Assembly: GCF_000308295.2 (NCBI RefSeq) | Contig: NZ_HG326652.1 | Location: 205,337-269,336 of the forward strand | Length of the DNA: 64,000 bases | From: Afipia birgiae 34632 | Lineage (GTDB): Bacteria; Pseudomonadota; Alphaproteobacteria; Rhizobiales; Xanthobacteraceae | Direction: 5' to 3' | Part shown: one piece after another, positions 1 to 64,000 of the stretch | How positions within the stretch are numbered: the stretch's first letter is position 1 | Layout: every line of letters starts with the position of its first letter | Made by a program: the position numbers and the translations under genes | The notes under the pieces: model-generated | Databases searched by the model: none | Seen by the model: the letters and a program-made list of their open reading frames with translations, nothing else | Told to the model about the DNA's origin: nothing

Positions 1-2
1 GG

Positions 3-1532
3 ACAGGCGGGGCCGCCATCATGGCGGAGGCCTATGGAAAGTTAACCGGCCGGCCGGGCATTTGCTTTGTGACGCGGGGACCAGGCGCCACCAATGCCAG
101 TCATGGAGTCCACATCGCGGCACAGGATTCGACGCCGATGATTCTGTTCGTGGGACAGGTCGAGCGCGGCATGCGCGAGCGCGAGGCGTTCCAGGAACTC
201 GATTACAAGGCTGTTTTCGGTTCGATCGCAAAGTGGGTCGTTGAAATCGATAGTGCCGTTCGAATTCCTGAACTCATCACGCGGGCATTCCGGGTCGCCA
301 TGCAGGGACGCCCCGGGCCGGTCGTTATCGCGTTGCCGGAGGACGTGCTGACGGAGATAGCCACTATCGGCGATGTCGCGCATGTGGAGGCCGTCGAAGT
401 GGCTCCGCGCGTGTCCGACATGGACAAGCTGGTCGCGATGCTGCGTGAGGCGAAGCGGCCGCTCGGTATCGTGGGCGGTTCGCGCTGGACCGAACGTGCG
501 CGCGCGCAATTCGTCGGTTTTGCCGAACGTGCGGGGTTGCCTGTTGCGGCATCATTCCGCCGCGCGCATCTGTTTCCGGCTGATCATCCGAATTTTGCCG
601 GTGACCTTGGCATCGGCCCAAATCCAAAGCTTGTCGCGCGGGTTCGGGATGCGGACCTGCTTCTGATCATTGGCGGCCGAATGTCCGAAATGCCGTCATC
701 GTCCTATACGCTGATCGACGTTCCGACGCCGAAGCAGAAGCTGGTGCATGTTCATCCGGACGCAGAAGAGCTCGGCCGCGTGTATCAGCCAGCGCTGGCC
801 ATTCAGGCGTCGCCGCAATCATTCGCCGATGCGCTTGACGTCTGTGAACTAGGAGCGGCCACAAATGCGCCCAATGTGGCCGCTGCGCGGCAGGACTATA
901 TTGAATGGTCGGAAGCCCCGCTTCCGCTTCCTGGCCGCTTCCAATATGGCGAAGTGGTCCGCTGGCTTCGCGATCGGCTTCCTTCGACGGCCATCATATG
1001 CAACGGCGCTGGAAACTACGCCGGCTGGATCCACCGCTACTATCGTTTTCGCGGTTTTGGCACCCAACTGGCGCCGACATCCGGCTCGATGGGTTACGGC
1101 GTGCCGGCTGCCATTATGGCGAAGCGTCAGACGCCGGATCGTATCGTCGTCGCGATGGCCGGCGATGGCTGCTTTCTCATGAACGGACAGGAATTCGCGA
1201 CCGCCGTGCAATTTGACATCCCGATCATCGTGATCGTCATCGATAATGGCATGTATGGCACGATCCGGATGCATCAGGAGACGCATTACCCGGCACGGGT
1301 TTCGGCGACGGACTTGAAGAATCCTGATTTCGTCGCCTATGCGCGCGCTTTTGGCGGGCACGGTGAGTGGGTGGAAACAACCGACGAATTCGAACCAGCC
1401 TTTGAGCGCGCTATTCAATCCGGCCGTCCGTCAATCCTGCATTGCTTGCTCGATCCGCAAGCAATAACGCCCACTAAAACACTGGACCAGCTTCGAGCAG
1501 GGAGCATGGCGGCGATCAAAAGCTCTGGTTGA
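3..1532 (+). CDS. Thiamine pyrophosphate-dependent enzyme, acetolactate-synthase-like (5' partial)
   Basis: The reading frame is open from the window edge, so the true start lies upstream; 509 residues are visible. Order of regions: the end of the N-terminal pyrimidine-binding domain (MAEAYGKLTGRPG, then TRGPGATNA), a central domain, and a C-terminal TPP-binding domain. The C-terminal domain has the GDG...N signature (MAGDGCFLMNGQEF, then IDNGMYG). This is the IlvB/benzoylformate-decarboxylase-like superfamily. The substrate cannot be read from sequence. It lacks an obvious partner small subunit, so biosynthetic acetolactate synthase is not assured; a decarboxylase or carboligase role in catabolism is equally possible. 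An integrase remnant separates it from the downstream catabolic genes, so membership in that operon is not supported. Confidence 0.85.
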   Translation, partial: TGGAAIMAEAYGKLTGRPGICFVTRGPGATNASHGVHIAAQDSTPMILFVGQVERGMREREAFQELDYKAVFGSIAKWVVEIDSAVRIPELITRAFRVAMQGRPGPVVIALPEDVLTEIATIGDVAHVEAVEVAPRVSDMDKLVAMLREAKRPLGIVGGSRWTERARAQFVGFAERAGLPVAASFRRAHLFPADHPNFAGDLGIGPNPKLVARVRDADLLLIIGGRMSEMPSSSYTLIDVPTPKQKLVHVHPDAEELGRVYQPALAIQASPQSFADALDVCELGAATNAPNVAAARQDYIEWSEAPLPLPGRFQYGEVVRWLRDRLPSTAIICNGAGNYAGWIHRYYRFRGFGTQLAPTSGSMGYGVPAAIMAKRQTPDRIVVAMAGDGCFLMNGQEFATAVQFDIPIIVIVIDNGMYGTIRMHQETHYPARVSATDLKNPDFVAYARAFGGHGEWVETTDEFEPAFERAIQSGRPSILHCLLDPQAITPTKTLDQLRAGSMAAIKSSG

Positions 1533-1907
1533 ACCCAAGCAGGTTAGCTATTTCGTTAGAGTCTCTGCGGCGGCGCAAGCCCGTCCGAACCAGTGGAAAG
1601 CTGTTCCCGAACATGAAGGTGTCGCTGCCGTTTCGGATTTGGTAAAATCGCAACAGCAACAACAAAGCGCAAGCAAGTAGTTCTGTCACGCAGGTTTCGG
1701 TGGCCAAAAGCGCTTAGGTTCGGTACATTTTGTTGGTACAAACGAGTAAAATTTGGTGGCCGTAATATATTGATTTTGCTAATGTTTTGGGGGAAATCTG
1801 ACAACCCGCCCCTGGGCACCATCGCCTTTCTAAGCGATTGTTTTAGCGGGATAATCGAGCGCAACAAGTCGATCAATCATCCGAGTGTAGCACACGGATG
1901 ACACACA
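1533..1907. other. Intergenic stretch without a recognisable gene
   Basis: These 375 bases are AT-richer than the flanks, especially 1720-1800, and contain no coding pattern I can support. A short near-repeat (GGTACA at about 1720 and 1735) lies upstream of the integrase remnant. It could be part of an old attachment region, but no second copy was found. Confidence 0.4.
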
Positions 1908-2693
1908 TTGGCGCTCAGGACAGCACGTCCGACGAAACGGCAAAGATCGTCGCACCACCAATTCAGGAAGCGTGTGCCCGCCGACGTGCTTGCGTTGGCG
2001 AATGGTCGGTACGTCACATTTTATCTGCCAACCGGGCAGGGGAAAGAGGGCCCGGTAGCCGTCACGGTTGGGCAGGAAATATCCCTCTCATTGCGGCAAT
2101 TGCGATTCTCGCAAAAGGGCGGCACGCGGCCATCGTTCTGCAATTTGAACAGTGGTGCAACGCCGTCCGCGTCGGGCAGATAGATGAACCACGGCAAGCT
2201 GACGATATCCTCGCGCCGCTGCTTCCGGTGGCGGATGAACAGGCACTTCTCACTTTTGATGCGTTGTGGAAGCGATGGGAGCGGGAAGCAAAGCCAGCAC
2301 CAAGCACGGTCTCGACATGGTGGGGCTATGTTCAGCAGTTTCAGAAACACCTAGGCCATGATGATCCGCGCCGCGTCACGCCCGATGATGTGGTGGCGTG
2401 GAAGGATGCCTTGGTCGCGCGTGGCCTTACAAGCGTTCGCGACGGACCTCTCGCTGCGATCAAGACCCTGTTCAACTACGGCGTGGCCAACCGGCTTTTG
2501 AAACGCAACCCTGCGCAGAGCGTGACCACCGCCCGCAAGTCTCGGGCCGGAAAACGCAGGCTTCCTTACGATGATGACGAAGTCGCTCGGCTGCTTTCGC
2601 TGGCGGATCGCGCAACACGAGTATCGCGCCGATGGTTGCCGTGGCTCTTGGGGCCGAAGGAGCTGATGCGCTGGGATCGTCGATTGTGCTTTC
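1908..2693 (+). pseudogene. Tyrosine recombinase / phage-type integrase remnant
   Basis: Two frames together give an integrase. The first (from about 1908) encodes an N-terminal segment of the type HQFRKRVPADVLALANG, typical of the small N-terminal domain of many alphaproteobacterial integrases. After about 2100 the similarity moves to another frame, which encodes the SAM-like core-binding domain (FDALWKRWEREAKPAPSTVS, then WKDALVARGLTS) and the beginning of the catalytic domain (LPYDDDEVARLLSLAD). The frame is lost before any Arg-His-Tyr catalytic motif, and the convergent lacI-type gene starts there. It is therefore both frameshifted and 3' truncated, and cannot be active. It indicates an old integration between the TPP-enzyme gene and the catabolic cluster. 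Confidence 0.75.
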
Positions 2694-3743
2694 TCAAGTG
2701 CTCGCGCGTTCAATAATTGTGAAACCCAGGTCAATCTGCCTCTGGCCGCGGGGAATGCCATTGAGGCGGCTAAGCATTTCTTCGCCAATGCGAACACCAA
2801 TGTCATACCGGGGAATCCGTATGGTTGTCAGTGGCGGGACCAGTTCTGCCGCGATGATGGAATCATCCAGCCCGGCGATAGCGATACGGCCCGGCACTGA
2901 CCAGCCCTGACGGTGGCATTCAAAAACAGCCCCAACCGCCAGAACGTCGCTTGCTGCAAAGACAGCGTCCAGTTCGGGACAGCGTTGGAGCAAATGTTTC
3001 AATGCCTGTGCGCCACTGTGGAAATCAAAGACCGTGCGTTCTATTCGCTCGGGAAGAACGGGAAGTCCAAGGTCATGCAGCGCTGCAATGTGACCTTTTT
3101 CGCGCATCATTGTTCGATCGTTGTTTTCGGTCAGGCCGCCCATGAAGCCAATATTGCGATACCCCTCTTCATAGAGAAAACGGGTCATGCTGCTTGCCGC
3201 CTCGAAATTAGAAAAGCCCACCACCGTATCGATTGGGTTGTCGGTGAGTGCCCACATCTCAAATATCGGGATATCCGCATTCATGAGCAGCTTTAGAGTT
3301 GTCTCGTTATGAGTGACACCCGTGAGAATGAGGGCGTCAGCGCGTCGGGACAGAAAGGCGCGCGCAAGATTGGCCTCGGCGTCAAGATCGTAGCGGCTGC
3401 TGCCAATCACCAGCTTGTAGTCCGCCTTTTCGACGACATCGGTCAGGCCCTGGATCGTGTCTGCGAATAATGAGTTGGTGATAGTGGGGATGATCACGCC
3501 GATGATCTTGCTTCGTCGCGAGGCGAGGCTTCCGGCAACCAGATCGGGTACGTAATTGGCGCTGGCTATGGCGCTTTGAACGCGCTCCCGCGTTCTCGGT
3601 GAAACCTGTCCCGGATGGTTAAGTACACGCGAGACTGTCACCAGCGAAACTCCGGCGGCCTTGGCGATATCCATCATCCGCTTGCTGGAGCGGGCAGGTC
3701 GCTTCGACTCGTCCGGCGTGGTGGTTCCTTTTGGCGTTTTCAA
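2694..3743 (-). CDS. LacI-family transcriptional regulator
   Basis: The 349-residue protein has an N-terminal LacI helix-turn-helix (MDIAKAAGVSLVTVSRVLN) and a hinge region, then a periplasmic-binding-protein-like sensor domain (IIGVIIPTITNSLFADTIQG). The longest frame begins with TTG at 3743. An ATG at 3677, directly before the HTH as in most LacI proteins, is a strong alternative start. It is divergent from the aldehyde dehydrogenase gene. The 108-bp gap (from the TTG start) contains a sigma70-like promoter and two GC-centred palindromes of the LacI operator type. It is therefore very likely the local regulator of the catabolic operon, and perhaps of itself. The inducer is unknown; a substrate or intermediate of the pathway is the natural inference. 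Confidence 0.9.
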   Translation of the reverse strand: MKTPKGTTTPDESKRPARSSKRMMDIAKAAGVSLVTVSRVLNHPGQVSPRTRERVQSAIASANYVPDLVAGSLASRRSKIIGVIIPTITNSLFADTIQGLTDVVEKADYKLVIGSSRYDLDAEANLARAFLSRRADALILTGVTHNETTLKLLMNADIPIFEMWALTDNPIDTVVGFSNFEAASSMTRFLYEEGYRNIGFMGGLTENNDRTMMREKGHIAALHDLGLPVLPERIERTVFDFHSGAQALKHLLQRCPELDAVFAASDVLAVGAVFECHRQGWSVPGRIAIAGLDDSIIAAELVPPLTTIRIPRYDIGVRIGEEMLSRLNGIPRGQRQIDLGFTIIERAST

Positions 3744-3771
3744 AGCAGTATCCCACTCGATTCTTGAAGCC

Positions 3772-3800
3772 TTGACACTAAACGATGGAAGCGCTTACAT
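3772..3800 (+). promoter_or_regulatory. Sigma70-like promoter of the catabolic operon
   Basis: TTGACA at 3772-3777 is followed after exactly 17 bases by TTACAT at 3795-3800. The first LacI-type palindrome overlaps the spacer and the -10 box, so a bound repressor would block RNA polymerase. The position, 52 bases before the aldehyde dehydrogenase ATG, fits. The promoter is inferred from sequence only. Confidence 0.6.
3785..3800. promoter_or_regulatory. LacI-type operator O1
   Basis: Near-perfect palindrome ATGGAAGCGCTTACAT centred on AGCGCT, the classic form of GalR/LacI-family operators. It overlaps the -10 box. Its centre lies 21 bp from that of the second operator, two helical turns, so both sites face the same side of the DNA. 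Confidence 0.65.
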
Positions 3801-3805
3801 AGCAA

Positions 3806-3821
3806 ATGAAAGCGCTTCCAT
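3806..3821. promoter_or_regulatory. LacI-type operator O2
   Basis: ATGAAAGCGCTTCCAT, the partner of the operator at 3785-3800 with the same AGCGCT core. It lies just downstream of the predicted -10 box, where a repressor would block initiation. The tandem arrangement suggests cooperative binding. Confidence 0.65.
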
Positions 3822-3851
3822 ATCGAAGATGCGCATCCTTCGAGCGTCGAA

Positions 3852-5288
3852 ATGTATGAATTTGAGACTATTGCCGCCGCCTCTGACGGCGGCGCGCGGC
3901 TAGAAACCCGCAATCCAGCTGACCGCCACAGCGTGGCGGGGCGCTATTTGTCTTCCGATCCTTCGCGGATGGGCGATGTGGTTGGTGTTGCTCGCGCTGC
4001 GCAACGGGATTGGGCGGCGCTGTCGGACGCGGCGCGGCTGTCTTTGCTGGCCAGATTCTTGACGTCTCTAAGCGCGCGCGCCCAAGACATCGCGCGCTCG
4101 ATTACTATCGAGCAGGGCAAGCCTCTGGCGGAAGCGCGGGGCGAGGTCACAAAGGCTCTCGACGAGTCTGCTCAAATGCTTGCGAGTGCGGGGCGACCGG
4201 GTGGCGCTGTGCATGCGACGACGAGAGCGGGTGTTACTCCCGTTACGGTGCGTCGTCCGAGAGGTGTGATCGCAGCGTTGACGCCCTGGAATTTTCCAGC
4301 GCTTTCGCCGTTGCGCAAGATTGTGCCGGCGCTCGCCTTTGGAAATGCTATCATTCTCAAGCCTTCCGAATTTTCTCCCGGTGCTGCTTGCATTATCGCC
4401 GAAGTCGCGCGGGATGTGCTGCCCGAAGGCTTGTTGCAGCTTGTCATTGGCGGCGCCGAGATCGGCCGGGAGCTGGTTTCCGTGCCAGGTGTGGATGGGA
4501 TCACCTTCACTGGATCGGTGGCGACCGGTAAGGCAATCTACCGCGCGGCGGCGGACAATCTTGCAGAGCTCAGTTTGGAATTGGGCGGCAAGAATGCCGC
4601 GATCATCCACGATGTTCCCCAGATGGACCGGTGCCTCGATCAGGTTGCGGGCGCGGCCTTCCTGTGCTCGGGGCAGCGTTGCACCGCAATTAGCCGCGTG
4701 ATCGTGAGGTCTGAACTTGCGGAGAGTGTGATCGAGGGGTTGGCTGCTCGCGCTCGCTCACTTGTTCCGGGGGATGGACTACAGCAGGGCACAACCCTTG
4801 GGCCTCTCATATCGGATCAGCATTTGTCGCGCGTTACCGGGATGGTCGCTTTGGGTGTGAGGCGTGGTGCGCGAATTGTTACCGGTGGAGCGGTGCTGAC
4901 AGGTGGGGCTTGTGCCAAAGGGCATTTCTATGCGCCGACGGTGTTGCGTGATGTTACCTCCGACAATCCGGTTGCCCAGGAGGAAATCTTTGGTCCAGTC
5001 ATCAGTGTGCTGACGTACGAAACCCTGGATGAAGCCATGCAGCTTCTTAATGGCGTCGAATTCGGACTCACTGCAGCGTTGTTCTCGTCCGACATTACGG
5101 TGATCGACCGCTTCATCGCGGGAAGCGAGAGCGGAATGATTCACGTCAATCACGGAACGACGCCTGACAGCAATATGCCTTTCGTTGGCATCCGGAATTC
5201 CGGTGTAGGCGCCTGCTCTGTCGGGCCGGGTGCGGCGGCTTTCTATACCACTGAACACGCAGTCTATCTGGGGCGGCCTCAGGTTTGA
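3852..5288 (+). CDS. NAD(P)-dependent aldehyde dehydrogenase (GabD-like)
   Basis: The 478-residue protein is of normal aldehyde dehydrogenase length. It has the cofactor-binding segment TPWNFPALSPLRKIVPALA, the general-base glutamate in LELGGKN (Glu243) and the catalytic cysteine in SGQRCTA (Cys277). It belongs to the broad succinate-semialdehyde dehydrogenase-like group and oxidises an aldehyde to a carboxylate in the cytoplasm. It is the first gene after the operator/promoter region and is followed at once by the split UxaA-type lyase. If the cluster degrades a C3 sulfonate, this enzyme would be the 3-sulfolactaldehyde dehydrogenase. If it degrades sugar acids, it would oxidise a sugar-acid semialdehyde. 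The substrate is inferred from neighbours only. Confidence 0.9.
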   Translation: MYEFETIAAASDGGARLETRNPADRHSVAGRYLSSDPSRMGDVVGVARAAQRDWAALSDAARLSLLARFLTSLSARAQDIARSITIEQGKPLAEARGEVTKALDESAQMLASAGRPGGAVHATTRAGVTPVTVRRPRGVIAALTPWNFPALSPLRKIVPALAFGNAIILKPSEFSPGAACIIAEVARDVLPEGLLQLVIGGAEIGRELVSVPGVDGITFTGSVATGKAIYRAAADNLAELSLELGGKNAAIIHDVPQMDRCLDQVAGAAFLCSGQRCTAISRVIVRSELAESVIEGLAARARSLVPGDGLQQGTTLGPLISDQHLSRVTGMVALGVRRGARIVTGGAVLTGGACAKGHFYAPTVLRDVTSDNPVAQEEIFGPVISVLTYETLDEAMQLLNGVEFGLTAALFSSDITVIDRFIAGSESGMIHVNHGTTPDSNMPFVGIRNSGVGACSVGPGAAAFYTTEHAVYLGRPQV

Positions 5289-5290
5289 AC

Positions 5291-5563
5291 ATGACAGAAC
5301 AGAACAAAGCAGCGCGCAGCGCGGAGCGGCGCCATCTAACGTTGTCGAGTGGCGACAATGTAACGACCGTTCTGGATGATTTGGTTGATGCGTCTTGTCT
5401 TGCGGGTGGTGGCGCAGTCGTGCCCGGTGTCCGGTTTGGTCACAAAGTGGCGCTCACTGATATTGCGGCAGGAGATTCCGTTGTGAAGTACGGAGTTGTC
5501 ATTGGGCATGCAACGCAGCCCATCGCGAAGGGTGAGCATGTCCATGTCCACAATTGCTGCTAA
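5291..5563 (+). CDS. UxaA/SuyA-like small subunit, SAF domain
   Basis: A 90-residue protein corresponding to the N-terminal SAF domain of altronate/galactarate dehydratases, ending in the typical GEHVHVHN motif. In full-length UxaA enzymes this domain is fused to the large domain. In split enzymes such as (R)-sulfolactate sulfo-lyase (SuyA/SuyB) it is a separate subunit. Start taken at ATG 5291, two bases after the aldehyde dehydrogenase stop; a TTG at 5285 is an alternative. Its 3' end overlaps the large-subunit gene, so the two are translationally coupled and probably made in equal amounts. Substrate unproven. Confidence 0.8.
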   Translation: MTEQNKAARSAERRHLTLSSGDNVTTVLDDLVDASCLAGGGAVVPGVRFGHKVALTDIAAGDSVVKYGVVIGHATQPIAKGEHVHVHNCC

Positions 5564-6713
5564 CGGATTTCATGGGTTCGTGCGCCCCGATGGGTCTGTC
5601 GGAGTGCGGAATCATCTCTTGGTTCTTTCGACCGTCGCGTTGACGAATCGGTTGGCGGAGCTTGCTGCAGAAGGTATTCCAGACGCGATCGTTGTAGCCG
5701 GAGATTTTGTGCGTGGCTTGCGCGGAGCTGATCTTCCGCTTCAGGCGCGAGTCTTGCGAGCACTGGTGAGCCACCCGAATGTCGGAGGCGCGCTTGTGCT
5801 ATGTCATGACGTCCCGACCTCGCGTGCACTCGAAGCGGCTTTTGCCGGTGAGGGCAAGCCGGTTTCAGTTCAAGCATTGATGGCCGCGAAAGGCATGACC
5901 GATGCTGTCGCCCGTGCGCGCGCGGCTGCATCCGACCTTGCGCACTCTTTAACCGGAGCGACGCGCAGCCTTGTCCCACTGTCATGCTTGACGGTTGCGT
6001 TGGAGTGCGGTGGTTCCGACGCCACAAGCGCTCTGGCCGCGAATCCGTCGATTGGCAGATTTGTGGATCGACTGATCGATGCCGGGGGCACCGCAATCGT
6101 GTCGGAGACGGCGGAGTTCGTTGGTGCCGAGTCGGTTGTGAGCGCGCGAGCCGCCAATCAGAAGGTATCAGCAGACATCCTCGCAGCCCTGGCCCGGTCC
6201 GAGGCGTTTCTGTCGGAGGATGGTGAAAGCTATCGCGGTGTGAATCCCACTCAAGAGAACATTGAAGCGGGATTGACCACACTGATTGAGAAATCGATGG
6301 GAGCGGTGGCCAAAACGGGGAGCCGTCCTTTTGTGGGTTGTTTGACGTTCGGGTCAAAACCGCCGGCGCCGGGACTCTACTTCATGGACACCCCGTTCTT
6401 TAGCCCGGTCTCGATCACAGGCATGGTTGCCGCTTCCGCACAGGTTGTTTTGTTTGCAGTCGGCGTGTTCAACCCTTCGGGCAGCCCGCTGGCGCCAACA
6501 CTGAAAGTATGTGGCAACCCTCGCACGCTTGCGGAATGGAAAGACAGCCTTGATGTCGACGTGAGTGCCGCGGTGACGGACGGAGCAAGCCTCAACGAGA
6601 TGGCTGACAAGGTTGAGCTTGCTTTGCGCAAGGTTCTGGAAGGCGAGAAAACCATGTCGGAAGCTTGGAGTGAGGGGCAGATCATCATCCCGAGCACGAA
6701 GTCCTTGCTGTGA
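5538..6713 (+). CDS. UxaA/SuyB-like lyase, large subunit
   Basis: The 391-residue protein matches the catalytic part of the UxaA family: GFVRPDGSVGVRNHLLVLST near the N-terminus, LTVALECGGSDATSALAANP in the middle, and a C-terminal PTLKVCGNPRT. These Fe-dependent enzymes remove water from altronate or galactarate, or sulfite from (R)-sulfolactate. The start at ATG 5538 is chosen because it follows an AAGGGTGAG ribosome-binding site and overlaps the small subunit by 26 bp; longer in-frame extensions lack this. A TauE/SafE exporter and a NitT/TauT-type transporter nearby favour sulfo-lyase activity (sulfolactate to pyruvate plus sulfite), but a sugar-acid dehydratase cannot be excluded. Confidence 0.85.
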   Translation: MSMSTIAANGFHGFVRPDGSVGVRNHLLVLSTVALTNRLAELAAEGIPDAIVVAGDFVRGLRGADLPLQARVLRALVSHPNVGGALVLCHDVPTSRALEAAFAGEGKPVSVQALMAAKGMTDAVARARAAASDLAHSLTGATRSLVPLSCLTVALECGGSDATSALAANPSIGRFVDRLIDAGGTAIVSETAEFVGAESVVSARAANQKVSADILAALARSEAFLSEDGESYRGVNPTQENIEAGLTTLIEKSMGAVAKTGSRPFVGCLTFGSKPPAPGLYFMDTPFFSPVSITGMVAASAQVVLFAVGVFNPSGSPLAPTLKVCGNPRTLAEWKDSLDVDVSAAVTDGASLNEMADKVELALRKVLEGEKTMSEAWSEGQIIIPSTKSLL

Positions 6714-6761
6714 GCGCAGGTTACTAGGCTGCAAAAATCCGAATCTAAGGGGAGGAACAAA

Positions 6762-7784
6762 ATGAAGAGAAAACTGAGAACGATACTGTTGGCAGCAGCA
6801 TTCGCCGTAGCCGCGGCGGCTCCGGTCGCGGCGCTTGATCAGGTGCGCACCAATAGTATCACGGCCTATACGGGCTTCTATATCTACGTTGCCGATACGA
6901 TGGGCTTCTTCAAGAAACACGGCATAGATGCATCGCCACGCTGGTTTCCGAGCGGGGCGCCTATCATGCAGGGAGCCGCAGGCGGACAATGGGACATGGC
7001 CTTTCTGGGGGCTCCGCCGATGGTTGTTGGTGGTCCCGCGCTGGGGCTGGTCACTGTCGGAATGATCGCCGAGGAAGGCGGTATGCACGAACTGATCGGG
7101 CGGCCGGCCTATGTTGACGCGGCGAAGGCTGATTCAAGCAAGCTTCGTGGAGCCCGCATTTTCGTGACCACCCTGTCCACCGGTCACTACATGGTCGAGG
7201 CCTGTCTACGGCATCTTGGATTGTCCACGAATGACGTCCGCATTGTTCCCAGTGAACAGCAGGCGACGCTGTCGGCATTTGTCGCCGGCGAAGGGGATCT
7301 GGCGCAGGTGTGGTCTCCGCAAACCACCATGCTGCAGGCTAGGGGAAACAAGGTTATCTGCGGCGCCAAGGAACTGGCTCTGAGCATGCCGGGTATCAGT
7401 GTCGCGCATCCCAATTTCATCGCCAACAACGGTTCAGACAAGATCACCCGCTGGTTGCGAGCCACCGCTGAGGCTGTGGAATGGATTCGTCAGGATCGCA
7501 AGCGCACCTTCGAACTTTATAAAAAGTACGACGCTTTTCGTGGTTTCAACTTCAAGGATGACATGCTCGAAGGCGAAGTCGATCTGGTTATGAATACCTA
7601 CATGAACGTCGATCAGCAGCTTGCGATGCTGAAACCCGCTGCAGGCAAGCCTGAACCCGCGATCGCGGCATCATTCAGCGCGATTGCTGAGTTCTTCATC
7701 CGTCAGGGACGTCTAAAGACCGTGCCCGATTATCGCCCATATATCGACAGCCGATATCTTGAGGCCGTTAAGAGCAATCCCTGA
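6762..7784 (+). CDS. ABC transporter substrate-binding protein, NitT/TauT type
   Basis: The 340-residue secreted protein begins with a clear signal peptide (KRKLRTILLAAAFAVAAAAP, cleavage near VAALDQ). It continues as an NMT1/SsuA-like periplasmic binding protein: GFYIYVADTMGFFKKHGID, then GGQWDMAFLGAPP. A strong Shine-Dalgarno (AAGGGGAGG) precedes ATG 6762. It captures the substrate for the transporter encoded by the next three genes. Members of this family bind sulfonates, nitrate or bicarbonate, pyrimidine precursors and other small anions; the ligand cannot be read directly. Highest expression would be expected here, consistent with the best ribosome-binding site of the operon. Confidence 0.9.
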   Translation: MKRKLRTILLAAAFAVAAAAPVAALDQVRTNSITAYTGFYIYVADTMGFFKKHGIDASPRWFPSGAPIMQGAAGGQWDMAFLGAPPMVVGGPALGLVTVGMIAEEGGMHELIGRPAYVDAAKADSSKLRGARIFVTTLSTGHYMVEACLRHLGLSTNDVRIVPSEQQATLSAFVAGEGDLAQVWSPQTTMLQARGNKVICGAKELALSMPGISVAHPNFIANNGSDKITRWLRATAEAVEWIRQDRKRTFELYKKYDAFRGFNFKDDMLEGEVDLVMNTYMNVDQQLAMLKPAAGKPEPAIAASFSAIAEFFIRQGRLKTVPDYRPYIDSRYLEAVKSNP

Positions 7785-7847
7785 TTTACGCGGGTTTCCG
7801 GGCGGACAGGTTGCCGCCCGTTACCCCGGACCGACAAGGTTTTCGCA

Positions 7848-8648
7848 ATGACGACAACGATCGAATACCGCAATGTCTCGATGTCTTTCGGGACGGGAGC
7901 GCAAGCTGTCCGTGCTCTCGATCCAACCAATTTCAAGATTGGCAATCAGGAATTCCTGATGATCGTGGGTCCATCAGGATGCGGAAAGAGTACACTTCTG
8001 CACGTCACCTCGGGATTGCTCAAGCCGACAACCGGCGAGGTGTTACTTGACGGTCAGCCCATTACTGCGCCCGGTCCAGACAAGGCCCTGGTGTTCCAGA
8101 ATTTCTCGTTGTTCCCATGGAAAACAGTATGGGAAAATATCGATTTTGGTTTGCGCATTAACAACCTGCCACGAGACGAACGGGAAGCGCGGGTTCGTCA
8201 CTACATCAAGCTAACCGGCCTTAGCGGGTTTGAGCACCGTTATCCTCGCCAGCTTTCGGGTGGAATGCAGCAGCGCGTTGCTATTGCGCGCAGCTTTGTT
8301 CTGCGGCCGCGCGTATTGCTGATGGACGAGCCGTTCGCCGCGCTGGACGCGCAAAATCGCGCAATCATGCAGGAAGAGCTGGTACGTATCTGGTCCGAGC
8401 AGCGCTCGACAGTCTTGTTCATTACCCACTCGGTCGAGGAGGCTGTCTATCTGGCCGATCGCGTGATGGTAATGAGCCGGCGGCCTGGTCAGATCAAGGA
8501 AGTAATCGACGTCGGAGCAGTCACGGGCGCTTCTCATTGGAGGACGCGACCTTTGAACGATGTGGCCTCCGATGCGAAATTTCAGAATCTGCGGCATCAT
8601 GTCTGGGAGAGTGTGCGCAGCGAAATCAGTCCTCTTGTGGGGGCTTGA
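7848..8648 (+). CDS. ABC transporter ATP-binding protein (SsuB/TauB-like)
   Basis: The 266-residue ATPase has a Walker A motif GPSGCGKST (near residue 41), a Q-loop region (LVFQNFSLFPW), the ABC signature LSGGMQQR, Walker B VLLMDEPF and the switch histidine in FITHSVEEA. The LFPWKTV segment is typical of the nitrate/taurine/sulfonate importers. It energises import through the two permeases directly downstream, whose genes follow with gaps of 3 and 1 bases. The C-terminal 40 residues extend past the conserved ATPase fold, as in SsuB/TauB. Confidence 0.92.
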   Translation: MTTTIEYRNVSMSFGTGAQAVRALDPTNFKIGNQEFLMIVGPSGCGKSTLLHVTSGLLKPTTGEVLLDGQPITAPGPDKALVFQNFSLFPWKTVWENIDFGLRINNLPRDEREARVRHYIKLTGLSGFEHRYPRQLSGGMQQRVAIARSFVLRPRVLLMDEPFAALDAQNRAIMQEELVRIWSEQRSTVLFITHSVEEAVYLADRVMVMSRRPGQIKEVIDVGAVTGASHWRTRPLNDVASDAKFQNLRHHVWESVRSEISPLVGA

Positions 8649-8651
8649 ACA

Positions 8652-9416
8652 GTGGCTCGTGCGCTCGTTTCGGTTGCGTCGCTGGGTCTGCTGCTGCTGC
8701 TTTGGTGGTACGCGACCGAGGTGGCACAGCTTGTAAGCCCATTCGTACTACCATCGCCGGGTGATGTGATCTCCGGTCTGGCGCGAGTCAGTGAAGGCTA
8801 CATGGGCGGCTCGCTGATGGAGCATTTTACGGCCAGCATGTCGGTCATGCTCTCCGGCTTTCTTCTGGCGCTCGTGATAGGCATTCCACTCGGGATTTTG
8901 ATGGCCTGGATTCCGATCATGGACCGGCTGTTCGGGCCTCTGCTGACTGTTCTGCGCCCAATTCCGCCGCCTGCCTGGATTCCACTTGCGATTCTGTGGT
9001 TCGGAATCGGAATTGCGGGCAAGACCTTTATCGTCTTCGTAGCTGCTTTCGTGCCGGTACTGGTGAACGCATATGTTGGCTGCAAGGAAACGCCGATCAA
9101 CCTTCTCAATGCGGCACGTACGCTCGGGGCGAGTCAGCGCACGATCCTGATGGAGGTGGTGTTGCCGTCCGCGATGCCGGTGATCCTGACCGGTGCACGC
9201 ATCTCGCTGGGTGTTGCCTGGGCGACGATCGTTGCGGCTGAGCTTGTAGTCGCAGATCAGGGCTTTGGATTCCTCATCATGAATGGATATCGGAACTTTG
9301 AAGCGAACATCATGGCAGGTGGCATGTTGCTCATCGGTGTGATCGGGATTTTGATGAATCTCGGATTTGTCTGGCTTGAGCGCGTACTGCTGCGCTGGAA
9401 TGCCGAGGTTCGATAA
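8652..9416 (+). CDS. ABC transporter permease 1 (SsuC/TauC-like)
   Basis: A 254-residue inner-membrane protein with about six hydrophobic segments. It has the binding-protein-dependent permease (EAA) loop AARTLGASQRTILMEVVLPS, which contacts the ATPase. The start is GTG 8652, three bases after the ATPase stop. Together with the very similar downstream permease it would form a heterodimeric channel. Most SsuC/TauC systems use one permease twice, so a gene pair is slightly unusual. Confidence 0.9.
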   Translation: MARALVSVASLGLLLLLWWYATEVAQLVSPFVLPSPGDVISGLARVSEGYMGGSLMEHFTASMSVMLSGFLLALVIGIPLGILMAWIPIMDRLFGPLLTVLRPIPPPAWIPLAILWFGIGIAGKTFIVFVAAFVPVLVNAYVGCKETPINLLNAARTLGASQRTILMEVVLPSAMPVILTGARISLGVAWATIVAAELVVADQGFGFLIMNGYRNFEANIMAGGMLLIGVIGILMNLGFVWLERVLLRWNAEVR

Positions 9417-9417
9417 C

Positions 9418-10221
9418 ATGAGCAATCTTGGTGAGCGAGCCTACGCTGGTGTTCTTATGCTGGGGCGAGGAGTCACGGTCCTTGCCGGCCTTGCGGTCTG
9501 GGTAGTACTTTGGTGGGGGGTGGTCAGGATATTCGGAATATCCGCTGATTTCCTGCCTTCCCCTGCGGATGTGTTTTCCAGTCTAACCAGACTCGTCACT
9601 CACTCGATCGGAGAAGGGCCGCTGCATGTGCATGTCGTGGCCAGCTTCCTGCGGTTTATGGGTGGGTTCGTTCTCGCTGTTGTGGTGGGAATACCGCTTG
9701 GCTTTATCATGGGGCAGTATCGTCTCCTTGATTGGGCGTTGAATCCGATCTTTGAATCGGTGCGGTACATCCCGCCGATCGCGTGGGCGCCGTTCGCAAT
9801 CTTGTGGTTCGGTGCGAACTTCGGTGCGCAAACGTTCGTTATCTTCATATCGACGTTGCCGCCGATTCTGATCAGTGCCTACAGGGCTATGCAGTCCGTT
9901 GATCCCAGCCTTATCGCTGCCGCGCGAACGCTGGGGGCTTCCAACCGCACCATTATTCTCGAGGCCGGTCTGCCGTCGTCAGTCCCGGTTCTGGTCAGTG
10001 GCCTGCGGATCGGAGTGGCAACGGGCTGGATGGCGTTGATTGCTGCGGAGATCGTTGCGGGAACAGGCGCGCGCGCGGGGCTCGGCTATCTGATTCTCAT
10101 CGGACAACAGACGCTTCAGGCAGGCATTACGATTGGCGTGATGTTGGTGATCGGTGTGTTGGGTGGCGCGCTGGATTACGCGCTTCAGCTGCTTGAACGC
10201 AGAGTCATGCATTGGCGCTGA
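9418..10221 (+). CDS. ABC transporter permease 2 (SsuC/TauC-like)
   Basis: A 267-residue membrane permease with the EAA loop AARTLGASNRTIILEAGLPS. The ATG at 9418 is chosen: it lies one base after the preceding stop and leads straight into a normal N-terminus, while the upstream in-frame extension runs back into the previous gene. It is a paralogue of the preceding permease and the probable partner in a heterodimer. Gene order binding protein - ATPase - permease - permease is complete. Confidence 0.9.
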   Translation: MSNLGERAYAGVLMLGRGVTVLAGLAVWVVLWWGVVRIFGISADFLPSPADVFSSLTRLVTHSIGEGPLHVHVVASFLRFMGGFVLAVVVGIPLGFIMGQYRLLDWALNPIFESVRYIPPIAWAPFAILWFGANFGAQTFVIFISTLPPILISAYRAMQSVDPSLIAAARTLGASNRTIILEAGLPSSVPVLVSGLRIGVATGWMALIAAEIVAGTGARAGLGYLILIGQQTLQAGITIGVMLVIGVLGGALDYALQLLERRVMHWR

Positions 10222-10249
10222 GACGCCTCGCGAAAAGAAAGTCAAAAGA

Positions 10250-11848
10250 ATGAACGATACCCGATATGATTTCATCATTGTGGGGGCGGGGTCGGCTGGC
10301 TGTGTCCTTGCCAACAGACTGAGCGCTGGTGGCCAGCATACCGTGCTGGTGCTGGAGGCTGGACCACGAGATCGGAATCCTTGGATTCATGTCCCTGTCG
10401 GTTATGCCAAACTGATCTTCAACCAGAATTTGAGTTGGAATTATCAGACAGAGCCTGAACCCGGTGCAGGCAATCGCCGCATTGCATGGCCGCGTGGCAG
10501 GGTTCTGGGCGGTTCGAGCTCGATAAACGGGCTGGTCTATATTCGCGGTCAGCGCGAGGATTACGATCAATGGCGCCAGATGGGCAATGTTGGATGGGGC
10601 TACGACGATGTCTTGCCCTATTTTGTAAGATCTGAAAATCAGGTTCGCGGAAGCAGCACCTATCATGGCGCCAGTGGACCGCTTGCTGTGTCGGACCTCG
10701 CTGACCGGTACGAACTATGCGATGCATTTATCGATGCAGCAGAGCAAGTTGGGATTCCCCGAAACGCTGATTTCAATGGAGAGCAGCAGGAAGGAGCGGG
10801 TTACTACCAGCTGACCACGCGAAACGGTTTGCGGTGTTCGGCGGCAAAGGCCTTTCTCAAGCCGGCGCTTCGCCGGTCAAATTTGAGATTGGAAACAAAT
10901 GCTCAGGTCAGTCGCATCTTGTTCAAGGGTCGGCACGCCACCGGAGTCGACTGTATTGTGGATGGAGTAAGAAAGCAGTTCTTCGCCGGCCGTGAGGTTA
11001 TTCTTACCGCTGGTGCCATCAACTCACCTCAGCTTCTCCAGCTCTCGGGAATTGGGCCAGAAGGACTGCTCCGGGAGCATGGAGTCGATGTTGTCGATCA
11101 TCGTCCCGGTGTCGGTGGGAATCTGCAGGATCACTATCAGGTTCGTCACGTGATGCGCTGTACCCGTCCGATCACATTGAACGACAAGATGGCGAGCCTT
11201 GCTGGACGGATAGGCATTGGGCTTGAGTATGTGCTGCATCGCCGCGGTGCACTGACTGTGAGCGCAGGGCAAGCGGGGGTGTTCGCGCGAACCCGGCCGG
11301 ATCTTGCAAGCCCTGACATGCAAATCCATTTTATGACGCTGAGCACTGACCAGCCCGGCAAGTCATTGCATGACTTCTCGGGTTTCACATCGTCTGTCTG
11401 CCAACTGCGTCCCGAAAGCCGAGGTGTGGTGCAGATCGCTGGGAACGACCCGTTACGCCCACCGCGCATTGAAGCACGTTATCTCAGCGCCGAAACTGAT
11501 CGGCGTACGATCGTCGATGCGATCCGGTTAAATCGCAAAATCCTCTCTGCACCGGCCCTTGCGGAGTTGATCGCGGAGGAGGTTCGTCCGGGTCCGCATC
11601 TGGAATCCGATGACGAACTTCTGGCTTTCGCACAACAGACCGGCAGCTCAATTTTCCATCCGGTCGGGACATGCAAGATGGGCAGCGATCCCATGGCTGT
11701 TGTGGACTCGCAATTGCGAGTTCATGGTATCAAGGGTTTGCGTGTCGCGGATGCATCAATCATGCCCACGTTGATCTCGGGTAACACGAACGCGCCGGCC
11801 ATCATGATCGGTGAAAAGGCTGCTGATCTCATCGCGTCTTCGATTTGA
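10250..11848 (+). CDS. GMC-family FAD-dependent alcohol dehydrogenase
   Basis: The 532-residue flavoprotein carries an N-terminal Rossmann FAD site (FIIVGAGSAGCVLANRLS), the GMC signature GRVLGGSSSINGLVYIRGQ, and the C-terminal catalytic region FHPVGTCKMG followed by NTNAPAIMIGEKAADLI. The length and motifs fit choline/alcohol dehydrogenase-type members, which oxidise primary alcohols to aldehydes. ATG 10250 is preceded by an A/G-rich stretch. In context it could oxidise the imported alcohol to the aldehyde used by the aldehyde dehydrogenase at the start of the operon, for example 2,3-dihydroxypropanesulfonate to sulfolactaldehyde. That substrate is inference. Confidence 0.9.
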   Translation: MNDTRYDFIIVGAGSAGCVLANRLSAGGQHTVLVLEAGPRDRNPWIHVPVGYAKLIFNQNLSWNYQTEPEPGAGNRRIAWPRGRVLGGSSSINGLVYIRGQREDYDQWRQMGNVGWGYDDVLPYFVRSENQVRGSSTYHGASGPLAVSDLADRYELCDAFIDAAEQVGIPRNADFNGEQQEGAGYYQLTTRNGLRCSAAKAFLKPALRRSNLRLETNAQVSRILFKGRHATGVDCIVDGVRKQFFAGREVILTAGAINSPQLLQLSGIGPEGLLREHGVDVVDHRPGVGGNLQDHYQVRHVMRCTRPITLNDKMASLAGRIGIGLEYVLHRRGALTVSAGQAGVFARTRPDLASPDMQIHFMTLSTDQPGKSLHDFSGFTSSVCQLRPESRGVVQIAGNDPLRPPRIEARYLSAETDRRTIVDAIRLNRKILSAPALAELIAEEVRPGPHLESDDELLAFAQQTGSSIFHPVGTCKMGSDPMAVVDSQLRVHGIKGLRVADASIMPTLISGNTNAPAIMIGEKAADLIASSI

Positions 11849-11886
11849 CAGCGCGCCACTATGAGTAAATTTGATGTTGGCTGTCG

Positions 11887-11902
11887 AAGGGGAATTCCCC
11901 TT
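11887..11902. other. Perfect 16-bp palindrome upstream of the exporter gene
   Basis: AAGGGGAATTCCCCTT is fully self-complementary. It lies 38 bases after the GMC gene stop and 62 bases before the GTG of the TauE/SafE gene. It could be an operator or form a small hairpin in RNA; no T-run follows, so a terminator is unlikely. Confidence 0.35.
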
Positions 11903-11964
11903 GGCTGCCTTACGACGCCGCTTCCGGACCCCGTTCTCGTCATGCGGGCGAAGGCCTCGCGATC

Positions 11965-12744
11965 GTGAGCGTAGTCATTAACGCCGCGCTTGGGTCAGGA
12001 GCTCTTGTGGGCTTCTCGCTCGGCTTGATCGGTGGCGGCGGTTCCATCCTGGCAACGCCGCTTTTGCTCTACGTCGTTGGCGTTTCGCAGCCGCATATCG
12101 CAATCGGCACCGGGGCGCTGGCGGTCTCGGCGACTGCTTTCATCAATCTGGCCAGTTATGCCCGCGCCGGCGTTGTGCGCTGGCGCCTTGCAGCCGTGTT
12201 CGCGGTGGTCGGTACCCTCGGTGCGTTCGTAGGATCGAGTGCGGGCAAGCTGATTGACGGCAACAGACTCCTATTCCTGCTCGGGCTGGTGATGCTTGCC
12301 GTCGGGGCCATGATGCTGCGCCCGCGCAACGAGACTGCGGCTCCCGAGAGGGATGCACATCTCAAGACCTGCTTGCTGACGGCCGGCATTGCATTTGTCA
12401 CCGGCACCGCTTCCGGGTTCTTCGGTATCGGTGGTGGTTTCCTGATTGTCCCAGGCCTGTTGCTTGCGACCCGCATGCCGATGATCAACGCGGTCGGTTC
12501 TTCACTTTTGGCGGTCGGATGCTTCGGTCTTGCGACCGCGCTCAACTATGCGTTCTCCGGCCTGGTCGACTGGCTGGTTGCTGGCCAGTTTATCGCAGGC
12601 GGCCTCGTCGGAGGACTTTTCGGCATTGCGCTCGCGAGCCGTTTGTCGCGCGGCAAAGACACTCTCAAGCGCATTTTCGCCGGCGTGATCTTTGCGGTGG
12701 CAGCTTACGTCCTCTATCGCAGCGGACAAGCGATGTTGAATTAG
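11965..12744 (+). CDS. TauE/SafE-family sulfite/organosulfonate exporter
   Basis: A 259-residue inner-membrane protein with about eight hydrophobic helices in two homologous halves. Each half starts with a glycine-rich motif (GFSLGLIGGGGSILATPLLL and SGFFGIGGGFLIVPGLLL). These are diagnostic of TauE/SafE (DUF81) transporters. The start is GTG 11965. Family members export sulfite, sulfoacetate or related anions, though many are uncharacterised. Its place at the end of a cluster with a SuyAB-like lyase and a TauT-type importer fits a role in removing toxic sulfite released inside the cell. Confidence 0.85.
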   Translation: MSVVINAALGSGALVGFSLGLIGGGGSILATPLLLYVVGVSQPHIAIGTGALAVSATAFINLASYARAGVVRWRLAAVFAVVGTLGAFVGSSAGKLIDGNRLLFLLGLVMLAVGAMMLRPRNETAAPERDAHLKTCLLTAGIAFVTGTASGFFGIGGGFLIVPGLLLATRMPMINAVGSSLLAVGCFGLATALNYAFSGLVDWLVAGQFIAGGLVGGLFGIALASRLSRGKDTLKRIFAGVIFAVAAYVLYRSGQAMLN

Positions 12745-13510
12745 TCTGGCGGGACGCAGGCTGTGAATTGGTAGCGAAAAGGTAGTTGTCGGTGAACAGG
12801 GCAATGCTGATTTCGAATGGCTGGCTGGTATTAAGTGCTGAGAACTGTCATCCGACGATACTTGCAGCAGAAACTCCCTGTTACAGACTAAGAACTCCCT
12901 GTTTTTCGAAATGTTTTCCCTGTTAGTTTTTATAGGACCGAGAAGTCGCAGCAGCACCGCTGTTTTAGGTCTCAGCGGGCCGATTTCAATATCCGAATTT
13001 CGACGTTTTGGATCGCTGAGACTGAGACAGGTTCGAACTTGCGATTTTGAACTGGAAGGCGGTCTTAAAAAGTAGCATTTGTTGCCGTTGCTTGAGCCGT
13101 GAAATGGCAATTGCGCCAGTTGGTACAGCCTAGCGGAGCGATCATGGCTTATCGCCACCGGCGGCAATAGCGAAGCGCTTCGCAAGGTCGCCACCACTCT
13201 GGGTTCTTTCCATAAAGCCACTCATGGCGACTACCGCAGAAGCGATTGTTCTGGATCATTTGAAACAGTTCGCGATTTTTTCGAGTATCGGTCAAGCGAC
13301 CTTTGCATAACTCTCAAAAAATAGCGGCATGAGCGAGGCAAGCGATGGCGCGCTTCAACATCGAGCGGGACATCCCCGACATGGGCGTGACGAGTCGACT
13401 TTCAAGGTTAAATGACCTCGACGTCGTGGATCCGCCACTGGGGATTTCGAATTGACCGCGGCAATTGTCGATCGCTTTCCTAGATCACTAGATCAAGAGC
13501 GCTTGCCCTA
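12745..13510. other. Intergenic region with short periodic repeats and a possible gene scrap
   Basis: No intact gene. Three copies of an 11-base word (CTCCCTGTT core) occur at exact 21-bp spacing between 12872 and 12924. At 13345 a short frame MARFNIERDIPDMGV resembles the N-terminus of small DUF4242-type proteins but loses similarity after 15 residues, so it is at most a scrap. The rest shows no coding pattern. Confidence 0.45.
12872..12924. repeat. Three 11-bp repeats at 21-bp periodicity
   Basis: AACTCCCTGTT at 12872-12882, AACTCCCTGTT at 12893-12903 and TTTTCCCTGTT at 12914-12924. Each start is 21 bp from the last, two helical turns. The intervening bases differ, which resembles iterated protein-binding sites more than a simple tandem duplication. 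Function unknown. Confidence 0.55.
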
Positions 13511-15145
13511 ATGTCTTATCTCACCCAGAACCTTGATGTCGTATTGCCACGCCGTCCGTCGGATGCTTGGTCGCAAATGTCGAATCCGATGTCAATCGAC
13601 CCGCAGAGGCAAACCCCTTTGCTTCAGACGATAGGCCTGACCAAGCGCTACGGTACCTTTCTCGCCACTGATTCCATCGACATCGATATCTGGCCGCGGG
13701 AAATCCATGCCCTGCTCGGAGAGAATGGAGCCGGAAAATCGACGCTGGTCAAAAAAATCTACGGTCTGATTCAACCTAGCGAAGGCGAAATGCGCTGGCA
13801 GGGGAAGCCCATGACCCTCGCCGGCCCGTCTGAGGCGCGGGCACTAGGCATCGGCATGGTGTCTCAGCACTTTTCCCTGTTCGACAATCTCACCGTCGCC
13901 GAAAACGTGGCGCTGGGTCTCGACGGCAAGGAACCGTTCAAGGACATGTCTGCCCGTCTGGAGGAAGTGGCCAATGTTTATGGGCTTCCGCTTGATCCGA
14001 AGCGGGAAGTTTGGCGGCTCTCCGTCGGGGAACGTCAGCGCATCGAGATCGTCCGGGCATTGATGCAAGACCCCAAGTTCCTGATCCTCGACGAGCCGAC
14101 GGCGGTGCTGACGCCGCAGGAAGCCGATCAACTCTTCATCGTGCTGGAACGCCTTAAGGCGGAGGGCCGTGCGATCCTCTACATCAGCCACAAATTGGAA
14201 GAGGTGAAACGGCTCTGCGACACGGCAACGATTCTGCGCGGCGGCAAAAGAATCTCGATCTGCGTTCCGCGGAACGAGACCGCGGCCTCCCTTGCCCGCA
14301 TGATGGTCGGTGCCGACGTCAAGGAAGTGAAAGCAGCAGCCGGTCGGCGAACGACAGTGCCGCGCCTCGTTGTCAACGATCTCAACATGGAGCTCGACGA
14401 TCCTCACGGAGTCCGGCTTGAACACATCTCGCTGGAGCTGAAGGGTGGTGAAATCTTGGGCATCGCTGGCGTCGCCGGCAATGGCCAGAACGAACTATTT
14501 TCCGCACTTTCGGGAGAACGTCTTGCGAAGGATCCCGGCATGATCGTGATCGATGGACACGAAGCCGGACATCTTTCCATTACCTCTCGACGCAAGCTCG
14601 GAGCGGCTTTCGTTCCTGAAGAGCGTTTGGGTCACGGCACCGTACCGCGCATGAAGCTCTCTGAAAACGCTCTGCTCACGGGCCATGCGGCGAGCGGAAT
14701 GGTCCAGCATGGATTTGTCAACATGGCAGCAATGCTGGCGACGGTCGACCGCGCCACTGAGATCTTCGACGTACGCAAGGCGAAACGCGATCCTGAAGCG
14801 GCAAGCCTGTCCGGCGGCAACCTGCAGAAATTCATCGTCGGCCGCGAAATCCTTCGCAACCCGACGGTGCTCGTCGTCAGTCAGCCGACCTGGGGCGTCG
14901 ATGCTGGCGCCGCCGCCGTGATCCGGCAAGCCCTGCTCGATCTCGCAGCCAGCGGCGCCGCAGTCCTGGTGACAAGCCAGGACCTCGATGAGCTCACCGA
15001 GATCACTGACCGAATCGCCGTGATGTTTCATGGGCATTTGTCAGAGCCGTTGGCGACTTCAGACGCCAGCCGCGAGAAGCTCGGCCTGCTAATGGGGGGC
15101 AGCACTTTACCTCAAATGGAGGCGAACGATGCTGTTGGTGCTTGA
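13511..15145 (+). CDS. BMP-family ABC transporter, double ATP-binding protein
   Basis: The 544-residue protein contains two ABC domains. The first has Walker A GENGAGKST, signature LSVGERQR and Walker B FLILDEPTAVLTP. The second is degenerate at the nucleotide site (GVAGNGQNEL in place of a Walker A) but keeps LSGGNLQKFIVGREILRNP. This is the RbsA/YufO-like layout used by nucleoside and purine importers with BMP-type binding proteins. The start at 13511 is uncertain; ATG 13577 or 13589 would remove 22-26 residues without touching the ATPase. It is translationally coupled to the first permease (17-bp overlap). Neighbouring purine enzymes suggest purine base or nucleoside uptake. Confidence 0.9.
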   Translation: MSYLTQNLDVVLPRRPSDAWSQMSNPMSIDPQRQTPLLQTIGLTKRYGTFLATDSIDIDIWPREIHALLGENGAGKSTLVKKIYGLIQPSEGEMRWQGKPMTLAGPSEARALGIGMVSQHFSLFDNLTVAENVALGLDGKEPFKDMSARLEEVANVYGLPLDPKREVWRLSVGERQRIEIVRALMQDPKFLILDEPTAVLTPQEADQLFIVLERLKAEGRAILYISHKLEEVKRLCDTATILRGGKRISICVPRNETAASLARMMVGADVKEVKAAAGRRTTVPRLVVNDLNMELDDPHGVRLEHISLELKGGEILGIAGVAGNGQNELFSALSGERLAKDPGMIVIDGHEAGHLSITSRRKLGAAFVPEERLGHGTVPRMKLSENALLTGHAASGMVQHGFVNMAAMLATVDRATEIFDVRKAKRDPEAASLSGGNLQKFIVGREILRNPTVLVVSQPTWGVDAGAAAVIRQALLDLAASGAAVLVTSQDLDELTEITDRIAVMFHGHLSEPLATSDASREKLGLLMGGSTLPQMEANDAVGA

Positions 15146-16220
15146 GAAGCGCGCGGAGCAATCCAATACGGTCGCGCTGGCCTCCCCGTTGATTGCGATT
15201 TGCCTCACCATCGTCACCATGAGCATTCTGTTTGCGATCCTCGACAAGAATCCGATCTCGGCGCTCGGCGTCTACTTCATCGATCCCCTGACCGACGGCT
15301 ATTCGCTGCAGGAAATCGCAGTGAAGGCAGCACCGTTGGTGATGATCGGGATAGGCCTATCACTATGCTATCTCGCGAACGTCTGGAACATAGGCGCCGA
15401 GGGCCAGTTACTGGCTGGCGCCGTCGCGGGCAGTTGGCTGGCGGTGAAAACGCAAGGCACAGACGCTGGCGCCTGGGTGCTGCCGACAATGCTGTTAATG
15501 GGAGCTGTGGCGGGCGCGCTGTATGCACTGATCCCCGCATTGTGCAAGGTCAGGTTCGGCGCCAGCGAGATCCTGACCAGCCTGATGCTGGTCTACGTCG
15601 CCGATCTATTTCTCGACTATCTTGTGCGCGGGCCGTGGCGCGATCCTGCCGGCTTCAACTTTCCGACCACGGCGAAGTTCGACCCGGTTGCTACCGTTCC
15701 GGCGCTGATCGAGGGCGGCCGTCTGCACCTTGGCGTCGTCATTGCACTGATTGTGGTCGCAGGTGCGGCAGTGCTGCTCGGACGCACGATCAAAGGATTT
15801 GAGATTCGTGTGGTTGGCGCGGCATCTCGCGCTGCGCGGTTTGGCGGTTTTAAATCCAACCGTGTGATCCTTCTTACCTTTGCGATCTCGGGCGCGCTGG
15901 CGGGCCTAGCCGGAATCATCGAGGTCGCCGGACCCGTTGGCCACTTGCAGCCCGGCATTTCGCCCGGCTACGGCTTCACCGCCATCATCGTCGCGTTTCT
16001 CGGACGTCTCAACCCGATGGGAATACTAATCGCGGGGCTCTTCCTCGCTCTAACCTTCATCGGCGGCGAGCAGGCGCAGATCGCAATGAAAATCCCGTTG
16101 GACGTCACCAAGGTCCTTCAAGGCTTGCTGCTGTTCTACGTGCTCGCCTGCGACTCGCTCATCCTTTACCGCTTCCGGCTGATCTCACCGTCGCCAAAGG
16201 CCCATCATGGAGTTGTTTGA
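15129..16220 (+). CDS. BMP-family ABC transporter permease 1
   Basis: A 363-residue inner-membrane permease of the BPD_transp_2 (sugar/nucleoside) family with many hydrophobic segments. It has the family motif NVWNIGAEGQLLAGAVAGSW and the conserved GASEILTSLMLVYVA. ATG 15129 has a GGAGG Shine-Dalgarno and overlaps the ATPase gene. It forms the channel with the next permease, as with YufP/YufQ-type pairs. Confidence 0.9.
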   Translation: MLLVLEKRAEQSNTVALASPLIAICLTIVTMSILFAILDKNPISALGVYFIDPLTDGYSLQEIAVKAAPLVMIGIGLSLCYLANVWNIGAEGQLLAGAVAGSWLAVKTQGTDAGAWVLPTMLLMGAVAGALYALIPALCKVRFGASEILTSLMLVYVADLFLDYLVRGPWRDPAGFNFPTTAKFDPVATVPALIEGGRLHLGVVIALIVVAGAAVLLGRTIKGFEIRVVGAASRAARFGGFKSNRVILLTFAISGALAGLAGIIEVAGPVGHLQPGISPGYGFTAIIVAFLGRLNPMGILIAGLFLALTFIGGEQAQIAMKIPLDVTKVLQGLLLFYVLACDSLILYRFRLISPSPKAHHGVV

Positions 16221-17124
16221 AGCGATCATTCTGTCGGTGCTCGCGGCATCGACCCCGCTGTTGATCGCGGCCACTGGCGAATTAGTAACCGAGCGGGCCG
16301 GTGTTCTCAATCTGGGCGTCGAGGGGATGATGATCGTGGGCGCCGCCTGTGGTTTTGGCGGCGCTCTGCTCACCGGCTCGACCACCGTCGGCGCTATCTG
16401 CGGCATTGCCGCTGGAACGGCCCTATCGCTGGTGTTCGCGCTGATGACGTTGGGCCTCGCCGTCAATCAGGTCGCTACCGGTCTAGCATTGACGATTCTG
16501 GGTATAGGCCTCTCAGGCCTGATCGGCGCAGGCTTTGTCGGCGAGCGAATTACGCCTGCGCCGCAGCTGTATATTCCTGGACTGACTGATATTCCGGTTT
16601 TGGGCCGTATTTTATTCGGTGAAGACGGCTTTGTATATGCTTCGTTGTTGATGGTCGTCGGCGTCTGGCTGTTTCTATATCGTACCCGCTCCGGATTGAT
16701 CATCCGCGCGGTCGGTGACAATCACGTTTCCGCACACGCGCTGGGATACCCGGTGCTCAAAATCCGCCTGGGTGCCGTAATGTTCGGCGGCGCTTGCGCC
16801 GGCCTCGCCGGAGCCTATTTGCCGCTGGCTTATACGCCCTTCTTTGTTCCTGGCATGACTGCCGGACGCGGCTGGATCGCGTTGGCGCTGGTAGTGTTTT
16901 CATCATGGCGGCCGGGCCGTCTCGTGATCGGTGCCTATCTGTTCGGCGCGGTCACGATCCTGCAGCTTCACGCGCAGGGGTGGGGCGTCGGCATTCCCTC
17001 GCAATTCATGTCGGCCTTACCATATCTCGCCACCGTGATCGTTCTCGTTCTGATTTCGCGCGCAAGAGCCGGTGGTTCGACCGCACCCGCGGCCTTGGGA
17101 ACAGTCTTCGTGCCCGATCGATAA
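16207..17124 (+). CDS. BMP-family ABC transporter permease 2
   Basis: A 305-residue permease, the shorter partner in this transporter type. It has the characteristic TGELVTERAGVLNLGVEGMM near the N-terminus and several membrane segments. The ATG at 16207 overlaps the preceding permease by 14 bp. The pair, double ATPase and binding protein together make a complete importer. Confidence 0.9.
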   Translation: MELFEAIILSVLAASTPLLIAATGELVTERAGVLNLGVEGMMIVGAACGFGGALLTGSTTVGAICGIAAGTALSLVFALMTLGLAVNQVATGLALTILGIGLSGLIGAGFVGERITPAPQLYIPGLTDIPVLGRILFGEDGFVYASLLMVVGVWLFLYRTRSGLIIRAVGDNHVSAHALGYPVLKIRLGAVMFGGACAGLAGAYLPLAYTPFFVPGMTAGRGWIALALVVFSSWRPGRLVIGAYLFGAVTILQLHAQGWGVGIPSQFMSALPYLATVIVLVLISRARAGGSTAPAALGTVFVPDR

Positions 17125-17127
17125 ATA

Positions 17128-17160
17128 CCCGAAGCGCGCGATGGGGCGCGTGCGCTCGGG
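17128..17160. other. Intercistronic hairpin before the binding-protein gene
   Basis: An imperfect inverted repeat (CCCGAAGCGCGCG ... CGCGTGCGCTCGGG) can form a strong GC stem in the RNA between the second permease and the binding-protein gene. No T-run follows, so it is more likely an RNA-stabilising or processing element than a terminator, allowing unequal expression of binding protein and permeases. Confidence 0.4.
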
Positions 17161-17193
17161 ATCGACCGCCCCCCTCGGTAACCGGAGAAGCCT

Positions 17194-18273
17194 ATGAGAA
17201 GGATTGTCATTACTGCGACAGCTATGATCCTCACTGCCGCGGCTAGCATGTTTAGCGCTTCCGCAGCCGAGAAGCTCAAGGTCGGTTTCATTTATATCGG
17301 CCCGGTCGGCGATTTCGGCTGGACCTACCAGCATGAGCTTGCACGCCGAGCCATGGTCAAGGAATTCGGCGATAAGGTTGAGACGACCTTTCTCGAAAAC
17401 GTCAGCGAAGGTCCGGATTCCGAACGTTCGATCGAACAGCTTGTGCGCGCGGGCAACAAGCTGATCTTCACGACGTCCTTCGGCTACATGGAGCCGACGC
17501 TGAAGGTGGCCAAGAAGTATCCCAACGTGCGTTTCGAGCACGCCACCGGCTACAAGCGCGACAAAAACATGTCGACCTATTCCGGCAGGTTCTATGAGGG
17601 GCGTTACATTCAGGGCATCATCGCCGCCAAGATGTCGAAGACCGGCGTACTCGGCTATATCGGCTCGTTCCCCATCCCGGAAGTCATCTCGGGCATCAAC
17701 TCCACGATCCTCGGCGCGCAGACGATAAACCCCAACATCAAGGTCAAGATTATCTGGGCGAACTCGTGGTTTGACCCTGGCAAGGAAGCCGACGCCGCAA
17801 AGGCACTCCTCGATCAGGGCGCCGACGTCATCATGCAGCACACCGATAGTCCGGCGGCGATGCAGATCGCGTCAGAACGTGGCAAATGGGCATTCGGCCA
17901 AGCTTCCGAAATGATCAAGTTCGGACCGAAGGCGCAGCTCACTTCGACCCTGCATAACTGGACGCCCTACTATATCCAGCGCGTCAAGGCCGAGCTTGAT
18001 GGCACCTGGAAGTCGGAGGACACTTGGGCTGGCCTGAAGGACAAGATGGTGGTGATGGCGCCCTACACCAACATGCCAGACGACGTGAAGAAGTTGGCTG
18101 AAGATACCGAAGTGGCGATCAGGGACGGCAAATTGCTCCCCTTCAAATGTCCGGTCGTCGGCCAAGACGGCAAAGAGGTGGAGTGCAAGGGCGGTCACCA
18201 TCTCGACGACGGCCAAGTGCTCGGCATGAACTTCTACGTCAAGGGCATCGACGACAAGATTCCTGGCAAGTAG
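17194..18273 (+). CDS. BMP-family ABC transporter substrate-binding protein
   Basis: The 359-residue exported protein starts with a signal peptide (MRRIVITATAMILTAAASMF, cleavage near ASAAEK). It continues as a basic-membrane-protein/PnrA-like binding domain (KVGFIYIGPVGDFGWTYQHE). The family binds purine nucleosides or related molecules. It lies last in the transporter operon, followed by an intrinsic terminator, and faces the convergent 8-oxoguanine deaminase gene. The combination suggests uptake of purines or oxidised purines for catabolism. Confidence 0.92.
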   Translation: MRRIVITATAMILTAAASMFSASAAEKLKVGFIYIGPVGDFGWTYQHELARRAMVKEFGDKVETTFLENVSEGPDSERSIEQLVRAGNKLIFTTSFGYMEPTLKVAKKYPNVRFEHATGYKRDKNMSTYSGRFYEGRYIQGIIAAKMSKTGVLGYIGSFPIPEVISGINSTILGAQTINPNIKVKIIWANSWFDPGKEADAAKALLDQGADVIMQHTDSPAAMQIASERGKWAFGQASEMIKFGPKAQLTSTLHNWTPYYIQRVKAELDGTWKSEDTWAGLKDKMVVMAPYTNMPDDVKKLAEDTEVAIRDGKLLPFKCPVVGQDGKEVECKGGHHLDDGQVLGMNFYVKGIDDKIPGK

Positions 18274-18302
18274 CGCTAAGCTAGCTGTCCCGAGAAGATC
18301 GA

Positions 18303-18333
18303 GTCCGGACGGTGACGTCCGGACCCGGTTTTT
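18303..18333 (+). terminator. Intrinsic terminator of the BMP transporter operon
   Basis: The self-complementary 8-mer GTCCGGAC occurs at 18303-18310 and 18317-18324 around a six-base loop, followed by CCGG and TTTTT. It lies 30 bases after the binding-protein stop codon. Confidence 0.65.
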
Positions 18334-18343
18334 CGCCATGATC

Positions 18344-19693
18344 TCATTGCCCCTGCATCGTACGCGCGGCGGCGCTGTGGCGGCGGACCAGGTCCGATAC
18401 GTCGAGCCCAGGGATCGCACCATCGATCACCACCCAGTTTCCACCGACCATCACCCTATCGGCGCGATGCGCGCCGCATAGAACCAGTGCGGCGAGCGGA
18501 TCGCCGTGGCCGGAGAAACGTAGTTCGTCGAGCTTGAAAAATGCGAGGTCAGCGGCCTTCCCGACCGAGATCTCGCCGAGTTCGGGGCGACCGACGCATG
18601 CCGCTGAACCTTTAGTAGCCCAGCGCAGCGCGTCCTTGTGGCTGACGCGGCCGACACCGTAGCGTGCGCGCTGCAGCAAAAATGCGGAACGCACCTCCTG
18701 CATCAGGTTGGAACAGTCATTCGACGCGGAGCCGTCGACGCCGAGCCCGATCGCAACGCCAGCGTCTTCCATATCGCAAATCGGACAGCAGCCGGATGCG
18801 AGCAACTGGTTGCTGCAAGAGCAATGGCTGATGCTGGTCTTGGCACGGCCCAGCCGCCGTATTTCCTGTGCGTTGAAATGAACGCCGTGGGCGAGCCAGG
18901 TCCGCGCATTCAGCCAGCCGCATTGCTCGAGATAATCGAGCGGACGGCAGCCATAAATCTGTACGCAGTATCGGTTCTCATCCTCGGTTTCGCCTAGATG
19001 CGTGTGCATCCGAACATCCAGCCTGTCAGCCAGAACAGCGGTCGCCCGCATCAAAGAGGTCGTCACCGAAAACGGTGAGCACGGCGCCAGCGCGATCTGC
19101 ACCATAGCATCTTCGCCTCTTTCATGAAATTTCGTTACGACGCGCTCGCTGTCAGCGAGAATCGTGTCCTCATCCTGAACGACACTGTCGGGAGGCAAGC
19201 CGCCGTCTCGCTGCGACCGGTTCATCGAACCGCGCGTCAACAGCACTCGAAGGCCGAGCCGCTTGGCGACTGCAACCTCGATGTCGACGGCATCCTCGAT
19301 GCCCGTGGGAAACAGGTAGTGATGGTCTGTAGTGGTGGTGCATCCGGACAGCAGCAGCTCCGACATTGCCACGGTAACGGCGAGGTTCAGCGCCTCTGGC
19401 GTCACCCTCGCCCAGATCGGGTACAGCGCCTGCAGCCACGAAAACAGCTCGCGATCGAGCGCCGCTGGCAGCGCCCGCGTCAGGGTCTGGAAGAAATGAT
19501 GATGGGTGTTGATCAGTCCAGGTAGCACGGCGTGATCGCGTGCTTCATAAATTTTAGTATTCACCGTCGTGGGTAGATGGCCCGCTGGCACCAGTTCGAC
19601 GATCTTGCCGTTCTGGACGACGACGCCACGTTCCGCGCCATCGGCGAGAATGGTCAGTGGATCTTTGATCCAGATCGCGTTGCTTTGGTCCAT
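18344..19693 (-). CDS. 8-oxoguanine deaminase-like amidohydrolase
   Basis: The 449-residue enzyme of the metal-dependent amidohydrolase superfamily shows the first metal motif INTHHHFFQTLTRA, then DHHYLFP, HTHLGE, LAHGVHF and the final aspartate in GVDGSASND. The TLTRA and DHHYLFP context is typical of the 8-oxoguanine deaminase/AtzA-TrzN-like branch, which converts 8-oxoguanine to urate and ammonia. The neighbours (xanthine dehydrogenase and a BMP-type purine importer) support a purine substrate. Other purine or triazine substrates are possible. It lies downstream of xdhABC on the same strand but 805 bp away, so probably has its own promoter. Confidence 0.85.
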   Translation of the reverse strand: MDQSNAIWIKDPLTILADGAERGVVVQNGKIVELVPAGHLPTTVNTKIYEARDHAVLPGLINTHHHFFQTLTRALPAALDRELFSWLQALYPIWARVTPEALNLAVTVAMSELLLSGCTTTTDHHYLFPTGIEDAVDIEVAVAKRLGLRVLLTRGSMNRSQRDGGLPPDSVVQDEDTILADSERVVTKFHERGEDAMVQIALAPCSPFSVTTSLMRATAVLADRLDVRMHTHLGETEDENRYCVQIYGCRPLDYLEQCGWLNARTWLAHGVHFNAQEIRRLGRAKTSISHCSCSNQLLASGCCPICDMEDAGVAIGLGVDGSASNDCSNLMQEVRSAFLLQRARYGVGRVSHKDALRWATKGSAACVGRPELGEISVGKAADLAFFKLDELRFSGHGDPLAALVLCGAHRADRVMVGGNWVVIDGAIPGLDVSDLVRRHSAAARTMQGQ

Positions 19694-20498
19694 GGCTGTA
19701 GTTTCTCCGTCGGATTGTAAGTCGGCTCAAACGGGCACAACTAGAAATCAGCGGGTTCGCAGAAGCTGCCGCAGCCGGTTTGTCACCGCGGGTGATGCCC
19801 CCAATTTAGCTCCCGCTTCTGGAACGACGCGTCACGATCTCCGCAATGCGCTTTACCACTCGATCCCATGAGAGACCTTTGCATCTACTGCGATCTCGGA
19901 TCTTTGTGACTATAGACGGCGCGACGCCGTTGTACCTTCTCCGATTCCGGGAAGATCTTTCGAAATAAGCGACAAATGGCAATTCTCGCGATGCCGCGGG
20001 CGCATCCGTTGAACGCTACGCTCGATCCAATCTGCGGCGAGGTATGTCAGGGCAGACCACGGGCTACTGAGGCTTGTCTATGTGTTGGTGCTGTGACCGG
20101 TGGCTGCGACGGTGAAGACGTCGCGCGTTGGATTGTAGTCGAGGCCGAACTTGTTCTGCTAATAGCGATAGGCGACCCAGAGGTCGACGGAGTGCGAGTA
20201 TTTCTGGCCGATAAAGGCCTTGCTGGCATCGAACGTCACGCCGGCTGACGTCTACTTCGGCGGAGAGGCGACGATCCTCGCAGAACGCAACCGGATCAAG
20301 CTTGTCACCATCGCAAACCCGCCGCTCGCAGCATTGACCGCAGGCTGCTTAAACTCTAACCCTGATGACTAAAGCCTCCCTTTTCGAACAGCCTGATCAG
20401 GCTCCAATTATCTGACGACGGACAGTCTCAATGGTGCTGGCGGGGACACTCGCTGCCGAGCAAACGGAGGTTCGAGGTGGCCGGGAAGCTGTTGCGCA
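19694..20498. other. Intergenic region between 8-oxoguanine deaminase and xdhC
   Basis: About 800 bp without an intact gene. The only coding trace is a short decayed outer-membrane-like frame on the minus strand (20078-20263). The promoter of the deaminase gene must lie in its left part, but no convincing -35/-10 pair stood out. Confidence 0.5.
20078..20263 (-). pseudogene. C-terminal scrap of an outer-membrane-type protein
   Basis: Reading the minus strand gives AGVTFDASKAFIGQKYSHSV, then DLWVAYRY, a TAG stop, and QNKFGLDYNP. The alternating aromatic pattern resembles a beta-barrel or outer-membrane protein C-terminus. The TAG sits where a tryptophan TGG would fit. No N-terminal part is present. 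I do not recognise the exact family. Confidence 0.35.
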
Positions 20499-21335
20499 TT
20501 ATGCTACTTTCCGGGCCGAAGCAGCGTCGGCGGCAAATACTCTGACGAGTTCAGCGGCCGTGAGAGCCGCAATGACTGCCGGGCGCTTGTCGCGCACCAA
20601 GCTACCGCCGATCGGGCAGACGATGCGTGCGATGTCGCGGCGGGAGACGCCCTGCTGAAGAAAGGCAGTCATGAATCGCTTCCGCTTGCTGTGCGAGCCA
20701 ATAATACCAAGATAACCGAAGTCCCCGCGCTCCAACACTGCGCTTGCGATCAGTGCATCGAACGAATGGCTGTGGGTCATCACTACATAGGCGGCATTGG
20801 CCGGCGCCGCCTCGACTTCGACTAGCATGCGGTCGGTCAAGATAATGGTCACGCCATCGGCTTCGAAGCCCGAGAACTCTTCGGGCCGGCTGTCGATCAG
20901 CCGCACCGAGAATGGGAGCAGCGATAGAGCGGTGGCCAACGCCTTGCCGACGTGTCCGGCGCCAAAGATCTGAACGACGGGGTATGCGGCGCGCTCCATC
21001 GCTTCGGCAGCTGCAAGACGCTCCAGCGTGTCGGCTGTCGCCCGTTCGATGAGGAGAGTGACATGTCCGCCGCAACATTGACCGATGCCGGGGCCGAGCG
21101 GAATAGCGAGTTCGTGCCGCTCCAGGTCAAGGTCGAGCAGTTTGCGTGCCTCGGCGATCGCTTCCCACTCGAAGCGGCCGCCGCCGATAGTGCCGGCGAC
21201 GCGGTTTTCTGTGACGAGCATCGCGGCACCCGCTTCGCGTGGGGTCGATCCGCGCACTTCGGCAACTACGACCAATGCTGCTGCAGTACCCGCTGCCAAG
21301 TGGGCAGCAAGCTCGCTCGAAAGGGCTGCACTCAA
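20499..21335 (-). CDS. xdhC: Xanthine dehydrogenase accessory protein XdhC
   Basis: The 278-residue protein has the XdhC/CoxI N-terminal part (VAEVRGSTPREAGAAMLV, GTIGGGRFEWEAI, GQCCGGHVTLL) and a C-terminal Rossmann domain (VQIFGAGHVGKALATALS, then YLGIIGSHSKRKRF). XdhC binds molybdenum cofactor, has it sulfurated and inserts it into the XdhB subunit. The start is a TTG that overlaps the xdhB stop (TTGA), so it is translationally coupled and weakly initiated, as expected for a chaperone needed in small amounts. No internal ATG precedes the conserved core. Confidence 0.93.
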   Translation of the reverse strand: MSAALSSELAAHLAAGTAAALVVVAEVRGSTPREAGAAMLVTENRVAGTIGGGRFEWEAIAEARKLLDLDLERHELAIPLGPGIGQCCGGHVTLLIERATADTLERLAAAEAMERAAYPVVQIFGAGHVGKALATALSLLPFSVRLIDSRPEEFSGFEADGVTIILTDRMLVEVEAAPANAAYVVMTHSHSFDALIASAVLERGDFGYLGIIGSHSKRKRFMTAFLQQGVSRRDIARIVCPIGGSLVRDKRPAVIAALTAAELVRVFAADAASARKVA

Positions 21336-23680
21336 GCTGTGTCTCCTGTTGAGGTCGACTTCAGGGCAATGCGCAACCGCTCGATCGCATCGAGGACCCG
21401 CTCGGGAGTTGCTGGTGCGTCGAGCCGCGGACAGATCCGATAATTGGCGACGCTCGCCACGGCATCGGAGAGGGCATGAAGCACGGAAATGGCGAGCATG
21501 ATGGGCGGCTCGCCCACAGCTTTTGACCGGAAAATCGAATCCTCGCGATTGATGCCCCCCCGGTGGAGGGCGACGTTGAAGACGCGGGGTCGGTCACTGC
21601 AGGCTGGAATCTTGTAGGTCGAGGGCGCATGCGTGCACAACCGCCCATTGCCGTCCCACCACAATTCCTCGGTAGTCAACCAGCCCATGCCTTGGACAAA
21701 GCCGCCCTCGACTTGGCCGATATCTACCGCCGGGTTCAGAGAGCGGCCGGCATCATGGAGGATGTTGACGCGCTCCACCCGGTATTCACCGGTGAGAGTA
21801 TCGACCGCGACTTCGCTGCAGGACGCGCCGTACGCGAAGTAATAGAATGGGCGGCCTCGGCCTTGCTTCCGATCCCAATGAATTTTCGGCGTTTTGTAGA
21901 AACCAGTTGCGGAAAGCGGGATGCGTGCCATGTAGGCCTGCTTGATCAGTTCGGTAAATGGTACCGTTCGGTCGCCGATCATTACGTGGTTGGGGAGGAA
22001 GACGATCTCGGCCCTCGGCACGCCAAATGTCTTGGCCGCGAAGTTGATGAGGCGTTCCTTGATCGTTCGCGCCGCCGCCTGCGCGGCTTTGCCGTTGAGG
22101 TCAGCACCTGACGAAGCAGCGGTAGCTGACGTGTTCGGAACCTTGCCCGTTGTGGTGGCGGTAATCTTCACCTGCGCGATGTCGATTTGCAGTTCCTGGG
22201 CGACGATCTGAGCGACCTTGGTGTGGAGGCCCTGGCCCATCTCGGTGCCGCCGTGATTGATCTGCACGCTGCCGTCCGTATAGACGTGCAGCAGAGCACC
22301 AGCCTGGTTGTAATGGGTTGCAGTGAAAGAGATGCCGAACTTCACCGGCGTCAGCGCAATGCCGCGTTTGATCACACCTCCGGTAGCGTTAGCGTCGCGG
22401 ATGGCTTGGCGCCGCGCTTGATAGGCGCAGTCGCGCTCCAGTGTCTCCACCAGATCGAGGATAATGTTGTCCTCAACCTTCTGGTGATAGGGCGTCAAGT
22501 CACGGTTGGCGCCGCCATAGAAATTGCGCTTGCGCACGGTTAATGGGTCGAGGCCAGTGGCATAGGCGATCTCCTCGATCAGACGCTCGCCACCTATCAT
22601 GCCCTGCGGTCCACCGAAGCCGCGGAAAGCGGTGTTGGAGACGGTGTTGGTCTTCAGAGGTTCCGAGACCAAACGCACAGACGGATAGAAATAGCAATTG
22701 TCGGCATGGAACAGGGCGCGGTCGGTGACTGGGCCGGAGAGATCAGAAGACCAGCCGCAGCGAGCAGCAAAGGTCATATCGACAGCCTTGATGCGCCCGT
22801 CATCGTCGAACCCCACTCCATAGTCGACGACGAAGTCGTGGCGTTTGCCGGTAACAATCATGTCGTCGTCGCGGTCGGGCCGGATCTTGGCTGCGCGCTT
22901 CAGCTGCTTCGCGACGATAGCGGCGATGCAGGCAAATTGGTTGCCCTGCGTCTCCTTGCCGCCAAAGCCCCCACCCATGCGGCGCACCTCGACGGTTACC
23001 GCGTTAGACGGCACGCCCAGCGTCAGCGCCACCATGTGCTGAACTTCGCTCGGGTGCTGGGTAGAGGAAAAGACGGTGACCTCATCCCCCTCGCCGGGAA
23101 TGGCGAGGGCGATTTGGCCTTCCAAGTAAAAGTGATCTTGTCCACCGATCCGCATTCGTCCAGAGAGGCGGCGGGGCGCCGCCGCGAGGCCTGCTATCGC
23201 ATCGCCGCGTGCCAGTTTGAGCGGCTCGGTCACAAATTGGCCGATAGGTTTTGCGGTGTCGATATCGAGTACCGCAGGCAGATCCTCATATATGATTGCG
23301 GCCAGGCGCGCGGCGCGGCGCGCCTGCTCCCGCGTTTCGGCGGCGACGGCGAAGATCGGCTGGCCAAGAAATTCGACCACTCCTTCCGCCAGCAGCGGCT
23401 CGTCATGCTTGTGCGTCGGACTGACGTCGTTCTGGCCAGGAATATCAGTGGCGGTCAGAACCGCGACTACGCCGGGAGCTTCGCGCACCCTGCCGAGGTT
23501 GACGGCGGTGAGACGAGCATGCGGCCGTTCGCTGAGGCCGAAATAGACATGCACCAGCCCATTGGGAGTTGGCATATCATCGACGTAAATCGCCTCGCCG
23601 GTGACATGGCGTCGGGCGCTGTCGTGGGGTTGCGCAGTGTGCACGACGCCGAGCAGAACGTTCCGCTCGTTCTTAGACAT
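21332..23680 (-). CDS. xdhB: Xanthine dehydrogenase, molybdopterin-binding subunit XdhB
   Basis: The 782-residue large subunit oxidises hypoxanthine and xanthine to urate. Visible features: an N-terminal a/b-hammerhead domain (ARRHVTGEAIYVDDMPTPNG), then molybdopterin-binding motifs (MGGGFGGKETQGNQF, NTAFRGFGGPQGM). The catalytic glutamate lies in KAVGEPPIM (about Glu724), as in all XDH enzymes. The ATG at 23680 overlaps the xdhA stop by 8 bp. Length agrees with the bacterial two-subunit XdhAB type. Electrons pass to the Fe-S and FAD centres in XdhA. Confidence 0.95.
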   Translation of the reverse strand: MSKNERNVLLGVVHTAQPHDSARRHVTGEAIYVDDMPTPNGLVHVYFGLSERPHARLTAVNLGRVREAPGVVAVLTATDIPGQNDVSPTHKHDEPLLAEGVVEFLGQPIFAVAAETREQARRAARLAAIIYEDLPAVLDIDTAKPIGQFVTEPLKLARGDAIAGLAAAPRRLSGRMRIGGQDHFYLEGQIALAIPGEGDEVTVFSSTQHPSEVQHMVALTLGVPSNAVTVEVRRMGGGFGGKETQGNQFACIAAIVAKQLKRAAKIRPDRDDDMIVTGKRHDFVVDYGVGFDDDGRIKAVDMTFAARCGWSSDLSGPVTDRALFHADNCYFYPSVRLVSEPLKTNTVSNTAFRGFGGPQGMIGGERLIEEIAYATGLDPLTVRKRNFYGGANRDLTPYHQKVEDNIILDLVETLERDCAYQARRQAIRDANATGGVIKRGIALTPVKFGISFTATHYNQAGALLHVYTDGSVQINHGGTEMGQGLHTKVAQIVAQELQIDIAQVKITATTTGKVPNTSATAASSGADLNGKAAQAAARTIKERLINFAAKTFGVPRAEIVFLPNHVMIGDRTVPFTELIKQAYMARIPLSATGFYKTPKIHWDRKQGRGRPFYYFAYGASCSEVAVDTLTGEYRVERVNILHDAGRSLNPAVDIGQVEGGFVQGMGWLTTEELWWDGNGRLCTHAPSTYKIPACSDRPRVFNVALHRGGINREDSIFRSKAVGEPPIMLAISVLHALSDAVASVANYRICPRLDAPATPERVLDAIERLRIALKSTSTGDTA

Positions 23681-25142
23681 GGGCAAGCTCCTTGGCGCCG
23701 ACCAGGCGGGTTTCCTCTGCCGGGAGCATCAGTTCGACGTGCAGGCGCTCGATCAGGTTCTGGGCGACGCGCGTGCGATAGTTGGCGCTCGCCCTCATGT
23801 CGCTGATTGGCGAGAAGTCCTGCGCCAGCGCGCTCTTGACTGCAGCTACTGCCGTTTCGTCGAAGGAGCGCCCTGTCAAGACCCGTTCGACCGCCGCGGC
23901 GCGCATCGGCGTGGCCGCCATGCCGCCGAATGCGACACGCGCCTCGACTACGCGGTCGCCGTCAAGGCGAAGCAGGAAGGCCCCCATCAACGCCGAAATG
24001 TCCTGATCAAAGCGCTTGCTGATCTTGTACGCTCGGAAGCGGGCGTCGGCCAACGGCTTCGGCACGCTGATTCGTTCGACAAATTCGCCAGGACCACGAT
24101 CCTGCTTGCCATAGGCGACGAAGAAATCTTCCAGCGGCAACGAGCGCTGTTTCGCGCCGCACCTGAGATGCAGCGTCGCGCCGAGTGCAACCAGCGCGGG
24201 GGAAGCGTCCCCGATCGGCGAGCCATTGGCAATATTGCCGCCGATGGTGCCGACGTTGCGGATCTGGGTTGAGCCAAGCCGGCGGAAGATCTCGCCGAGA
24301 TCGGGATAGTACCGGGCGAGAAGAGTGGTGGCGTCGGCGTACGTTACTGCCGCACCGATTTCAATGGTGTCGCCGGTGTCGTCGATGTGTTGCAGGTCGC
24401 GAACCCGGCCGATCCAGACCACAGGATCGAGCTTGCGCATATGCTTGGTGACCCACAAGCCGACATCGGTTGAGCCAGCGACAATGGTGGCGTGCGGCGC
24501 GGCCAGCAGGAACTCGGCGAGCGCATCCATCGTGGCCGGCGCGTAGAAGGTGCCGGCGACGCTTTCGATCGAGATCGTTTCCTCGTCGCGCAAAATCTCA
24601 AGGCGGGAAATCGTCTGCGCCTCCCGCTGATCGAAACAATCAGCGTTTGTGCCGGCGCAAACACGCTCGGCAGCCCGGACGATCGGCGCATAGCCCGTGC
24701 ATCGGCACAGATTCCCGGCGAGGGCATCGTTGATCGCGTCTTGGTTCGGGACGGCATCCACACTCTTCGACAGCGCGAAAAGAGACATTACGAAGCCGGG
24801 CGTGCAAAAGCCGCATTGCGAGCCGTGGCAGTCGACCATAGCTTGCTGCACCGGATGCAATTGCCCGTCGGAACCCGCCAGATGTTCTACTGTGAGGAGC
24901 TGACTGCCATCAAGGGAGCCGACGAACTGGATGCACGCGTTGACAGCCTGATAGCGCAAGCGTCCGCGGTCGGGGCGAGCGAGTACGACAGTGCAGGCGC
25001 CGCAATCGCCTTCGTTGCAGCCTTCCTTGGTACCAACGCGCCGTTCCTCGAGACGCAACCAGTCAAGGACCGTCATGGTCGGGGCAAAGCTGTTGATTTC
25101 ACGTAGCTCGTCACCTAAGAGGAACCGGATACACCTTCTCAT
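23673..25142 (-). CDS. xdhA: Xanthine dehydrogenase, Fe-S/FAD subunit XdhA
   Basis: The 489-residue small subunit has a plant-type [2Fe-2S] centre (Cys42, Cys47, Cys50, Cys70 in GCNEGDCGAC...VNAC), a second [2Fe-2S] centre (Cys110, Cys113, Cys146, Cys148 in SQCGFCTPG and NLCRCTG) and an FAD domain (HATIVAGSTDVGLWVTK, then NVGTIGGNIANGSPIGD). ATG 25142 starts directly at the conserved N-terminus; an extension to 25196 adds 18 non-conserved residues. Gene order xdhA-xdhB-xdhC with overlaps indicates one operon. Confidence 0.95.
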   Translation of the reverse strand: MRRCIRFLLGDELREINSFAPTMTVLDWLRLEERRVGTKEGCNEGDCGACTVVLARPDRGRLRYQAVNACIQFVGSLDGSQLLTVEHLAGSDGQLHPVQQAMVDCHGSQCGFCTPGFVMSLFALSKSVDAVPNQDAINDALAGNLCRCTGYAPIVRAAERVCAGTNADCFDQREAQTISRLEILRDEETISIESVAGTFYAPATMDALAEFLLAAPHATIVAGSTDVGLWVTKHMRKLDPVVWIGRVRDLQHIDDTGDTIEIGAAVTYADATTLLARYYPDLGEIFRRLGSTQIRNVGTIGGNIANGSPIGDASPALVALGATLHLRCGAKQRSLPLEDFFVAYGKQDRGPGEFVERISVPKPLADARFRAYKISKRFDQDISALMGAFLLRLDGDRVVEARVAFGGMAATPMRAAAVERVLTGRSFDETAVAAVKSALAQDFSPISDMRASANYRTRVAQNLIERLHVELMLPAEETRLVGAKELAHV

Positions 25143-25477
25143 TTGCGAGGTCCATCTTGCAGAGAAACTTGGGTTAGTTGTCTCGACAGGTGCCAAGGTT
25201 GTCGTAATTCCACAACAGAGGTCAGCGGGCCAACATACGCGGTGAGATGTCGCGATGCTAAGCCAGTTATGCTCTCCTTCCTGCGGCCTGCTCAGTCGCG
25301 CCAGGCTATCTTAATTATTCAGGCGCCCGCTGGCACCTGTTGCGATCAGAACATAACACCGTAGCCCAATACGGCCTTGTAGTTCCCGAAGAAACATTTT
25401 CGCAATTTCTCGAAAGATGTCTGCCCAGATCCACCGCGTCGCTGACAATGACGCCTCGCTCTGGGCGGGAGTTGCAT

Positions 25478-25935
25478 TGATCTGCCCCCCTTTGAAGCGG
25501 TCCTCCCTGAAGTATGATTTCGGATGGAGGATAAGATCGATGGCAAGGGAGAGGCATACGGCTGAAGTTGCGACGCTGCGGCAGGTTGACGTGCTCATGG
25601 CACGGGGGCGGCAGGTTGGAGACGCGGTGCGAACGATAGGCGTGACAGAAGTTACGTATTATCGATGGCGGAACGAGTACGGCGGCCTGAGGGGCGATCG
25701 GGTGAAGCGCTTGAAGGAGCTGGAGACGGAGAACGCGGACGGTCAATAAGAAGCGTGTCGAGCGGATCTGGCGATGTGAGGGCTGAAAGTCCCAGCCAAA
25801 CAGCCTAAGCGAGGGCGTCTGTTACTCAACGACGGTTCGTGTATCCGGCTGCGGCCGGAGCGCCCCACCATGTCTGGTTCTATGACTTCGTCGCTGATCG
25901 CAGCCTTGATGGCGAACCGCTTCATTGTCAAGGCG
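25478..25935 (+). pseudogene. Truncated IS3-family element (orfA plus internal orfB scrap)
   Basis: The left end TGATCTGCCCCCCTTTGAAG (25478) resembles IS3-family termini. OrfA starts at ATG 25540 (MARERHTAE) and continues with VGDAVRTIGVTEVTYYRWRN, a transposase HTH. A small deletion after HTAE has removed residues of the first helix. At about 25738 the sequence jumps to the middle of orfB: VNKKRVERIWRCEG and, after frameshifts, LKVPAKQPKRGRLLLNDGSC and HHVWFYDFVADRS. The catalytic DDE core and right end are missing. It is a dead fragment, not an active element. Confidence 0.8.
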
Positions 25936-26310
25936 ACTAATATATACCAATTTCAACGGCATATGAGTTCGCAGTTCTATTTAGACTGGCCCGCCATTTT
26001 GCCACCTACGAGACTGATAGCGTCTACGAAAACCCTCAACGTCGGAGCCTCTGTGGCTCTTGATGATAATGTCATTCCATTCCAGAAATATGCTTCCATT
26101 GGGAGGTTGCAACTATTCTCGTCGCATCGAGAGGGCTTGTCTTTGTAGCAGGTGACCGATCGATGAACTTCATGTGTGATTGAGTGCATGCCGTAGAGTG
26201 GGACAGCAGCAGATGATGCAGCCGATCCTGCCGCCCATGATAAGAGTATTGCCCGGCTTCGTCTCAACGTCTGATCGAGCGGCTATCGCGAGAAGAGCGG
26301 TGGTCGCGTT
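25936..26310. other. Intergenic region containing a dispersed repeat
   Basis: No gene seen. The first part (25948-26006) is 80% identical, without gaps, to a segment at 46012-46070. The remainder, up to the CBS gene stop, has no coding pattern I can support. Confidence 0.45.
25948..26006. repeat. Dispersed 59-bp degenerate repeat, copy A
   Basis: Ungapped comparison with 46012-46070 gives 47 identical positions of 59, counted by eye. It lies directly behind the truncated IS3 fragment. It may be the edge of an old insertion sequence. No open frame is shared between the two copies. Confidence 0.6.
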
Positions 26311-26730
26311 TCAGTGATGGGCCGAAACGCTCTTGACGCACTCAGACAGCAAATCACCGGACGCAAAATGGCTGACGTCACCCAGACTGATGATGCCAAC
26401 CATCCGCTTGCTCTTGTTGATCACCGGCAGCCTGCGGACCTGCAGCTTCTCCATGTGATGCACCGCCTTTGGGAGATCATCGTCCTCCCGGCAACAATGG
26501 ATGCCTTCGGTCATCACATCGCGCGCCGTTGCGCGGCCAGCATCGAAGGTGTTGCTCGCGAGCCCTTTGCAGACGATGTTGCGATCGGTCACGATCCCGA
26601 TCAGTCGGTCGTCCTCCCCAATCGGAATGCAGCCGATGTCATGCCCCCGCATCAATTTCGCGAGCTCGGTGACAGGGGTGTTGGGGCTGACCCAGTCGAC
26701 ACCCTTGTGCATCACGTCTTTGACTTTCAT
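26311..26730 (-). CDS. CBS-domain protein
   Basis: A 139-residue soluble protein made of a tandem CBS pair (Bateman module). CBS1 is VKDVMHKGVDWVSPNTPVTE...IGIVTDRNI and CBS2 is ARDVMTEGIHCCREDDDLPK...VGIISLGDVS. There is no attached effector domain. Such stand-alone modules sense adenine nucleotides and regulate partner proteins or respond to stress. Monocistronic. The AMP nucleosidase gene nearby is divergent, a suggestive but unproven adenylate link. Confidence 0.9.
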   Translation of the reverse strand: MKVKDVMHKGVDWVSPNTPVTELAKLMRGHDIGCIPIGEDDRLIGIVTDRNIVCKGLASNTFDAGRATARDVMTEGIHCCREDDDLPKAVHHMEKLQVRRLPVINKSKRMVGIISLGDVSHFASGDLLSECVKSVSAHH

Positions 26731-27132
26731 CGCGAGCCTCCATTAATGGGTTCAAGTGCACTTGATGCAATGCAGCACGGCCCCGTTTTTCTCAACTATA
26801 CAACCGATTGCGTGCGAGGTCGCAGAAGAAAGCATCATTCCTACGCGACCGGACCAGACAAGCGCTGTCGCTGCCGCCCTCCTGAACAAGTGACAGCGAC
26901 TTCGCGGCCGGGATTCCCGCCCAACATCGCAAAGGTAATGGGCCGCGCGCATCCGACGCGAAGCCGCTTATGTCAGGTTTCCCCAAAGCCTGTGTAAGGC
27001 GTCAGCGCGATGACTTCCGCGTCCGGAACGGATTAGTGGAATCCTGCAAATCCAGGCGTGTCACATTGGACAGGGAACGGTTCTAGCCTGATAGTCTGCG
27101 TTGCTGCGCGCCTCCAGATGAGGTCAAAGGGA
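26731..27132. other. Divergent intergenic region between the CBS and AMP nucleosidase genes
   Basis: About 400 bp with no gene. It must contain both promoters. No clear operator or hairpin was recognised. Confidence 0.4.
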
Positions 27133-27921
27133 ATGAAAGAGAAAAGGGACATCGTGGAAAACTGGCTGCCGCGTTACACCGGCACGCCGCTCGCCGAATT
27201 CGGAGAGTATGTTCTTCTGACCAACTTCGACAATTACGTCGAATGGTTCGCCACACTGCATGGAGGTTTAGTAAAGGGCGTAGATCGACCGATGCCTAAC
27301 GTGACTGCTGATGGGATCACTCTGATTAACTTCGGCATGGGAAGCCCGAATGCCGCGACGGTGATGGATCTATTAAGCGCCATTGCGCCGAAAGCCGTAT
27401 TGTTTCTTGGTAAATGTGGCGGGTTGAAACGCAAGAATCATATTGGCGACTTGATTCTACCGATTGCGGCCATTCGGGGCGAAGGTACCTCGAATGATTA
27501 CCTGCCACCGGAGGTCCCCGCGCTGCCCGCGTTCCAGTTGCAACGCGCGGTGTCAACGATGATCCGCGATCTCGGTCACGACTATTGGACAGGTACTGTG
27601 TACACGACCAATCGTCGTGTCTGGGAACACGATGATCGCTTCAGGGATCTGTTGCGTCGTACACGGAGTATGGCGATCGACATGGAGACTGCAACAATCT
27701 TTGCTGCAGGGTTTGCCAATCACATTCCGACCGGGGCACTGCTTCTCGTGTCCGATCAGCCAATGATCCCCGAGGGTGTGAAGACCGAAGCGTCGGATCA
27801 GGTGGTGACCGCGAACTATGTCGAAAGGCATATCAAGATAGGGATAGAGGCCCTGAGGCTTGTGCGGCGCCGTGGCCGCAGCGTTAAGCATTTGCGTTTC
27901 GAAGACGATTTCGATGCATGA
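27133..27921 (+). CDS. amn: AMP nucleosidase (short form)
   Basis: The 262-residue enzyme is of the nucleoside phosphorylase fold. N-terminal IVENWLPRYTGTPLAEFGEY and LLTNFDNYVEWFA are characteristic of AMP nucleosidases. They are followed by the base/ribose-binding region (LFLGKCGGLKRK, AIDMETATIFAAGF, LVSDQPMIPEG). It hydrolyses AMP to adenine and ribose 5-phosphate and so adjusts adenylate levels. It lacks the long N-terminal regulatory domain of the E. coli enzyme (about 480 residues). ATG 27133 follows an AAAGGGA ribosome-binding site; the longer frame upstream is not conserved-looking. Confidence 0.88.
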   Translation: MKEKRDIVENWLPRYTGTPLAEFGEYVLLTNFDNYVEWFATLHGGLVKGVDRPMPNVTADGITLINFGMGSPNAATVMDLLSAIAPKAVLFLGKCGGLKRKNHIGDLILPIAAIRGEGTSNDYLPPEVPALPAFQLQRAVSTMIRDLGHDYWTGTVYTTNRRVWEHDDRFRDLLRRTRSMAIDMETATIFAAGFANHIPTGALLLVSDQPMIPEGVKTEASDQVVTANYVERHIKIGIEALRLVRRRGRSVKHLRFEDDFDA

Positions 27922-28049
27922 GACGTAAAAAGGCGTCGCGCCGCCGCGTGAACAGTTAAGCAGCAGCATGATCATCCCATTTCGGACAGCGACGGCCGTC
28001 GCGGATTGTTCGACCAGTCTGCCCAGCGGCAGAAATGACCGACAAATCC

Positions 28050-28520
28050 TCAGTCGTGCGCGCTAAAGCGCCCATGCATCGCGCCGGCGGTCAGGCGCGC
28101 AAACTGCGCGTGACTCAGATGAAGCAGCGTCTCGTGATCGCCAGCCTCCATGTAGATCTCCGGCTGTGCCTCGATGCTATCGTCGACGATGAGATCCAGC
28201 CCGTAGCATTTTCCGACGGCAGGAACTGCGCCGTGTGCACAGTCGCGGAACAGCTGATTGATCTCGGTTTCATCTGCCATGTCGACATTGTCACCGAGTT
28301 TTGTCCTCAGTTCCGACAGGCGGAGGTGATGCGATGCGGGCAGGACGGCCAGCATATATTCGCCGTCGCGCCGCAACACGATGCCCTTGGCAAGGCGATC
28401 GCCCGAGATATGGCATGCCTCAGCCGTGCGAGTGGACGTCATGCTGATTTCATGCGGGATCTCCTCGTATTGGATGTTTTCAGCGGCTAGGTATTTCTGG
28501 AGGGTGGGAGCAATGGACAT
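28050..28520 (-). CDS. YbaK/ProX-type aminoacyl-tRNA deacylase domain protein
   Basis: A 156-residue single-domain protein (IQYEEIPHEISMTSTRTAEA, then GDRLAKGIVLRRDGEYMLAV and AVPAVGKCYGLDLIVDDS), with the conserved lysine in AKGIVL. YbaK-like domains hydrolyse mischarged aminoacyl-tRNAs. A variant group of unknown substrate is common in proteobacteria. ATG 28520 begins at the conserved domain; the upstream extension in frame is not domain-like. Confidence 0.82.
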   Translation of the reverse strand: MSIAPTLQKYLAAENIQYEEIPHEISMTSTRTAEACHISGDRLAKGIVLRRDGEYMLAVLPASHHLRLSELRTKLGDNVDMADETEINQLFRDCAHGAVPAVGKCYGLDLIVDDSIEAQPEIYMEAGDHETLLHLSHAQFARLTAGAMHGRFSAHD

Positions 28521-28603
28521 GGCGTGACCTCCGGTGCAATACGCAAACCATCCACCGTGAAGTCTACCTGCAGACTCTCGCCGTACGATGGGCGGCTGCG
28601 TGA

Positions 28604-28894
28604 CTATAATATCAACATGGGACTTCCATCCGCCAGTTGCAATCCGTCGTCGGTGACCAACTCTATCGCGAGATAGCCAGGATACTTGCGCTGTCGGCGG
28701 TAGAGTGCGCGAGCGCCGCAAATCGGCGCCCGGGACGTCGGATCATCAGAACCAAAAAGTCTGCGCCCCCGATCCGGATGCCTTGACGCGACCCGAACGG
28801 GAAATCTGCGATAGCGCAGCCGCCGAACGATGCGCTGGCCGAGAAATCCGGTTCCGCCAAACACGGTCACGATGCGAGCGTTCGTTGCCATCAT
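28604..28894 (-). pseudogene. N-terminal fragment of an NDUFA9-like NAD(P)-binding protein
   Basis: The first 53 residues are a clean Rossmann start (IVTVFGGTGFLGQRIVRRLR, then PVRVASRHPDRGRRLFGSDD) as in complex-I NDUFA9-like, NAD(P)H-binding proteins, which are normally about 300 residues. After GSDDP the similarity ends and the frame stops at residue 96, so most of the protein is gone. It could still be translated as a short peptide but lacks the catalytic part. The unrelated tail suggests a deletion junction. Confidence 0.6.
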
Positions 28895-28986
28895 GACTCA
28901 AACTCGCCGGATTGCGGCGACCACTGTTCATCGGAGCATCATACGCGCTCCGAGCACCTGTTGAAATGGCAGGCTGCTTGGAGTTG

Positions 28987-29349
28987 CTATTGGACCGAGA
29001 GCAAGGGCCGAGCGAAACTGAGTTCATGACCGTCAGGATCTGTGAGGTGGAAAAAGCGCTCACCCCATTCGGCATCGCGGGGCGCGGTCGTTGGCAGGCA
29101 TCCTGTTGTGAGCGCGCGGTCGTACAGTGCATCAACATCGGTGACGTAAAAGATTGCGCGCCCCCACCAGAACCAGCGCCGCTCAGCAGGCTGGGCGATG
29201 AGGTTTAGATAGCTCGCCCCCGCTCGAAAGCTGGTGAATGACGACTCTTCGCCGCCATGCTGGACCTCAAACCCCAGGGCGCGGTAGAATCGGACAGCTC
29301 GCGACATTTCGTGCGTGGCCAGTGTGATTGCGCTGATCCCCTCGATCAT
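28987..29349 (-). CDS. VOC-family (glyoxalase/bleomycin-resistance-like) protein
   Basis: A 120-residue single VOC module: ISAITLATHEMSRAVRFYRA at the start, a central ASYLNLIAQP strand and the C-terminal metal-site glutamate in DPDGHELSFARPL. Probably a dimeric metal-dependent lyase, isomerase or dioxygenase; the substrate is not predictable. No operon partner; a broken gene lies downstream. Confidence 0.85.
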   Translation of the reverse strand: MIEGISAITLATHEMSRAVRFYRALGFEVQHGGEESSFTSFRAGASYLNLIAQPAERRWFWWGRAIFYVTDVDALYDRALTTGCLPTTAPRDAEWGERFFHLTDPDGHELSFARPLLSVQ

Positions 29350-29464
29350 GGATGGAGCTCTCCTGTTTCAATTCCCCGCGCCATTTGTAGCCGACACTGC
29401 TTCACCGGTCAGAATTCGTTCCTGACTCAAACTAACGTGATAAAGGCCTTGCTCCGCTCGAATC

Positions 29465-32242
29465 CTAATGGCCGGTAGATTGTCGGTTCATCTCTTCCAA
29501 TAGCTCGCGCATTGCATCGAATTGTGTGCCAAACCCTTTCCAATCTCCGGATTTCAATCGCTCCATTGCCTGATTGTAGCGATCGAGCGCCTGCTGCGCT
29601 CGGTTCACCGCAGAGCCCGCGCTTGACAATTTCGCTGCATCGCTCGCCGTTGTCGGCGCGGTGCCTGCCTCTATGAATAGCGCCGACAAGGCCTCGGCAA
29701 GCGTTTCCTTCATGACGACGTTTTCGCCATAGGCCGCGATCACGCGCTTGAGCTCCGGCAAGTGTCCTTGCTCTGCCCGCAAATACAGTGGGGATACATA
29801 GAGGATCGAGTTCTCGATCGGGATTACAAGCAAATTTCCGCGGATCACCCGTGAACCCATCTGGTTCCATAGCGATATCTGTTGAGAGATCTCGGTGTTC
29901 TGATGAATCCGGGCTTCGATCTGGAACGGTCCGTACACGAGCTTCTCCTTGGGAAACTCGTAGACGATCAGTTTGCCGTAGTCGGGTGCGTCGCAGCGCG
30001 CTGCAAGCCATGCGATCATGTTGTCGCGGCGGCTCGGCACCATGGGAATCATGATAAAGAACTCAGCTTGTGTTTCTCCGGGCAGCCGCATGATGATGTA
30101 GTAAGGGACCATCAAGGCCGCGCTGCCATCGCTGTCCGGTTGGCGCGGGAATTGCCAAAGATCCTCGCGGTTATAAAAAACGTCGGCCGCTTCCATGTGG
30201 TAGGCCTGATAAAGCCGCGCCTGAATCAGGAAGAGGTCTTCCGGATAGCGGATATGCTTTTGCAAATCCGGCGGCATGGCCGCAAGCGGCTTGAACAATT
30301 CCGGGAAGATGCGCTGGTAGGTAGCGGCGATCGGATCCGTCGAGTCAATCAGATAGAAATCGACAGTGCCGTTATAGGCATCAATGACGATTTTCACAGA
30401 ATTGCGGATGTAATTGAGATTGAGGTCAGGCGCAGGCTGCGCAGAGGGAAAATAGTCGCTCGTCGTATAGGCATCCTGCATCCAGAATATCCGCCCTTCA
30501 CTGATGACCAGATAGGGGTCCCGATCAAGGCTCAGGAATGGGGTGATCGTGCGTACCCGCTCCCGAATATTGCGCCGGATCATGATTCGGCTGTCGTCGG
30601 TGATGTAGCTTGAGAGAAGCAGATTCATATCGTTGAAGTGGTGAGCGAAGACGATTTTCCGCAGCATCCCCGACAGCGGGACGCCACCGGCGCCGTCATA
30701 GGCGACGTAGACGTTGTCTTTTCCCTTTGGATAGTCGAATTCCAGCGTAGTTCCTTTGACGATAACGTAGTCGCTCTTCTGCTCCCCATAATAGATTCGT
30801 GGCTCGCGGATTTCGGGGCCTCCGTCCGCAACTGGAGGGATATCGCGCAAATAGAGGGGCGGGAGCCCTTCACTGCTCTTTTGGGTCACCGGGCTCATCA
30901 CGGCACCGTTGCCGTGGGTGAACAGGAGGTGGAGGTTGACCCACGTCTGTGCGTTAGGCGGCAGCAGCGAGGACTTGAGCTCACGCGCCGAAAGCATCAC
31001 GCTTTGATAGGTGCCGTTAAGCCAATAGCGATCTACATCCAGATTGTGAAGCTTGTAGTAGGTGCGAATTTCCTGCAGTTGCGCGTACGTATCCGACAAC
31101 GGTTGCCAATCCCACAGTCGTATATTGTCGATAGTCGCTTTGTTGGATTCAAGCGCCTTTAAGGTGAGGTTCTGTTCGGCCGGGAATGGCTTTGCAGTGA
31201 TCTTGTCAAGATTGTAGGCCTCCCGGGTCAGCTTGATGTTGCGTTCGATGTAGGGGCGCTCCAACTCCAGTTCATTCGGTTTGACGAGCAATCGCTGAAA
31301 CAGTCCGGGGACCACGCCGGATAACAGAAGAGCGGCGCTAAAGACGAGAATCATCGCCGCAGTTGGGAGCCGGTAGGTGCGCACTCGCAGGTTCGCCCAT
31401 GCTGCGAATGCTGCGACGATCGAAAGTCCGATCAGCAACCAGAGGACAGGTAGCTCGACATGGACGTCGGTGTAGCTTGCGCCGACCACGACTCCATTGT
31501 CGCCGTAGAGCAGCAGGTATCGATCGAGACCGTAGGACCATGCCTTCACGGCAAAGAAGAAGCCGAGCAGCACTGAGCCGTGGGCAATCGCTGTTGGCGA
31601 CATCGATCGTTGCCGGGCGTGGTATTCGATGTCGCCGTGCGCCCAATAGATTAATCCAGCAAAGAGCGCGCTTATGAAAAGCGTGAGCAACATCCAATTT
31701 TTGACGGCGATATAAGCGGGCAGAGAAAACAGATAGAATCCAATGTCCTTGTCGAAAAGTGGATCGTTCGCGCCGTAGGGCACGTGATAGAGGAACCGTA
31801 GAAAAACGCTCCAGTTGCTGACCTCTCCCGAGGCTACAAGCAAAGCGACAAGTCCCGCGCCGACAGCGATGGTGAGAGACCATGGCAGCCGATTGCGCAG
31901 CAATTCCAGCAGATCGGATGATGTTGTAATGGCCGTAAGCTTCCATGCGAAGTGAGGCTGGGCTGGCTGCCGGGCAAACTTAAGTGCCAGCCGTGCGTTT
32001 GCCCAGATGATGATGGCAGTTGCCGTGAAGACTACAAAGAAGACGCCAGCTTTTGCACCGATCGTCGTCCAAAAGACATTCAAATAGCCGATCGCGGAAA
32101 ACCACATCCAGTCGACCAGAGTGGCACTGGTGAGCCCCAGCAGGATTAGGCTGACAGCTCCGGCGATAGCCGCAGTAAGGAGCGCCACCACCACGTTCCG
32201 CCGCGGTGCTTGCCGCTCTGGCCCGGTGATCCCGATCGTCAT
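29465..32242 (-). CDS. UPF0182-family large membrane protein
   Basis: A 925-residue protein. The first third holds about seven transmembrane helices (for example VVVALLTAAIAGAVSLILLG). The rest is a large, presumably extracytoplasmic domain with conserved segments such as NAQTWVNLHLLFTHGNGAVM, the phrase EPRIYYGEQKSDYVI and TYQRIFPELFKPL. This matches the UPF0182 family (COG1615), whose function is unknown. ATG 32242 leads directly into the conserved N-terminus; the in-frame extension to 32377 is not membrane-like. Family members are usually monocistronic, as here. Confidence 0.9.
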   Translation of the reverse strand: MTIGITGPERQAPRRNVVVALLTAAIAGAVSLILLGLTSATLVDWMWFSAIGYLNVFWTTIGAKAGVFFVVFTATAIIIWANARLALKFARQPAQPHFAWKLTAITTSSDLLELLRNRLPWSLTIAVGAGLVALLVASGEVSNWSVFLRFLYHVPYGANDPLFDKDIGFYLFSLPAYIAVKNWMLLTLFISALFAGLIYWAHGDIEYHARQRSMSPTAIAHGSVLLGFFFAVKAWSYGLDRYLLLYGDNGVVVGASYTDVHVELPVLWLLIGLSIVAAFAAWANLRVRTYRLPTAAMILVFSAALLLSGVVPGLFQRLLVKPNELELERPYIERNIKLTREAYNLDKITAKPFPAEQNLTLKALESNKATIDNIRLWDWQPLSDTYAQLQEIRTYYKLHNLDVDRYWLNGTYQSVMLSARELKSSLLPPNAQTWVNLHLLFTHGNGAVMSPVTQKSSEGLPPLYLRDIPPVADGGPEIREPRIYYGEQKSDYVIVKGTTLEFDYPKGKDNVYVAYDGAGGVPLSGMLRKIVFAHHFNDMNLLLSSYITDDSRIMIRRNIRERVRTITPFLSLDRDPYLVISEGRIFWMQDAYTTSDYFPSAQPAPDLNLNYIRNSVKIVIDAYNGTVDFYLIDSTDPIAATYQRIFPELFKPLAAMPPDLQKHIRYPEDLFLIQARLYQAYHMEAADVFYNREDLWQFPRQPDSDGSAALMVPYYIIMRLPGETQAEFFIMIPMVPSRRDNMIAWLAARCDAPDYGKLIVYEFPKEKLVYGPFQIEARIHQNTEISQQISLWNQMGSRVIRGNLLVIPIENSILYVSPLYLRAEQGHLPELKRVIAAYGENVVMKETLAEALSALFIEAGTAPTTASDAAKLSSAGSAVNRAQQALDRYNQAMERLKSGDWKGFGTQFDAMRELLEEMNRQSTGH

Positions 32243-32358
32243 AACTTCACTATAGCAGAAAAGCGAAATGCGATGACGTCCGTTGTGGATCTGTGTACCT
32301 GTCTTTTTACGAGATTCTGCCCACATTGGAACTGATGCACCCAACCAGAAGGGCGCGC

Positions 32359-32556
32359 ATGAACAGCGATCTCGCAACGGTGTCTCGTCTCTACGAGATC
32401 ACGATGGTCGGAGTGGCATGTGGCCCTCGCGTGACGTGGCGAGAATTGATCCGGGAGTCCAAGGCCATCGGGATCGACGCCGCCAATATAGTCCACCGCG
32501 CAATCATTCGAGGTGCACCGACAGTGGCTGCGCGATGTGATTCAGCCTGGGTTTGA
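32359..32556 (+). CDS. Small ORF upstream of the aminotransferase, unrecognised
   Basis: A possible 65-residue protein (MNSDLATVSRLYEITMVGVA ...) ending 13 bases before the aminotransferase ATG. Codons in its middle part have the GC-rich third positions of the real genes around it. I recognise no family. It may be a small regulatory or leader gene, or a chance frame. Confidence 0.3.
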   Translation: MNSDLATVSRLYEITMVGVACGPRVTWRELIRESKAIGIDAANIVHRAIIRGAPTVAARCDSAWV

Positions 32557-32569
32557 AGGGAGTGGCGCC

Positions 32570-33790
32570 ATGATTGATCTCTCCAACCTCGAAGCCCGTT
32601 TCGGCGCAGGAAATTATGCGCCGTTGCCCGTTACCATCGTCCGCAGTGAAGGGGTTTACGTGTGGGACGAGAGCGGGCGACGTTACATGGATATGATGGG
32701 GGCGTACTCGGCGGCCAGCTTCGGCCATTGCCATCCGCGTCTCGTTCAGGCCCTGACCGAACAGGCCCGGCAGCTCGACACGATATCGCGCGCCTATTTC
32801 AGCGATCGATTGGGACCTTTCCTGGCGCGGGCCTGCACCCTGACCGGCATGGATTTGGCGCTGCCGATGAACAGCGGCGCGGAAGCGGTGGAGACTGCGC
32901 TCAAGGCTGCGCGCAAATGGGCCTACAAGGTCAAGGGCGTGCTAGGCGATCAGGCGGAGATCATTACAGCAGAGGGCAATTTTCACGGCCGGACGATTTC
33001 CATCGTCGGCTTTTCATCCGTTGCCCAGTATCGCGATGGTTTTGGGCCATTCCCGCCCGGCTTCAGGCTCGTTCCGTTCGGTGACGCTGCAGCACTAGAG
33101 GCCGCGATCACACCGAATACTGCGGCCTTTCTGGTCGAGCCGATACAGGGTGAAGGCGGCATCAACGTGCCGCCGCCGGGTTACCTGGCGGAAGCCGAGC
33201 GCATCTGCCGGGCAAACAACGTGCTGCTGCTGTGCGACGAGATCCAAAGTGGTCTGGGACGCACCGGCCGACTGCTCGCGTGTCAACATGAAGGGGTCTT
33301 GCCAGACGGGTTGATGCTCGGCAAGGCGCTCGGCGGCGGGCTCCTGCCGGTGTCGCTGTTTCTCGCGCGTCGTGAGGTCATGGAGGTTTTCAGGCCGGGA
33401 GATCACGGCAGTACCTTCGGTGGAAATCCGATCGCTGCTGCGGTTGGATTGGCCGCTCTTGAAACGCTGATTGACGAGGCATTGATCGAGCGGGCTGCGG
33501 CTGTCGGCGCCCATCTTCTCAATCGGCTCGCATCGATCAAGAACCCGATCATCCGCGATGTGCGAGGCCGAGGTCTGTTCGCGGGGGTTGAACTGGATCG
33601 CGACGTTGCGAGTGCGGGCGCCGTGGTCATACAGCTATTGCGGGCGGGCGTGTTGACCAAGGATACCCACCGCAACACGATACGGTTTGCGCCGCCCTTG
33701 ATCATTGATGAATCACAAGTCGACTGGGCGGTGGACCGGCTCACCGAAGTTCTGGAGGACGTCGCCAAAACGGATACTCTTCTCGGGTAA
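32570..33790 (+). CDS. rocD: Ornithine--oxo-acid aminotransferase (class III, PLP)
   Basis: The 406-residue class-III aminotransferase has the ornithine-aminotransferase-type start (YAPLPVTIVRSEGVYVWDES), glycine-rich MNSGAEAVETALKAARKW, the PLP aspartate in LLCDEIQSGLGRTG and the Schiff-base lysine in MLGKALGGG (Lys252). It transfers the delta-amino group of ornithine to 2-oxoglutarate, giving glutamate semialdehyde. ATG 32570 begins at the conserved N-terminus. Convergent to a broken aminoadipate-semialdehyde-dehydrogenase-like gene, which raises the alternative that it served lysine degradation. Ornithine is the better fit by motif. Confidence 0.85.
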   Translation: MIDLSNLEARFGAGNYAPLPVTIVRSEGVYVWDESGRRYMDMMGAYSAASFGHCHPRLVQALTEQARQLDTISRAYFSDRLGPFLARACTLTGMDLALPMNSGAEAVETALKAARKWAYKVKGVLGDQAEIITAEGNFHGRTISIVGFSSVAQYRDGFGPFPPGFRLVPFGDAAALEAAITPNTAAFLVEPIQGEGGINVPPPGYLAEAERICRANNVLLLCDEIQSGLGRTGRLLACQHEGVLPDGLMLGKALGGGLLPVSLFLARREVMEVFRPGDHGSTFGGNPIAAAVGLAALETLIDEALIERAAAVGAHLLNRLASIKNPIIRDVRGRGLFAGVELDRDVASAGAVVIQLLRAGVLTKDTHRNTIRFAPPLIIDESQVDWAVDRLTEVLEDVAKTDTLLG

Positions 33791-33798
33791 TGATACGA

Positions 33799-34188
33799 TC
33801 ACACGAGGTCAATCGATGTCTTATCTGACGTCTGGGCGAGCGGAAGGTCATGGCCGAAGTTGATGGTGCTGGTAATCCGGCGCATATGGGCCTTCCATGC
33901 ATCTGAACCTGGCTCGCGTCCACCGCCGGTTTCCTCTTCGCCGCCGAATGCGCCGCCGATCTCTGCGCCGGAAAGGCCGATGTTGACATTGGCGATGCCG
34001 CAGTCGGAACCCCTGATCGAGAGAAATTTTTTGCACTTCGTGCATATCGGTGAGAAGATCGAGGATGCCAGCGCCTTATCGAACTCCGAATACCTCAAAA
34101 CGTAGAGAATCGGCGCAAACGTCTCGTCCGCATCGCTGGCTACTACCCGCCTGGCTCGAGCCGGAATGCCTCCGTATCTTGGCGGCAA
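33799..34188 (-). pseudogene. 3' fragment of an aminoadipate-semialdehyde-dehydrogenase-like gene
   Basis: The minus strand encodes [20 protein letters not shown], then [20 protein letters not shown] and [15 protein letters not shown]. This is the C-terminus of the L-aminoadipate-6-semialdehyde (piperideine-6-carboxylate) dehydrogenase group. The N-terminal 350 or so residues, including the catalytic cysteine, are absent, and about ten residues are missing before SSIF. It is a dead remnant bordered upstream by recombinase debris, so the rest was probably lost during insertion or deletion events. Confidence 0.75.
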
Positions 34189-34212
34189 GATTCGACCGAT
34201 CGATTTTTCGGC

Positions 34213-34860
34213 CTATGCGTGCACCTTCTGCATGGCGCGCCACTCAGCACTCATCTGCGAACCCGGAATGGCCCCGTTTCGGCGGGCCAGGACCGCTCTT
34301 TCGAGTGCGTCTTTGCTGCCTTTGATCCGGATCGTCGATCTCGATCACGTCGATGAGGGATTGCAGGTAGGTTTTGCGGAGCGGGATCGATCCAGAGGTA
34401 AAGTTCTCACGCATGCTGCGGCCGGAACGCTCAAGCAATGCCGGGTCGATCTGGATGGCTTGTGCTGAATGCGATTGGTACGTTCGAGCGCGGCTTTGGC
34501 ACGATCCCGATGCCGTCTGCGATCAGCCGATAGAGCTGCTTGAGCTTCTCATCGGCATCGGTGACGTCGCACTGCAAAGCGGTCACGCGGGCATTTACCG
34601 CGTCCGCCATTTCCGAACGCCGCGATGCCAGCGAGGACAAGATCGTGGCCAGACGCTCCGGCTAAAACAGTCGTTCGGTCATGTGGGTAGTGACGAGATT
34701 GTCGAGCTTGTCCATCAGCATCGACCGGCGTTTGCAGGCCGTCTTTCTCTTTCGGGCGCAGGTCGAGCACGCATAGTAACGATGGACGGAACCGGTCTTC
34801 GAGGTACCGCGCGCAGCGAACGATCTTGACAGGCGCCCGAGGCCGGCGATGCAGTCCGAT
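34213..34860 (-). pseudogene. C-terminal remnant of a large serine recombinase
   Basis: Pieces in several minus-strand frames reconstruct the C-terminal half of a resolvase/invertase-type recombinase. The zinc-ribbon is SKTGSVHRYYACSTCARKRK. Then come CKRRSMLMDKLDNLVTTHM, the coiled-coil VNARVTALQCDVTDADEKLK and the end MRENFTSGSIPLRKTYLQSL with a final stop at 34213-34215. At least two frameshifts or stops lie between. The catalytic N-terminal domain is absent. It marks this interval as a former mobile element. Confidence 0.7.
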
Positions 34861-34953
34861 AGCTGAGGCGTGCTGGCAGCCGGTGTCTGTGTCGCATTGC
34901 TGAAGATAGAGCATATGTGCAATGTTTTTGCTGCGTGCCGGATGGGGTCGGGA

Positions 34954-36234
34954 ATGTTGGACAGCGAAATCAATGTCGAACCGCTGAGACGGTTGATTGA
35001 ATCTTGGCGGGCAGATCCTGGCGCGACTTATCGCGGCTGGTTTTTGTGGGAGGAGCGACTCAAGAATTTTCGGTCCATTCGACGTGGCATCGAGCAGGTG
35101 GTCCGCGAGATAGAGAAGGGATCTTTCGGTAATCTCTACAAGGGCTCGTCGCTTGAAATTGCTGTTAAGTCCGTGGCGGAACAGCGCCAGATATTCAAGG
35201 GTGCGGACCATGCCTTTCTGTGGAAGCCGAAGCTGCGGATTCCGGACATCTACGAAAACGCAGAAAACCAGCGCGCATTCGGCCGATTCCTGGATACCAG
35301 TGCTTGCTGTTCAACCGAGGTCCAGGTCTTAGAGGCCATCGCGGCTCTGGAGAGATGCCAAATCAAGGGACTGGGACCTGCAGCAGCCAATCTCCTCTAT
35401 TTCCTGCATCCCACCATCGCGCCGCCGTTCAACACTGCGATCGTCAAAGGATACAATTCGGTAACGGGTGCGAAGGTCAGGCTCGGCAGTTGGCCTGATT
35501 ATCTTGCAATGCGGGTAGGCATGCTCCGGTTGAATGCACGGTATCGCGACCTCCTGTCGAATGACCTTGGCGCGGTTGCCGGTCTCCTGTTCGACGTCGG
35601 ATCGGGACGATATCCGGCGCCGCCCAAAGAGGGGGCGGACGGGCTGGATACCTGGGCACGGGATCTCGACGAGATCCGGTCCAAGGCTGCCGTCCAAACA
35701 ACCGGTCCGAATGGCGAAACTGACCGAACGCACACGGAAATCCAGGGCTGGCTGCGTGATGTGGGCCTGGGTCTTGGATACGATGTTTGGATCGCCGCGA
35801 ATGACCGCAGTCGCGCGTACAATGGCGGGCGATTGTCGGACGGATGCGTCGGTGATCTCAGGCCGTTCGACGGCGGCACCGCTGGCATGGACGCCGTTCG
35901 GCTGATCGATGTGCTGTGGCTCGACAAGGGCGAGGGTGCCATTCACGCCGCCTTTGAGGTCGAACATACGACATCGATCTACTCTGGAATCGTCCGAATG
36001 TTGGATCTCGCTCTCGGGCCATGCGGCAGCTTGCTTAAGAGCCTCTATCTGGTGGCGCCTGATAGCCGCGAAGCGGAAGTGCGGGCTCAGGTCGCTCGCC
36101 CGGCATTTGCTGCGGTCGCCAATCTGGACGTCCGCTTTCTTGCCTACAGCGAGCTCGAACGCCACCGGGAAGCGATCATTCGTTTCGGAGAAGGATTGAA
36201 GGCAATCCGATCAGTTTCGAAGGCATTGACATGA
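34954..36234 (+). CDS. Unrecognised protein with HhH-like and nuclease-like regions
   Basis: A 426-residue intact protein with no family I can name. Around residues 132-170 the segment IKGLGPAAANLLYFLHPTIA resembles a helix-hairpin-helix DNA-binding element of DNA glycosylase type. Around residues 315-340 RLIDVLWLDKGEGAIHAAFE, then VEHTTSIYSGIVRM, has the D...ExE arrangement of PD-(D/E)XK-like restriction nucleases, with a Glu in the usual Lys position. ATG 34954 is preferred; the frame extends to 34870. It sits alone between a recombinase remnant and IS debris, so was probably acquired. An orphan restriction-like or defence nuclease is the leading idea; activity is unproven. Confidence 0.7.
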   Translation: MLDSEINVEPLRRLIESWRADPGATYRGWFLWEERLKNFRSIRRGIEQVVREIEKGSFGNLYKGSSLEIAVKSVAEQRQIFKGADHAFLWKPKLRIPDIYENAENQRAFGRFLDTSACCSTEVQVLEAIAALERCQIKGLGPAAANLLYFLHPTIAPPFNTAIVKGYNSVTGAKVRLGSWPDYLAMRVGMLRLNARYRDLLSNDLGAVAGLLFDVGSGRYPAPPKEGADGLDTWARDLDEIRSKAAVQTTGPNGETDRTHTEIQGWLRDVGLGLGYDVWIAANDRSRAYNGGRLSDGCVGDLRPFDGGTAGMDAVRLIDVLWLDKGEGAIHAAFEVEHTTSIYSGIVRMLDLALGPCGSLLKSLYLVAPDSREAEVRAQVARPAFAAVANLDVRFLAYSELERHREAIIRFGEGLKAIRSVSKALT

Positions 36235-36275
36235 CCTGATCGGCTTGGAGTGGCAACTGGTTGCGTCTGGCCTTC

Positions 36276-36431
36276 CGAACCGGAGGCCATTTCCCAACCG
36301 ATGATGCCGCGACAAAATTACTGTATCCAGCTTTGAACCGCGCCGCGGCCGAGTGGAAACGCCCGCCGCGCGAATGGTCCGAGGCGAAGACCCAGTTCGC
36401 CGTCGGCCGGCATGCCGTCGGTACACACTAG
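36276..36431 (+). pseudogene. C-terminal scrap of an IS256-family transposase
   Basis: The 51-codon frame GHFPTDDAATKLLYPALNRA, then EWKRPPREWSEAKTQFAV matches the end of IS256-type (mutator) transposases, which typically read ...PREW..A..QFAI. It ends with a divergent tail and TAG. All catalytic residues are missing. Confidence 0.6.
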
Positions 36432-36551
36432 CGGCGCGCAATCGGGGGCCCAGCGATCCGCGGCGATCGCAACTAGGTTGGGATTTTCACAGACATGGAC
36501 CTTGCGATCCGCCCCGTCCCATGACGGCGGGGAGTGCAATAGCGACCGTAC

Positions 36552-36590
36552 TCAAATTAGGCCACTGCAAAAATCAAACTAAACCACTAC
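36552..36590. repeat. IS21-like terminal repeats abutting eboF
   Basis: TCAAATTAGGCCACTGC (36552-36568) and TCAAACTAAACCACTAC (36574-36590) are imperfect direct repeats 22 bp apart, the form found at the ends of IS21-family elements. The second copy contains the stop codon of eboF on the other strand, so the insertion appears to have supplied the current gene end. Confidence 0.4.
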
Positions 36591-38002
36591 GGAGTGAATA
36601 CTGAATCGAGCAAGAGAGCCTTTATTTCGTGTGCTGAGATCGCTCTTCGACCGGCCAGATATTCCGGGTTCGCAATAACAAGCGGGCCGTCATTTGGATC
36701 GTCGGTGATGCGACCATGCGATCCGCGTACCAAGGATGCGTCCAAGGGAATGACATCCATCAAGGCCCGAAATCCCAACTTGCGAAGAATCAGGCGCTTG
36801 CCGATCGCAAGTTTGGGCGAAGCTATTCTTGGATCGAGAAACAGCTCGACGGGATCGTATCCCGGCTTACGATGAATCTCTACGGTTCGCGCGAAATCCG
36901 GCGCGCGGCTGTCATCGTTCCAGTAATAGTAAGTGTACCACGATCGCGCATCGGAAATTGCGACGAGTTCGCCTGCGCGAGAATGGTCAAGACCGATTGC
37001 AGATTTGTCGGAGCTATCATAGACGTGTTCGACGCCGGGCAGTTCCTCAAGGAGTGCCCGCACCTTGGGTTGTAGTTGCGGGTCCGCCACATAGACATGC
37101 GCGATCTGATGGTCAGCCACAGCGAAGGCTTTCGATGCTATCGGATCGAGCAGCTCGCCGCCGTCTTCCTCGCGCACTGCGAGCAGGCCCGCATCGCGCA
37201 AGGTTCGATTGATGTGGATTGGCCTATCGACATTGGTGATGCCGTATTCCGACAGTATGACGACCGCCCGCCCGCTTGCCCGAGCAGCGTCGGCAAGGTC
37301 GCCGGCAACCCCATCGATCTCCGAGAGGGACCTCTGAACCGCTGGATGAGTCACGTTCGGGCCGAAGCGCTGCAGGTCGTAATCGAGATGCGGGAGGTAG
37401 GCGAGTGTTAGGGTCGGATTGCTCTCCTGCATAACAATCTTTGTCGCTTCTGCAATCCAGCGCGTCGATGCGATTGTCGTTGCCGGCCCCCAGAACTGAA
37501 ACAACGGAAAGGGGCCGAGCCGTTCGGTTAGCCTCTCTCGCAAACGATCCGGTACCGTATAGCAATCGGGTAGTTTGCGACCGTCCGCCTTGTAGATCGG
37601 CCGTGGCGTCGCGCCGACGTCATGGCTCGAAGCCATGTTATACCACCAGAACATGTTGGCGCACGTGAAGGCAGGGTCGCGCTTCTTGCCGGCCTCCCAG
37701 ACTTTCTCTCCACACACCAGACGATTGGATTGGCGCCAAAGTAATATCTCCATCTGATCGCGAAACAGCCAGCCATTGCCGACGATGCCGTGATCGCGTG
37801 GCGTCAAGCCGGTCATGAAGCTTGCCTGAACGCTACATGTGACTGCCGGTGTCACGGTATCTAGCGTCGCCATGCCATGACGCGCGAAAGCGGAAAGCCG
37901 CGGCGTATGGACACCCAAGTGATGCGGTGTCAAACCAACCACGATCATCGCGAGGACCGGTTTCAAGGCGTCTTTCTCCCCGGTGAACAGATCGCGTTTC
38001 AA
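36587..38002 (-). CDS. eboF: EboF: alkaline-phosphatase/nucleotide-pyrophosphatase-like
   Basis: The 471-residue protein is of the alkaline phosphatase superfamily, type-I phosphodiesterase/nucleotide pyrophosphatase branch. It has IVVGLTPHHLGVHTPRLSAF at the start, the nucleophile region VTPAVTCSVQASFMTGLTPR, metal-site phrases YLPHLDYDLQRFG and SEYGITNV, and a C-terminal SHGRITDDPNDGPLVI. The start is TTG 38002; ATG 37948 would remove 18 residues. The last residues (SVFTP) and the stop lie in an IS21-like terminal repeat, so the extreme C-terminus may be altered. It is divergent from eboD. Ebo phosphatases are linked to handling of an exported metabolite; substrate unknown. Confidence 0.85.
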   Translation of the reverse strand: MKRDLFTGEKDALKPVLAMIVVGLTPHHLGVHTPRLSAFARHGMATLDTVTPAVTCSVQASFMTGLTPRDHGIVGNGWLFRDQMEILLWRQSNRLVCGEKVWEAGKKRDPAFTCANMFWWYNMASSHDVGATPRPIYKADGRKLPDCYTVPDRLRERLTERLGPFPLFQFWGPATTIASTRWIAEATKIVMQESNPTLTLAYLPHLDYDLQRFGPNVTHPAVQRSLSEIDGVAGDLADAARASGRAVVILSEYGITNVDRPIHINRTLRDAGLLAVREEDGGELLDPIASKAFAVADHQIAHVYVADPQLQPKVRALLEELPGVEHVYDSSDKSAIGLDHSRAGELVAISDARSWYTYYYWNDDSRAPDFARTVEIHRKPGYDPVELFLDPRIASPKLAIGKRLILRKLGFRALMDVIPLDASLVRGSHGRITDDPNDGPLVIANPEYLAGRRAISAHEIKALLLDSVFTP

Positions 38003-38023
38003 CTCGCTTTTGCCGCGATCTCG

Positions 38024-38079
38024 TTTCGTTTGGCTGCACTGCAGCGACGTAAATCAGCTTGCCAAACTGCCAAGCGAAA
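38024..38079. promoter_or_regulatory. Inverted repeat in the eboF-eboD divergent promoter region
   Basis: TTTCGTTTGGC (38024-38034) and GCCAAGCGAAA (38069-38079) are inverted copies matching at 10 of 11 positions, 34 bases apart. The region separates the divergent eboF and eboD genes and lies immediately before the eboF start. It may be an operator shared by both directions. Confidence 0.35.
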
Positions 38080-38122
38080 TGGCACGTTGTCCAGAGAAAC
38101 AGCTGCATAGGATGAAAAGCTA

Positions 38123-38149
38123 AGAACGCCCAAGCTCTTCTGGCGTTCT
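38123..38149. promoter_or_regulatory. Perfect 8-bp inverted repeat upstream of eboD
   Basis: AGAACGCC (38123-38130) and GGCGTTCT (38142-38149) flank an 11-base spacer, 64 bases before the eboD ATG. The size fits a dimeric regulator site. No T-run follows, so a terminator is less likely. Confidence 0.35.
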
Positions 38150-38212
38150 GTTAAGTATTCTCCGGCCCCGCTACAGCAAGAATAAACAAGGGTGCCGCGT
38201 GGGGAGGATGCC

Positions 38213-39403
38213 ATGCTCGATACACCTTCGAACAGGGTCGAAGATATCCGTCTGCAATCCTTCAGCCTGACCTATGAATTCCCCGTGGCATTCACTCGTG
38301 ACGCGTTTGGGATCGGCAATAGATGCCTGATCGACGCTTTGACGCGCCGGGAGCCCGACAAGCGACACAAATGCGCGATCTTCGTCGATAAGGGGGTCCT
38401 CTCTGCGATGCCCGATCTCGCGGCCCATATCGGGGGCTATTTCGCCGCGCATGCCGACAAGATCGAAATGGTCGGCTCTGTTTTGCCGGTCGCGGGCGGT
38501 GAAATCTGCAAGAACAATTCAGAGACGGTGCCGAATTTGCTTGTCACGCTTTCCAAGCTTGCCATCGACCGCCACTCCTACACAATCGCCGTTGGAGGCG
38601 GTGCTCTGCTGGATGCCGTTGGGTACGCTTCTGCGATCTTTCATCGCGGTGTGCGTCACATCCGTTTCCCGACGACCGTGCTGGCGCAGGGTGATAGCGG
38701 CGTTGGCGTCAAGAACGCCGTCAATCTGTTTGGCGTGAAGAACCTCATCGGCACTTTCGCACCGCCATGGGCAATCATCAACGACAGCGCTTTCATCGGC
38801 ATCTTGCCGCCACGCGAGAAGCGCGCGGGAATGGCGGAAGCGGTCAAGGTCGCCCTGATCCGCGACAGCAATTTCTTTGGTTGGCTGGAAAACAATGCCG
38901 ATGCACTTGCAACGTTCTCCGCGCCACATCTCGACAGGCTGATCAAGGATTCCGCTGAACTCCACATGGGTCAGATCAGACTCGGCGGTGATCCGTTCGA
39001 GGCGGGTTCGGCGCGGCCACTCGATTTCGGCCATTGGTCGGCGCATAAGCTGGAGCAATTGACTGACCATGAGGTCAGCCATGGCGAAGCGGTGGCAATC
39101 GGCATCGCGCTTGATACGCGCTATTCCGTGTTGACGGGACTGCTCGCCAAAGGAGAGGACGATCGCGTGCTTCGTCTTCTTAAACGGCTCGGGTTTGTCC
39201 TGTGGGACGATCGGTTGCGACATCGAAGTGCGAGCGGAGAGCTTGCCTTGTTGCAAGGACTTGCGGAATTTCGGGAGCACCTTGGCGGCGAACTGACTGT
39301 TACGCTTCTTGCCGACGTCGGGCGCGGCGTGGAAGTTCATGAGATGGACCCCGCGGTCGTGAGCCAGTGCATAGACTGGCTCGAGCAAGCGGGCTTGGCC
39401 TGA
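38213..39403 (+). CDS. eboD: EboD: 3-dehydroquinate-synthase-like enzyme
   Basis: The 396-residue protein is of the dehydroquinate synthase family: the NAD-binding region DRHSYTIAVGGGALLDAVGY, RHIRFPTTVLAQGDSGVGVK, and metal-site histidines in LDFGHWSAHKLEQLTDHEVS followed by HGEAVAIGI. It is one of the sugar-phosphate-cyclase-like enzymes outside the shikimate pathway, as expected for EboD. ATG 38213 follows a strong GGGGAGGA site. It begins the eboD-eboE-eboC-eboA operon. In cyanobacteria ebo genes are needed to move the scytonemin precursor to the periplasm; no scytonemin genes are visible here, so the metabolite is unknown. Confidence 0.88.
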   Translation: MLDTPSNRVEDIRLQSFSLTYEFPVAFTRDAFGIGNRCLIDALTRREPDKRHKCAIFVDKGVLSAMPDLAAHIGGYFAAHADKIEMVGSVLPVAGGEICKNNSETVPNLLVTLSKLAIDRHSYTIAVGGGALLDAVGYASAIFHRGVRHIRFPTTVLAQGDSGVGVKNAVNLFGVKNLIGTFAPPWAIINDSAFIGILPPREKRAGMAEAVKVALIRDSNFFGWLENNADALATFSAPHLDRLIKDSAELHMGQIRLGGDPFEAGSARPLDFGHWSAHKLEQLTDHEVSHGEAVAIGIALDTRYSVLTGLLAKGEDDRVLRLLKRLGFVLWDDRLRHRSASGELALLQGLAEFREHLGGELTVTLLADVGRGVEVHEMDPAVVSQCIDWLEQAGLA

Positions 39404-39404
39404 C

Positions 39405-40607
39405 ATGAAACTCGACAGGATACCCGGCGACGCCCATCTGACGTACTGCACCAACATTCACGCCGGCGAAAGCTGGCCTGATATCCGCGCAAGCCTTGAT
39501 GAACATGTTCCGGCGATCAAGGCGGCCGTTGCCCCGGATCGGCCACTTGGCATCGGTTTACGTCTTTCCGGGCAGGCCGCTCGGGCTGCTTGCGCGCCCA
39601 GTGCTCTTGAAGCCTTTCGCGATCAGCTTGGTGCGCTGGGCGCCTATGTGTTCACCATCAATGCCTTTCCGTTCGGTCCGTTTCACGGTGTCCGCGTTAA
39701 GGAACAGGTTTATCTGCCTGACTGGCGCGACAAGGAGCGCGTTTCGTTCACGGCCGACGCTGCCGCCGTACTTGCCGCGATCCTTCCCGATGGCATCGAT
39801 GGAAGCATTTCCACGGTACCGGGTGCATTCAAGACGAATGGAAAGTCGAAGGATGCAATCGCGATCATGGCTTCCAACCTCGTGCAGGCGATCGCCGACC
39901 TCGTGTACATCGAGCGTCGCGCAGGCAAGCGCATCGCGCTCGCGCTGGAGCCGGAGCCGTGTTGCTTTCTGGAAACCACCGATGAGAGCGTCGCGTTCTT
40001 CGAGACGACGCTGTTGAAGCCTGAGATTCTCGATGCGCTTGCGGGCATAATTGGCACGGGCCGTCCAGAGGCGGAAAAGCTGCTGCGACGCCATCTCGGC
40101 ATCTGCTACGATGTCTGTCATGGTTCGGTTGAGTATGAAGACACGGTTGCAGCACTGGATCGGCTGATCGCTGCCGGAATCACGGTGCCGAAGATTCAGC
40201 TATCAGCAGCGATGCGCGTGCCGGCCATGACGGCGGATATGATCGACGCAGTAATGCGCTATGATGATGGCGTCTATCTGCACCAGACCATTGTGCGCAA
40301 CGCGAACGGACTGACACGGTTCACTGACCTGCCCGATGCGGTGGCGGCGTTCAGGGAGGGCCGTGCCGATGGCGAGTGGCGGATACATTGTCATGTGCCG
40401 GTTTTTCTGTCCGATCTTGGGGCTATCGGCTCGACCCGCTCCGATCTCGTTGCAACGCTGGCTGCGCTGCGAACTCGCCCGCTGTCAGCGCATCTGGAGG
40501 TCGAAACATATACCTGGGATGTTCTGCCCGATGGGCTCCGTACCGGCTCAAAGTCGGCGGACATCGCCCGCGAAATTATATTCTGTCAGAAAGAACTTAT
40601 GGAATGA
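39405..40607 (+). CDS. eboE: EboE: TIM-barrel metabolite-traffic protein
   Basis: A 400-residue protein of the xylose-isomerase-like TIM-barrel group. The start LTYCTNIHAGESWPDIRASL is a hallmark of EboE. Conserved ALGAYVFTINAFPFGPFHG, the phrase LALEPEPCCFLETT and RRHLGICYDVCHGSVEYED supply probable metal or substrate ligands (Glu, Asp, His). One base separates it from eboD and its stop overlaps the eboC start (ATGA), so it is tightly coupled. Presumably a cytoplasmic isomerase or epimerase acting on the same intermediate as EboD. Reaction unknown. Confidence 0.9.
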   Translation: MKLDRIPGDAHLTYCTNIHAGESWPDIRASLDEHVPAIKAAVAPDRPLGIGLRLSGQAARAACAPSALEAFRDQLGALGAYVFTINAFPFGPFHGVRVKEQVYLPDWRDKERVSFTADAAAVLAAILPDGIDGSISTVPGAFKTNGKSKDAIAIMASNLVQAIADLVYIERRAGKRIALALEPEPCCFLETTDESVAFFETTLLKPEILDALAGIIGTGRPEAEKLLRRHLGICYDVCHGSVEYEDTVAALDRLIAAGITVPKIQLSAAMRVPAMTADMIDAVMRYDDGVYLHQTIVRNANGLTRFTDLPDAVAAFREGRADGEWRIHCHVPVFLSDLGAIGSTRSDLVATLAALRTRPLSAHLEVETYTWDVLPDGLRTGSKSADIAREIIFCQKELME

Positions 40608-41482
40608 GTGCGGTTACAACCGGGTCGCCGAGTTTCCACACTCTTCTGCGGCTCGGGCGTATCTCCAATATCCCGACGGTGTGGACCAATGTCATCGCGG
40701 GAGCGGTGATCTCGGGCGGCACGTTTCGCGTGGCAGATGTCGTTCTGATCGGCGTCGCTATGAGCGCATTCTATGTCGGTGGGATGTACCTCAACGATTA
40801 TTTCGATCGCGAGATCGACGCGCGGGAACGTCCAAGCCGTCCTATAAGTGCGGGTGACATCACCGCGGGCGCGGTCTCCACGATCGGCTTCGGTCTGCTT
40901 GGTATGGGAGTTTTGTTGGTTGCGCCGTTCGGTCTCCCAGCCGTGGCGTGGGGTGTCCTGCTTGCTGGCGCGATTGTACTCTATGATATCTGGCACAAGG
41001 GAAACACGTTCAGCCCCGTGATCATGGGACTATGCCGTGCCCTGGTCTATTTGGGGGCCGGCGCTGCCATGAGCGGCGGCATCTCTGGCGCGTTGATCGT
41101 TGGCGCCTTCGCGCTCGCATGTCATGTGGTGGGGCTGACCTATGCGGCGAAGCAGGAGAACCTGAATCAGATTGGCCGGCTGTGGCCGCTCGCCATATTG
41201 GCGGTGCCGATGTTAATCGCGTTACCCGTGATCACGGACAGCTGGCTGATCGCCCTGTCGTTCAGCGTGCTTGCCTTGGCCGATGTGTTTGCCCTTCGGT
41301 TACTGGTACGACGTTCGACGCTGGACGCCGTGCCGCGTGCCGTCTCAAGTCTCATCGCTGCGATATGCCTGGTGGATGCACTGGCCCTCGCGCTTGCCGG
41401 TAGTAGCGTGCTATTGGTCTTTGCCTGCGCGCTCGGCTATCTGCTGACGCGTCTATTCCAGAAGTCGATTCCTGGAACGTGA
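40604..41482 (+). CDS. eboC: EboC: UbiA-like prenyltransferase
   Basis: A 292-residue polytopic membrane protein of the UbiA superfamily. The first aspartate-rich motif is YLNDYFDREIDARERPSRPI (NDxxD type); the second region is weaker (YAAKQENLNQIGRLW). Start at ATG 40604, overlapping the eboE stop. UbiA enzymes attach a prenyl chain to an acceptor in the membrane. This makes EboC the likely membrane step of the ebo pathway, for instance by making or using a lipid carrier. The carrier role is inference. Confidence 0.88.
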   Translation: MSAVTTGSPSFHTLLRLGRISNIPTVWTNVIAGAVISGGTFRVADVVLIGVAMSAFYVGGMYLNDYFDREIDARERPSRPISAGDITAGAVSTIGFGLLGMGVLLVAPFGLPAVAWGVLLAGAIVLYDIWHKGNTFSPVIMGLCRALVYLGAGAAMSGGISGALIVGAFALACHVVGLTYAAKQENLNQIGRLWPLAILAVPMLIALPVITDSWLIALSFSVLALADVFALRLLVRRSTLDAVPRAVSSLIAAICLVDALALALAGSSVLLVFACALGYLLTRLFQKSIPGT

Positions 41483-42412
41483 GTGACAGCGATGGCTGAT
41501 CCCACTCGGTTTCGCAGCGGCCATGCAGGGAACGCCGTGCTCGACGGCTTTCTTGCGCTAGCTGATGAATGGATCACTCGTACTCCGAACGAGGGCGGCG
41601 CCGCATGGTTTCGCGGCGCGATCGCTGATGTCATGCACGCTTCGACGGATCGTCCGCTGGCTGTCGCCATTGGACTTGCTTCTCGCCGGCTGGGCAAGGC
41701 TGATCTGGCTCTCACTCCCCATGACAAGGCGAGGGCGATCGCGTTACGACCGGGTCTCGATCCAAGCGAGTGGAGTATCAGTCAACTTGCGCGCATTGCA
41801 TTCATGGCGGCGAGTTACACCGGAGACGACGCTGCCTTTGCGGTCCGGTTTGACAGTTTCTGCACGACAGCCGAGATCAACGAACTGATCTCATTGTGTC
41901 GTGGGCTGCCGGTCTATCCCGGCGCTGCACTACTGGAGCCGCGGGCGCGAGAGGCTGTGCGCTCGGGAATGAAGCCCGTATTCGAGGCGGTAGCGCACCG
42001 CAATCCCTATCCCAGCGAAATCTTCACCGAAGATGCGTGGAATCAAATGGTCGTGAAAGCCCTCTTCATCGGTTCATCGCTATGGCCGATCCAGGGCCTG
42101 GACCGGCGCAGCAATCCGCACCTTGCACGTATGCTGGTCGGTCTGGCGCAGGAGCGCTGGGCAGCCGGCCGGCCGGTGAGCGGTGAAGTCTGGCGCTGCG
42201 TCGCACCTCATGCGGATTCCGAAGGCATTGCGGCACTGGTGCACGCATTTGACATTGGTCACGACAAGGAGCGTCTTGCCGTCGCGCTTGCGCTGCAATC
42301 GGCCGAAGCGGCAAACGCCGCAACAACGGAGCAGCTGCCGTTTCGGAACGCGATTAGATATCTGCAAGATCGGCTGGCTACAGAGAATATTGCCTGGAGC
42401 GATCTGGCATGA
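41483..42412 (+). CDS. eboA: EboA-domain protein
   Basis: The 309-residue soluble, helix-rich protein fits EboA: GLASRRLGKADLALTPHDKA, then GLDPSEWSISQLARIAFM, KPVFEAVAHRNPYPSEIFTE and the phrase WNQMVVKALFIGSSLWPIQG. EboA has no assigned activity and has a repeat-like alpha-helical appearance. GTG 41483 overlaps nothing and directly follows the eboC stop; ATG 41492 is an equally good start. Its gene closes the eboD-E-C-A unit, with 394 bp before the next gene. Confidence 0.85.
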   Translation: MTAMADPTRFRSGHAGNAVLDGFLALADEWITRTPNEGGAAWFRGAIADVMHASTDRPLAVAIGLASRRLGKADLALTPHDKARAIALRPGLDPSEWSISQLARIAFMAASYTGDDAAFAVRFDSFCTTAEINELISLCRGLPVYPGAALLEPRAREAVRSGMKPVFEAVAHRNPYPSEIFTEDAWNQMVVKALFIGSSLWPIQGLDRRSNPHLARMLVGLAQERWAAGRPVSGEVWRCVAPHADSEGIAALVHAFDIGHDKERLAVALALQSAEAANAATTEQLPFRNAIRYLQDRLATENIAWSDLA

Positions 42413-42806
42413 GCGGGAAGGGCGATGTCGCGTCGACAACCTGACGTTCTTCTGAAACTTCTGTCAGTTCTGCTGACCATTTTCCTTCACGGTTAGTTTT
42501 CCAATACGCAGGTTGATCCCGAATGGCGGACCTGTCGGGGCGCATTGGGCATTCCTCCAATCGTTGGGAGCGCCGCTTCCGGTTGTCGCGTTGTCCACGA
42601 CGTTGCGACGCTTCCACATTCAAATCGCATTGCAATACGTTCTTGTGCGTCGCGCGCTCCTCGGAGCAACGCTAAGCTGATGCAGGTTGTCGCCACCTTC
42701 GTTGTTGCGCGTTCGATGGAACGGGATAGCATTCAGCTTGGCCGCACACGATATCAATCAAAAAGTTGCAGGCCTGGAAACAAACAAGCGTAGGGAGGCA
42801 ACCATT
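42413..42806. other. Intergenic region within the ebo cluster
   Basis: No gene found. It probably carries the promoter for the PQQ-type dehydrogenase, but no convincing promoter pair was seen. Confidence 0.4.
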
Positions 42807-44228
42807 ATGAAGACGTTGACGCTCGCTGCCCTTTTGATGACGACATGCATAGGCCTGCCGACGGCGTATGCGCAGCAGGTGCCGGCGACACCGGCTGATG
42901 TTGCAAAGCCAGGCGGAAAAGTACCGGGTGCCCCGAAGCTGGCGCTCGTCAAGGTGGCCGATGGTTTTCGTGATCCTGTCGGCGTGACGGCCGCGAATGA
43001 TGGTTCAGGGCGAATCTTCGTCGTTGAGCGCGCGGGCCGCGTTAAGATAGTCGACAAGAGCGGCAAGGTGTTGCCGGACGCGTTTATCGATCTCACGAGT
43101 TTCAATCCTCTTGGATCGGACGTGCAGACAGGTTTCGTCGAGCAGGGTCTGTGGTCAGTCGCATTTCATCCGAAGTTCAAGGACAACGGCTACGTCTTCG
43201 TTCACTACGCATCGTTGCCGTTCAATGGCGCTTCGATCATAGCGCGGCTGACCGTTGATCCGAAGAGCCCCAACCAGATCACATCGGAACAGCTCACCAA
43301 GAGCGTCAAGGTTCTGATGAACATTCCGCAGCCCTACTACAATCACTACGGTGGCATGATCACCTTCGGTCCCGACGGCAAGCTGTATATCGGCAAGGGT
43401 GACGCCGGCTGGGAAGGTGATCCGCTCAACGCCGGCCAAAGCCTCAATGTGCTCTGGGGCAAGCTGTTGCGCATTGACGTCGATACGCCGGACGATGATA
43501 CGCCTTACGTGATTCCGAAGGACAATCCCTTTGCAAAGGCGGACAAGGCTCAGCTGATGTCGCTGTTTGGCATCAACGAGCAGGGCTTTGCCCAGAACAA
43601 GATTGGATCGCGGCCCGAGATCTGGGCCTATGGTCTGCGTAATCCCTACATGTTCCACTTCGATCAGAAGTCGGGCGACCTATTTATCGCGGATGTCGGT
43701 CAGAATCATTGGGAGGAAATCAACTACCAGCCAGCCTCGTCAAAAGGCGGCGAGAACTATGGCTGGAAGTTCAATCAGGGCTCTTATTGCCATCCGGCGC
43801 TGTCTGCCGATCAGAAATGTCCCATCGTCGGCATGCTTCCGGCGGCGGAGTATCCACATGACCAGCCGTTCGAGAATGGACCAAAGGTTACGCAAGGGAC
43901 CGGCTGCTCCGCTCAAGGCCTTGGTGTTGCGAACTACGGCGGCATGACCAAGACTTATCTCGTGGGTGACTGGTGCTCGGGCCGCCTGTTTGGAGTGGCC
44001 TGGGATGGCGGTGCCAGCAAGTGGCAGATGCAGGAGTTTATGCAGACGCAGTTGCAGTTCACTGCCGGGAATGTCGACGCTGACGGCTTCGTGCTCGCAA
44101 CCAACTGCTATTGCTTCTACACCGACGATAAGGGGCCGAACGCGAACCCGGTGGGTGCACTCTGGCGGATTGTACCGGCGGACAAGGTGCCGGCCGGTGC
44201 GGAAGTCGCCAAGGCAAAGGGCGGCTAA
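42807..44228 (+). CDS. PQQ-type glucose/sorbosone dehydrogenase-like protein, periplasmic
   Basis: A 473-residue secreted protein with a signal peptide (MKTLTLAALLMTTCIGLPTA, cleavage after AYA). It has a six-bladed beta-propeller of the glucose/sorbosone dehydrogenase family: VEQGLWSVAFHPKFKDNGYV, YYNHYGGMITFGPDGKLYIG, RPEIWAYGLRNPYMFHFDQK and DLFIADVGQNHWEEINYQ. These soluble enzymes oxidise sugars or aldoses with PQQ in the periplasm. ATG 42807 has a TAGGGAGG ribosome-binding site. It is followed by a strong terminator and then a cytochrome c, the expected electron acceptor. It lies inside an ebo cluster, so may act on the ebo metabolite or its sugar part (inference). Confidence 0.85.
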   Translation: MKTLTLAALLMTTCIGLPTAYAQQVPATPADVAKPGGKVPGAPKLALVKVADGFRDPVGVTAANDGSGRIFVVERAGRVKIVDKSGKVLPDAFIDLTSFNPLGSDVQTGFVEQGLWSVAFHPKFKDNGYVFVHYASLPFNGASIIARLTVDPKSPNQITSEQLTKSVKVLMNIPQPYYNHYGGMITFGPDGKLYIGKGDAGWEGDPLNAGQSLNVLWGKLLRIDVDTPDDDTPYVIPKDNPFAKADKAQLMSLFGINEQGFAQNKIGSRPEIWAYGLRNPYMFHFDQKSGDLFIADVGQNHWEEINYQPASSKGGENYGWKFNQGSYCHPALSADQKCPIVGMLPAAEYPHDQPFENGPKVTQGTGCSAQGLGVANYGGMTKTYLVGDWCSGRLFGVAWDGGASKWQMQEFMQTQLQFTAGNVDADGFVLATNCYCFYTDDKGPNANPVGALWRIVPADKVPAGAEVAKAKGG

Positions 44229-44248
44229 AGTTGATCCATCCAGCATCG

Positions 44249-44283
44249 ATTATCGTCCGCGGCGTTCGCGGGCGATAATTTTT
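44249..44283 (+). terminator. Strong intrinsic terminator after the PQQ dehydrogenase gene
   Basis: ATTATCGTCCGCG and CGCGGGCGATAAT form a 13-bp stem with one G-U pair around a five-base loop, followed by TTTTT. Only 30 bases separate it from the next gene, so the cytochrome c and eboB depend on read-through or on a promoter inside the preceding gene. Confidence 0.75.
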
Positions 44284-44312
44284 CTGAAACCGTGCAATCC
44301 CAGGATACGGTA

Positions 44313-44780
44313 ATGAAGATTGGACGTTGTTTCCCTTCCTCGGCCTTCTTCATGGTAGTGATTGCGGGTGCGTGGAGTTTGTCGCCGGTGCGCGGTGATG
44401 ATTTGGCGGATTTCAAGAATCCGCTGGATAATTCGCCGATGACGTTCGAACTGAAGCCGGGTGAGACCGAAACGCCGGCCTTAAAAAAATTCAAACAAAC
44501 CGGCACTAACGATTATCGCAGCGATGCGGAAGCCCTCGCGGAAGGAAAGAAACTTTACACGGCAAACTGCATTATTTGTCATGGTGCCGACGGGACCGGA
44601 AAAATGGGTCCCACACTCATCGGCAAGGACGTGATTTACAAGCAGGTGCTGACCGACCCCGGCATGTTTTCGCTGATCTATGGCGGAGCCAGCGGCGCAA
44701 TGCAGTCGTTTTCGCGCCGGGGTATGAAGCAGGACCAGATGCTCAGGATCGTCGCCTATGTGAGGACGCTCGAAAAATGA
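44313..44780 (+). CDS. Secreted c-type cytochrome
   Basis: A 155-residue protein with a signal peptide (KIGRCFPSSAFFMVVIAGAW) and one heme-binding motif, CIICH, at nucleotides 44567-44581. Candidate axial methionines lie in GAMQSF and RRGMKQDQM. Its length and C-terminal layout resemble small class-I cytochromes paired with PQQ dehydrogenases. It most likely takes electrons from the dehydrogenase encoded just upstream and passes them to an oxidase. Its stop overlaps the eboB start (ATGA), so the cytochrome and EboB are made together. ATG 44313 begins the signal peptide. Confidence 0.85.
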   Translation: MKIGRCFPSSAFFMVVIAGAWSLSPVRGDDLADFKNPLDNSPMTFELKPGETETPALKKFKQTGTNDYRSDAEALAEGKKLYTANCIICHGADGTGKMGPTLIGKDVIYKQVLTDPGMFSLIYGGASGAMQSFSRRGMKQDQMLRIVAYVRTLEK

Positions 44781-45922
44781 CAGTATCCGGAACTTCCCCT
44801 GTTGCACCCTTCGTCTGCGATTCCGGAGCATTGGAAGCGCTTCTCCGCGATAAGACGATTTCCTGTCCATGCTGTAATGGGAGGCTCACCGCGGAAAAAC
44901 TCGGCCGTTTGTTGAGCGACGTCCAGCAGCTTGCCGCTGCAGGTTCCAATGGGGAAACTCGGACGGTTGCCGGTCCAGCAAAAACTGGTGGCGACCAGGC
45001 GGGCATGATCATCGATCCGCACGCACATATGATTTCCCGCACTACCGACGATTACGAGGCAATGGCCAACGCTGGTGTGGTTGCGGTCATCGAGCCTGCG
45101 TTTTGGCTTGGCCAGCCGCGGACAAATGTAGGCAGCTACGTCGATTATTTCTCGCTGATTTCCGGTTTCGAACGCTTCCGCTCAGGACAGTTCGGTATCC
45201 GTCATTATTGCACGATTGGCCTCAATCCGAAGGAAGCCAACAACGAGACCTTGGCGGAGGCGGTGCTTGATGTGTTGCCGCGTTTTTTGGTGAAGGAAGG
45301 CGTCGTTGCTATGGGGGAACTCGGTTATGACGAGCAGACTTTGCTTGAAGACAAGGCGTTGCGCGCGCAGATCGAACTTGCGAAGGATTTCGACCTGCCG
45401 ATCATGATTCACACGCCGCATCGCGACAAGCGGGCGGGCACCCTGAGGACTATGGATGTGCTCAGGGAGCATAATTTCGATCCCGCTCGTTGCGTAATCG
45501 ACCACAACAACGAAGAGACCATCCGCGAGGTCCGCGACCGTGGCTTCTGGTGCGCATTTTCGATCTATCCAAGCACCAAGATGGGCAGCGAGCGCATGGC
45601 GGCCATCGTCAAGAGCTTCGGTCCGGAACGAATCATCGTCGACTCGGCCTGCGATTGGGGTGTTTCGGATCCGCTCGCGGTTGCGAAGACGGCTCGCCTG
45701 ATGGCGCAGCGGGGCGTTAGCGCCGAGGCCATTCATCAGGTTATTTATAGCAATGCACTGGCTGTATATGGTTTGAACGGCGAGATGCGGAAAGAGCATT
45801 GGCTGGCACCGGCGGCGATTGATCAGCGCACGCTATACGAAGGTAATTCGGTGCTGCGTGGCGGTCAGACGCCGCGCATCGAACAGCCTGGACGTTCTGC
45901 GGACGATCTTCAGATCATTTGA
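44777..45922 (+). CDS. eboB: EboB: TatD-like hydrolase with a cysteine-bearing N-terminal extension
   Basis: The 381-residue protein consists of about 76 extra N-terminal residues and a TatD-like metal hydrolase domain. The domain starts at Met77 with MIIDPHAHM (His82, His84), followed by GELGYDEQTL, IMIHTPHRDK, CVIDHNNEET and the final aspartate in VDSACDWGVSD. The extension has Cys14, Cys30, Cys32 and Cys33 (SCPCCNGRLT), unlike ordinary TatD or EboB proteins. The start at ATG 44777 overlaps the cytochrome stop. TatD-type EboB is the sixth ebo component. Whether the extension binds metal or serves targeting is unknown; a second start at Met77 is possible. Confidence 0.85.
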   Translation: MTVSGTSPVAPFVCDSGALEALLRDKTISCPCCNGRLTAEKLGRLLSDVQQLAAAGSNGETRTVAGPAKTGGDQAGMIIDPHAHMISRTTDDYEAMANAGVVAVIEPAFWLGQPRTNVGSYVDYFSLISGFERFRSGQFGIRHYCTIGLNPKEANNETLAEAVLDVLPRFLVKEGVVAMGELGYDEQTLLEDKALRAQIELAKDFDLPIMIHTPHRDKRAGTLRTMDVLREHNFDPARCVIDHNNEETIREVRDRGFWCAFSIYPSTKMGSERMAAIVKSFGPERIIVDSACDWGVSDPLAVAKTARLMAQRGVSAEAIHQVIYSNALAVYGLNGEMRKEHWLAPAAIDQRTLYEGNSVLRGGQTPRIEQPGRSADDLQII

Positions 45923-46011
45923 CCTGGTTGTCATCGTGCTCATTCGTCGGAGCGAGTTGGCCAGTGAGGTTGTTAGCGCAAGGCGGGCATCGTTGCTTCG
46001 AGGTCAAATGA

Positions 46012-46070
46012 CAATCTCAATCGCATAAGAGTTCGTGGTTTCATTCTGACTGGCGCGCCAACTTGCCACC
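46012..46070. repeat. Dispersed 59-bp degenerate repeat, copy B
   Basis: 47 of 59 positions match 25948-26006 without gaps. It lies between eboB and the DUF2189 gene. No transposase frame is seen nearby. It may be the only trace of an old insertion. Confidence 0.6.
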
Positions 46071-46169
46071 ATTCAGAATATAATCGCGAACTCTGATCGA
46101 TATTGATTTTCCAGTCGTGCCGTTAATTCCGTAAGGGGGACCTTGGCATCTCTGATCGTTCGTTTTGCC

Positions 46170-47081
46170 CTACGGCTTGTCGCGGCCCCACGGGAAGAGA
46201 GAGGCCGGGAAATCTGCCGCGTATCGCCGTCCCTTCGGCGCGCGGGGTGGTTCCTGGTATGGATTTGGATCTGGCTCCAACACTTTGCGATAAAGATGCC
46301 AGGTTGCATGACCGAGCACTGGCAGAACGACGGCGAGACCGAGGAACAACGGTATTGAGCCGATCACCAGCAACGCGGCGACAATCAATCCCCATGCGGC
46401 CATGGTGACGGGATTTTTCATCACGACCCTCAGCGAGGTCTGGATGGCATCCGTCACGTTCGCATGCCGGTCGAGCATCAGCGGAAACGCCACGACACTG
46501 ATACACAAGGCAACGACAGCGAACAGGAAACCAACGCCGCATCCCACGACGATCAGCGTCAGTCCTTCCGCCGTCGAAAAAATGCGAGAGGCGAAATCGG
46601 GAATGCTTGCAGCAGGGGTGTTGCCGAAGATGGCGACATAAATGGAATTAGCGGTAGCGACCCAGACAACAAACAGGATGAGCAGGATCGCACCAAGTCC
46701 AAGCATGGCTCCGAAGGATGGAGAACTCAGCACGCCTAACGCGTGCGAGGCAGAAGGCTCCTCGCCGCGTTCGCGGCGGCGGCTCAGTTCATAGAGACCA
46801 AGCGCAGCGAAGGGGCCAATCAATGCGAATCCTGCGGCCAGCGGGAACAGGAGCGGTAATACTGAATAGCCCAGCACCGTCCTGGCTATCACGAGTCCAA
46901 GCACGGGATAGATGATGCACAGGATGATCGCGTGGCTTGGAATCGCCTTGAAGTCTTCCCAGCCCAGTCGCAGCGCATCACGTAGATCGGACAGGCCGAT
47001 GTTGCGAACGACAGGTGCGGCCGCATTGTCCGCGGCGCCCGGCGCAATTCGTGTGACGTTGTCGGTATACGGTGTGGCCAT
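46170..47081 (-). CDS. DUF2189-family membrane protein
   Basis: The 303-residue protein has about six transmembrane helices. The typical start of DUF2189 proteins is visible: VVRNIGLSDLRDALRLGWED, then FKAIPSHAIILCIIYPVLGL. The C-terminal segment (LPVLGHATWHLYRKVLEPDP) also fits. The function of the family is unknown. In alphaproteobacteria it is often found beside terminal-oxidase genes, as here. ATG 47081 is chosen over a longer frame to 47144. Divergent from the oxidase operon. Confidence 0.88.
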   Translation of the reverse strand: MATPYTDNVTRIAPGAADNAAAPVVRNIGLSDLRDALRLGWEDFKAIPSHAIILCIIYPVLGLVIARTVLGYSVLPLLFPLAAGFALIGPFAALGLYELSRRRERGEEPSASHALGVLSSPSFGAMLGLGAILLILFVVWVATANSIYVAIFGNTPAASIPDFASRIFSTAEGLTLIVVGCGVGFLFAVVALCISVVAFPLMLDRHANVTDAIQTSLRVVMKNPVTMAAWGLIVAALLVIGSIPLFLGLAVVLPVLGHATWHLYRKVLEPDPNPYQEPPRAPKGRRYAADFPASLFPWGRDKP

Positions 47082-47674
47082 GGCCGCAATCTCCCATGCG
47101 TTTGCACCGGCGAGATTGGGCGTCACTCTTCTCGCGACGTTCAATCGCCTTCGTGCGCAGAAATCGCGACCACGTCAGGTAAGACGGCAAGTTCATGAAA
47201 TGAGCTTTGCCAAAACCGGTCGCGACCTGTGACGCAAGCATAACGCAATTCGAAAGGAATAGCACGTGCTGTTAGGCAATTGTGCGTCTGCACACTGTGT
47301 TCCAATTTGTGAGGGCGCAGCGCTCATGGGTGTTCTCGATTGCAATGCGGTATCAGCCCTACTGCACGTTCAATCTCTCAACGAGTGCGTTGTGGCGTCG
47401 CTATCGGGTGAGCCGGTCTATTGACAACCAAGCCTGCCGAGGAACATCCTGTAGTGGTAAATGCCCGTCGTTCGTTGATACCAGCGGTCGCGACGTCTTC
47501 GCAGAACTGAACTCGACAGGATTGGATTTGCTCAAGTCGGGTTCGACGTTGCGACCGGTTAAGGGCAAGGCGGCCAGCATCGCGATGGCTAGCTTGATGT
47601 ATGCCATCCATGCCGACATGATTCCTGCGCCCTAAATCTTGTCCGTAGCCTCACAAGGCAAGGATGAACAAGGG
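47082..47674. other. Promoter region of the oxidase operon with a possible small gene
   Basis: About 590 bp between the divergent DUF2189 and oxidase genes. Apart from a doubtful minus-strand ORF (47401-47619), no coding pattern is seen. The oxidase promoter must be here, but no clear site stood out. Confidence 0.4.
47401..47619 (-). CDS. Possible small secreted protein
   Basis: A 72-residue frame preceded by AGGA eight bases before its ATG. It begins with a hydrophobic signal-like stretch (MSAWMAYIKLAIAMLAALPL), then TGRNVEPDLSKSNP. The LTGRN would be a lipobox if Arg were Cys. No family recognised. It opposes the oxidase operon and may be spurious. Confidence 0.3.
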   Translation of the reverse strand: MSAWMAYIKLAIAMLAALPLTGRNVEPDLSKSNPVEFSSAKTSRPLVSTNDGHLPLQDVPRQAWLSIDRLTR

Positions 47675-48508
47675 ATGGCTGTAGCACTCATATTGCTTTT
47701 GGTCGCGGTCGCCTCGGTGGCGTTTCACCTGTGGAGTCCGTGGTGGTGGACGCCGATTGCTTCCAACTGGCGCTACATCGACGACACGATCACCATGACA
47801 TTCTGGATCACGGGCGCCGTTTTCTTCGCCGTCGTAGCATTCATGGCCTACTGCGTTTACCGCTTTCATCACAAGGAAGGGAGGCGGGCGGCGTATGAGC
47901 CGGAAAACAAGAAGCTCGAATGGTGGCTCACGATCGGAACCGCAGTTGGTGTCGGTGCGATGTTGGCGCCCGGCCTGGTTGTCTGGCATCAGTTCGTTAC
48001 GGTGCCGGCTGATGCGACCGAGATCGAAGTTATGGGTCAGCAGTGGCGCTGGAGTTACCGGCTCCCAGGCAAGGACGGTCGCATGGGGACGACCGATGCG
48101 CGCAATGTCAGCGCCGACAATCCTATGGGTTTGAATCCTAAAGACACTGCCGGGCAGGACGACATCGTGATCGAAAACGGCGATCTGCATCTGCCGGTCG
48201 GAAAGCCGGTCAAGGTGCTGCTGCGATCGATCGATGTCCTGCACAATTTCTATGTGCCCGAGTTTCGCGCCAAGATGGATATGGTTCCGGGCTCCGTCAC
48301 ATACTTCTGGTTCACTCCCACCCGAACGGGGTCGTTCGAAGTTCTCTGTGCGGAGCTTTGCGGCCTTGCGCACTCGCAGATGCGCGGCAAGGTCATCGTT
48401 CAGGAAGAGAAAGATTATCACGCGTGGCTGGAGCAACAGCAGACATTCGCGGAACTGTCTGGTCAGCGCAAGATCACGAAGGCGACTTACAAGACAGGCG
48501 ATGAATGA
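47675..48508 (+). CDS. coxM: Cytochrome c oxidase subunit II (CoxM-like)
   Basis: The 277-residue protein has two N-terminal membrane helices (VALILLLVAVASVAFHLW and ITGAVFFAVVAFMAYCVYRF) and a periplasmic CuA domain with VMGQQWRWSYRLPGKDG, HNFYVPEFRAKMDMVPG and the ligand loop CAELCGLAHSQM. CuA receives electrons from cytochrome c. Start taken at ATG 47675; TTG 47639 would add 12 residues. Order II-I-III-III matches the coxMNOP alternative oxidase of Bradyrhizobium japonicum. No heme-c motif is fused to the C-terminus. Confidence 0.9.
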   Translation: MAVALILLLVAVASVAFHLWSPWWWTPIASNWRYIDDTITMTFWITGAVFFAVVAFMAYCVYRFHHKEGRRAAYEPENKKLEWWLTIGTAVGVGAMLAPGLVVWHQFVTVPADATEIEVMGQQWRWSYRLPGKDGRMGTTDARNVSADNPMGLNPKDTAGQDDIVIENGDLHLPVGKPVKVLLRSIDVLHNFYVPEFRAKMDMVPGSVTYFWFTPTRTGSFEVLCAELCGLAHSQMRGKVIVQEEKDYHAWLEQQQTFAELSGQRKITKATYKTGDE

Positions 48509-48589
48509 ATATATCGACGAAGCGACGCCACACATTTGTGAGGCGAACTCTTCGTTGAAGGGAAAGAAAGACCAAGGAGGACATTTTCG

Positions 48590-50365
48590 ATGGTTGATGT
48601 CCCGTCTGACGTCATTGCACGTATCCCCCCGGCCGAGGTGGGAGAGGTTGATCTCTATCATCCGCATAGCTGGTGGACGAAGTACGTCTTCTCGCAGGAC
48701 GCCAAAGTCATCGCCATTCAGTATTCGCTCACCGCAATGGCCATTGGAATGGTCGCGCTGGTGCTTTCCTGGCTTATGCGGCTTCAGCTCGGATTCCCCG
48801 GCACGTTTTCATTTATCGATCCGAGCCAGTATCTCCAGTTCATCACCATGCACGGCATGATCATGGTGATTTATCTGCTCACCGCGCTGTTTCTGGGCGG
48901 CTTCGGAAATTACCTCATTCCGTTGATGGTCGGCGCGCGCGACATGGTGTTCCCTTACGCGAACATGCTGAGCTATTGGATCTATCTGCTTGCCGTGCTG
49001 GTTCTGGTTGCGACCTTTTTCGCGCCGGGTGGCCCGACCGGCGCCGGCTGGACGCTGTATCCGCCGCAGGCCGTTCTCTCCGGTACGCCGGGGCAGGAAG
49101 CGGGTATCATCATGATGCTGCTGTCGCTGATCCTGTTCATTATCGGTTTTACCATGGGCGGCTTGAACTATGTGGTGACGGTGCTGCAAGCCCGCACGCG
49201 CGGCATGACGCTGATGCGGATGCCGCTGACGGTGTGGGGCATTTTCACCGCGACCGTGATGGCATTGCTCGCGTTCCCGGCCTTGTTCGTCGCTTCGGTG
49301 ATGATGCTTCTGGATCGGCTTCTCGGCACCAGTTTCTTCATGCCGACGCTCGTGGAGATGGGCCAGCAGATGAAGTACGGCGGCGGCAGCCCGCTGCTAT
49401 TCCAGCATCTGTTCTGGTTCTTCGGGCACCCGGAGGTCTATATCGTAGCACTGCCGGCTTTCGGCATTGTCTCCGATCTCATCAGCACCCATGCCCGAAA
49501 GAACATTTTCGGCTACCGCATGATGGTCTGGGCGATTGTCGGGATCGGCGCGCTGAGCTTCGTGGTGTGGGCGCACCATATGTATGTCAGCGGCATGAAT
49601 CCAAAGTTCGGATTCTTCTTCGCAACGACAACGCTGATCATCGCCATCCCGACAGCCATCAAGGTCTACAACTGGGTTTTGACTCTGTGGCGCGGCGACA
49701 TCCACCTGACCGTGCCGATGCTGTTCGCCCTTGCGTTCATCGTCACCTTCGTCAACGGCGGATTGACCGGCCTGTTCCTCGGCAACGTTGTCGTGGACGT
49801 TCCGCTATCCGATACGATGTTCGTCGTCGCCCATTTTCACATGGTGATGGGTGTGGCGCCGATCATGGTCGTGTTTGGTGCGATCTATCACTGGTATCCG
49901 AAAGTCACCGGACGGATGCTCAACGACGGGCTCGGCAAGTTTCACTTCTGGGTGTCGTTCCTCGGGGCCTATGCAATTTTCTTCCCCATGCATTATCTTG
50001 GCCTGCTGGGTGTGCCGCGCCGCTATCATGACATAGGCGAGACGGCTTTCGTCCCTGCATCCGCACACGATCTGAATGCTTTCATGAGTGTTGCGGCCTT
50101 GATCGTCGGTTTCGCTCAACTGGTGTTCGTGTTCAATCTGTTCTGGAGCCTGCGCAAGGGAAAAGAGGCGGGCGGGAATCCGTGGAACGCCACCACGCTG
50201 GAATGGCAAACACCGGAAACGCCGCCGGCGCATGGCAACTGGGGCAAGGAACTCCCCGTTGTCTATCGCTGGGCTTATGACTACAGCGTACCCGGAGCCG
50301 CCCGGGATTTCATACCGCAGAATGAGCCGCCGTCCGCATTGACAGGGCAAGGAGCTCACGCATGA
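48590..50365 (+). CDS. coxN: Cytochrome c oxidase subunit I (CoxN-like)
   Basis: The 591-residue catalytic subunit with about 12 membrane helices. A heme ligand lies in MHGMIMVIYLL, the CuB/cross-link motif is HPEVY (His280 and Tyr284), and AHHMYVSG, AHFHMVMG and YHWYPK complete the metal sites. The HPEVYI motif places it with A-type (aa3) heme-copper oxidases. A perfect AAGGAGG site precedes ATG 48590. It reduces oxygen to water and pumps protons. Its stop overlaps the coxO start. Confidence 0.95.
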   Translation: MVDVPSDVIARIPPAEVGEVDLYHPHSWWTKYVFSQDAKVIAIQYSLTAMAIGMVALVLSWLMRLQLGFPGTFSFIDPSQYLQFITMHGMIMVIYLLTALFLGGFGNYLIPLMVGARDMVFPYANMLSYWIYLLAVLVLVATFFAPGGPTGAGWTLYPPQAVLSGTPGQEAGIIMMLLSLILFIIGFTMGGLNYVVTVLQARTRGMTLMRMPLTVWGIFTATVMALLAFPALFVASVMMLLDRLLGTSFFMPTLVEMGQQMKYGGGSPLLFQHLFWFFGHPEVYIVALPAFGIVSDLISTHARKNIFGYRMMVWAIVGIGALSFVVWAHHMYVSGMNPKFGFFFATTTLIIAIPTAIKVYNWVLTLWRGDIHLTVPMLFALAFIVTFVNGGLTGLFLGNVVVDVPLSDTMFVVAHFHMVMGVAPIMVVFGAIYHWYPKVTGRMLNDGLGKFHFWVSFLGAYAIFFPMHYLGLLGVPRRYHDIGETAFVPASAHDLNAFMSVAALIVGFAQLVFVFNLFWSLRKGKEAGGNPWNATTLEWQTPETPPAHGNWGKELPVVYRWAYDYSVPGAARDFIPQNEPPSALTGQGAHA

Positions 50366-51066
50366 CCGCGATCGTCCTGTTCATGGCTGGACTGGCGGCC
50401 ATTGCGGGATGGTGGCTTTCTCAGCAACGTTTGGCAGCGAAACCCTGGCTGGAGGAAGGATCGCTCGGCGATTTTCCTGGCGGGGGCGCCTCGTTGCTGC
50501 CGCCGGCAAAAATCGGGCTGGGGGTGTTTCTCGCGGTCGTCGGGTCGTTGTTCGCGCTTTTCATCAGTGCTTATTCCATGCGCATGGAATTGATCGACTG
50601 GCGCTCGCTGCCCGTGCCGAAGCTGTTGTGGTTCAACACCGTTGTTCTGATTCTGAGCAGCGCTGCGCTGCAGTGGGCACAGCGCGCAGCGCGTCGGGAC
50701 GACAGCGATAATATGCTGATCGGCCTGCTTGCGGGAGGCATCTCGGCGGTTGTTTTCGTGATTGGTCAGTTGCTGGCGTGGCAGCAGCTTAACGCTGCCG
50801 GTTATCTTCCGGCGGCCAATCCAGCCAATGCATTCTTCTATCTCATCACTGCGGTTCATGGGCTGCATGTACTCGGCGGCCTCGCGGTACTGAGTAGAGC
50901 TACCATCAAGACCTGGCGTGGTGTCGAAGTTTCACGTCTGCGCCTGAGCGTGGAATTGTGCGCCATGTACTGGCATTTCCTGCTGCTGGTTTGGCTGATC
51001 CTGCTTGCTTTGCTGACGGGCTGGGCGGACGACTTCGCCGCCATCTGCCGCCAGTTGTTGACCTAG
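50362..51066 (+). CDS. coxO: Cytochrome c oxidase subunit III, first copy (CoxO-like)
   Basis: A 234-residue membrane protein with subunit-III features: NAFFYLITAVHGLHVLGGLA and the C-terminal LCAMYWHFLLLVWLIL, in which the family histidine-tryptophan pair is visible. ATG 50362 overlaps the coxN stop (ATGA). It is a divergent homologue of the next gene. Operons with two subunit-III genes are known for Bradyrhizobium coxMNOP. Subunit III supports proton uptake and stability of subunit I. Confidence 0.85.
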   Translation: MTAIVLFMAGLAAIAGWWLSQQRLAAKPWLEEGSLGDFPGGGASLLPPAKIGLGVFLAVVGSLFALFISAYSMRMELIDWRSLPVPKLLWFNTVVLILSSAALQWAQRAARRDDSDNMLIGLLAGGISAVVFVIGQLLAWQQLNAAGYLPAANPANAFFYLITAVHGLHVLGGLAVLSRATIKTWRGVEVSRLRLSVELCAMYWHFLLLVWLILLALLTGWADDFAAICRQLLT

Positions 51067-51080
51067 AGAGGGTGAGCGCA

Positions 51081-51806
51081 ATGGCTGAAACTGCGCTGAC
51101 AAACGCCGGACAACACACCCCAGTGCGAGCCGCAGGGCTGCAAGGCATTGTCGCCGACTGGTCTTCGGATCAGCGCGCGTTCAAGAATGTCTCGTGGGGA
51201 AAGGCCATGATGTGGATCTTTCTCCTCAGCGACACCTTCATTTTCGGCTGCTTCCTTCTGTCGTACATGACCGCGCGCATGTCCACGACGGTGCCTTGGC
51301 CGAACCCGAGTGAAGTATTTGCCCTGGAGATTGCCGGGCATCACATGCCGTTGATCCTGATTGCGATCATGACCTTCGTGCTGATCAGCAGCAGCGGCAC
51401 CATGGCGATGGCGGTTAACTACGGCTATCGCCGCGATCGCCACAAAACCGCGATCCTGATGCTGGTGACCGCGCTGTTTGGCGCAATGTTCGTCGGTATG
51501 CAGGCCTTTGAGTGGACCAAGCTGATTATGGAGGGTGTCCGGCCTTGGGAAAATCCATGGGGCGCGGCGCAGTTTGGCTCGAGCTTTTTCATGATCACGG
51601 GCTTTCACGGGACCCACGTGACCATCGGCGTGATCTTCCTGCTCATCATCGCACGAAAGGTCTGGCGCGGGGACTTCGACACCGAGAGACGGGGTTTTTT
51701 CACGAGCAGGAAGGGTCATTACGAGATCGTCGAGATTACTGGGCTTTACTGGCATTTCGTCGATCTGGTGTGGGTGTTTATCTTCGCATTTTTCTATCTC
51801 TGGTGA
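51081..51806 (+). CDS. coxP: Cytochrome c oxidase subunit III, second copy (CoxP-like)
   Basis: A 241-residue membrane protein that matches canonical subunit III better: SWGKAMMWIFLLSDTFIFGC, MQAFEWTKLIMEGVRPWENP and HYEIVEITGLYWHFVDLVWV at the C-terminus. ATG 51081 follows the coxO stop by 14 bases. The frame continues upstream into coxO, but the conserved region begins at this ATG. Confidence 0.9.
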   Translation: MAETALTNAGQHTPVRAAGLQGIVADWSSDQRAFKNVSWGKAMMWIFLLSDTFIFGCFLLSYMTARMSTTVPWPNPSEVFALEIAGHHMPLILIAIMTFVLISSSGTMAMAVNYGYRRDRHKTAILMLVTALFGAMFVGMQAFEWTKLIMEGVRPWENPWGAAQFGSSFFMITGFHGTHVTIGVIFLLIIARKVWRGDFDTERRGFFTSRKGHYEIVEITGLYWHFVDLVWVFIFAFFYLW

Positions 51807-51815
51807 GGTGACAGC

Positions 51816-52196
51816 ATGGCCGAAGTCACACTGAACGGAGTTTCTCACGCATCGCACCAGGCACAGCCTGCTGCATCGCATGCCGAAGGGCAGCAACATC
51901 CGATCAAGCTGTATCTCGTCGTGTGGGGGTGGCTGTTTATCCTTAGTGCCTGCTCGTATCTCGTCGATTACTTTGGCGCTCACGGATATCTGCGCTGGTC
52001 GCTGATCCTGCTGTTCATGATCTTAAAAGCAGGCTTGATCGTTGCCGTCTTCATGCACATGGCCTGGGAACGCCTTGCGCTGAGTTATGCCATTCTGCTC
52101 CCGCCGCTGGTGCTGCTGGTCTTCGTGGCCATCATGGTGCTTGAGTCGGATTACACGCTGCTGAGCCGGATCGTGTTCTTCAAGTCAGGAGCTTAG
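51816..52196 (+). CDS. Cytochrome c oxidase subunit IV-family protein
   Basis: A 126-residue small membrane protein. A 25-residue charged/His-rich N-terminus is followed by three predicted helices (YLVVWGWLFILSACSYLVDY, SLILLFMILKAGLIVAVFMH and a third). The KAGLIVAVFMHM segment is characteristic of bacterial oxidase subunit IV (CtaF/CyoD-like). Last membrane subunit of the operon. Confidence 0.85.
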   Translation: MAEVTLNGVSHASHQAQPAASHAEGQQHPIKLYLVVWGWLFILSACSYLVDYFGAHGYLRWSLILLFMILKAGLIVAVFMHMAWERLALSYAILLPPLVLLVFVAIMVLESDYTLLSRIVFFKSGA

Positions 52197-52232
52197 AATT
52201 GGTGGGGGCCTCGCGTGCAAAGGAGGACTGCC

Positions 52233-52526
52233 ATGACAACCTACATCATGCTGGCGAACTGGACCGACAAGGGCGTGCAGAGCGTGAAGGATTCGCCGCG
52301 CCGTCTGGATGCCGCGAAGAAAGCCCTCAAGGACATGGACGGCGAGTTCAAATCCTTTTTCTTGACGATGGGGCAGTATGACATCGTCGCGGTTTACGAA
52401 GCTCCGGACGATGCGGTCGCCGCACGTTTCAACTTGCAGCTTGGAATGATGGGAAACATCCGCACACGCACGTTGAAAGCGTTCCCCGAAGCGGCGTACC
52501 GGGAAATTATCACGTCGCTGGGCTGA
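52233..52526 (+). CDS. GYD-domain protein
   Basis: A 97-residue soluble protein, YIMLANWTDKGVQSVKDSPR at the start and GQYDIVAVYEAPDD in the middle, typical of the GYD family (ferredoxin-like alpha/beta barrel, function unknown). A textbook AAGGAGG precedes ATG 52233. It is co-oriented with the oxidase genes 36 bases upstream, so likely co-transcribed. Confidence 0.85.
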   Translation: MTTYIMLANWTDKGVQSVKDSPRRLDAAKKALKDMDGEFKSFFLTMGQYDIVAVYEAPDDAVAARFNLQLGMMGNIRTRTLKAFPEAAYREIITSLG

Positions 52527-52586
52527 TCAGCCAACAGCTCGCTCGTTCTGGATTCCCGTCCTACTGCTCAGCCACGGAGTAATCGC

Positions 52587-52994
52587 ATGCGCCTTTTTAT
52601 TCTCGTCACAGGGGCGATGCTTCTCTCGACTGTTTCGGCCGCCGCTCAGGATGTCTCCGCTGGAGAGAAGGTTTTCGCTCAATGCCGGGCGTGTCATCAG
52701 ATCGGCGAGAGCGCAAAGAACGCGGTCGGCCCGGTGCTCAACGGTTTGTTCGGGCGCAAGTCCGGAACGATTGAAGGCTTCAACTACTCGCCAGCGAACA
52801 AGAACTCCGGCATCACTTGGGATGAGGCAACTTTTCGCGAATACATCAAGGATCCGAAAGCCAAGATCCCCGGCACCAAAATGATCTTTCCGGGCTTGAA
52901 AGATCCAAAGCAAATTGACGATGTCGTTGCCTATCTCAAGCAGTTCAACGCTACTGGAAAGAAGGCAGAGATGGTGCCCGCTGGCGGAAAGTAG
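52587..52994 (+). CDS. Soluble class-I cytochrome c (c2/c550 type)
   Basis: The 135-residue exported protein has a signal peptide (MRLFILVTGAMLLSTVSAAA), heme motif CRACH, GPVLNGLFGRKSG and the axial methionine in PGTKMIFPG, followed by a C-terminal helix (DDVVAYLKQF). It is a mitochondrial-type cytochrome c2. Its place at the end of the operon makes it the natural electron donor to the CuA site of the oxidase. It could also receive electrons from the PQQ dehydrogenase route encoded upstream. Confidence 0.93.
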   Translation: MRLFILVTGAMLLSTVSAAAQDVSAGEKVFAQCRACHQIGESAKNAVGPVLNGLFGRKSGTIEGFNYSPANKNSGITWDEATFREYIKDPKAKIPGTKMIFPGLKDPKQIDDVVAYLKQFNATGKKAEMVPAGGK

Positions 52995-53211
52995 GCGACA
53001 TTTAATCGCCTGCATTATCTCATCGTCTGCCTGATGAAAGGCTGCTGACCGCCGCCGGACGGACGTCGCGCCGCGGATGGCTTCGCCATTCATACAATGA
53101 AATATCGGTTCGGGATGCTCGCCTCGCTGATCTCAAGTGTCAGGGGAGCCGCTTGCCTAAACGCGCCGATTTTGACACGCTGAACTATTCTGAATGCACA
53201 TCATGGTGGTG

Positions 53212-53472
53212 ATGATGAAATCGATATTCAAGATTTTGACCGCTGGTGTTTTTGTAATGTCTGTTGCTGCGCTTGATCGCGCTCATGCTTTTGGCGATGA
53301 GCCTCGGTGGCCGGGATTTGGCTACAGCTACGAACCGGCTATCGCCTCCGGATGCTGGAAATGGAATTGGCAGCAGTACAGCTGGTATGACCATTGTCCG
53401 GTCTATGTTCGTCCAAAGGCCTACATGTACCCTCGGTCATCGTACCGAACCGTTTTGCGGGCAAAAGGCTGA
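53212..53472 (+). CDS. Small secreted Trp/Tyr-rich protein, unrecognised
   Basis: An 86-residue protein with a signal peptide (MKSIFKILTAGVFVMSVAAL, cleavage near AHAFGDE). The mature chain is rich in Trp and Tyr (CWKWNWQQYSWYDHCPVYVR) with two cysteines that could form a disulfide. ATG 53212 or 53215 gives a normal signal peptide; 53194 is longer. No family recognised; probably a periplasmic or envelope protein. Confidence 0.6.
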   Translation: MMKSIFKILTAGVFVMSVAALDRAHAFGDEPRWPGFGYSYEPAIASGCWKWNWQQYSWYDHCPVYVRPKAYMYPRSSYRTVLRAKG

Positions 53473-53489
53473 AAGCCGGTCAAATTTTG

Positions 53490-53511
53490 GCCCGCCCGCC
53501 CCTTGGCGGGC
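53490..53511. terminator. GC-rich hairpin downstream of the small secreted gene
   Basis: GCCCGCC (53490-53496) and GGCGGGC (53505-53511) pair around an eight-base loop, 18 bases after the stop. No T-run follows on the plus strand, so termination is uncertain. Confidence 0.35.
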
Positions 53512-53673
53512 TGGCTTGGCTTGCGGTGAGAATGCATTTGAATCGGCAACAGCGCGCGACCTGAGCAGCAGACGGATCGATCACCGATACTCAAGTGTGA
53601 TGGAGAGTGATGGCTGGCAACAGAGGCCCGCCCATTCGGCGGGACCATGCTGATCCAGTGAATCAAATGCGGC

Positions 53674-54057
53674 TCAGGATTGCGAGACCGTGCAGGCCAC
53701 AGAGCTGCGGTTGCCGAAATTCAGCAGCGCGTTCTCGCGCAATCCGTCGAACCAGATTCCCTTGCCCGCGTAACGGTAGCCGACGCCCATCGGCACCAGC
53801 CTCACATAGGTGGCGCGATGCGGCGCGGTATAAAGTGAGGCGGTGACGAGTTCGCCCGCGACGCTGACAGCGATCGGACAGATCGGGTATTGGCGGCCGT
53901 TCTCGCAAACCAGCACAATCTCAGAACAGCTGCCCACGCCCGCTCCGGGCGAGACCTTGAGACCGAGGTCGGCCGACTTGGCGCTCCAGGCGCTGAACCC
54001 GAGCGCGGCGCAGGCAATAGCTGACGCCTTGAAAACATTGAGCAATTTGGCCCGCAT
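53674..54057 (-). CDS. Small exported protein, unrecognised
   Basis: A 127-residue protein with a signal peptide (MRAKLLNVFKASAIACAALG, cleavage near AKSADLG). The mature chain includes four cysteines (SCSEIVLVCENGRQYPICPI and SSVACTVSQS) that may form two disulfides, and a GVGYRYAGKGIWFDGLREN segment. ATG 54057 is preferred to TTG 54069. No family is known to me. It is monocistronic and divergent from the giant adhesin gene, so may share its regulatory region. Confidence 0.6.
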   Translation of the reverse strand: MRAKLLNVFKASAIACAALGFSAWSAKSADLGLKVSPGAGVGSCSEIVLVCENGRQYPICPIAVSVAGELVTASLYTAPHRATYVRLVPMGVGYRYAGKGIWFDGLRENALLNFGNRSSVACTVSQS

Positions 54058-54312
54058 GGCGGCCCCCAAAAGTATCTAAAAATCAATCACTTAACCAAGC
54101 AAGAGTCTGGCGTCCGGTCAATCCCTCCGGCTGGCGGGCGCATCACACCGTTCCGGACCGTGTCAATTTAACCACACCGCGAGGCAACGGCGGATTCACC
54201 ATAACCCTTCCTTGACCCGTATCTGTTTGAACGAGAGGATGAGTGTTAATAGACAGTTAAAGTACCCGTTACGCTTGAATTTTTATTTTCAGCATTTTTT
54301 GAGAGTCTTGTC

Positions 54313-54633
54313 ATGAATGGACCATTCCAGGTTGCCCAGGCAAACATTGCAGGTCAGACCCCCGGCAAGCCTCCAGCGCGCATCGTCAAAATAGGAAAGC
54401 CGTTCAGCGACCAGTCTGTCGTCGTGGCTTTGAGCTACGACGGCAGCGTAAAAGCCGATCTTTCAGCCATCGCAGGCGAGAAGATCACGCTGGTTCATAT
54501 CGGCGAGAAGCTCATCATTCTTTTCGACAACAAGTCGACAGTCACGCTCGAACCGTTTTTCGATTCGACCGGCAAGCCTCTCGACTCACTCACCGTCGAA
54601 GTGTCCCCCGGTCGCAATTTGACCGGTGCTGAA
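54313..54633 (+). pseudogene. 5' part of a giant secreted repeat protein, split by an IS
   Basis: The first 107 codons of a large adhesin. The N-terminal region includes ARIVKIGKPFSDQSVVVALS, GEKITLVHIGEKLIILFDN and EVSPGRNLTGAE. In relatives this is followed by an E-F-A-x-L-F-P segment. Here an IS enters after GAA 54631-54633 and the frame ends in the IS at 54684. Codons before and after the IS are in the same frame, and joining at the GAA gives NLTGAEFAALFPVTEDQS without change. Full-length protein cannot be made unless the IS leaves precisely. Confidence 0.8.
54631..54633. repeat. Target-site duplication GAA, left copy
   Basis: The three bases before the IS left end are identical to the three after its right end (55915-55917). 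A 3-bp duplication is standard for IS3-family elements. Confidence 0.7.
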
Positions 54634-54720
54634 AGAGCCGGCTCCGCAAATTTGAACAGGTCGATAAGTGGAATTTCTGCCTGACAGCGGGCACGCTGAG
54701 CCTGCGAATCAGGAGAGACC

Positions 54721-55029
54721 ATGAACAGACGACCGCGCCGGAACCACACCCCGGCCTTCAAGGCGAAGGTGGCACTTGCCGCCGTCAAGGGTGACCGGAC
54801 GATAGCCCAACTGGCCGAGCATTTTGACGTCCACCCCAATCAGATTACCGCCTGGAAGGCCCAGTTGGAGGGCGGTGCTTCCGGAGTTTTCGGATCGGGG
54901 AACATGGCGGCGGCCGCGCCTGCTATCGACGTGAAGTCGCTGCACGCCAAGATCGGGGAGCTGACGCTGGAGAACGATTTTTTAGAAGGAGCGCTCACCA
55001 AGGCGGGATTGCTGAGCGCAAAGCGATGA
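54721..55029 (+). CDS. IS3-family transposase OrfA
   Basis: A 102-residue DNA-binding protein: HTPAFKAKVALAAVKGDRTI, then AQLAEHFDVHPNQITAWKAQ (helix-turn-helix), and a C-terminal leucine-zipper-like ESL-type helix (LHAKIGELTLENDFLEGALT). The stop overlaps the orfB start (ATGATCG), so orfB is translated by re-initiation or as an OrfAB fusion via frameshift. Confidence 0.92.
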   Translation: MNRRPRRNHTPAFKAKVALAAVKGDRTIAQLAEHFDVHPNQITAWKAQLEGGASGVFGSGNMAAAAPAIDVKSLHAKIGELTLENDFLEGALTKAGLLSAKR

Positions 55030-55853
55030 TCGACCGTGAGCACGATCTGTCGATCACCAGGCAGGCTGAGGTTCTGCGGATCAGCCGCGGCAGCGTCTAT
55101 TACCTGCCGCGTCCGGTGCCGGACGCCGATCTCGCGATCATGCAGCGTCTCGATCGGCTGCACCTGGAGTATCCCTTCGCCGGTTCGCGTATGTTGCGAG
55201 GCCTGCTGGCTTTGCAGGGGTGCAAGATCGGCCGCCGGCATGTGAAGACGCTAATGAAGCGGATGGGGATAGAGGCGCTCTATCGCCGTCCGCGCACCAC
55301 GAAGCCCGAGCCGAGCCACAAGATCTATCCGTATCTGCTGCGCGGCATGCAGATCACGCGGCCGAACCAGGTCTGGGCGATGGACATCACCTACATCCCG
55401 ATGGCGCGTGGCTTCGTCTATCTCGCCGTCGTGCTGGACTGGGCGACCCGCCGGGTTCTGTCCTGGCGGCTGTCGATCACGATGGAGGCGGCCTTCTGCG
55501 TAGAGACCCTGGAGGATGCTCTGGCTCGTCACGGCAAGCCGGAGATATTCAACACGGACCAAGGCTCGCAGTTCACCGGCTCGGCCTTCACCGGCCTGCT
55601 CGCCAGCAACGGCATTGCCATCAGCATGGACGGCAAGGGCGCATGGCGCGACAACGTCTTCGTCGAACGGCTGTGGCGCAGCGTCAAATACGAGGAGGTG
55701 TACCTGCGGGCCTACGAAAGCGTCGGCGAGGCGCGCGACTCGATCGGCCGATACCTCGACTTCTACAATGGTCGCCGACCGCACCAAAGCCTTGACGACG
55801 CCACACCCGATCAAGCCTACTTCAACCAGCCGCCATTCCGCTTGGCGGCCTAA
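55026..55853 (+). CDS. IS3-family transposase OrfB (DDE integrase)
   Basis: The 275-residue transposase has a retroviral-integrase-type catalytic triad: Asp in WAMDITYIPM, Asp in FNTDQGSQFTG and Glu in FVERLWRSVKYEEVY, followed by GRRPHQSLD. All catalytic residues are present and no frameshift is seen, so it should be active with OrfA. Confidence 0.95.
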   Translation: MIDREHDLSITRQAEVLRISRGSVYYLPRPVPDADLAIMQRLDRLHLEYPFAGSRMLRGLLALQGCKIGRRHVKTLMKRMGIEALYRRPRTTKPEPSHKIYPYLLRGMQITRPNQVWAMDITYIPMARGFVYLAVVLDWATRRVLSWRLSITMEAAFCVETLEDALARHGKPEIFNTDQGSQFTGSAFTGLLASNGIAISMDGKGAWRDNVFVERLWRSVKYEEVYLRAYESVGEARDSIGRYLDFYNGRRPHQSLDDATPDQAYFNQPPFRLAA

Positions 55854-55914
55854 ACCCGGCAGACGCTCCACTTATCGAGGCGGAGATTCTGTTCAGACAA
55901 CCGGGACCGGCTCT

Positions 55915-55917
55915 GAA
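55915..55917. repeat. Target-site duplication GAA, right copy
   Basis: Partner of 54631-54633. The reading frame of the adhesin resumes exactly with this GAA codon. Confidence 0.7.
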
Positions 55918-58900
55918 TTCGCGGCGCTGTTTCCCGTTACCGAAGATCAGTCCGTCCTGCCTGCGGCCGGAGATGGAAACGGCAACGCTCAGGCGTCAGG
56001 CGCGAACTTCTCCAGCGTTGGTGTCGACCCGCTTGCCTCGCCGGGACCACTGGATCTTCTCGGTCAGGAAGAACTGCCGAACTTCGTGATCGCAAACCTT
56101 CTGACGCCGGCTGTTACCGACGCCGATCTTATTCCGTCGCAGATTACTGGCACCCGCGTCGGCGGCGTGACGGAAGAAGAGCAACTCGGTGGCATGATCG
56201 CCGAACGCGAAGGTTCGTCTCAGAACATCCAGTTCAACGCGATCTGGTCAGGCGGGAAGGAAGACCCCAATGACGTGACGTTGCCGAACAGCAACGGAAC
56301 AGCGTCAGATGGTCTCGACCAGGACACGCCCGAAGATTCTTTCGTAACGACCCAGTTTTTTCATGGCGCAGGCGCCAACGCACTGACCAATCTCGTCGCC
56401 AGTGGCAATCCGCCGCTGACGTTCACGATTGATGCCGGGATTCCGAATTCGGCGGTTGTCGACGGCACCGGCGCGGTTGTGAAGTCCGCCGGCAACGAAT
56501 TGCGCTACAGCGCCATCGACACATCGGTCGCCGGCGACAACACCATTGTCGGCGGATATTCCGACGGAGAAAGCGGCTTCCGCGAGGTTTTCCGGCTCAC
56601 GATCCATTCCGATGGCACTTACGACTTCGAGTTGCTCGACAAGATCGATCATCCGGTTCACACGACCGATACCGGCTCAACGTCGAATGGGCATCTGGAA
56701 GAAACCCTGTTTCTTGACTTCACGGCGCTGGTTCATGTCGCTGACCTCGACGGCGATAACTTTACCCTGACGGGGTCAGGCGCCTTCACAATCGGCGTCA
56801 TTGACGATACGCCGGAAGTGTCGGTTTCGGCTGCGGACACGATGCCGCTGTCTTTTGCGTCGCTTGATGAATCGATCGGATCGGATCTCGGCGACAGCAA
56901 CGCAGCTACCGATGACGTGGCGGGAAATACCGTACCAGACCCGCTGGGCGTGAAGGCAATCGGCGAGGTCAAGTCCGATACTGGCACACTTGCAAACCTT
57001 TTCTCCGTCACCGGCACAACCGGTGAAGATGGTTTTGGCTCGGTCGATTATGCATTCAGTCTGACGCTCGCTGGCGTGGGCCAAAACGGCGGAGTTGCTA
57101 CCACGCTGTCGGTCACGGACCCGAATCACGTCTACGGCAACGACAGCACGATCTATTTGTTCAACCAAGGTGGCGCGATCGTTGGCCGTGTAGGCGGTGC
57201 GGATGGCGCAATTGCGCTCCGAATCTCGATCGAGAACCCGGGCAATCCCGCCACGGCTCATTTCGTTGTCGATCAGTATCTGCCGGTCGATCACGGCCAA
57301 GACGGCAACGATTTCGATTCGTCGTTGCCGCTAACACTTGTCGGTGATGGAACGCTCGGCGTCACGTTGACAACCACAGTGACGGACGGTGACGGCGACG
57401 TTGCAAGCTCTGCGGCGACTGTCACGATCATCGATAACGAAACGTCGCCCATCAGCATTGAGGACGATGGTCCGACGATCACGGCCGGCGAGGGCGGTGA
57501 AACAACGCCTCTGGCGGTCCTCAATCTCGATGAGACCATCGGTGCGGATCGCTACAACACCGGCGAATCCGAATCCGGCGTGCCGAATGGTGCCGACGAC
57601 AAGGCGGCCGCGGTTACGGTATCGATTCCGCCCCTTCAGGCGATTGGCGAGTTGTCGACCGGAACAGGGGCTCTGGCCGGCCTGTTCACGGCCGCAGCCG
57701 TCGATTTTGGCACCGACGGTCCGGCAGCAGGCGGCGGCATCACCCATGAATTGTCGCTGGTTCTCTCCTCGGAAACGGTCGGCACGAATCTGACCGCGAC
57801 CGCGCTGGTCGGCACCCCTCTCGGGGGCATGATGTCAAATCAACGTGCCATTGAACTGGTGCAGGTGAATGCGACGACCATCGAGGGTCGCCTCGTTGGC
57901 GATGGCATCGCGGCTAACGGCGACGAATATGTTGCGTTCCGAATCACGCTCGAAAACCCGAATGATCCGGCCACCGCCAAGATCACGGTCGACCAGTTCC
58001 TCGCGATCGATCACGGCGGCTCCGAAAATCCGTCGGTGTTCGATGAGCAGACACTTCTGACCCTCATCGGGAACGGCGCGCTCGACCTGAAGCTTGTGAC
58101 CGCTGTCACCGACGGCGACGGCGATCGCGCCAGCTTGGAGGATCAGGTCAATCTCATCGGTAACAAAAATTCGTTCATCGCATTCGACGATGACGGCCCG
58201 AAGCCATTGAGCATTTCAGCCGCGAACGGCGCTGCCAACGGTCTGTTCTTTGACGGCTTCGTTCCGAACAACGACGCATGGGGTGCCGGCAGCGGCATCA
58301 ACAACAGCGGCACCGCCGGGGCGTGGCACATTGCGGCGTCTCCTTATGAAGGTGCATCGACCATTCAGCTCGAACGCGTCGGCGATAATTATCGCGGCTC
58401 GGACAGCCCGACCAACAGCGTGATGGTCGACCTCGAGGCGACGCCCGGCAACGTTCAGGTTTCCCAGGACCTGACACTGACCCCTGGTGCCGTCTATCAT
58501 CTTACTTTCGAAATCGGCGCAGCAAACGATCCGGGTATCGCAAACAGCGCAAAGCTGGAAGTTTTCTGGAACGGCACCTCTGTCGGGACTTACACCCCCA
58601 CCTCCGGCGTGATGCAGACGATTTCGATCGATGTTACGGCGGCCGGTGCGAACAACCAGCTGACCTTCCGGGAGATCGGTGAAGCCGGCGATAACACCGG
58701 AACATTCCTCGCCAACGTCAAGCTGTCGGATGTCATTATCATCGACGAGACCAAGGGTGTCGATGCCGACAGCGACGACACGACCGGACTTGGATCCCTG
58801 TTTGCAACCGTTACCAATAGCGGGCCTGTCGGCGTCGACCCGGATATGGACCAGCCGCAATATGCGCAGGGCCTGCATTCTGTTGTCGTGCTGGGTGCGG

Positions 58901-61900
58901 CCGACTACGGCACCGATGGTGCTGCCGCCACCAATCCGATTCAAATTGGCCTGAGCGTATCATCTGCGGGCGTGGATTCCGGGCTGACAACGACCGAAGG
59001 CAAGGCAATTCATCTCTATGTCGAAGGAGCGCTCGTTGTCGGTCGCTTCGATTCCGGCAACAACGGTAGCTATGACACCGCAGCGTTTGCGCTGAGTATC
59101 GACCCCAACGGCGGGATTCTGTCGATCGCGCAGTATGTCTCGCTATATCACCCGGACATCAACAGCAGCGACGAGGGCGTCTATCTTAAGCCCGGCACCG
59201 TCCTCGCGACAGTGACGGTAACGGACGGCGACGGGGATCGCGCCACAACCAGCGCCGATATCTCCAGCGCAGTGCGTTTCGAAGACGATGGCCCAGTTGC
59301 GGTCGCGACAGCCCGCGTAACCGCAACCGTGGACGAAGACGGTCTGCAGGGGGGCAATCTCGACGGTAATCCTCTTCGTGCAGGTGAAACCGACGGATCG
59401 GAAAGCGCAACGTTCACTGGAAACGCAGGTGCGCTCAATACGCTTGTCAATTTCGGCGCTGATGGACCCGGAAGCTTCGGCCTCTCGGTGCAGAATCCGA
59501 CCGTCATCTCGGGTTTGTTCTCGAAGTCCCAGCAGGTCTCGATTGTCTCCGACGGCACGACGCTCACAGGGTATGTCGAGAGCGGGAACGGCTCTGGCTT
59601 CAGCGTTGGAGATCGCGAAATTTTCACGCTGACAGTGGGCTCCGACGGCTCATATGTCTTTACACTGAAGGATCAGGTCGACCACCCGGCGCAAAACGGC
59701 GAGAACGGCGACAACAGCGAAAATCTCTTGTCCGGTAATGGAATCGATTTGTCCTCTTTCGTCGTCGCGACCGATGGTGACAACGATTCCGTCTCGCTGG
59801 CTGCCGGGACCTTCACGATTCAGGTCTTGGACGATATCCCGGTGTTGACGGCGCGTCCGGCTAATGAGACGTCGACGACAGTCACGGAAGCTTTGGTCTT
59901 CGATCTCAAGGGCGGCAATGATGTCGTTGGCGGCGTGTCGAGCAGCTCGATAAAAGGTATCTGGGCGACCGGCGAAGACCTCAACGACAACGACGACACC
60001 GCCAATACCAGCAACAATTCCATCGGCATCGGCGATGGACAGGCTATTGATGGTCTTGGCAAGCAGGGTCAGAATGCAACCGGACCGGAAATTCTGACGC
60101 TCCAGTTCTTTGAGAATGTCAATATTCAGAACGGCAACGGCGTGCCAACCCATGGCGCTGCTTATGACGTCAATACATTTCGGTTCTCGGTCAACGCGGC
60201 AGAGGCACAGCAGAATGATGATGCTGTTGTCTTCGTTTCTGTGTTCAACAATGGCGCCGTTGTTTCGCCGGATAATTACGCTGTTACGATTGACGGTGGA
60301 TCGCCTGCTTCGGCTGGCGCCATCGTTCACAACGTGTATAGCGGTGGGAATCTGATCGGTTTCGTCTTTGAGAATGTTCCTGATGACGCAGACTTCCAGA
60401 TCACCAGCGATACCGGATTCGTCTTTGATGCGGTCAAGATTGGAAACTACAACGGCTATGCGTTTACCACGGACAATAACGTCACCGCGACGGTCAACAC
60501 CGGAAATTCGTTCAAGGTCTATGGACTAGAAGCCGATATTGTCACGACGGTCGTAACGCCGGAGACCTTCAAGGTCAGCCACGACGAAAGCGCAGGCGTC
60601 AACGCCGCCGCTGATCCAAACCCGGCAGACGACGTGTCAGACGCTGGCGCTCCGGCGGTCATTTCGGGTGCGTTTGGCTACGCCAAATCGGCGATCAGTG
60701 TTCTTGCGCCGGGATCTTTGTTCGCGGGCAAGGTCGGCGCCGACGAAGACGGCACCTATTCGTTTTCGATTACGGATGCCAATGGTCAGCCGATTCAGAA
60801 CGCTCCCTCCGGCGTCAAAGCGCTTGTAAACGGGCAGGCGGTCGATGTCGTCCTCAATACCGATCTGGCTACCGGCGCTGTCGTCGGCACTGCTGGCGCG
60901 ATCATGGTTTTCAAGCTCTATGTGGACACGGACGGCTTTGTATGGATGGCGCAGTACGCGCCGATCGCTCATGATGTCGATGGTTCGAGTGCGGCATCGT
61001 TCGACGATATCGTGAGAGTCGCGGCCGATCTGCATGTCAAGGCGTCGCTGACGGATTTTGACGGCGATACGACGGCCATGGTCTCGCCGGTCGCTCTTCA
61101 GATCGAATTCCAGGACGACGGTCCGACGGCGGTTGCGGGCGATGCGATGACGGTCGCCGAGACCGACGGCTCGACCGCGGGCGTGAACCTGCTGGCGAAC
61201 GACACCAAGGGCGCCGACGACGCGACGGTGACGCATGTCAACTTCGGCATTGACTTTGTGGCCATTACCGCCGGAACGGATCTTGGCTCGGGCGTTTATC
61301 AGTTCACCAACACCAATGGCACCTATACCTTCAAGGCCGATGGTACCTGGACGTTCGATCCTGTCGTCAATACAAGCAACTCGGACACGACCGGCAATTT
61401 CACCTATCGGATCACCGATGGCGACGGCGATACGTCGGAGGCAACACAAACTGTCAACATCAAAAATACGAACTCGTTGCCGACGGCGGGTGCCGTCACA
61501 GCGTCGGTTGATGACGAAGGCCTCACTGGCGGCATCGTCGGAGACGGTCAAAGCAGTGGCGACGTCGCGCTGCCAAGTCCTGAAAGGATTGCGACCGGCA
61601 CGCTGACCCATGCTTATAACGGTGATGGCAAGGCTGCGTCGGATCCGATCAATTTCGCGCCTATGGATGGCGCGACAGGCATGGTCGGGACTGAAAGCGT
61701 CACCTACCGCTGGACGTCCGGCACTAACACGCTGGTTGCGACATCGAACGCGGGCCGCGGCGATATCTTCAAAGTCGTCGTGGACGGCGGATCGGATGCG
61801 TCCGGCGCAGGCAACTATACGCTGACGTTGCTGAAGCCGATTATGCATGCACTCGGCGACAACGAGAACAATGCCAGCGCGGTGTTGACGTATCAGGTGA

Positions 61901-64000
61901 AGGACGGCTCGTCTCCGGCAGACACTGCGAATGGAACACTGACCGTTACGTTCAACGACGACACGCCGGTGGCGGTGTCGGAATCTGCCTCCGTCAGTGA
62001 AGGCCAGAAGCCAACGATGAACGTTGTGTTCGTCATCGACACGTCAGGCAGCATGGGAAGCGGCGTGGGCTCGGGCATGGAGCTTGCAAAAGCTGCAGCC
62101 ATCACCCTGCTGAACAACAGCTCGGTCGACTTTAACCAGATCATGGTGGTGAGCTTCGCCTCGACGGCGTCGAACAACACTCCGATTTGGGCTGATAAGG
62201 CTGACGCAATTGCCTACATCAGCGGTTTGTCCGCAGACCATGAGACGGACTATGACGCCGCGCTGGCAAAGGTCACGTCAAACTGGGGTTCGGGCCCCAC
62301 GCCGGCTGACCAGACAGTGGTGTACTTCATATCCGACGGCGAGCCGAATCAAGACAATGGAACGGGATCAGTCGGTATCGTCGGTGCGGAGAAAACGGCT
62401 TGGGAGGTATTCCTGGCCAGCAAGGGTGTGGCTGCTTCCTACGCGGTTGGTATCAGCACCGGTGTAAACGATGCGGATCTCACACCGATCGCCTGGGCGC
62501 CGGGCAACCCGGATCTGCCGCCGATGACCATCACCAGTGCCGGCGATCTTTCCTCCACGATCACCAGCTCACTGCCCGGCTCTGTTAGCGGAAATATCCT
62601 GTCCAACGGCGATGGATTTGGCGCCGACGGCGGATATATCAAGTCGATCACTGTCAACGGCACCACCTACACGTTTGATGGCAACGCAACGATCACGACA
62701 TCCAATGCGCCGGGTGCCGGTGACGTGATTAATGCCAACGGCAAGCAGATCACCATCACCACCGATCTCGGCGGCAAGCTGGTGTTCAATTTCGCTGCAA
62801 ACGGCGCCAATCAGGCTGGCGAGTGGGACTACACGGCCCCCACCAACATCGCTGCGACGTCGGCTGAGACCTTTGCCTACACCCTTGTGGATGGTGACGG
62901 CGATACGGTCGGTGCATCGCTCAACCTGACGGTGAACAACATCAATGCGGCACCATCTGGCACCAACAATACGTTGACGGTGCTGGAAGATCAGTCGCTG
63001 ACGCTCACGGCGGCTCATTTCGGGTTCTCCGACGCGGGTGATACGCCTGCGAGCGCTCTTCAGGCTGTCAAGATCACGACGCTTGAGACGGCTGGCTCTC
63101 TCAAGCTGAACGGCGTGGATGTCACGCTCGGTCAGGTAATTTCGGCCGCAGACATCAATGCTGGTCTCCTGACATTTACAGGTGCGCAGAACGCCAACGG
63201 CGCGGCCTATGCGAGCTTCACTTTCCAGGTGCAGGACAATGGCGGCACCGCCAATGGCGGTATCGATCTCGACCCAACGCCGAACACGATGACGATCAAT
63301 GTGACGGCTGTGAACGATACGCCGACGGCAAACATCGCGAACGCTAGCTACAATGCAACCGAGCAGACCAACCTGACGCTTGCCACCAACGGCGTGTCAC
63401 TGGGCTCAATCGGTGACATCGATGCAGGGAATAACGAGATTTCGGCCACCCTCTCCGTGACACAGGGAATCTTGACGGTTACTGCCGGAAACAGCAGCGT
63501 TAGCTCGATCAGCGGCAACGGCACGTCGGTGGTGACGATCACCGGCACCGTGACAGAGATAAATCGGCTGCTCGGGGGCATCGATAACGGCGGTGGATCT
63601 CCAGGTACGATTGTCTATCAGGCCGACCTCGATAATCCGGCTGCGACGACCACGCTTACGCTGACCGCCAACGATACTGGCGATACGGGCAGCGGAGGAG
63701 CGTTGACCGCCGTGGACACGGCAACGATTAATGTTGCTGCTGTTAACGACTCGCCCAATGCGAACAGCGACAGCATCATCGTCAACGTCGCGGCGTCCGA
63801 CGCGAGTGTTCTTGTAATGCCCGAACTGGTGCTGTTGCTCAACGACAGCGATCCTGAAAACTCGCCGCTGGATGTTACAGTGACAAGCTCGCTCAGCGGC
63901 CTTGCAAGTGTAAGCTTGGTCACCAATCCTGGATCACTCACGATCACCAACAATACCCAAAGCGGTTCTGGTAATGATGGCGACTGGGGAAGCTTTACCT
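55918..64000 (+). pseudogene. Giant T1SS-type repeat adhesin with a VWA domain: IS-separated, 3' partial
   Basis: One uninterrupted frame of about 2,690 codons runs from the IS to the window end. First comes FAALFPVTEDQSVLPAAGDG, then LGQEELPNFV. DUF5801/T1SS-143-like repeats cover roughly 56.3-59.3 kb, with repeated VTDGDGD and EDDGP endings. A jelly-roll-like insert lies at 58.2-58.7 kb (FFDGFVPNNDAWG). Further repeats follow to 61.9 kb. A von Willebrand A domain at 62.0-62.6 kb has MIDAS motif FVIDTSGSMGSG, then TDYDAALA and FISDGEPN. Cadherin/VCBS-like repeats follow. Such proteins are secreted by type I systems and promote adhesion and biofilm. The first in-frame ATG after the IS is 56194. 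The secretion signal lies beyond the window. Confidence 0.85.

Follow-up and report, generated by a model that had tools for sequence, protein, structure and literature searches.

Which substrate is degraded by an operon in which a split lyase of the UxaA family lies beside a flavoprotein alcohol dehydrogenase, an ABC importer and a TauE/SafE exporter? The question is raised by a locus of Afipia birgiae 34632, contained in a 64,000-nucleotide stretch of contig NZ_HG326652.1 (hereafter called the window), which an earlier note had read as a candidate sulfonate-degradation unit.

The operon and its genomic setting

All of the genes named in the earlier note (lyase pair, aldehyde dehydrogenase (ALDH), importer, GMC flavoprotein, TauE and LacI-type regulator) were recovered as intact open reading frames (ORFs) at their expected places and passed curated Pfam cut-offs (Table 1), the second permease (about 9418-10221) being scanned with NCBIfam only. 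The ORF of the lyase C-subunit opens at 5496, from which its residues are numbered here, with a likely ATG at 5538; that of the GMC gene opens at 10154, with a likely ATG at 10250 read from the sequence. A gap of 116 bp separates the GMC and TauE genes. The gene set was probably acquired by its host.

Table 1 Features of the candidate operon, with window coordinates and profile matches
Feature	Position	Strand	Evidence or remark
LacI/GntR-type regulator, divergent from operon	2694..3743	-	Pfam LacI 66 bits, Peripla_BP_3 98 bits
Two AAGCGCTT palindromes, starts 21 bp apart	3789..3817	.	Between divergent regulator and ALDH genes
Aldehyde dehydrogenase (ALDH)	3852..5288	+	Pfam Aldedh 443 bits
SAF-domain small subunit of lyase, SuyA-like, C-terminus HVHVHNCC	5291..5563	+	Pfam SAF 30.6 bits
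Lyase C-subunit, SuyB-like, GD_AH_second + GD_AH_C	5538..6713	+	Pfam 235 and 68 bits
NitT/TauT (SsuA-family) periplasmic binding protein (SBP)	6762..7784	+	NCBIfam SsuA_fam 5.5e-22, 78 bits, cut-off 163.5 missed
ABC transporter ATPase	7848..8648	+	Pfam ABC_tran 118 bits
ABC permease 1, TauC-like	8652..9416	+	Pfam BPD_transp_1; NCBIfam TauC 186 bits, below cut-off
ABC permease 2 (ORF opens 9367; ATG 9418, start read from sequence)	9418..10221	+	NCBIfam SaoP/TauC models, below cut-off
GMC flavoprotein alcohol dehydrogenase, IseJ-like	10250..11848	+	Pfam GMC_oxred_N 183, GMC_oxred_C 139 bits
TauE/SafE family exporter	11965..12744	+	Pfam TauE 169 bits, cut-off 32.6

The best NCBIfam model for the regulator was the gluconate-type GntR (297 bits, below the cut-off of 400). 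The AAGCGCTT pair was matched once within the window and in none of 100 shuffles, and its two palindromes are likely LacI-family operators that overlap a possible promoter, of which the hexamer TTGACA was recognised by eye at 3772-3777. This hexamer was not returned by the promoter scan, and the scan was uninformative for promoters (1 promoter-like match, 3.7 expected) and terminators (12 terminator-like matches, 11.1 expected). The window also holds an integrase remnant at 1898-2716, which adjoins the unit, and a TPP enzyme at 21-1532 that scored 209 bits against the Xsc model (cut-off 620 bits).

Assignment of the importer to the sulfonate type was supported by the NCBIfam models and by plasmid matches of the SBP. 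The two top plasmid matches listed (115 bits) were both from Paracoccus, the other 13 listed scoring at most 86 bits, and the first of them lies inside a Paracoccus hpsN-like/suyAB locus (25.9% identity, 6e-26), which is a remote link. In the hpsN loci that were fetched, LacI regulators were paired with NitT-type ABC or TRAP importers, and both importer types also occur in the close clade described below; in the Cupriavidus hpsN-suyAB locus an MFS transporter takes the importer's place.

The proposed means of handling sulfite held up. In addition to TauE in the operon, the host carries outside this locus a gene for the sulfite dehydrogenase SorA (706 bits, cut-off 600), so that the lack of such an enzyme noted earlier was not borne out genome-wide. 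The window TauE is 51% identical to the TauE of one relative locus, L033; a TauE gene was found in just 1 of the 21 close loci. Profile scans of the operon genes found no HpsN. The HisD/HpsN-family proteins of the host genome were two at 49-50% and one at 39% identity to HpsN, the corresponding matches of relatives falling into groups of at least 54%, 46-48% and at most 40%. The host genome yielded no Xsc and no choline-sulfatase above cut-off, no choline-sulfatase was found in the operon, and for a racemase only weak matches to the mandelate-racemase-family protein of relatives were found in the genome. Isethionate was rejected as the substrate, based upon the lack of an Xsc above cut-off in the host genome and the presence of a C3-type lyase.

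A lyase subfamily beside SuyAB

SuyAB is the (R)-sulfolactate sulfo-lyase (EC 4.4.1.24) of Paracoccus and Cupriavidus pinatubonensis. In the phylogenetic tree the C-subunit of the window lyase grouped with SuyB and apart from UxaA/GarD (96/96 support). The supported set of 24 rows comprised 11 of the 22 rows of the close clade (the window lyase and 21 close relatives), 8 SuyB and 5 further rows, and left outside all 22 dehydratase-type rows used in the tree. Within this set the window lyase fell not inside the SuyB clade but in a separate clade, with 27-31% identity to SuyB (29-33% by BLAST). By sequence, it is classed as a member of a subfamily sister to SuyAB, not as SuyAB. This comparison with SuyAB, UxaA and GarD had been set beforehand as a refuting test, and no firm placement with sugar-acid dehydratases was obtained.

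Three alignment columns were occupied by Cys in 53-54 of 65 dehydratase-type rows (a group defined by exclusion, with most members of no known function, that omits plasmid rows L086, L096 and L097 and 13 archaeal second paralogs), versus 0 of 22 close-clade rows and 0 of 8 SuyB. The 11 dehydratase-type rows lacking the third Cys were exactly the 11 with a second C-domain paralog at the locus. D303 (65/65 dehydratase-type rows) and R324 (62/65) were likewise lost from both SuyB and the close clade, and G301 was lost from the close clade; R73 and a further cysteine, C171, are common to both. PMC6336799 names sulfolactate sulfo-lyase as an exception to the Cys conservation of the UxaA/GarD family, and we infer that the three columns are the cysteines numbered there. 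The window lyase shares Pfam domains with the UxaA, GarD and D-arabinonate dehydratases and lacks their signature of three Cys, D303 and R324; the tree and residue tests together led to rejection of a sugar-acid dehydratase reading of this enzyme. At positions 301-304 and 324 the close clade has F301, F302, S303, P304 and V324, the two Phe being invariant, where SuyB has S, A, A, A and Q. These positions, which set the two groups apart from dehydratase-type rows, are thus also unlike between them, so that the close clade may act on another substrate or on one of other handedness.

The SAF subunit keeps the HVHVHN motif. A C-terminal KTKRW tail was present in 7 of 8 SuyA and in none of 22 close-clade SAF subunits, the window included; its use as a mark of SuyA is our own observation on those 8 sequences only. 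The window lyase consists of two separate subunits, SAF and GD_AH C-domain, an arrangement that the earlier note had taken as characteristic of SuyAB. The 59 control loci included 48 with a separate SAF ORF, none with a fused one and 11 with no SAF match. Splitting is therefore not diagnostic, and the reading that a split pair means SuyAB was rejected. What stands of the SuyAB-like assignment is its sulfonate-type character, from tree and residues; identity with SuyAB itself does not, as the enzyme belongs to a sister group. In common with SuyAB, the window lyase has a split SAF and C-domain, has lost the three dehydratase Cys and falls in the same 24-row set, and some SuyAB loci also carry LacI and NitT or TRAP importers. 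It differs in its low identity, clade, pocket residues and small-subunit tail, and its partners are GMC and ALDH, those of SuyAB being HpsN/O/P or SlcC/ComC.

Flavoprotein, aldehyde dehydrogenase and relative loci

The window GMC protein carries both GMC Pfam domains. Against genes from ise-type or xsc clusters, assigned as such by gene order, it reaches 52-58% identity; against the E. coli choline dehydrogenase BetA, under whose equivalog cut-off it scores, it reaches 42%. No supported branch of the GMC tree joins it to ise-type genes, and its lineage differs from 16 of the 17 GMCs at relatives' lyase loci. Among six GMC relatives whose neighbourhoods were examined, a Shinella pair lies in a different setting and a Cupriavidus record is without annotation. 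Choline and betaine-aldehyde dehydrogenases are among the solved structures that best match the GMC and ALDH proteins.

Two ketoglutarate-semialdehyde (dioxovalerate) dehydrogenases were the best curated models for the ALDH, and none of the 25 curated models listed reached its equivalog cut-off, all being far below. Its description as GabD-like was loose. The arginine positions of RlGabD were placed in the window ALDH by eye with the help of an SSADH motif. Of the two arginines, proposed in PMC10599462 to bind the sulfonate, one looks kept and the other looks lost.

A GMC gene accompanies the lyase in 17 of the 21 close loci and 0 of 59 control loci; when the loci were thinned at 90% identity, the counts became 14 of 17 and 0 of 49. 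The GMC gene is in this sense a conserved partner of the lyase. The suggestion that a GMC enzyme in place of the NAD-dependent DHPS (2,3-dihydroxypropanesulfonate) dehydrogenases would be new is weakened by IseJ, described in PMC6453916 as an isethionate dehydrogenase, a flavin enzyme acting on a hydroxysulfonate. The window GMC and IseJ are both GMC-type flavoproteins of sulfonate clusters, IseJ being found with iseKLM or with an MFS transporter and xsc. Where ise clusters have Xsc, the window carries ALDH and lyase genes, which points to a sulfonate of the C3 and not the C2 kind.

The contigs of the close loci have alpha-, beta- and gammaproteobacterial titles as well as others, some with marine and lake names. 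True SuyB (67-85%) occurs in 4 of the 21 relative genomes and HpsN at 54% or more in 10, so the close clade is not a simple replacement for either. A mandelate-racemase-family enzyme is found at 10 of the 21 close loci and a choline-sulfatase-like enzyme at 8; DHPS alone gives no account of these two. The single full-length sulfatase-like member scanned with NCBIfam exceeded its curated cut-off. All eight have lost the WYHN choline hairpin and kept W129 and E386, which leaves room for a cationic substrate in relatives. Some relatives resemble the BetC-BetA-BetB choline-sulfate pathway in joining sulfatase, GMC and ALDH; the window operon differs in having no sulfatase and an extra lyase. A choline-sulfate pathway was rejected on the lack of a sulfatase in the operon, or above cut-off in the genome, and on the hairpin lost in relatives.

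Proposed pathway and its alternatives

The gene content, the lyase grouping and residue signature, the GMC-lyase pairing and the SorA gene are established by computation; the following route is inferred in all its reactions, in their sequence and in its substrate. Somewhat more probably than not, the locus is a catabolic operon under LacI control that serves to degrade a C3 hydroxysulfonate, with DHPS as the likeliest candidate, by a GMC-ALDH-SuyAB-like lyase route. The ABC importer would take up the sulfonate, the IseJ-like GMC would oxidise the primary alcohol of DHPS to sulfolactaldehyde with electrons passing to the respiratory chain, and the ALDH would yield sulfolactate, which the two-subunit, cysteine-poor lyase would cleave to pyruvate and sulfite. 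Sulfite would be exported by TauE and could be oxidised by SorA. The HpsN/HpsO/HpsP pathway, whose genes are listed with hpsR (LacI) and hpsKLM in PMC4334477, shares with the window a LacI regulator, an importer and, as proposed here, conversion of alcohol to hydroxy acid ahead of a lyase; the window operon has a flavin GMC instead of NAD-dependent HpsN, HpsO and HpsP.

The same architecture might serve another 2-hydroxy-3-X substrate: the precursor of the other sulfolactate enantiomer, a hydroxysulfonate of larger size, or an analogue, either cationic or a sulfate ester, that would lose a group other than sulfite. Such a substrate is rather unlikely, yet the pocket with its two invariant Phe, the co-occurrence of true SuyB, the choline-sulfatase-family enzyme of relatives and the choline- and betaine-aldehyde-type structure matches would fit it. 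Sulfonates are indicated instead by the importer, TauE, the ise/xsc-type relatives of the GMC, ComA at L008 and L015, and a sulfolactate-dehydrogenase-like gene that adjoins the lyase at L033, with TauE about 5 kb off; the sulfatase-like enzymes have lost their hairpin, though W129 and E386 are kept, and the host genome holds no such sulfatase above cut-off. Very improbable is a sugar-acid or polyol pathway in which an aldonate from GMC and ALDH is dehydrated by the split UxaA pair. The Pfam names, a galactarate dehydratase match (160 bits, cut-off 731), a regulator closest to gluconate-type models and the sugar-acid genes adjoining three split UxaA pairs examined all suggest it, but tree and residues set the lyase apart from dehydratases, the operon's ten genes include no aldolase, FAH-type hydrolase or kinase, and a NitT/TauT importer with TauE is atypical for sugar-acid genes. 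Least probable is that the genes share no pathway, the importer, a pair for general alcohol oxidation and the lyase having met by chance on an acquired segment: the adjoining integrase remnant and the divergent GMC lineage are compatible with this, whereas the genes are closely spaced on one strand behind one operator pair, the GMC-lyase pairing recurs under several proteobacterial and other contig titles and is absent from controls, and L023, its contig cut upstream, keeps the window's order of SAF, lyase, SBP, ABC, permeases and GMC.

If the C3-hydroxysulfonate route is correct, the locus might, more tentatively, represent a second, independently built pathway, with a flavin GMC for HpsN and a new lyase subfamily; relatives might add to it a sulfolactate racemase from the mandelate-racemase family and a choline-sulfatase turned to a new use, which would give access to sulfated or opposite-handed C3 sulfonates. 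Algae and plants make small sulfonates of this kind. DHPS and sulfolactate are important as currencies in which phototrophs and bacteria exchange sulfur, and hpsN and suyAB can be used as markers to look for their degraders. If the reading holds, a set of degraders would be overlooked by these markers, since such loci match family models that bear the names of galactarate dehydratase, choline dehydrogenase and choline-sulfatase. The three-cysteine residue test may help to tell sulfonate-type lyases from sugar-acid dehydratases within the UxaA family.

Layout and origin of the operon

Open reading frame calls and domain searches bore out the gene list that the earlier note had given for a compact block running from a divergent LacI-type regulator to a TauE exporter. 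Two AAGCGCTT palindromes, 21 bp apart from start to start, lie between the regulator and the aldehyde dehydrogenase (ALDH) gene. The pair gave one match in the window, and 100 shuffles gave none. An extended motif, GAAGCGCTT, occurred seven times in the window on both strands against 0.85 expected, and two of the seven are the operon's own sites. Two more perfect GAAGCGCTTC palindromes resemble this operator, and one of the two precedes a Bmp-type ABC importer block. The larger region containing that importer lies outside the putative sulfonate unit and is perhaps concerned with purine breakdown. At the left edge of the window, the open frame of a TPP enzyme was 1143 codons long in a genome search and extends upstream of the window.

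Features of the window
Feature	Position	Strand	Evidence or remark
TPP enzyme	1-1532		PRK08199 family, 808 bits
Truncated tyrosine-recombinase remnant	1898-2716		Phage_int_M 22.9 bits, below cut-off of 27; directly beside operon
LacI-type regulator, divergent	2694-3743	minus	ORF and domain search
Two AAGCGCTT palindromes	3789-3817		
ALDH, SAF subunit, UxaA-type C-subunit, NitT/TauT binding protein, ATPase, two permeases, GMC, TauE	3852-12744	plus	ORF and domain search
GAAGCGCTTC palindrome	13172-13181		perfect
Bmp-type ABC importer block	13511-18273		
Bmp/PnrA-type ABC importer, amidohydrolase, XdhC, molybdopterin dehydrogenase	13511-23686		
GAAGCGCTTC palindrome	44834-44843		perfect

The recombinase remnant suggests an integration event. 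At E <=1e-60, relatives of the lyase were found in three of 149 genomes of the family, namely A. birgiae itself and two at 37% identity, and in none of six other genomes of the genus. Because such relatives are this rare and the remnant is present, the block looks acquired.

Position of the lyase in the UxaA family

A single scan of the collection gave 508 loci, of which the best 80 were kept: 21 close relatives of the window lyase (loci L005-L024 and L033), 50-58% identical to it, and a distant comparison set of 59 UxaA-family loci. SuyB, the large subunit of sulfolactate sulfo-lyase, was represented by eight sequences: from Cupriavidus pinatubonensis, adjoining annotated hpsN and hpsO; Paracoccus, adjoining LacI, a NitT importer and a histidinol dehydrogenase gene resembling hpsN, whose product has 60% identity with Cupriavidus HpsN; Methylobacterium, adjoining TauE and Ldh-type genes; Rhodococcus, chosen on similarity alone; and four drawn from the relatives' genomes. 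E. coli UxaA and GarD were the dehydratase references. In a 110-row tree, made by a quick method and with some long branches, the window lyase and its 21 relatives formed one clade (support 100). Four SuyB and three additional rows joined this clade in a set of 29 rows (support 96, one row a possible long-branch join) that lay apart from GarD and UxaA. For a careful 46-row tree the close rows were cut from 22 to 11 and the dehydratase-type rows from 65 to 22; it gave 96/96 support to a group made up of the eight SuyB, the close clade, on its own branch, and five more rows. Of the earlier proposal of a SuyAB-like lyase, separation from UxaA/GarD was upheld by this phylogeny and SuyAB membership was not.

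A passage of Watanabe et al. (PMC6336799) describes four cysteines as conserved across the UxaA/GarD superfamily, sulfolactate sulfo-lyase excepted, and we infer that the Cys columns of our alignment are that paper's numbered cysteines. Of the 65 dehydratase-type rows, 53-54 had Cys at three columns, against 0/8 SuyB and 0/22 close-clade rows; a further Cys, C171 (numbered from 5496), was retained in all three groups. Position 73 was Arg in 8/8 SuyB and 22/22 close-clade rows, and Asp303 (65/65) and Arg324 (62/65) of the dehydratase-type rows were absent from both. The replacements differ, F301 F302 S303 P304 V324 in the close clade against S, A, A, A and Q in SuyB. In the window small subunit an HVHVHN-type motif is retained, and the KTKRW tail found in 7/8 SuyA is missing. 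By these signs, the window lyase would work like SuyAB while standing outside it, with a substrate or handedness that may not be the same.

Eleven dehydratase-type rows have no Cys at the third column, and these same 11 are the ones whose loci contain a second C-domain paralog. Second paralogs, those of two plasmid loci (L096, L097) included, carry Cys at the three columns in 13/13 cases and C171 in 0/13. In the archaeal two-C-domain loci (L027, L039, L041, L051, L052, L054, L056, L059, L060, L073, L083) the first gene lacks the three Cys and retains C171, which looks like two sites divided between subunits. UxaA-family lyases without the three Cys also occur outside SuyB and the close clade, in L091 (Variovorax, with adjoining hydroxyacid and Ldh-type dehydrogenases), L003, L004, L112 and L113; possibly these are additional sulfonate lyases. 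At E 0.001, the only other UxaA-family protein in the A. birgiae genome was a fused one grouping with GarD-like rows.

Partner genes and the GMC enzyme

Among the 21 close loci, 17 contain a GMC gene together with the lyase; none of the 59 control loci does, locus lengths varying in both sets. After thinning the lyases at 90% identity the counts were 14/17 and 0/49 (Fisher p ~9e-12, shared ancestry ignored). L006, L007, L012 and L033 lack it, the L012 sequence ending on the side where sister loci carry GMC. In L033 a sulfolactate-dehydrogenase-like protein (303 bits, below the cut-off of 500) adjoins the lyase, with TauE about 5 kb off. Importers alternate between NitT-type ABC (binding protein in 11/21) and TRAP (adjacent in 6/21), as in the fetched hpsN loci; Cupriavidus hpsN-suyAB has an MFS transporter instead. 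A mandelate-racemase-family protein (10/21 against 1/59; for example, L010 1872-3017), with KxK, D-N, E, E, D, H and E invariant in 10/10, is a candidate sulfolactate racemase in place of SlcC/ComC. A choline-sulfatase-family protein (8/21 against 0/59) lacks the WYHN choline hairpin in 8/8 and retains W129 and E386, residue roles following passages of PMC5870055 and PMC9063841. Two betaproteobacteria have ComA-family (phosphosulfolactate synthase) genes close to their lyase clusters, L008 (2751-3560, found by PF02679) and L015 (~2768, by 82% identity to that of L008).

By NCBIfam the window GMC flavoprotein is choline-dehydrogenase-like, scoring 642 bits for the PRK02106 subfamily (cut-off 605) and 528 bits for the BetA equivalog (below its cut-off of 732). 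The surroundings of six plasmid relatives, 52-58% identical, were examined among the matches listed (25 of 1246 plasmid records). Two of three from Leisingera/Ruegeria lie in IclR-TRAP-GMC clusters, and the third, close to its record's end, adjoins a TRAP binding protein. The Sinorhizobium relative, annotated as two overlapping CDS, belongs to a cluster of IclR, GMC, MFS, xsc and YeiH; Shinella has a pair in a different setting, and the Cupriavidus record is unannotated. Likeness of these plasmid genes to that of the isethionate dehydrogenase IseJ, a GMC protein, was assigned by gene order. In a GMC tree the window and L023 proteins stood apart from the 16 other GMCs of the close loci, with no supported branch to ise-type genes; the enzyme was therefore probably recruited or exchanged on more than one occasion. 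In open-access literature, none of the matches listed combined sulfolactate with either GMC or choline dehydrogenase. When choline sulfatase, GMC, altronate dehydratase and the UxaA family were considered together, one paper covered two of these subjects, and its topic was choline metabolism.

Sulfite handling and substrate

The TauE gene, read earlier as a sulfite exporter, is present in the operon, and the sulfite dehydrogenase that was then not visible is encoded elsewhere in the genome as SorA (706 bits, cut-off 600), adjoining a c-type cytochrome; SoxC (635 bits, cut-off 420) was also found. Genome searches returned no Xsc or choline sulfatase over cut-off.

True SuyB (67-85%) occurs in 4/21 relative genomes and HpsN at >=54% in 10/21, so some relatives already own the known route for 2,3-dihydroxypropanesulfonate (DHPS). 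The close clade must therefore do something additional there, which would have to concern the opposite enantiomer, a different sulfonate, or a product freed by the sulfatase-like enzyme. For this reason we lean only slightly towards the proposed type of C3-hydroxysulfonate pathway for the operon, and give less credence to DHPS itself as its substrate.
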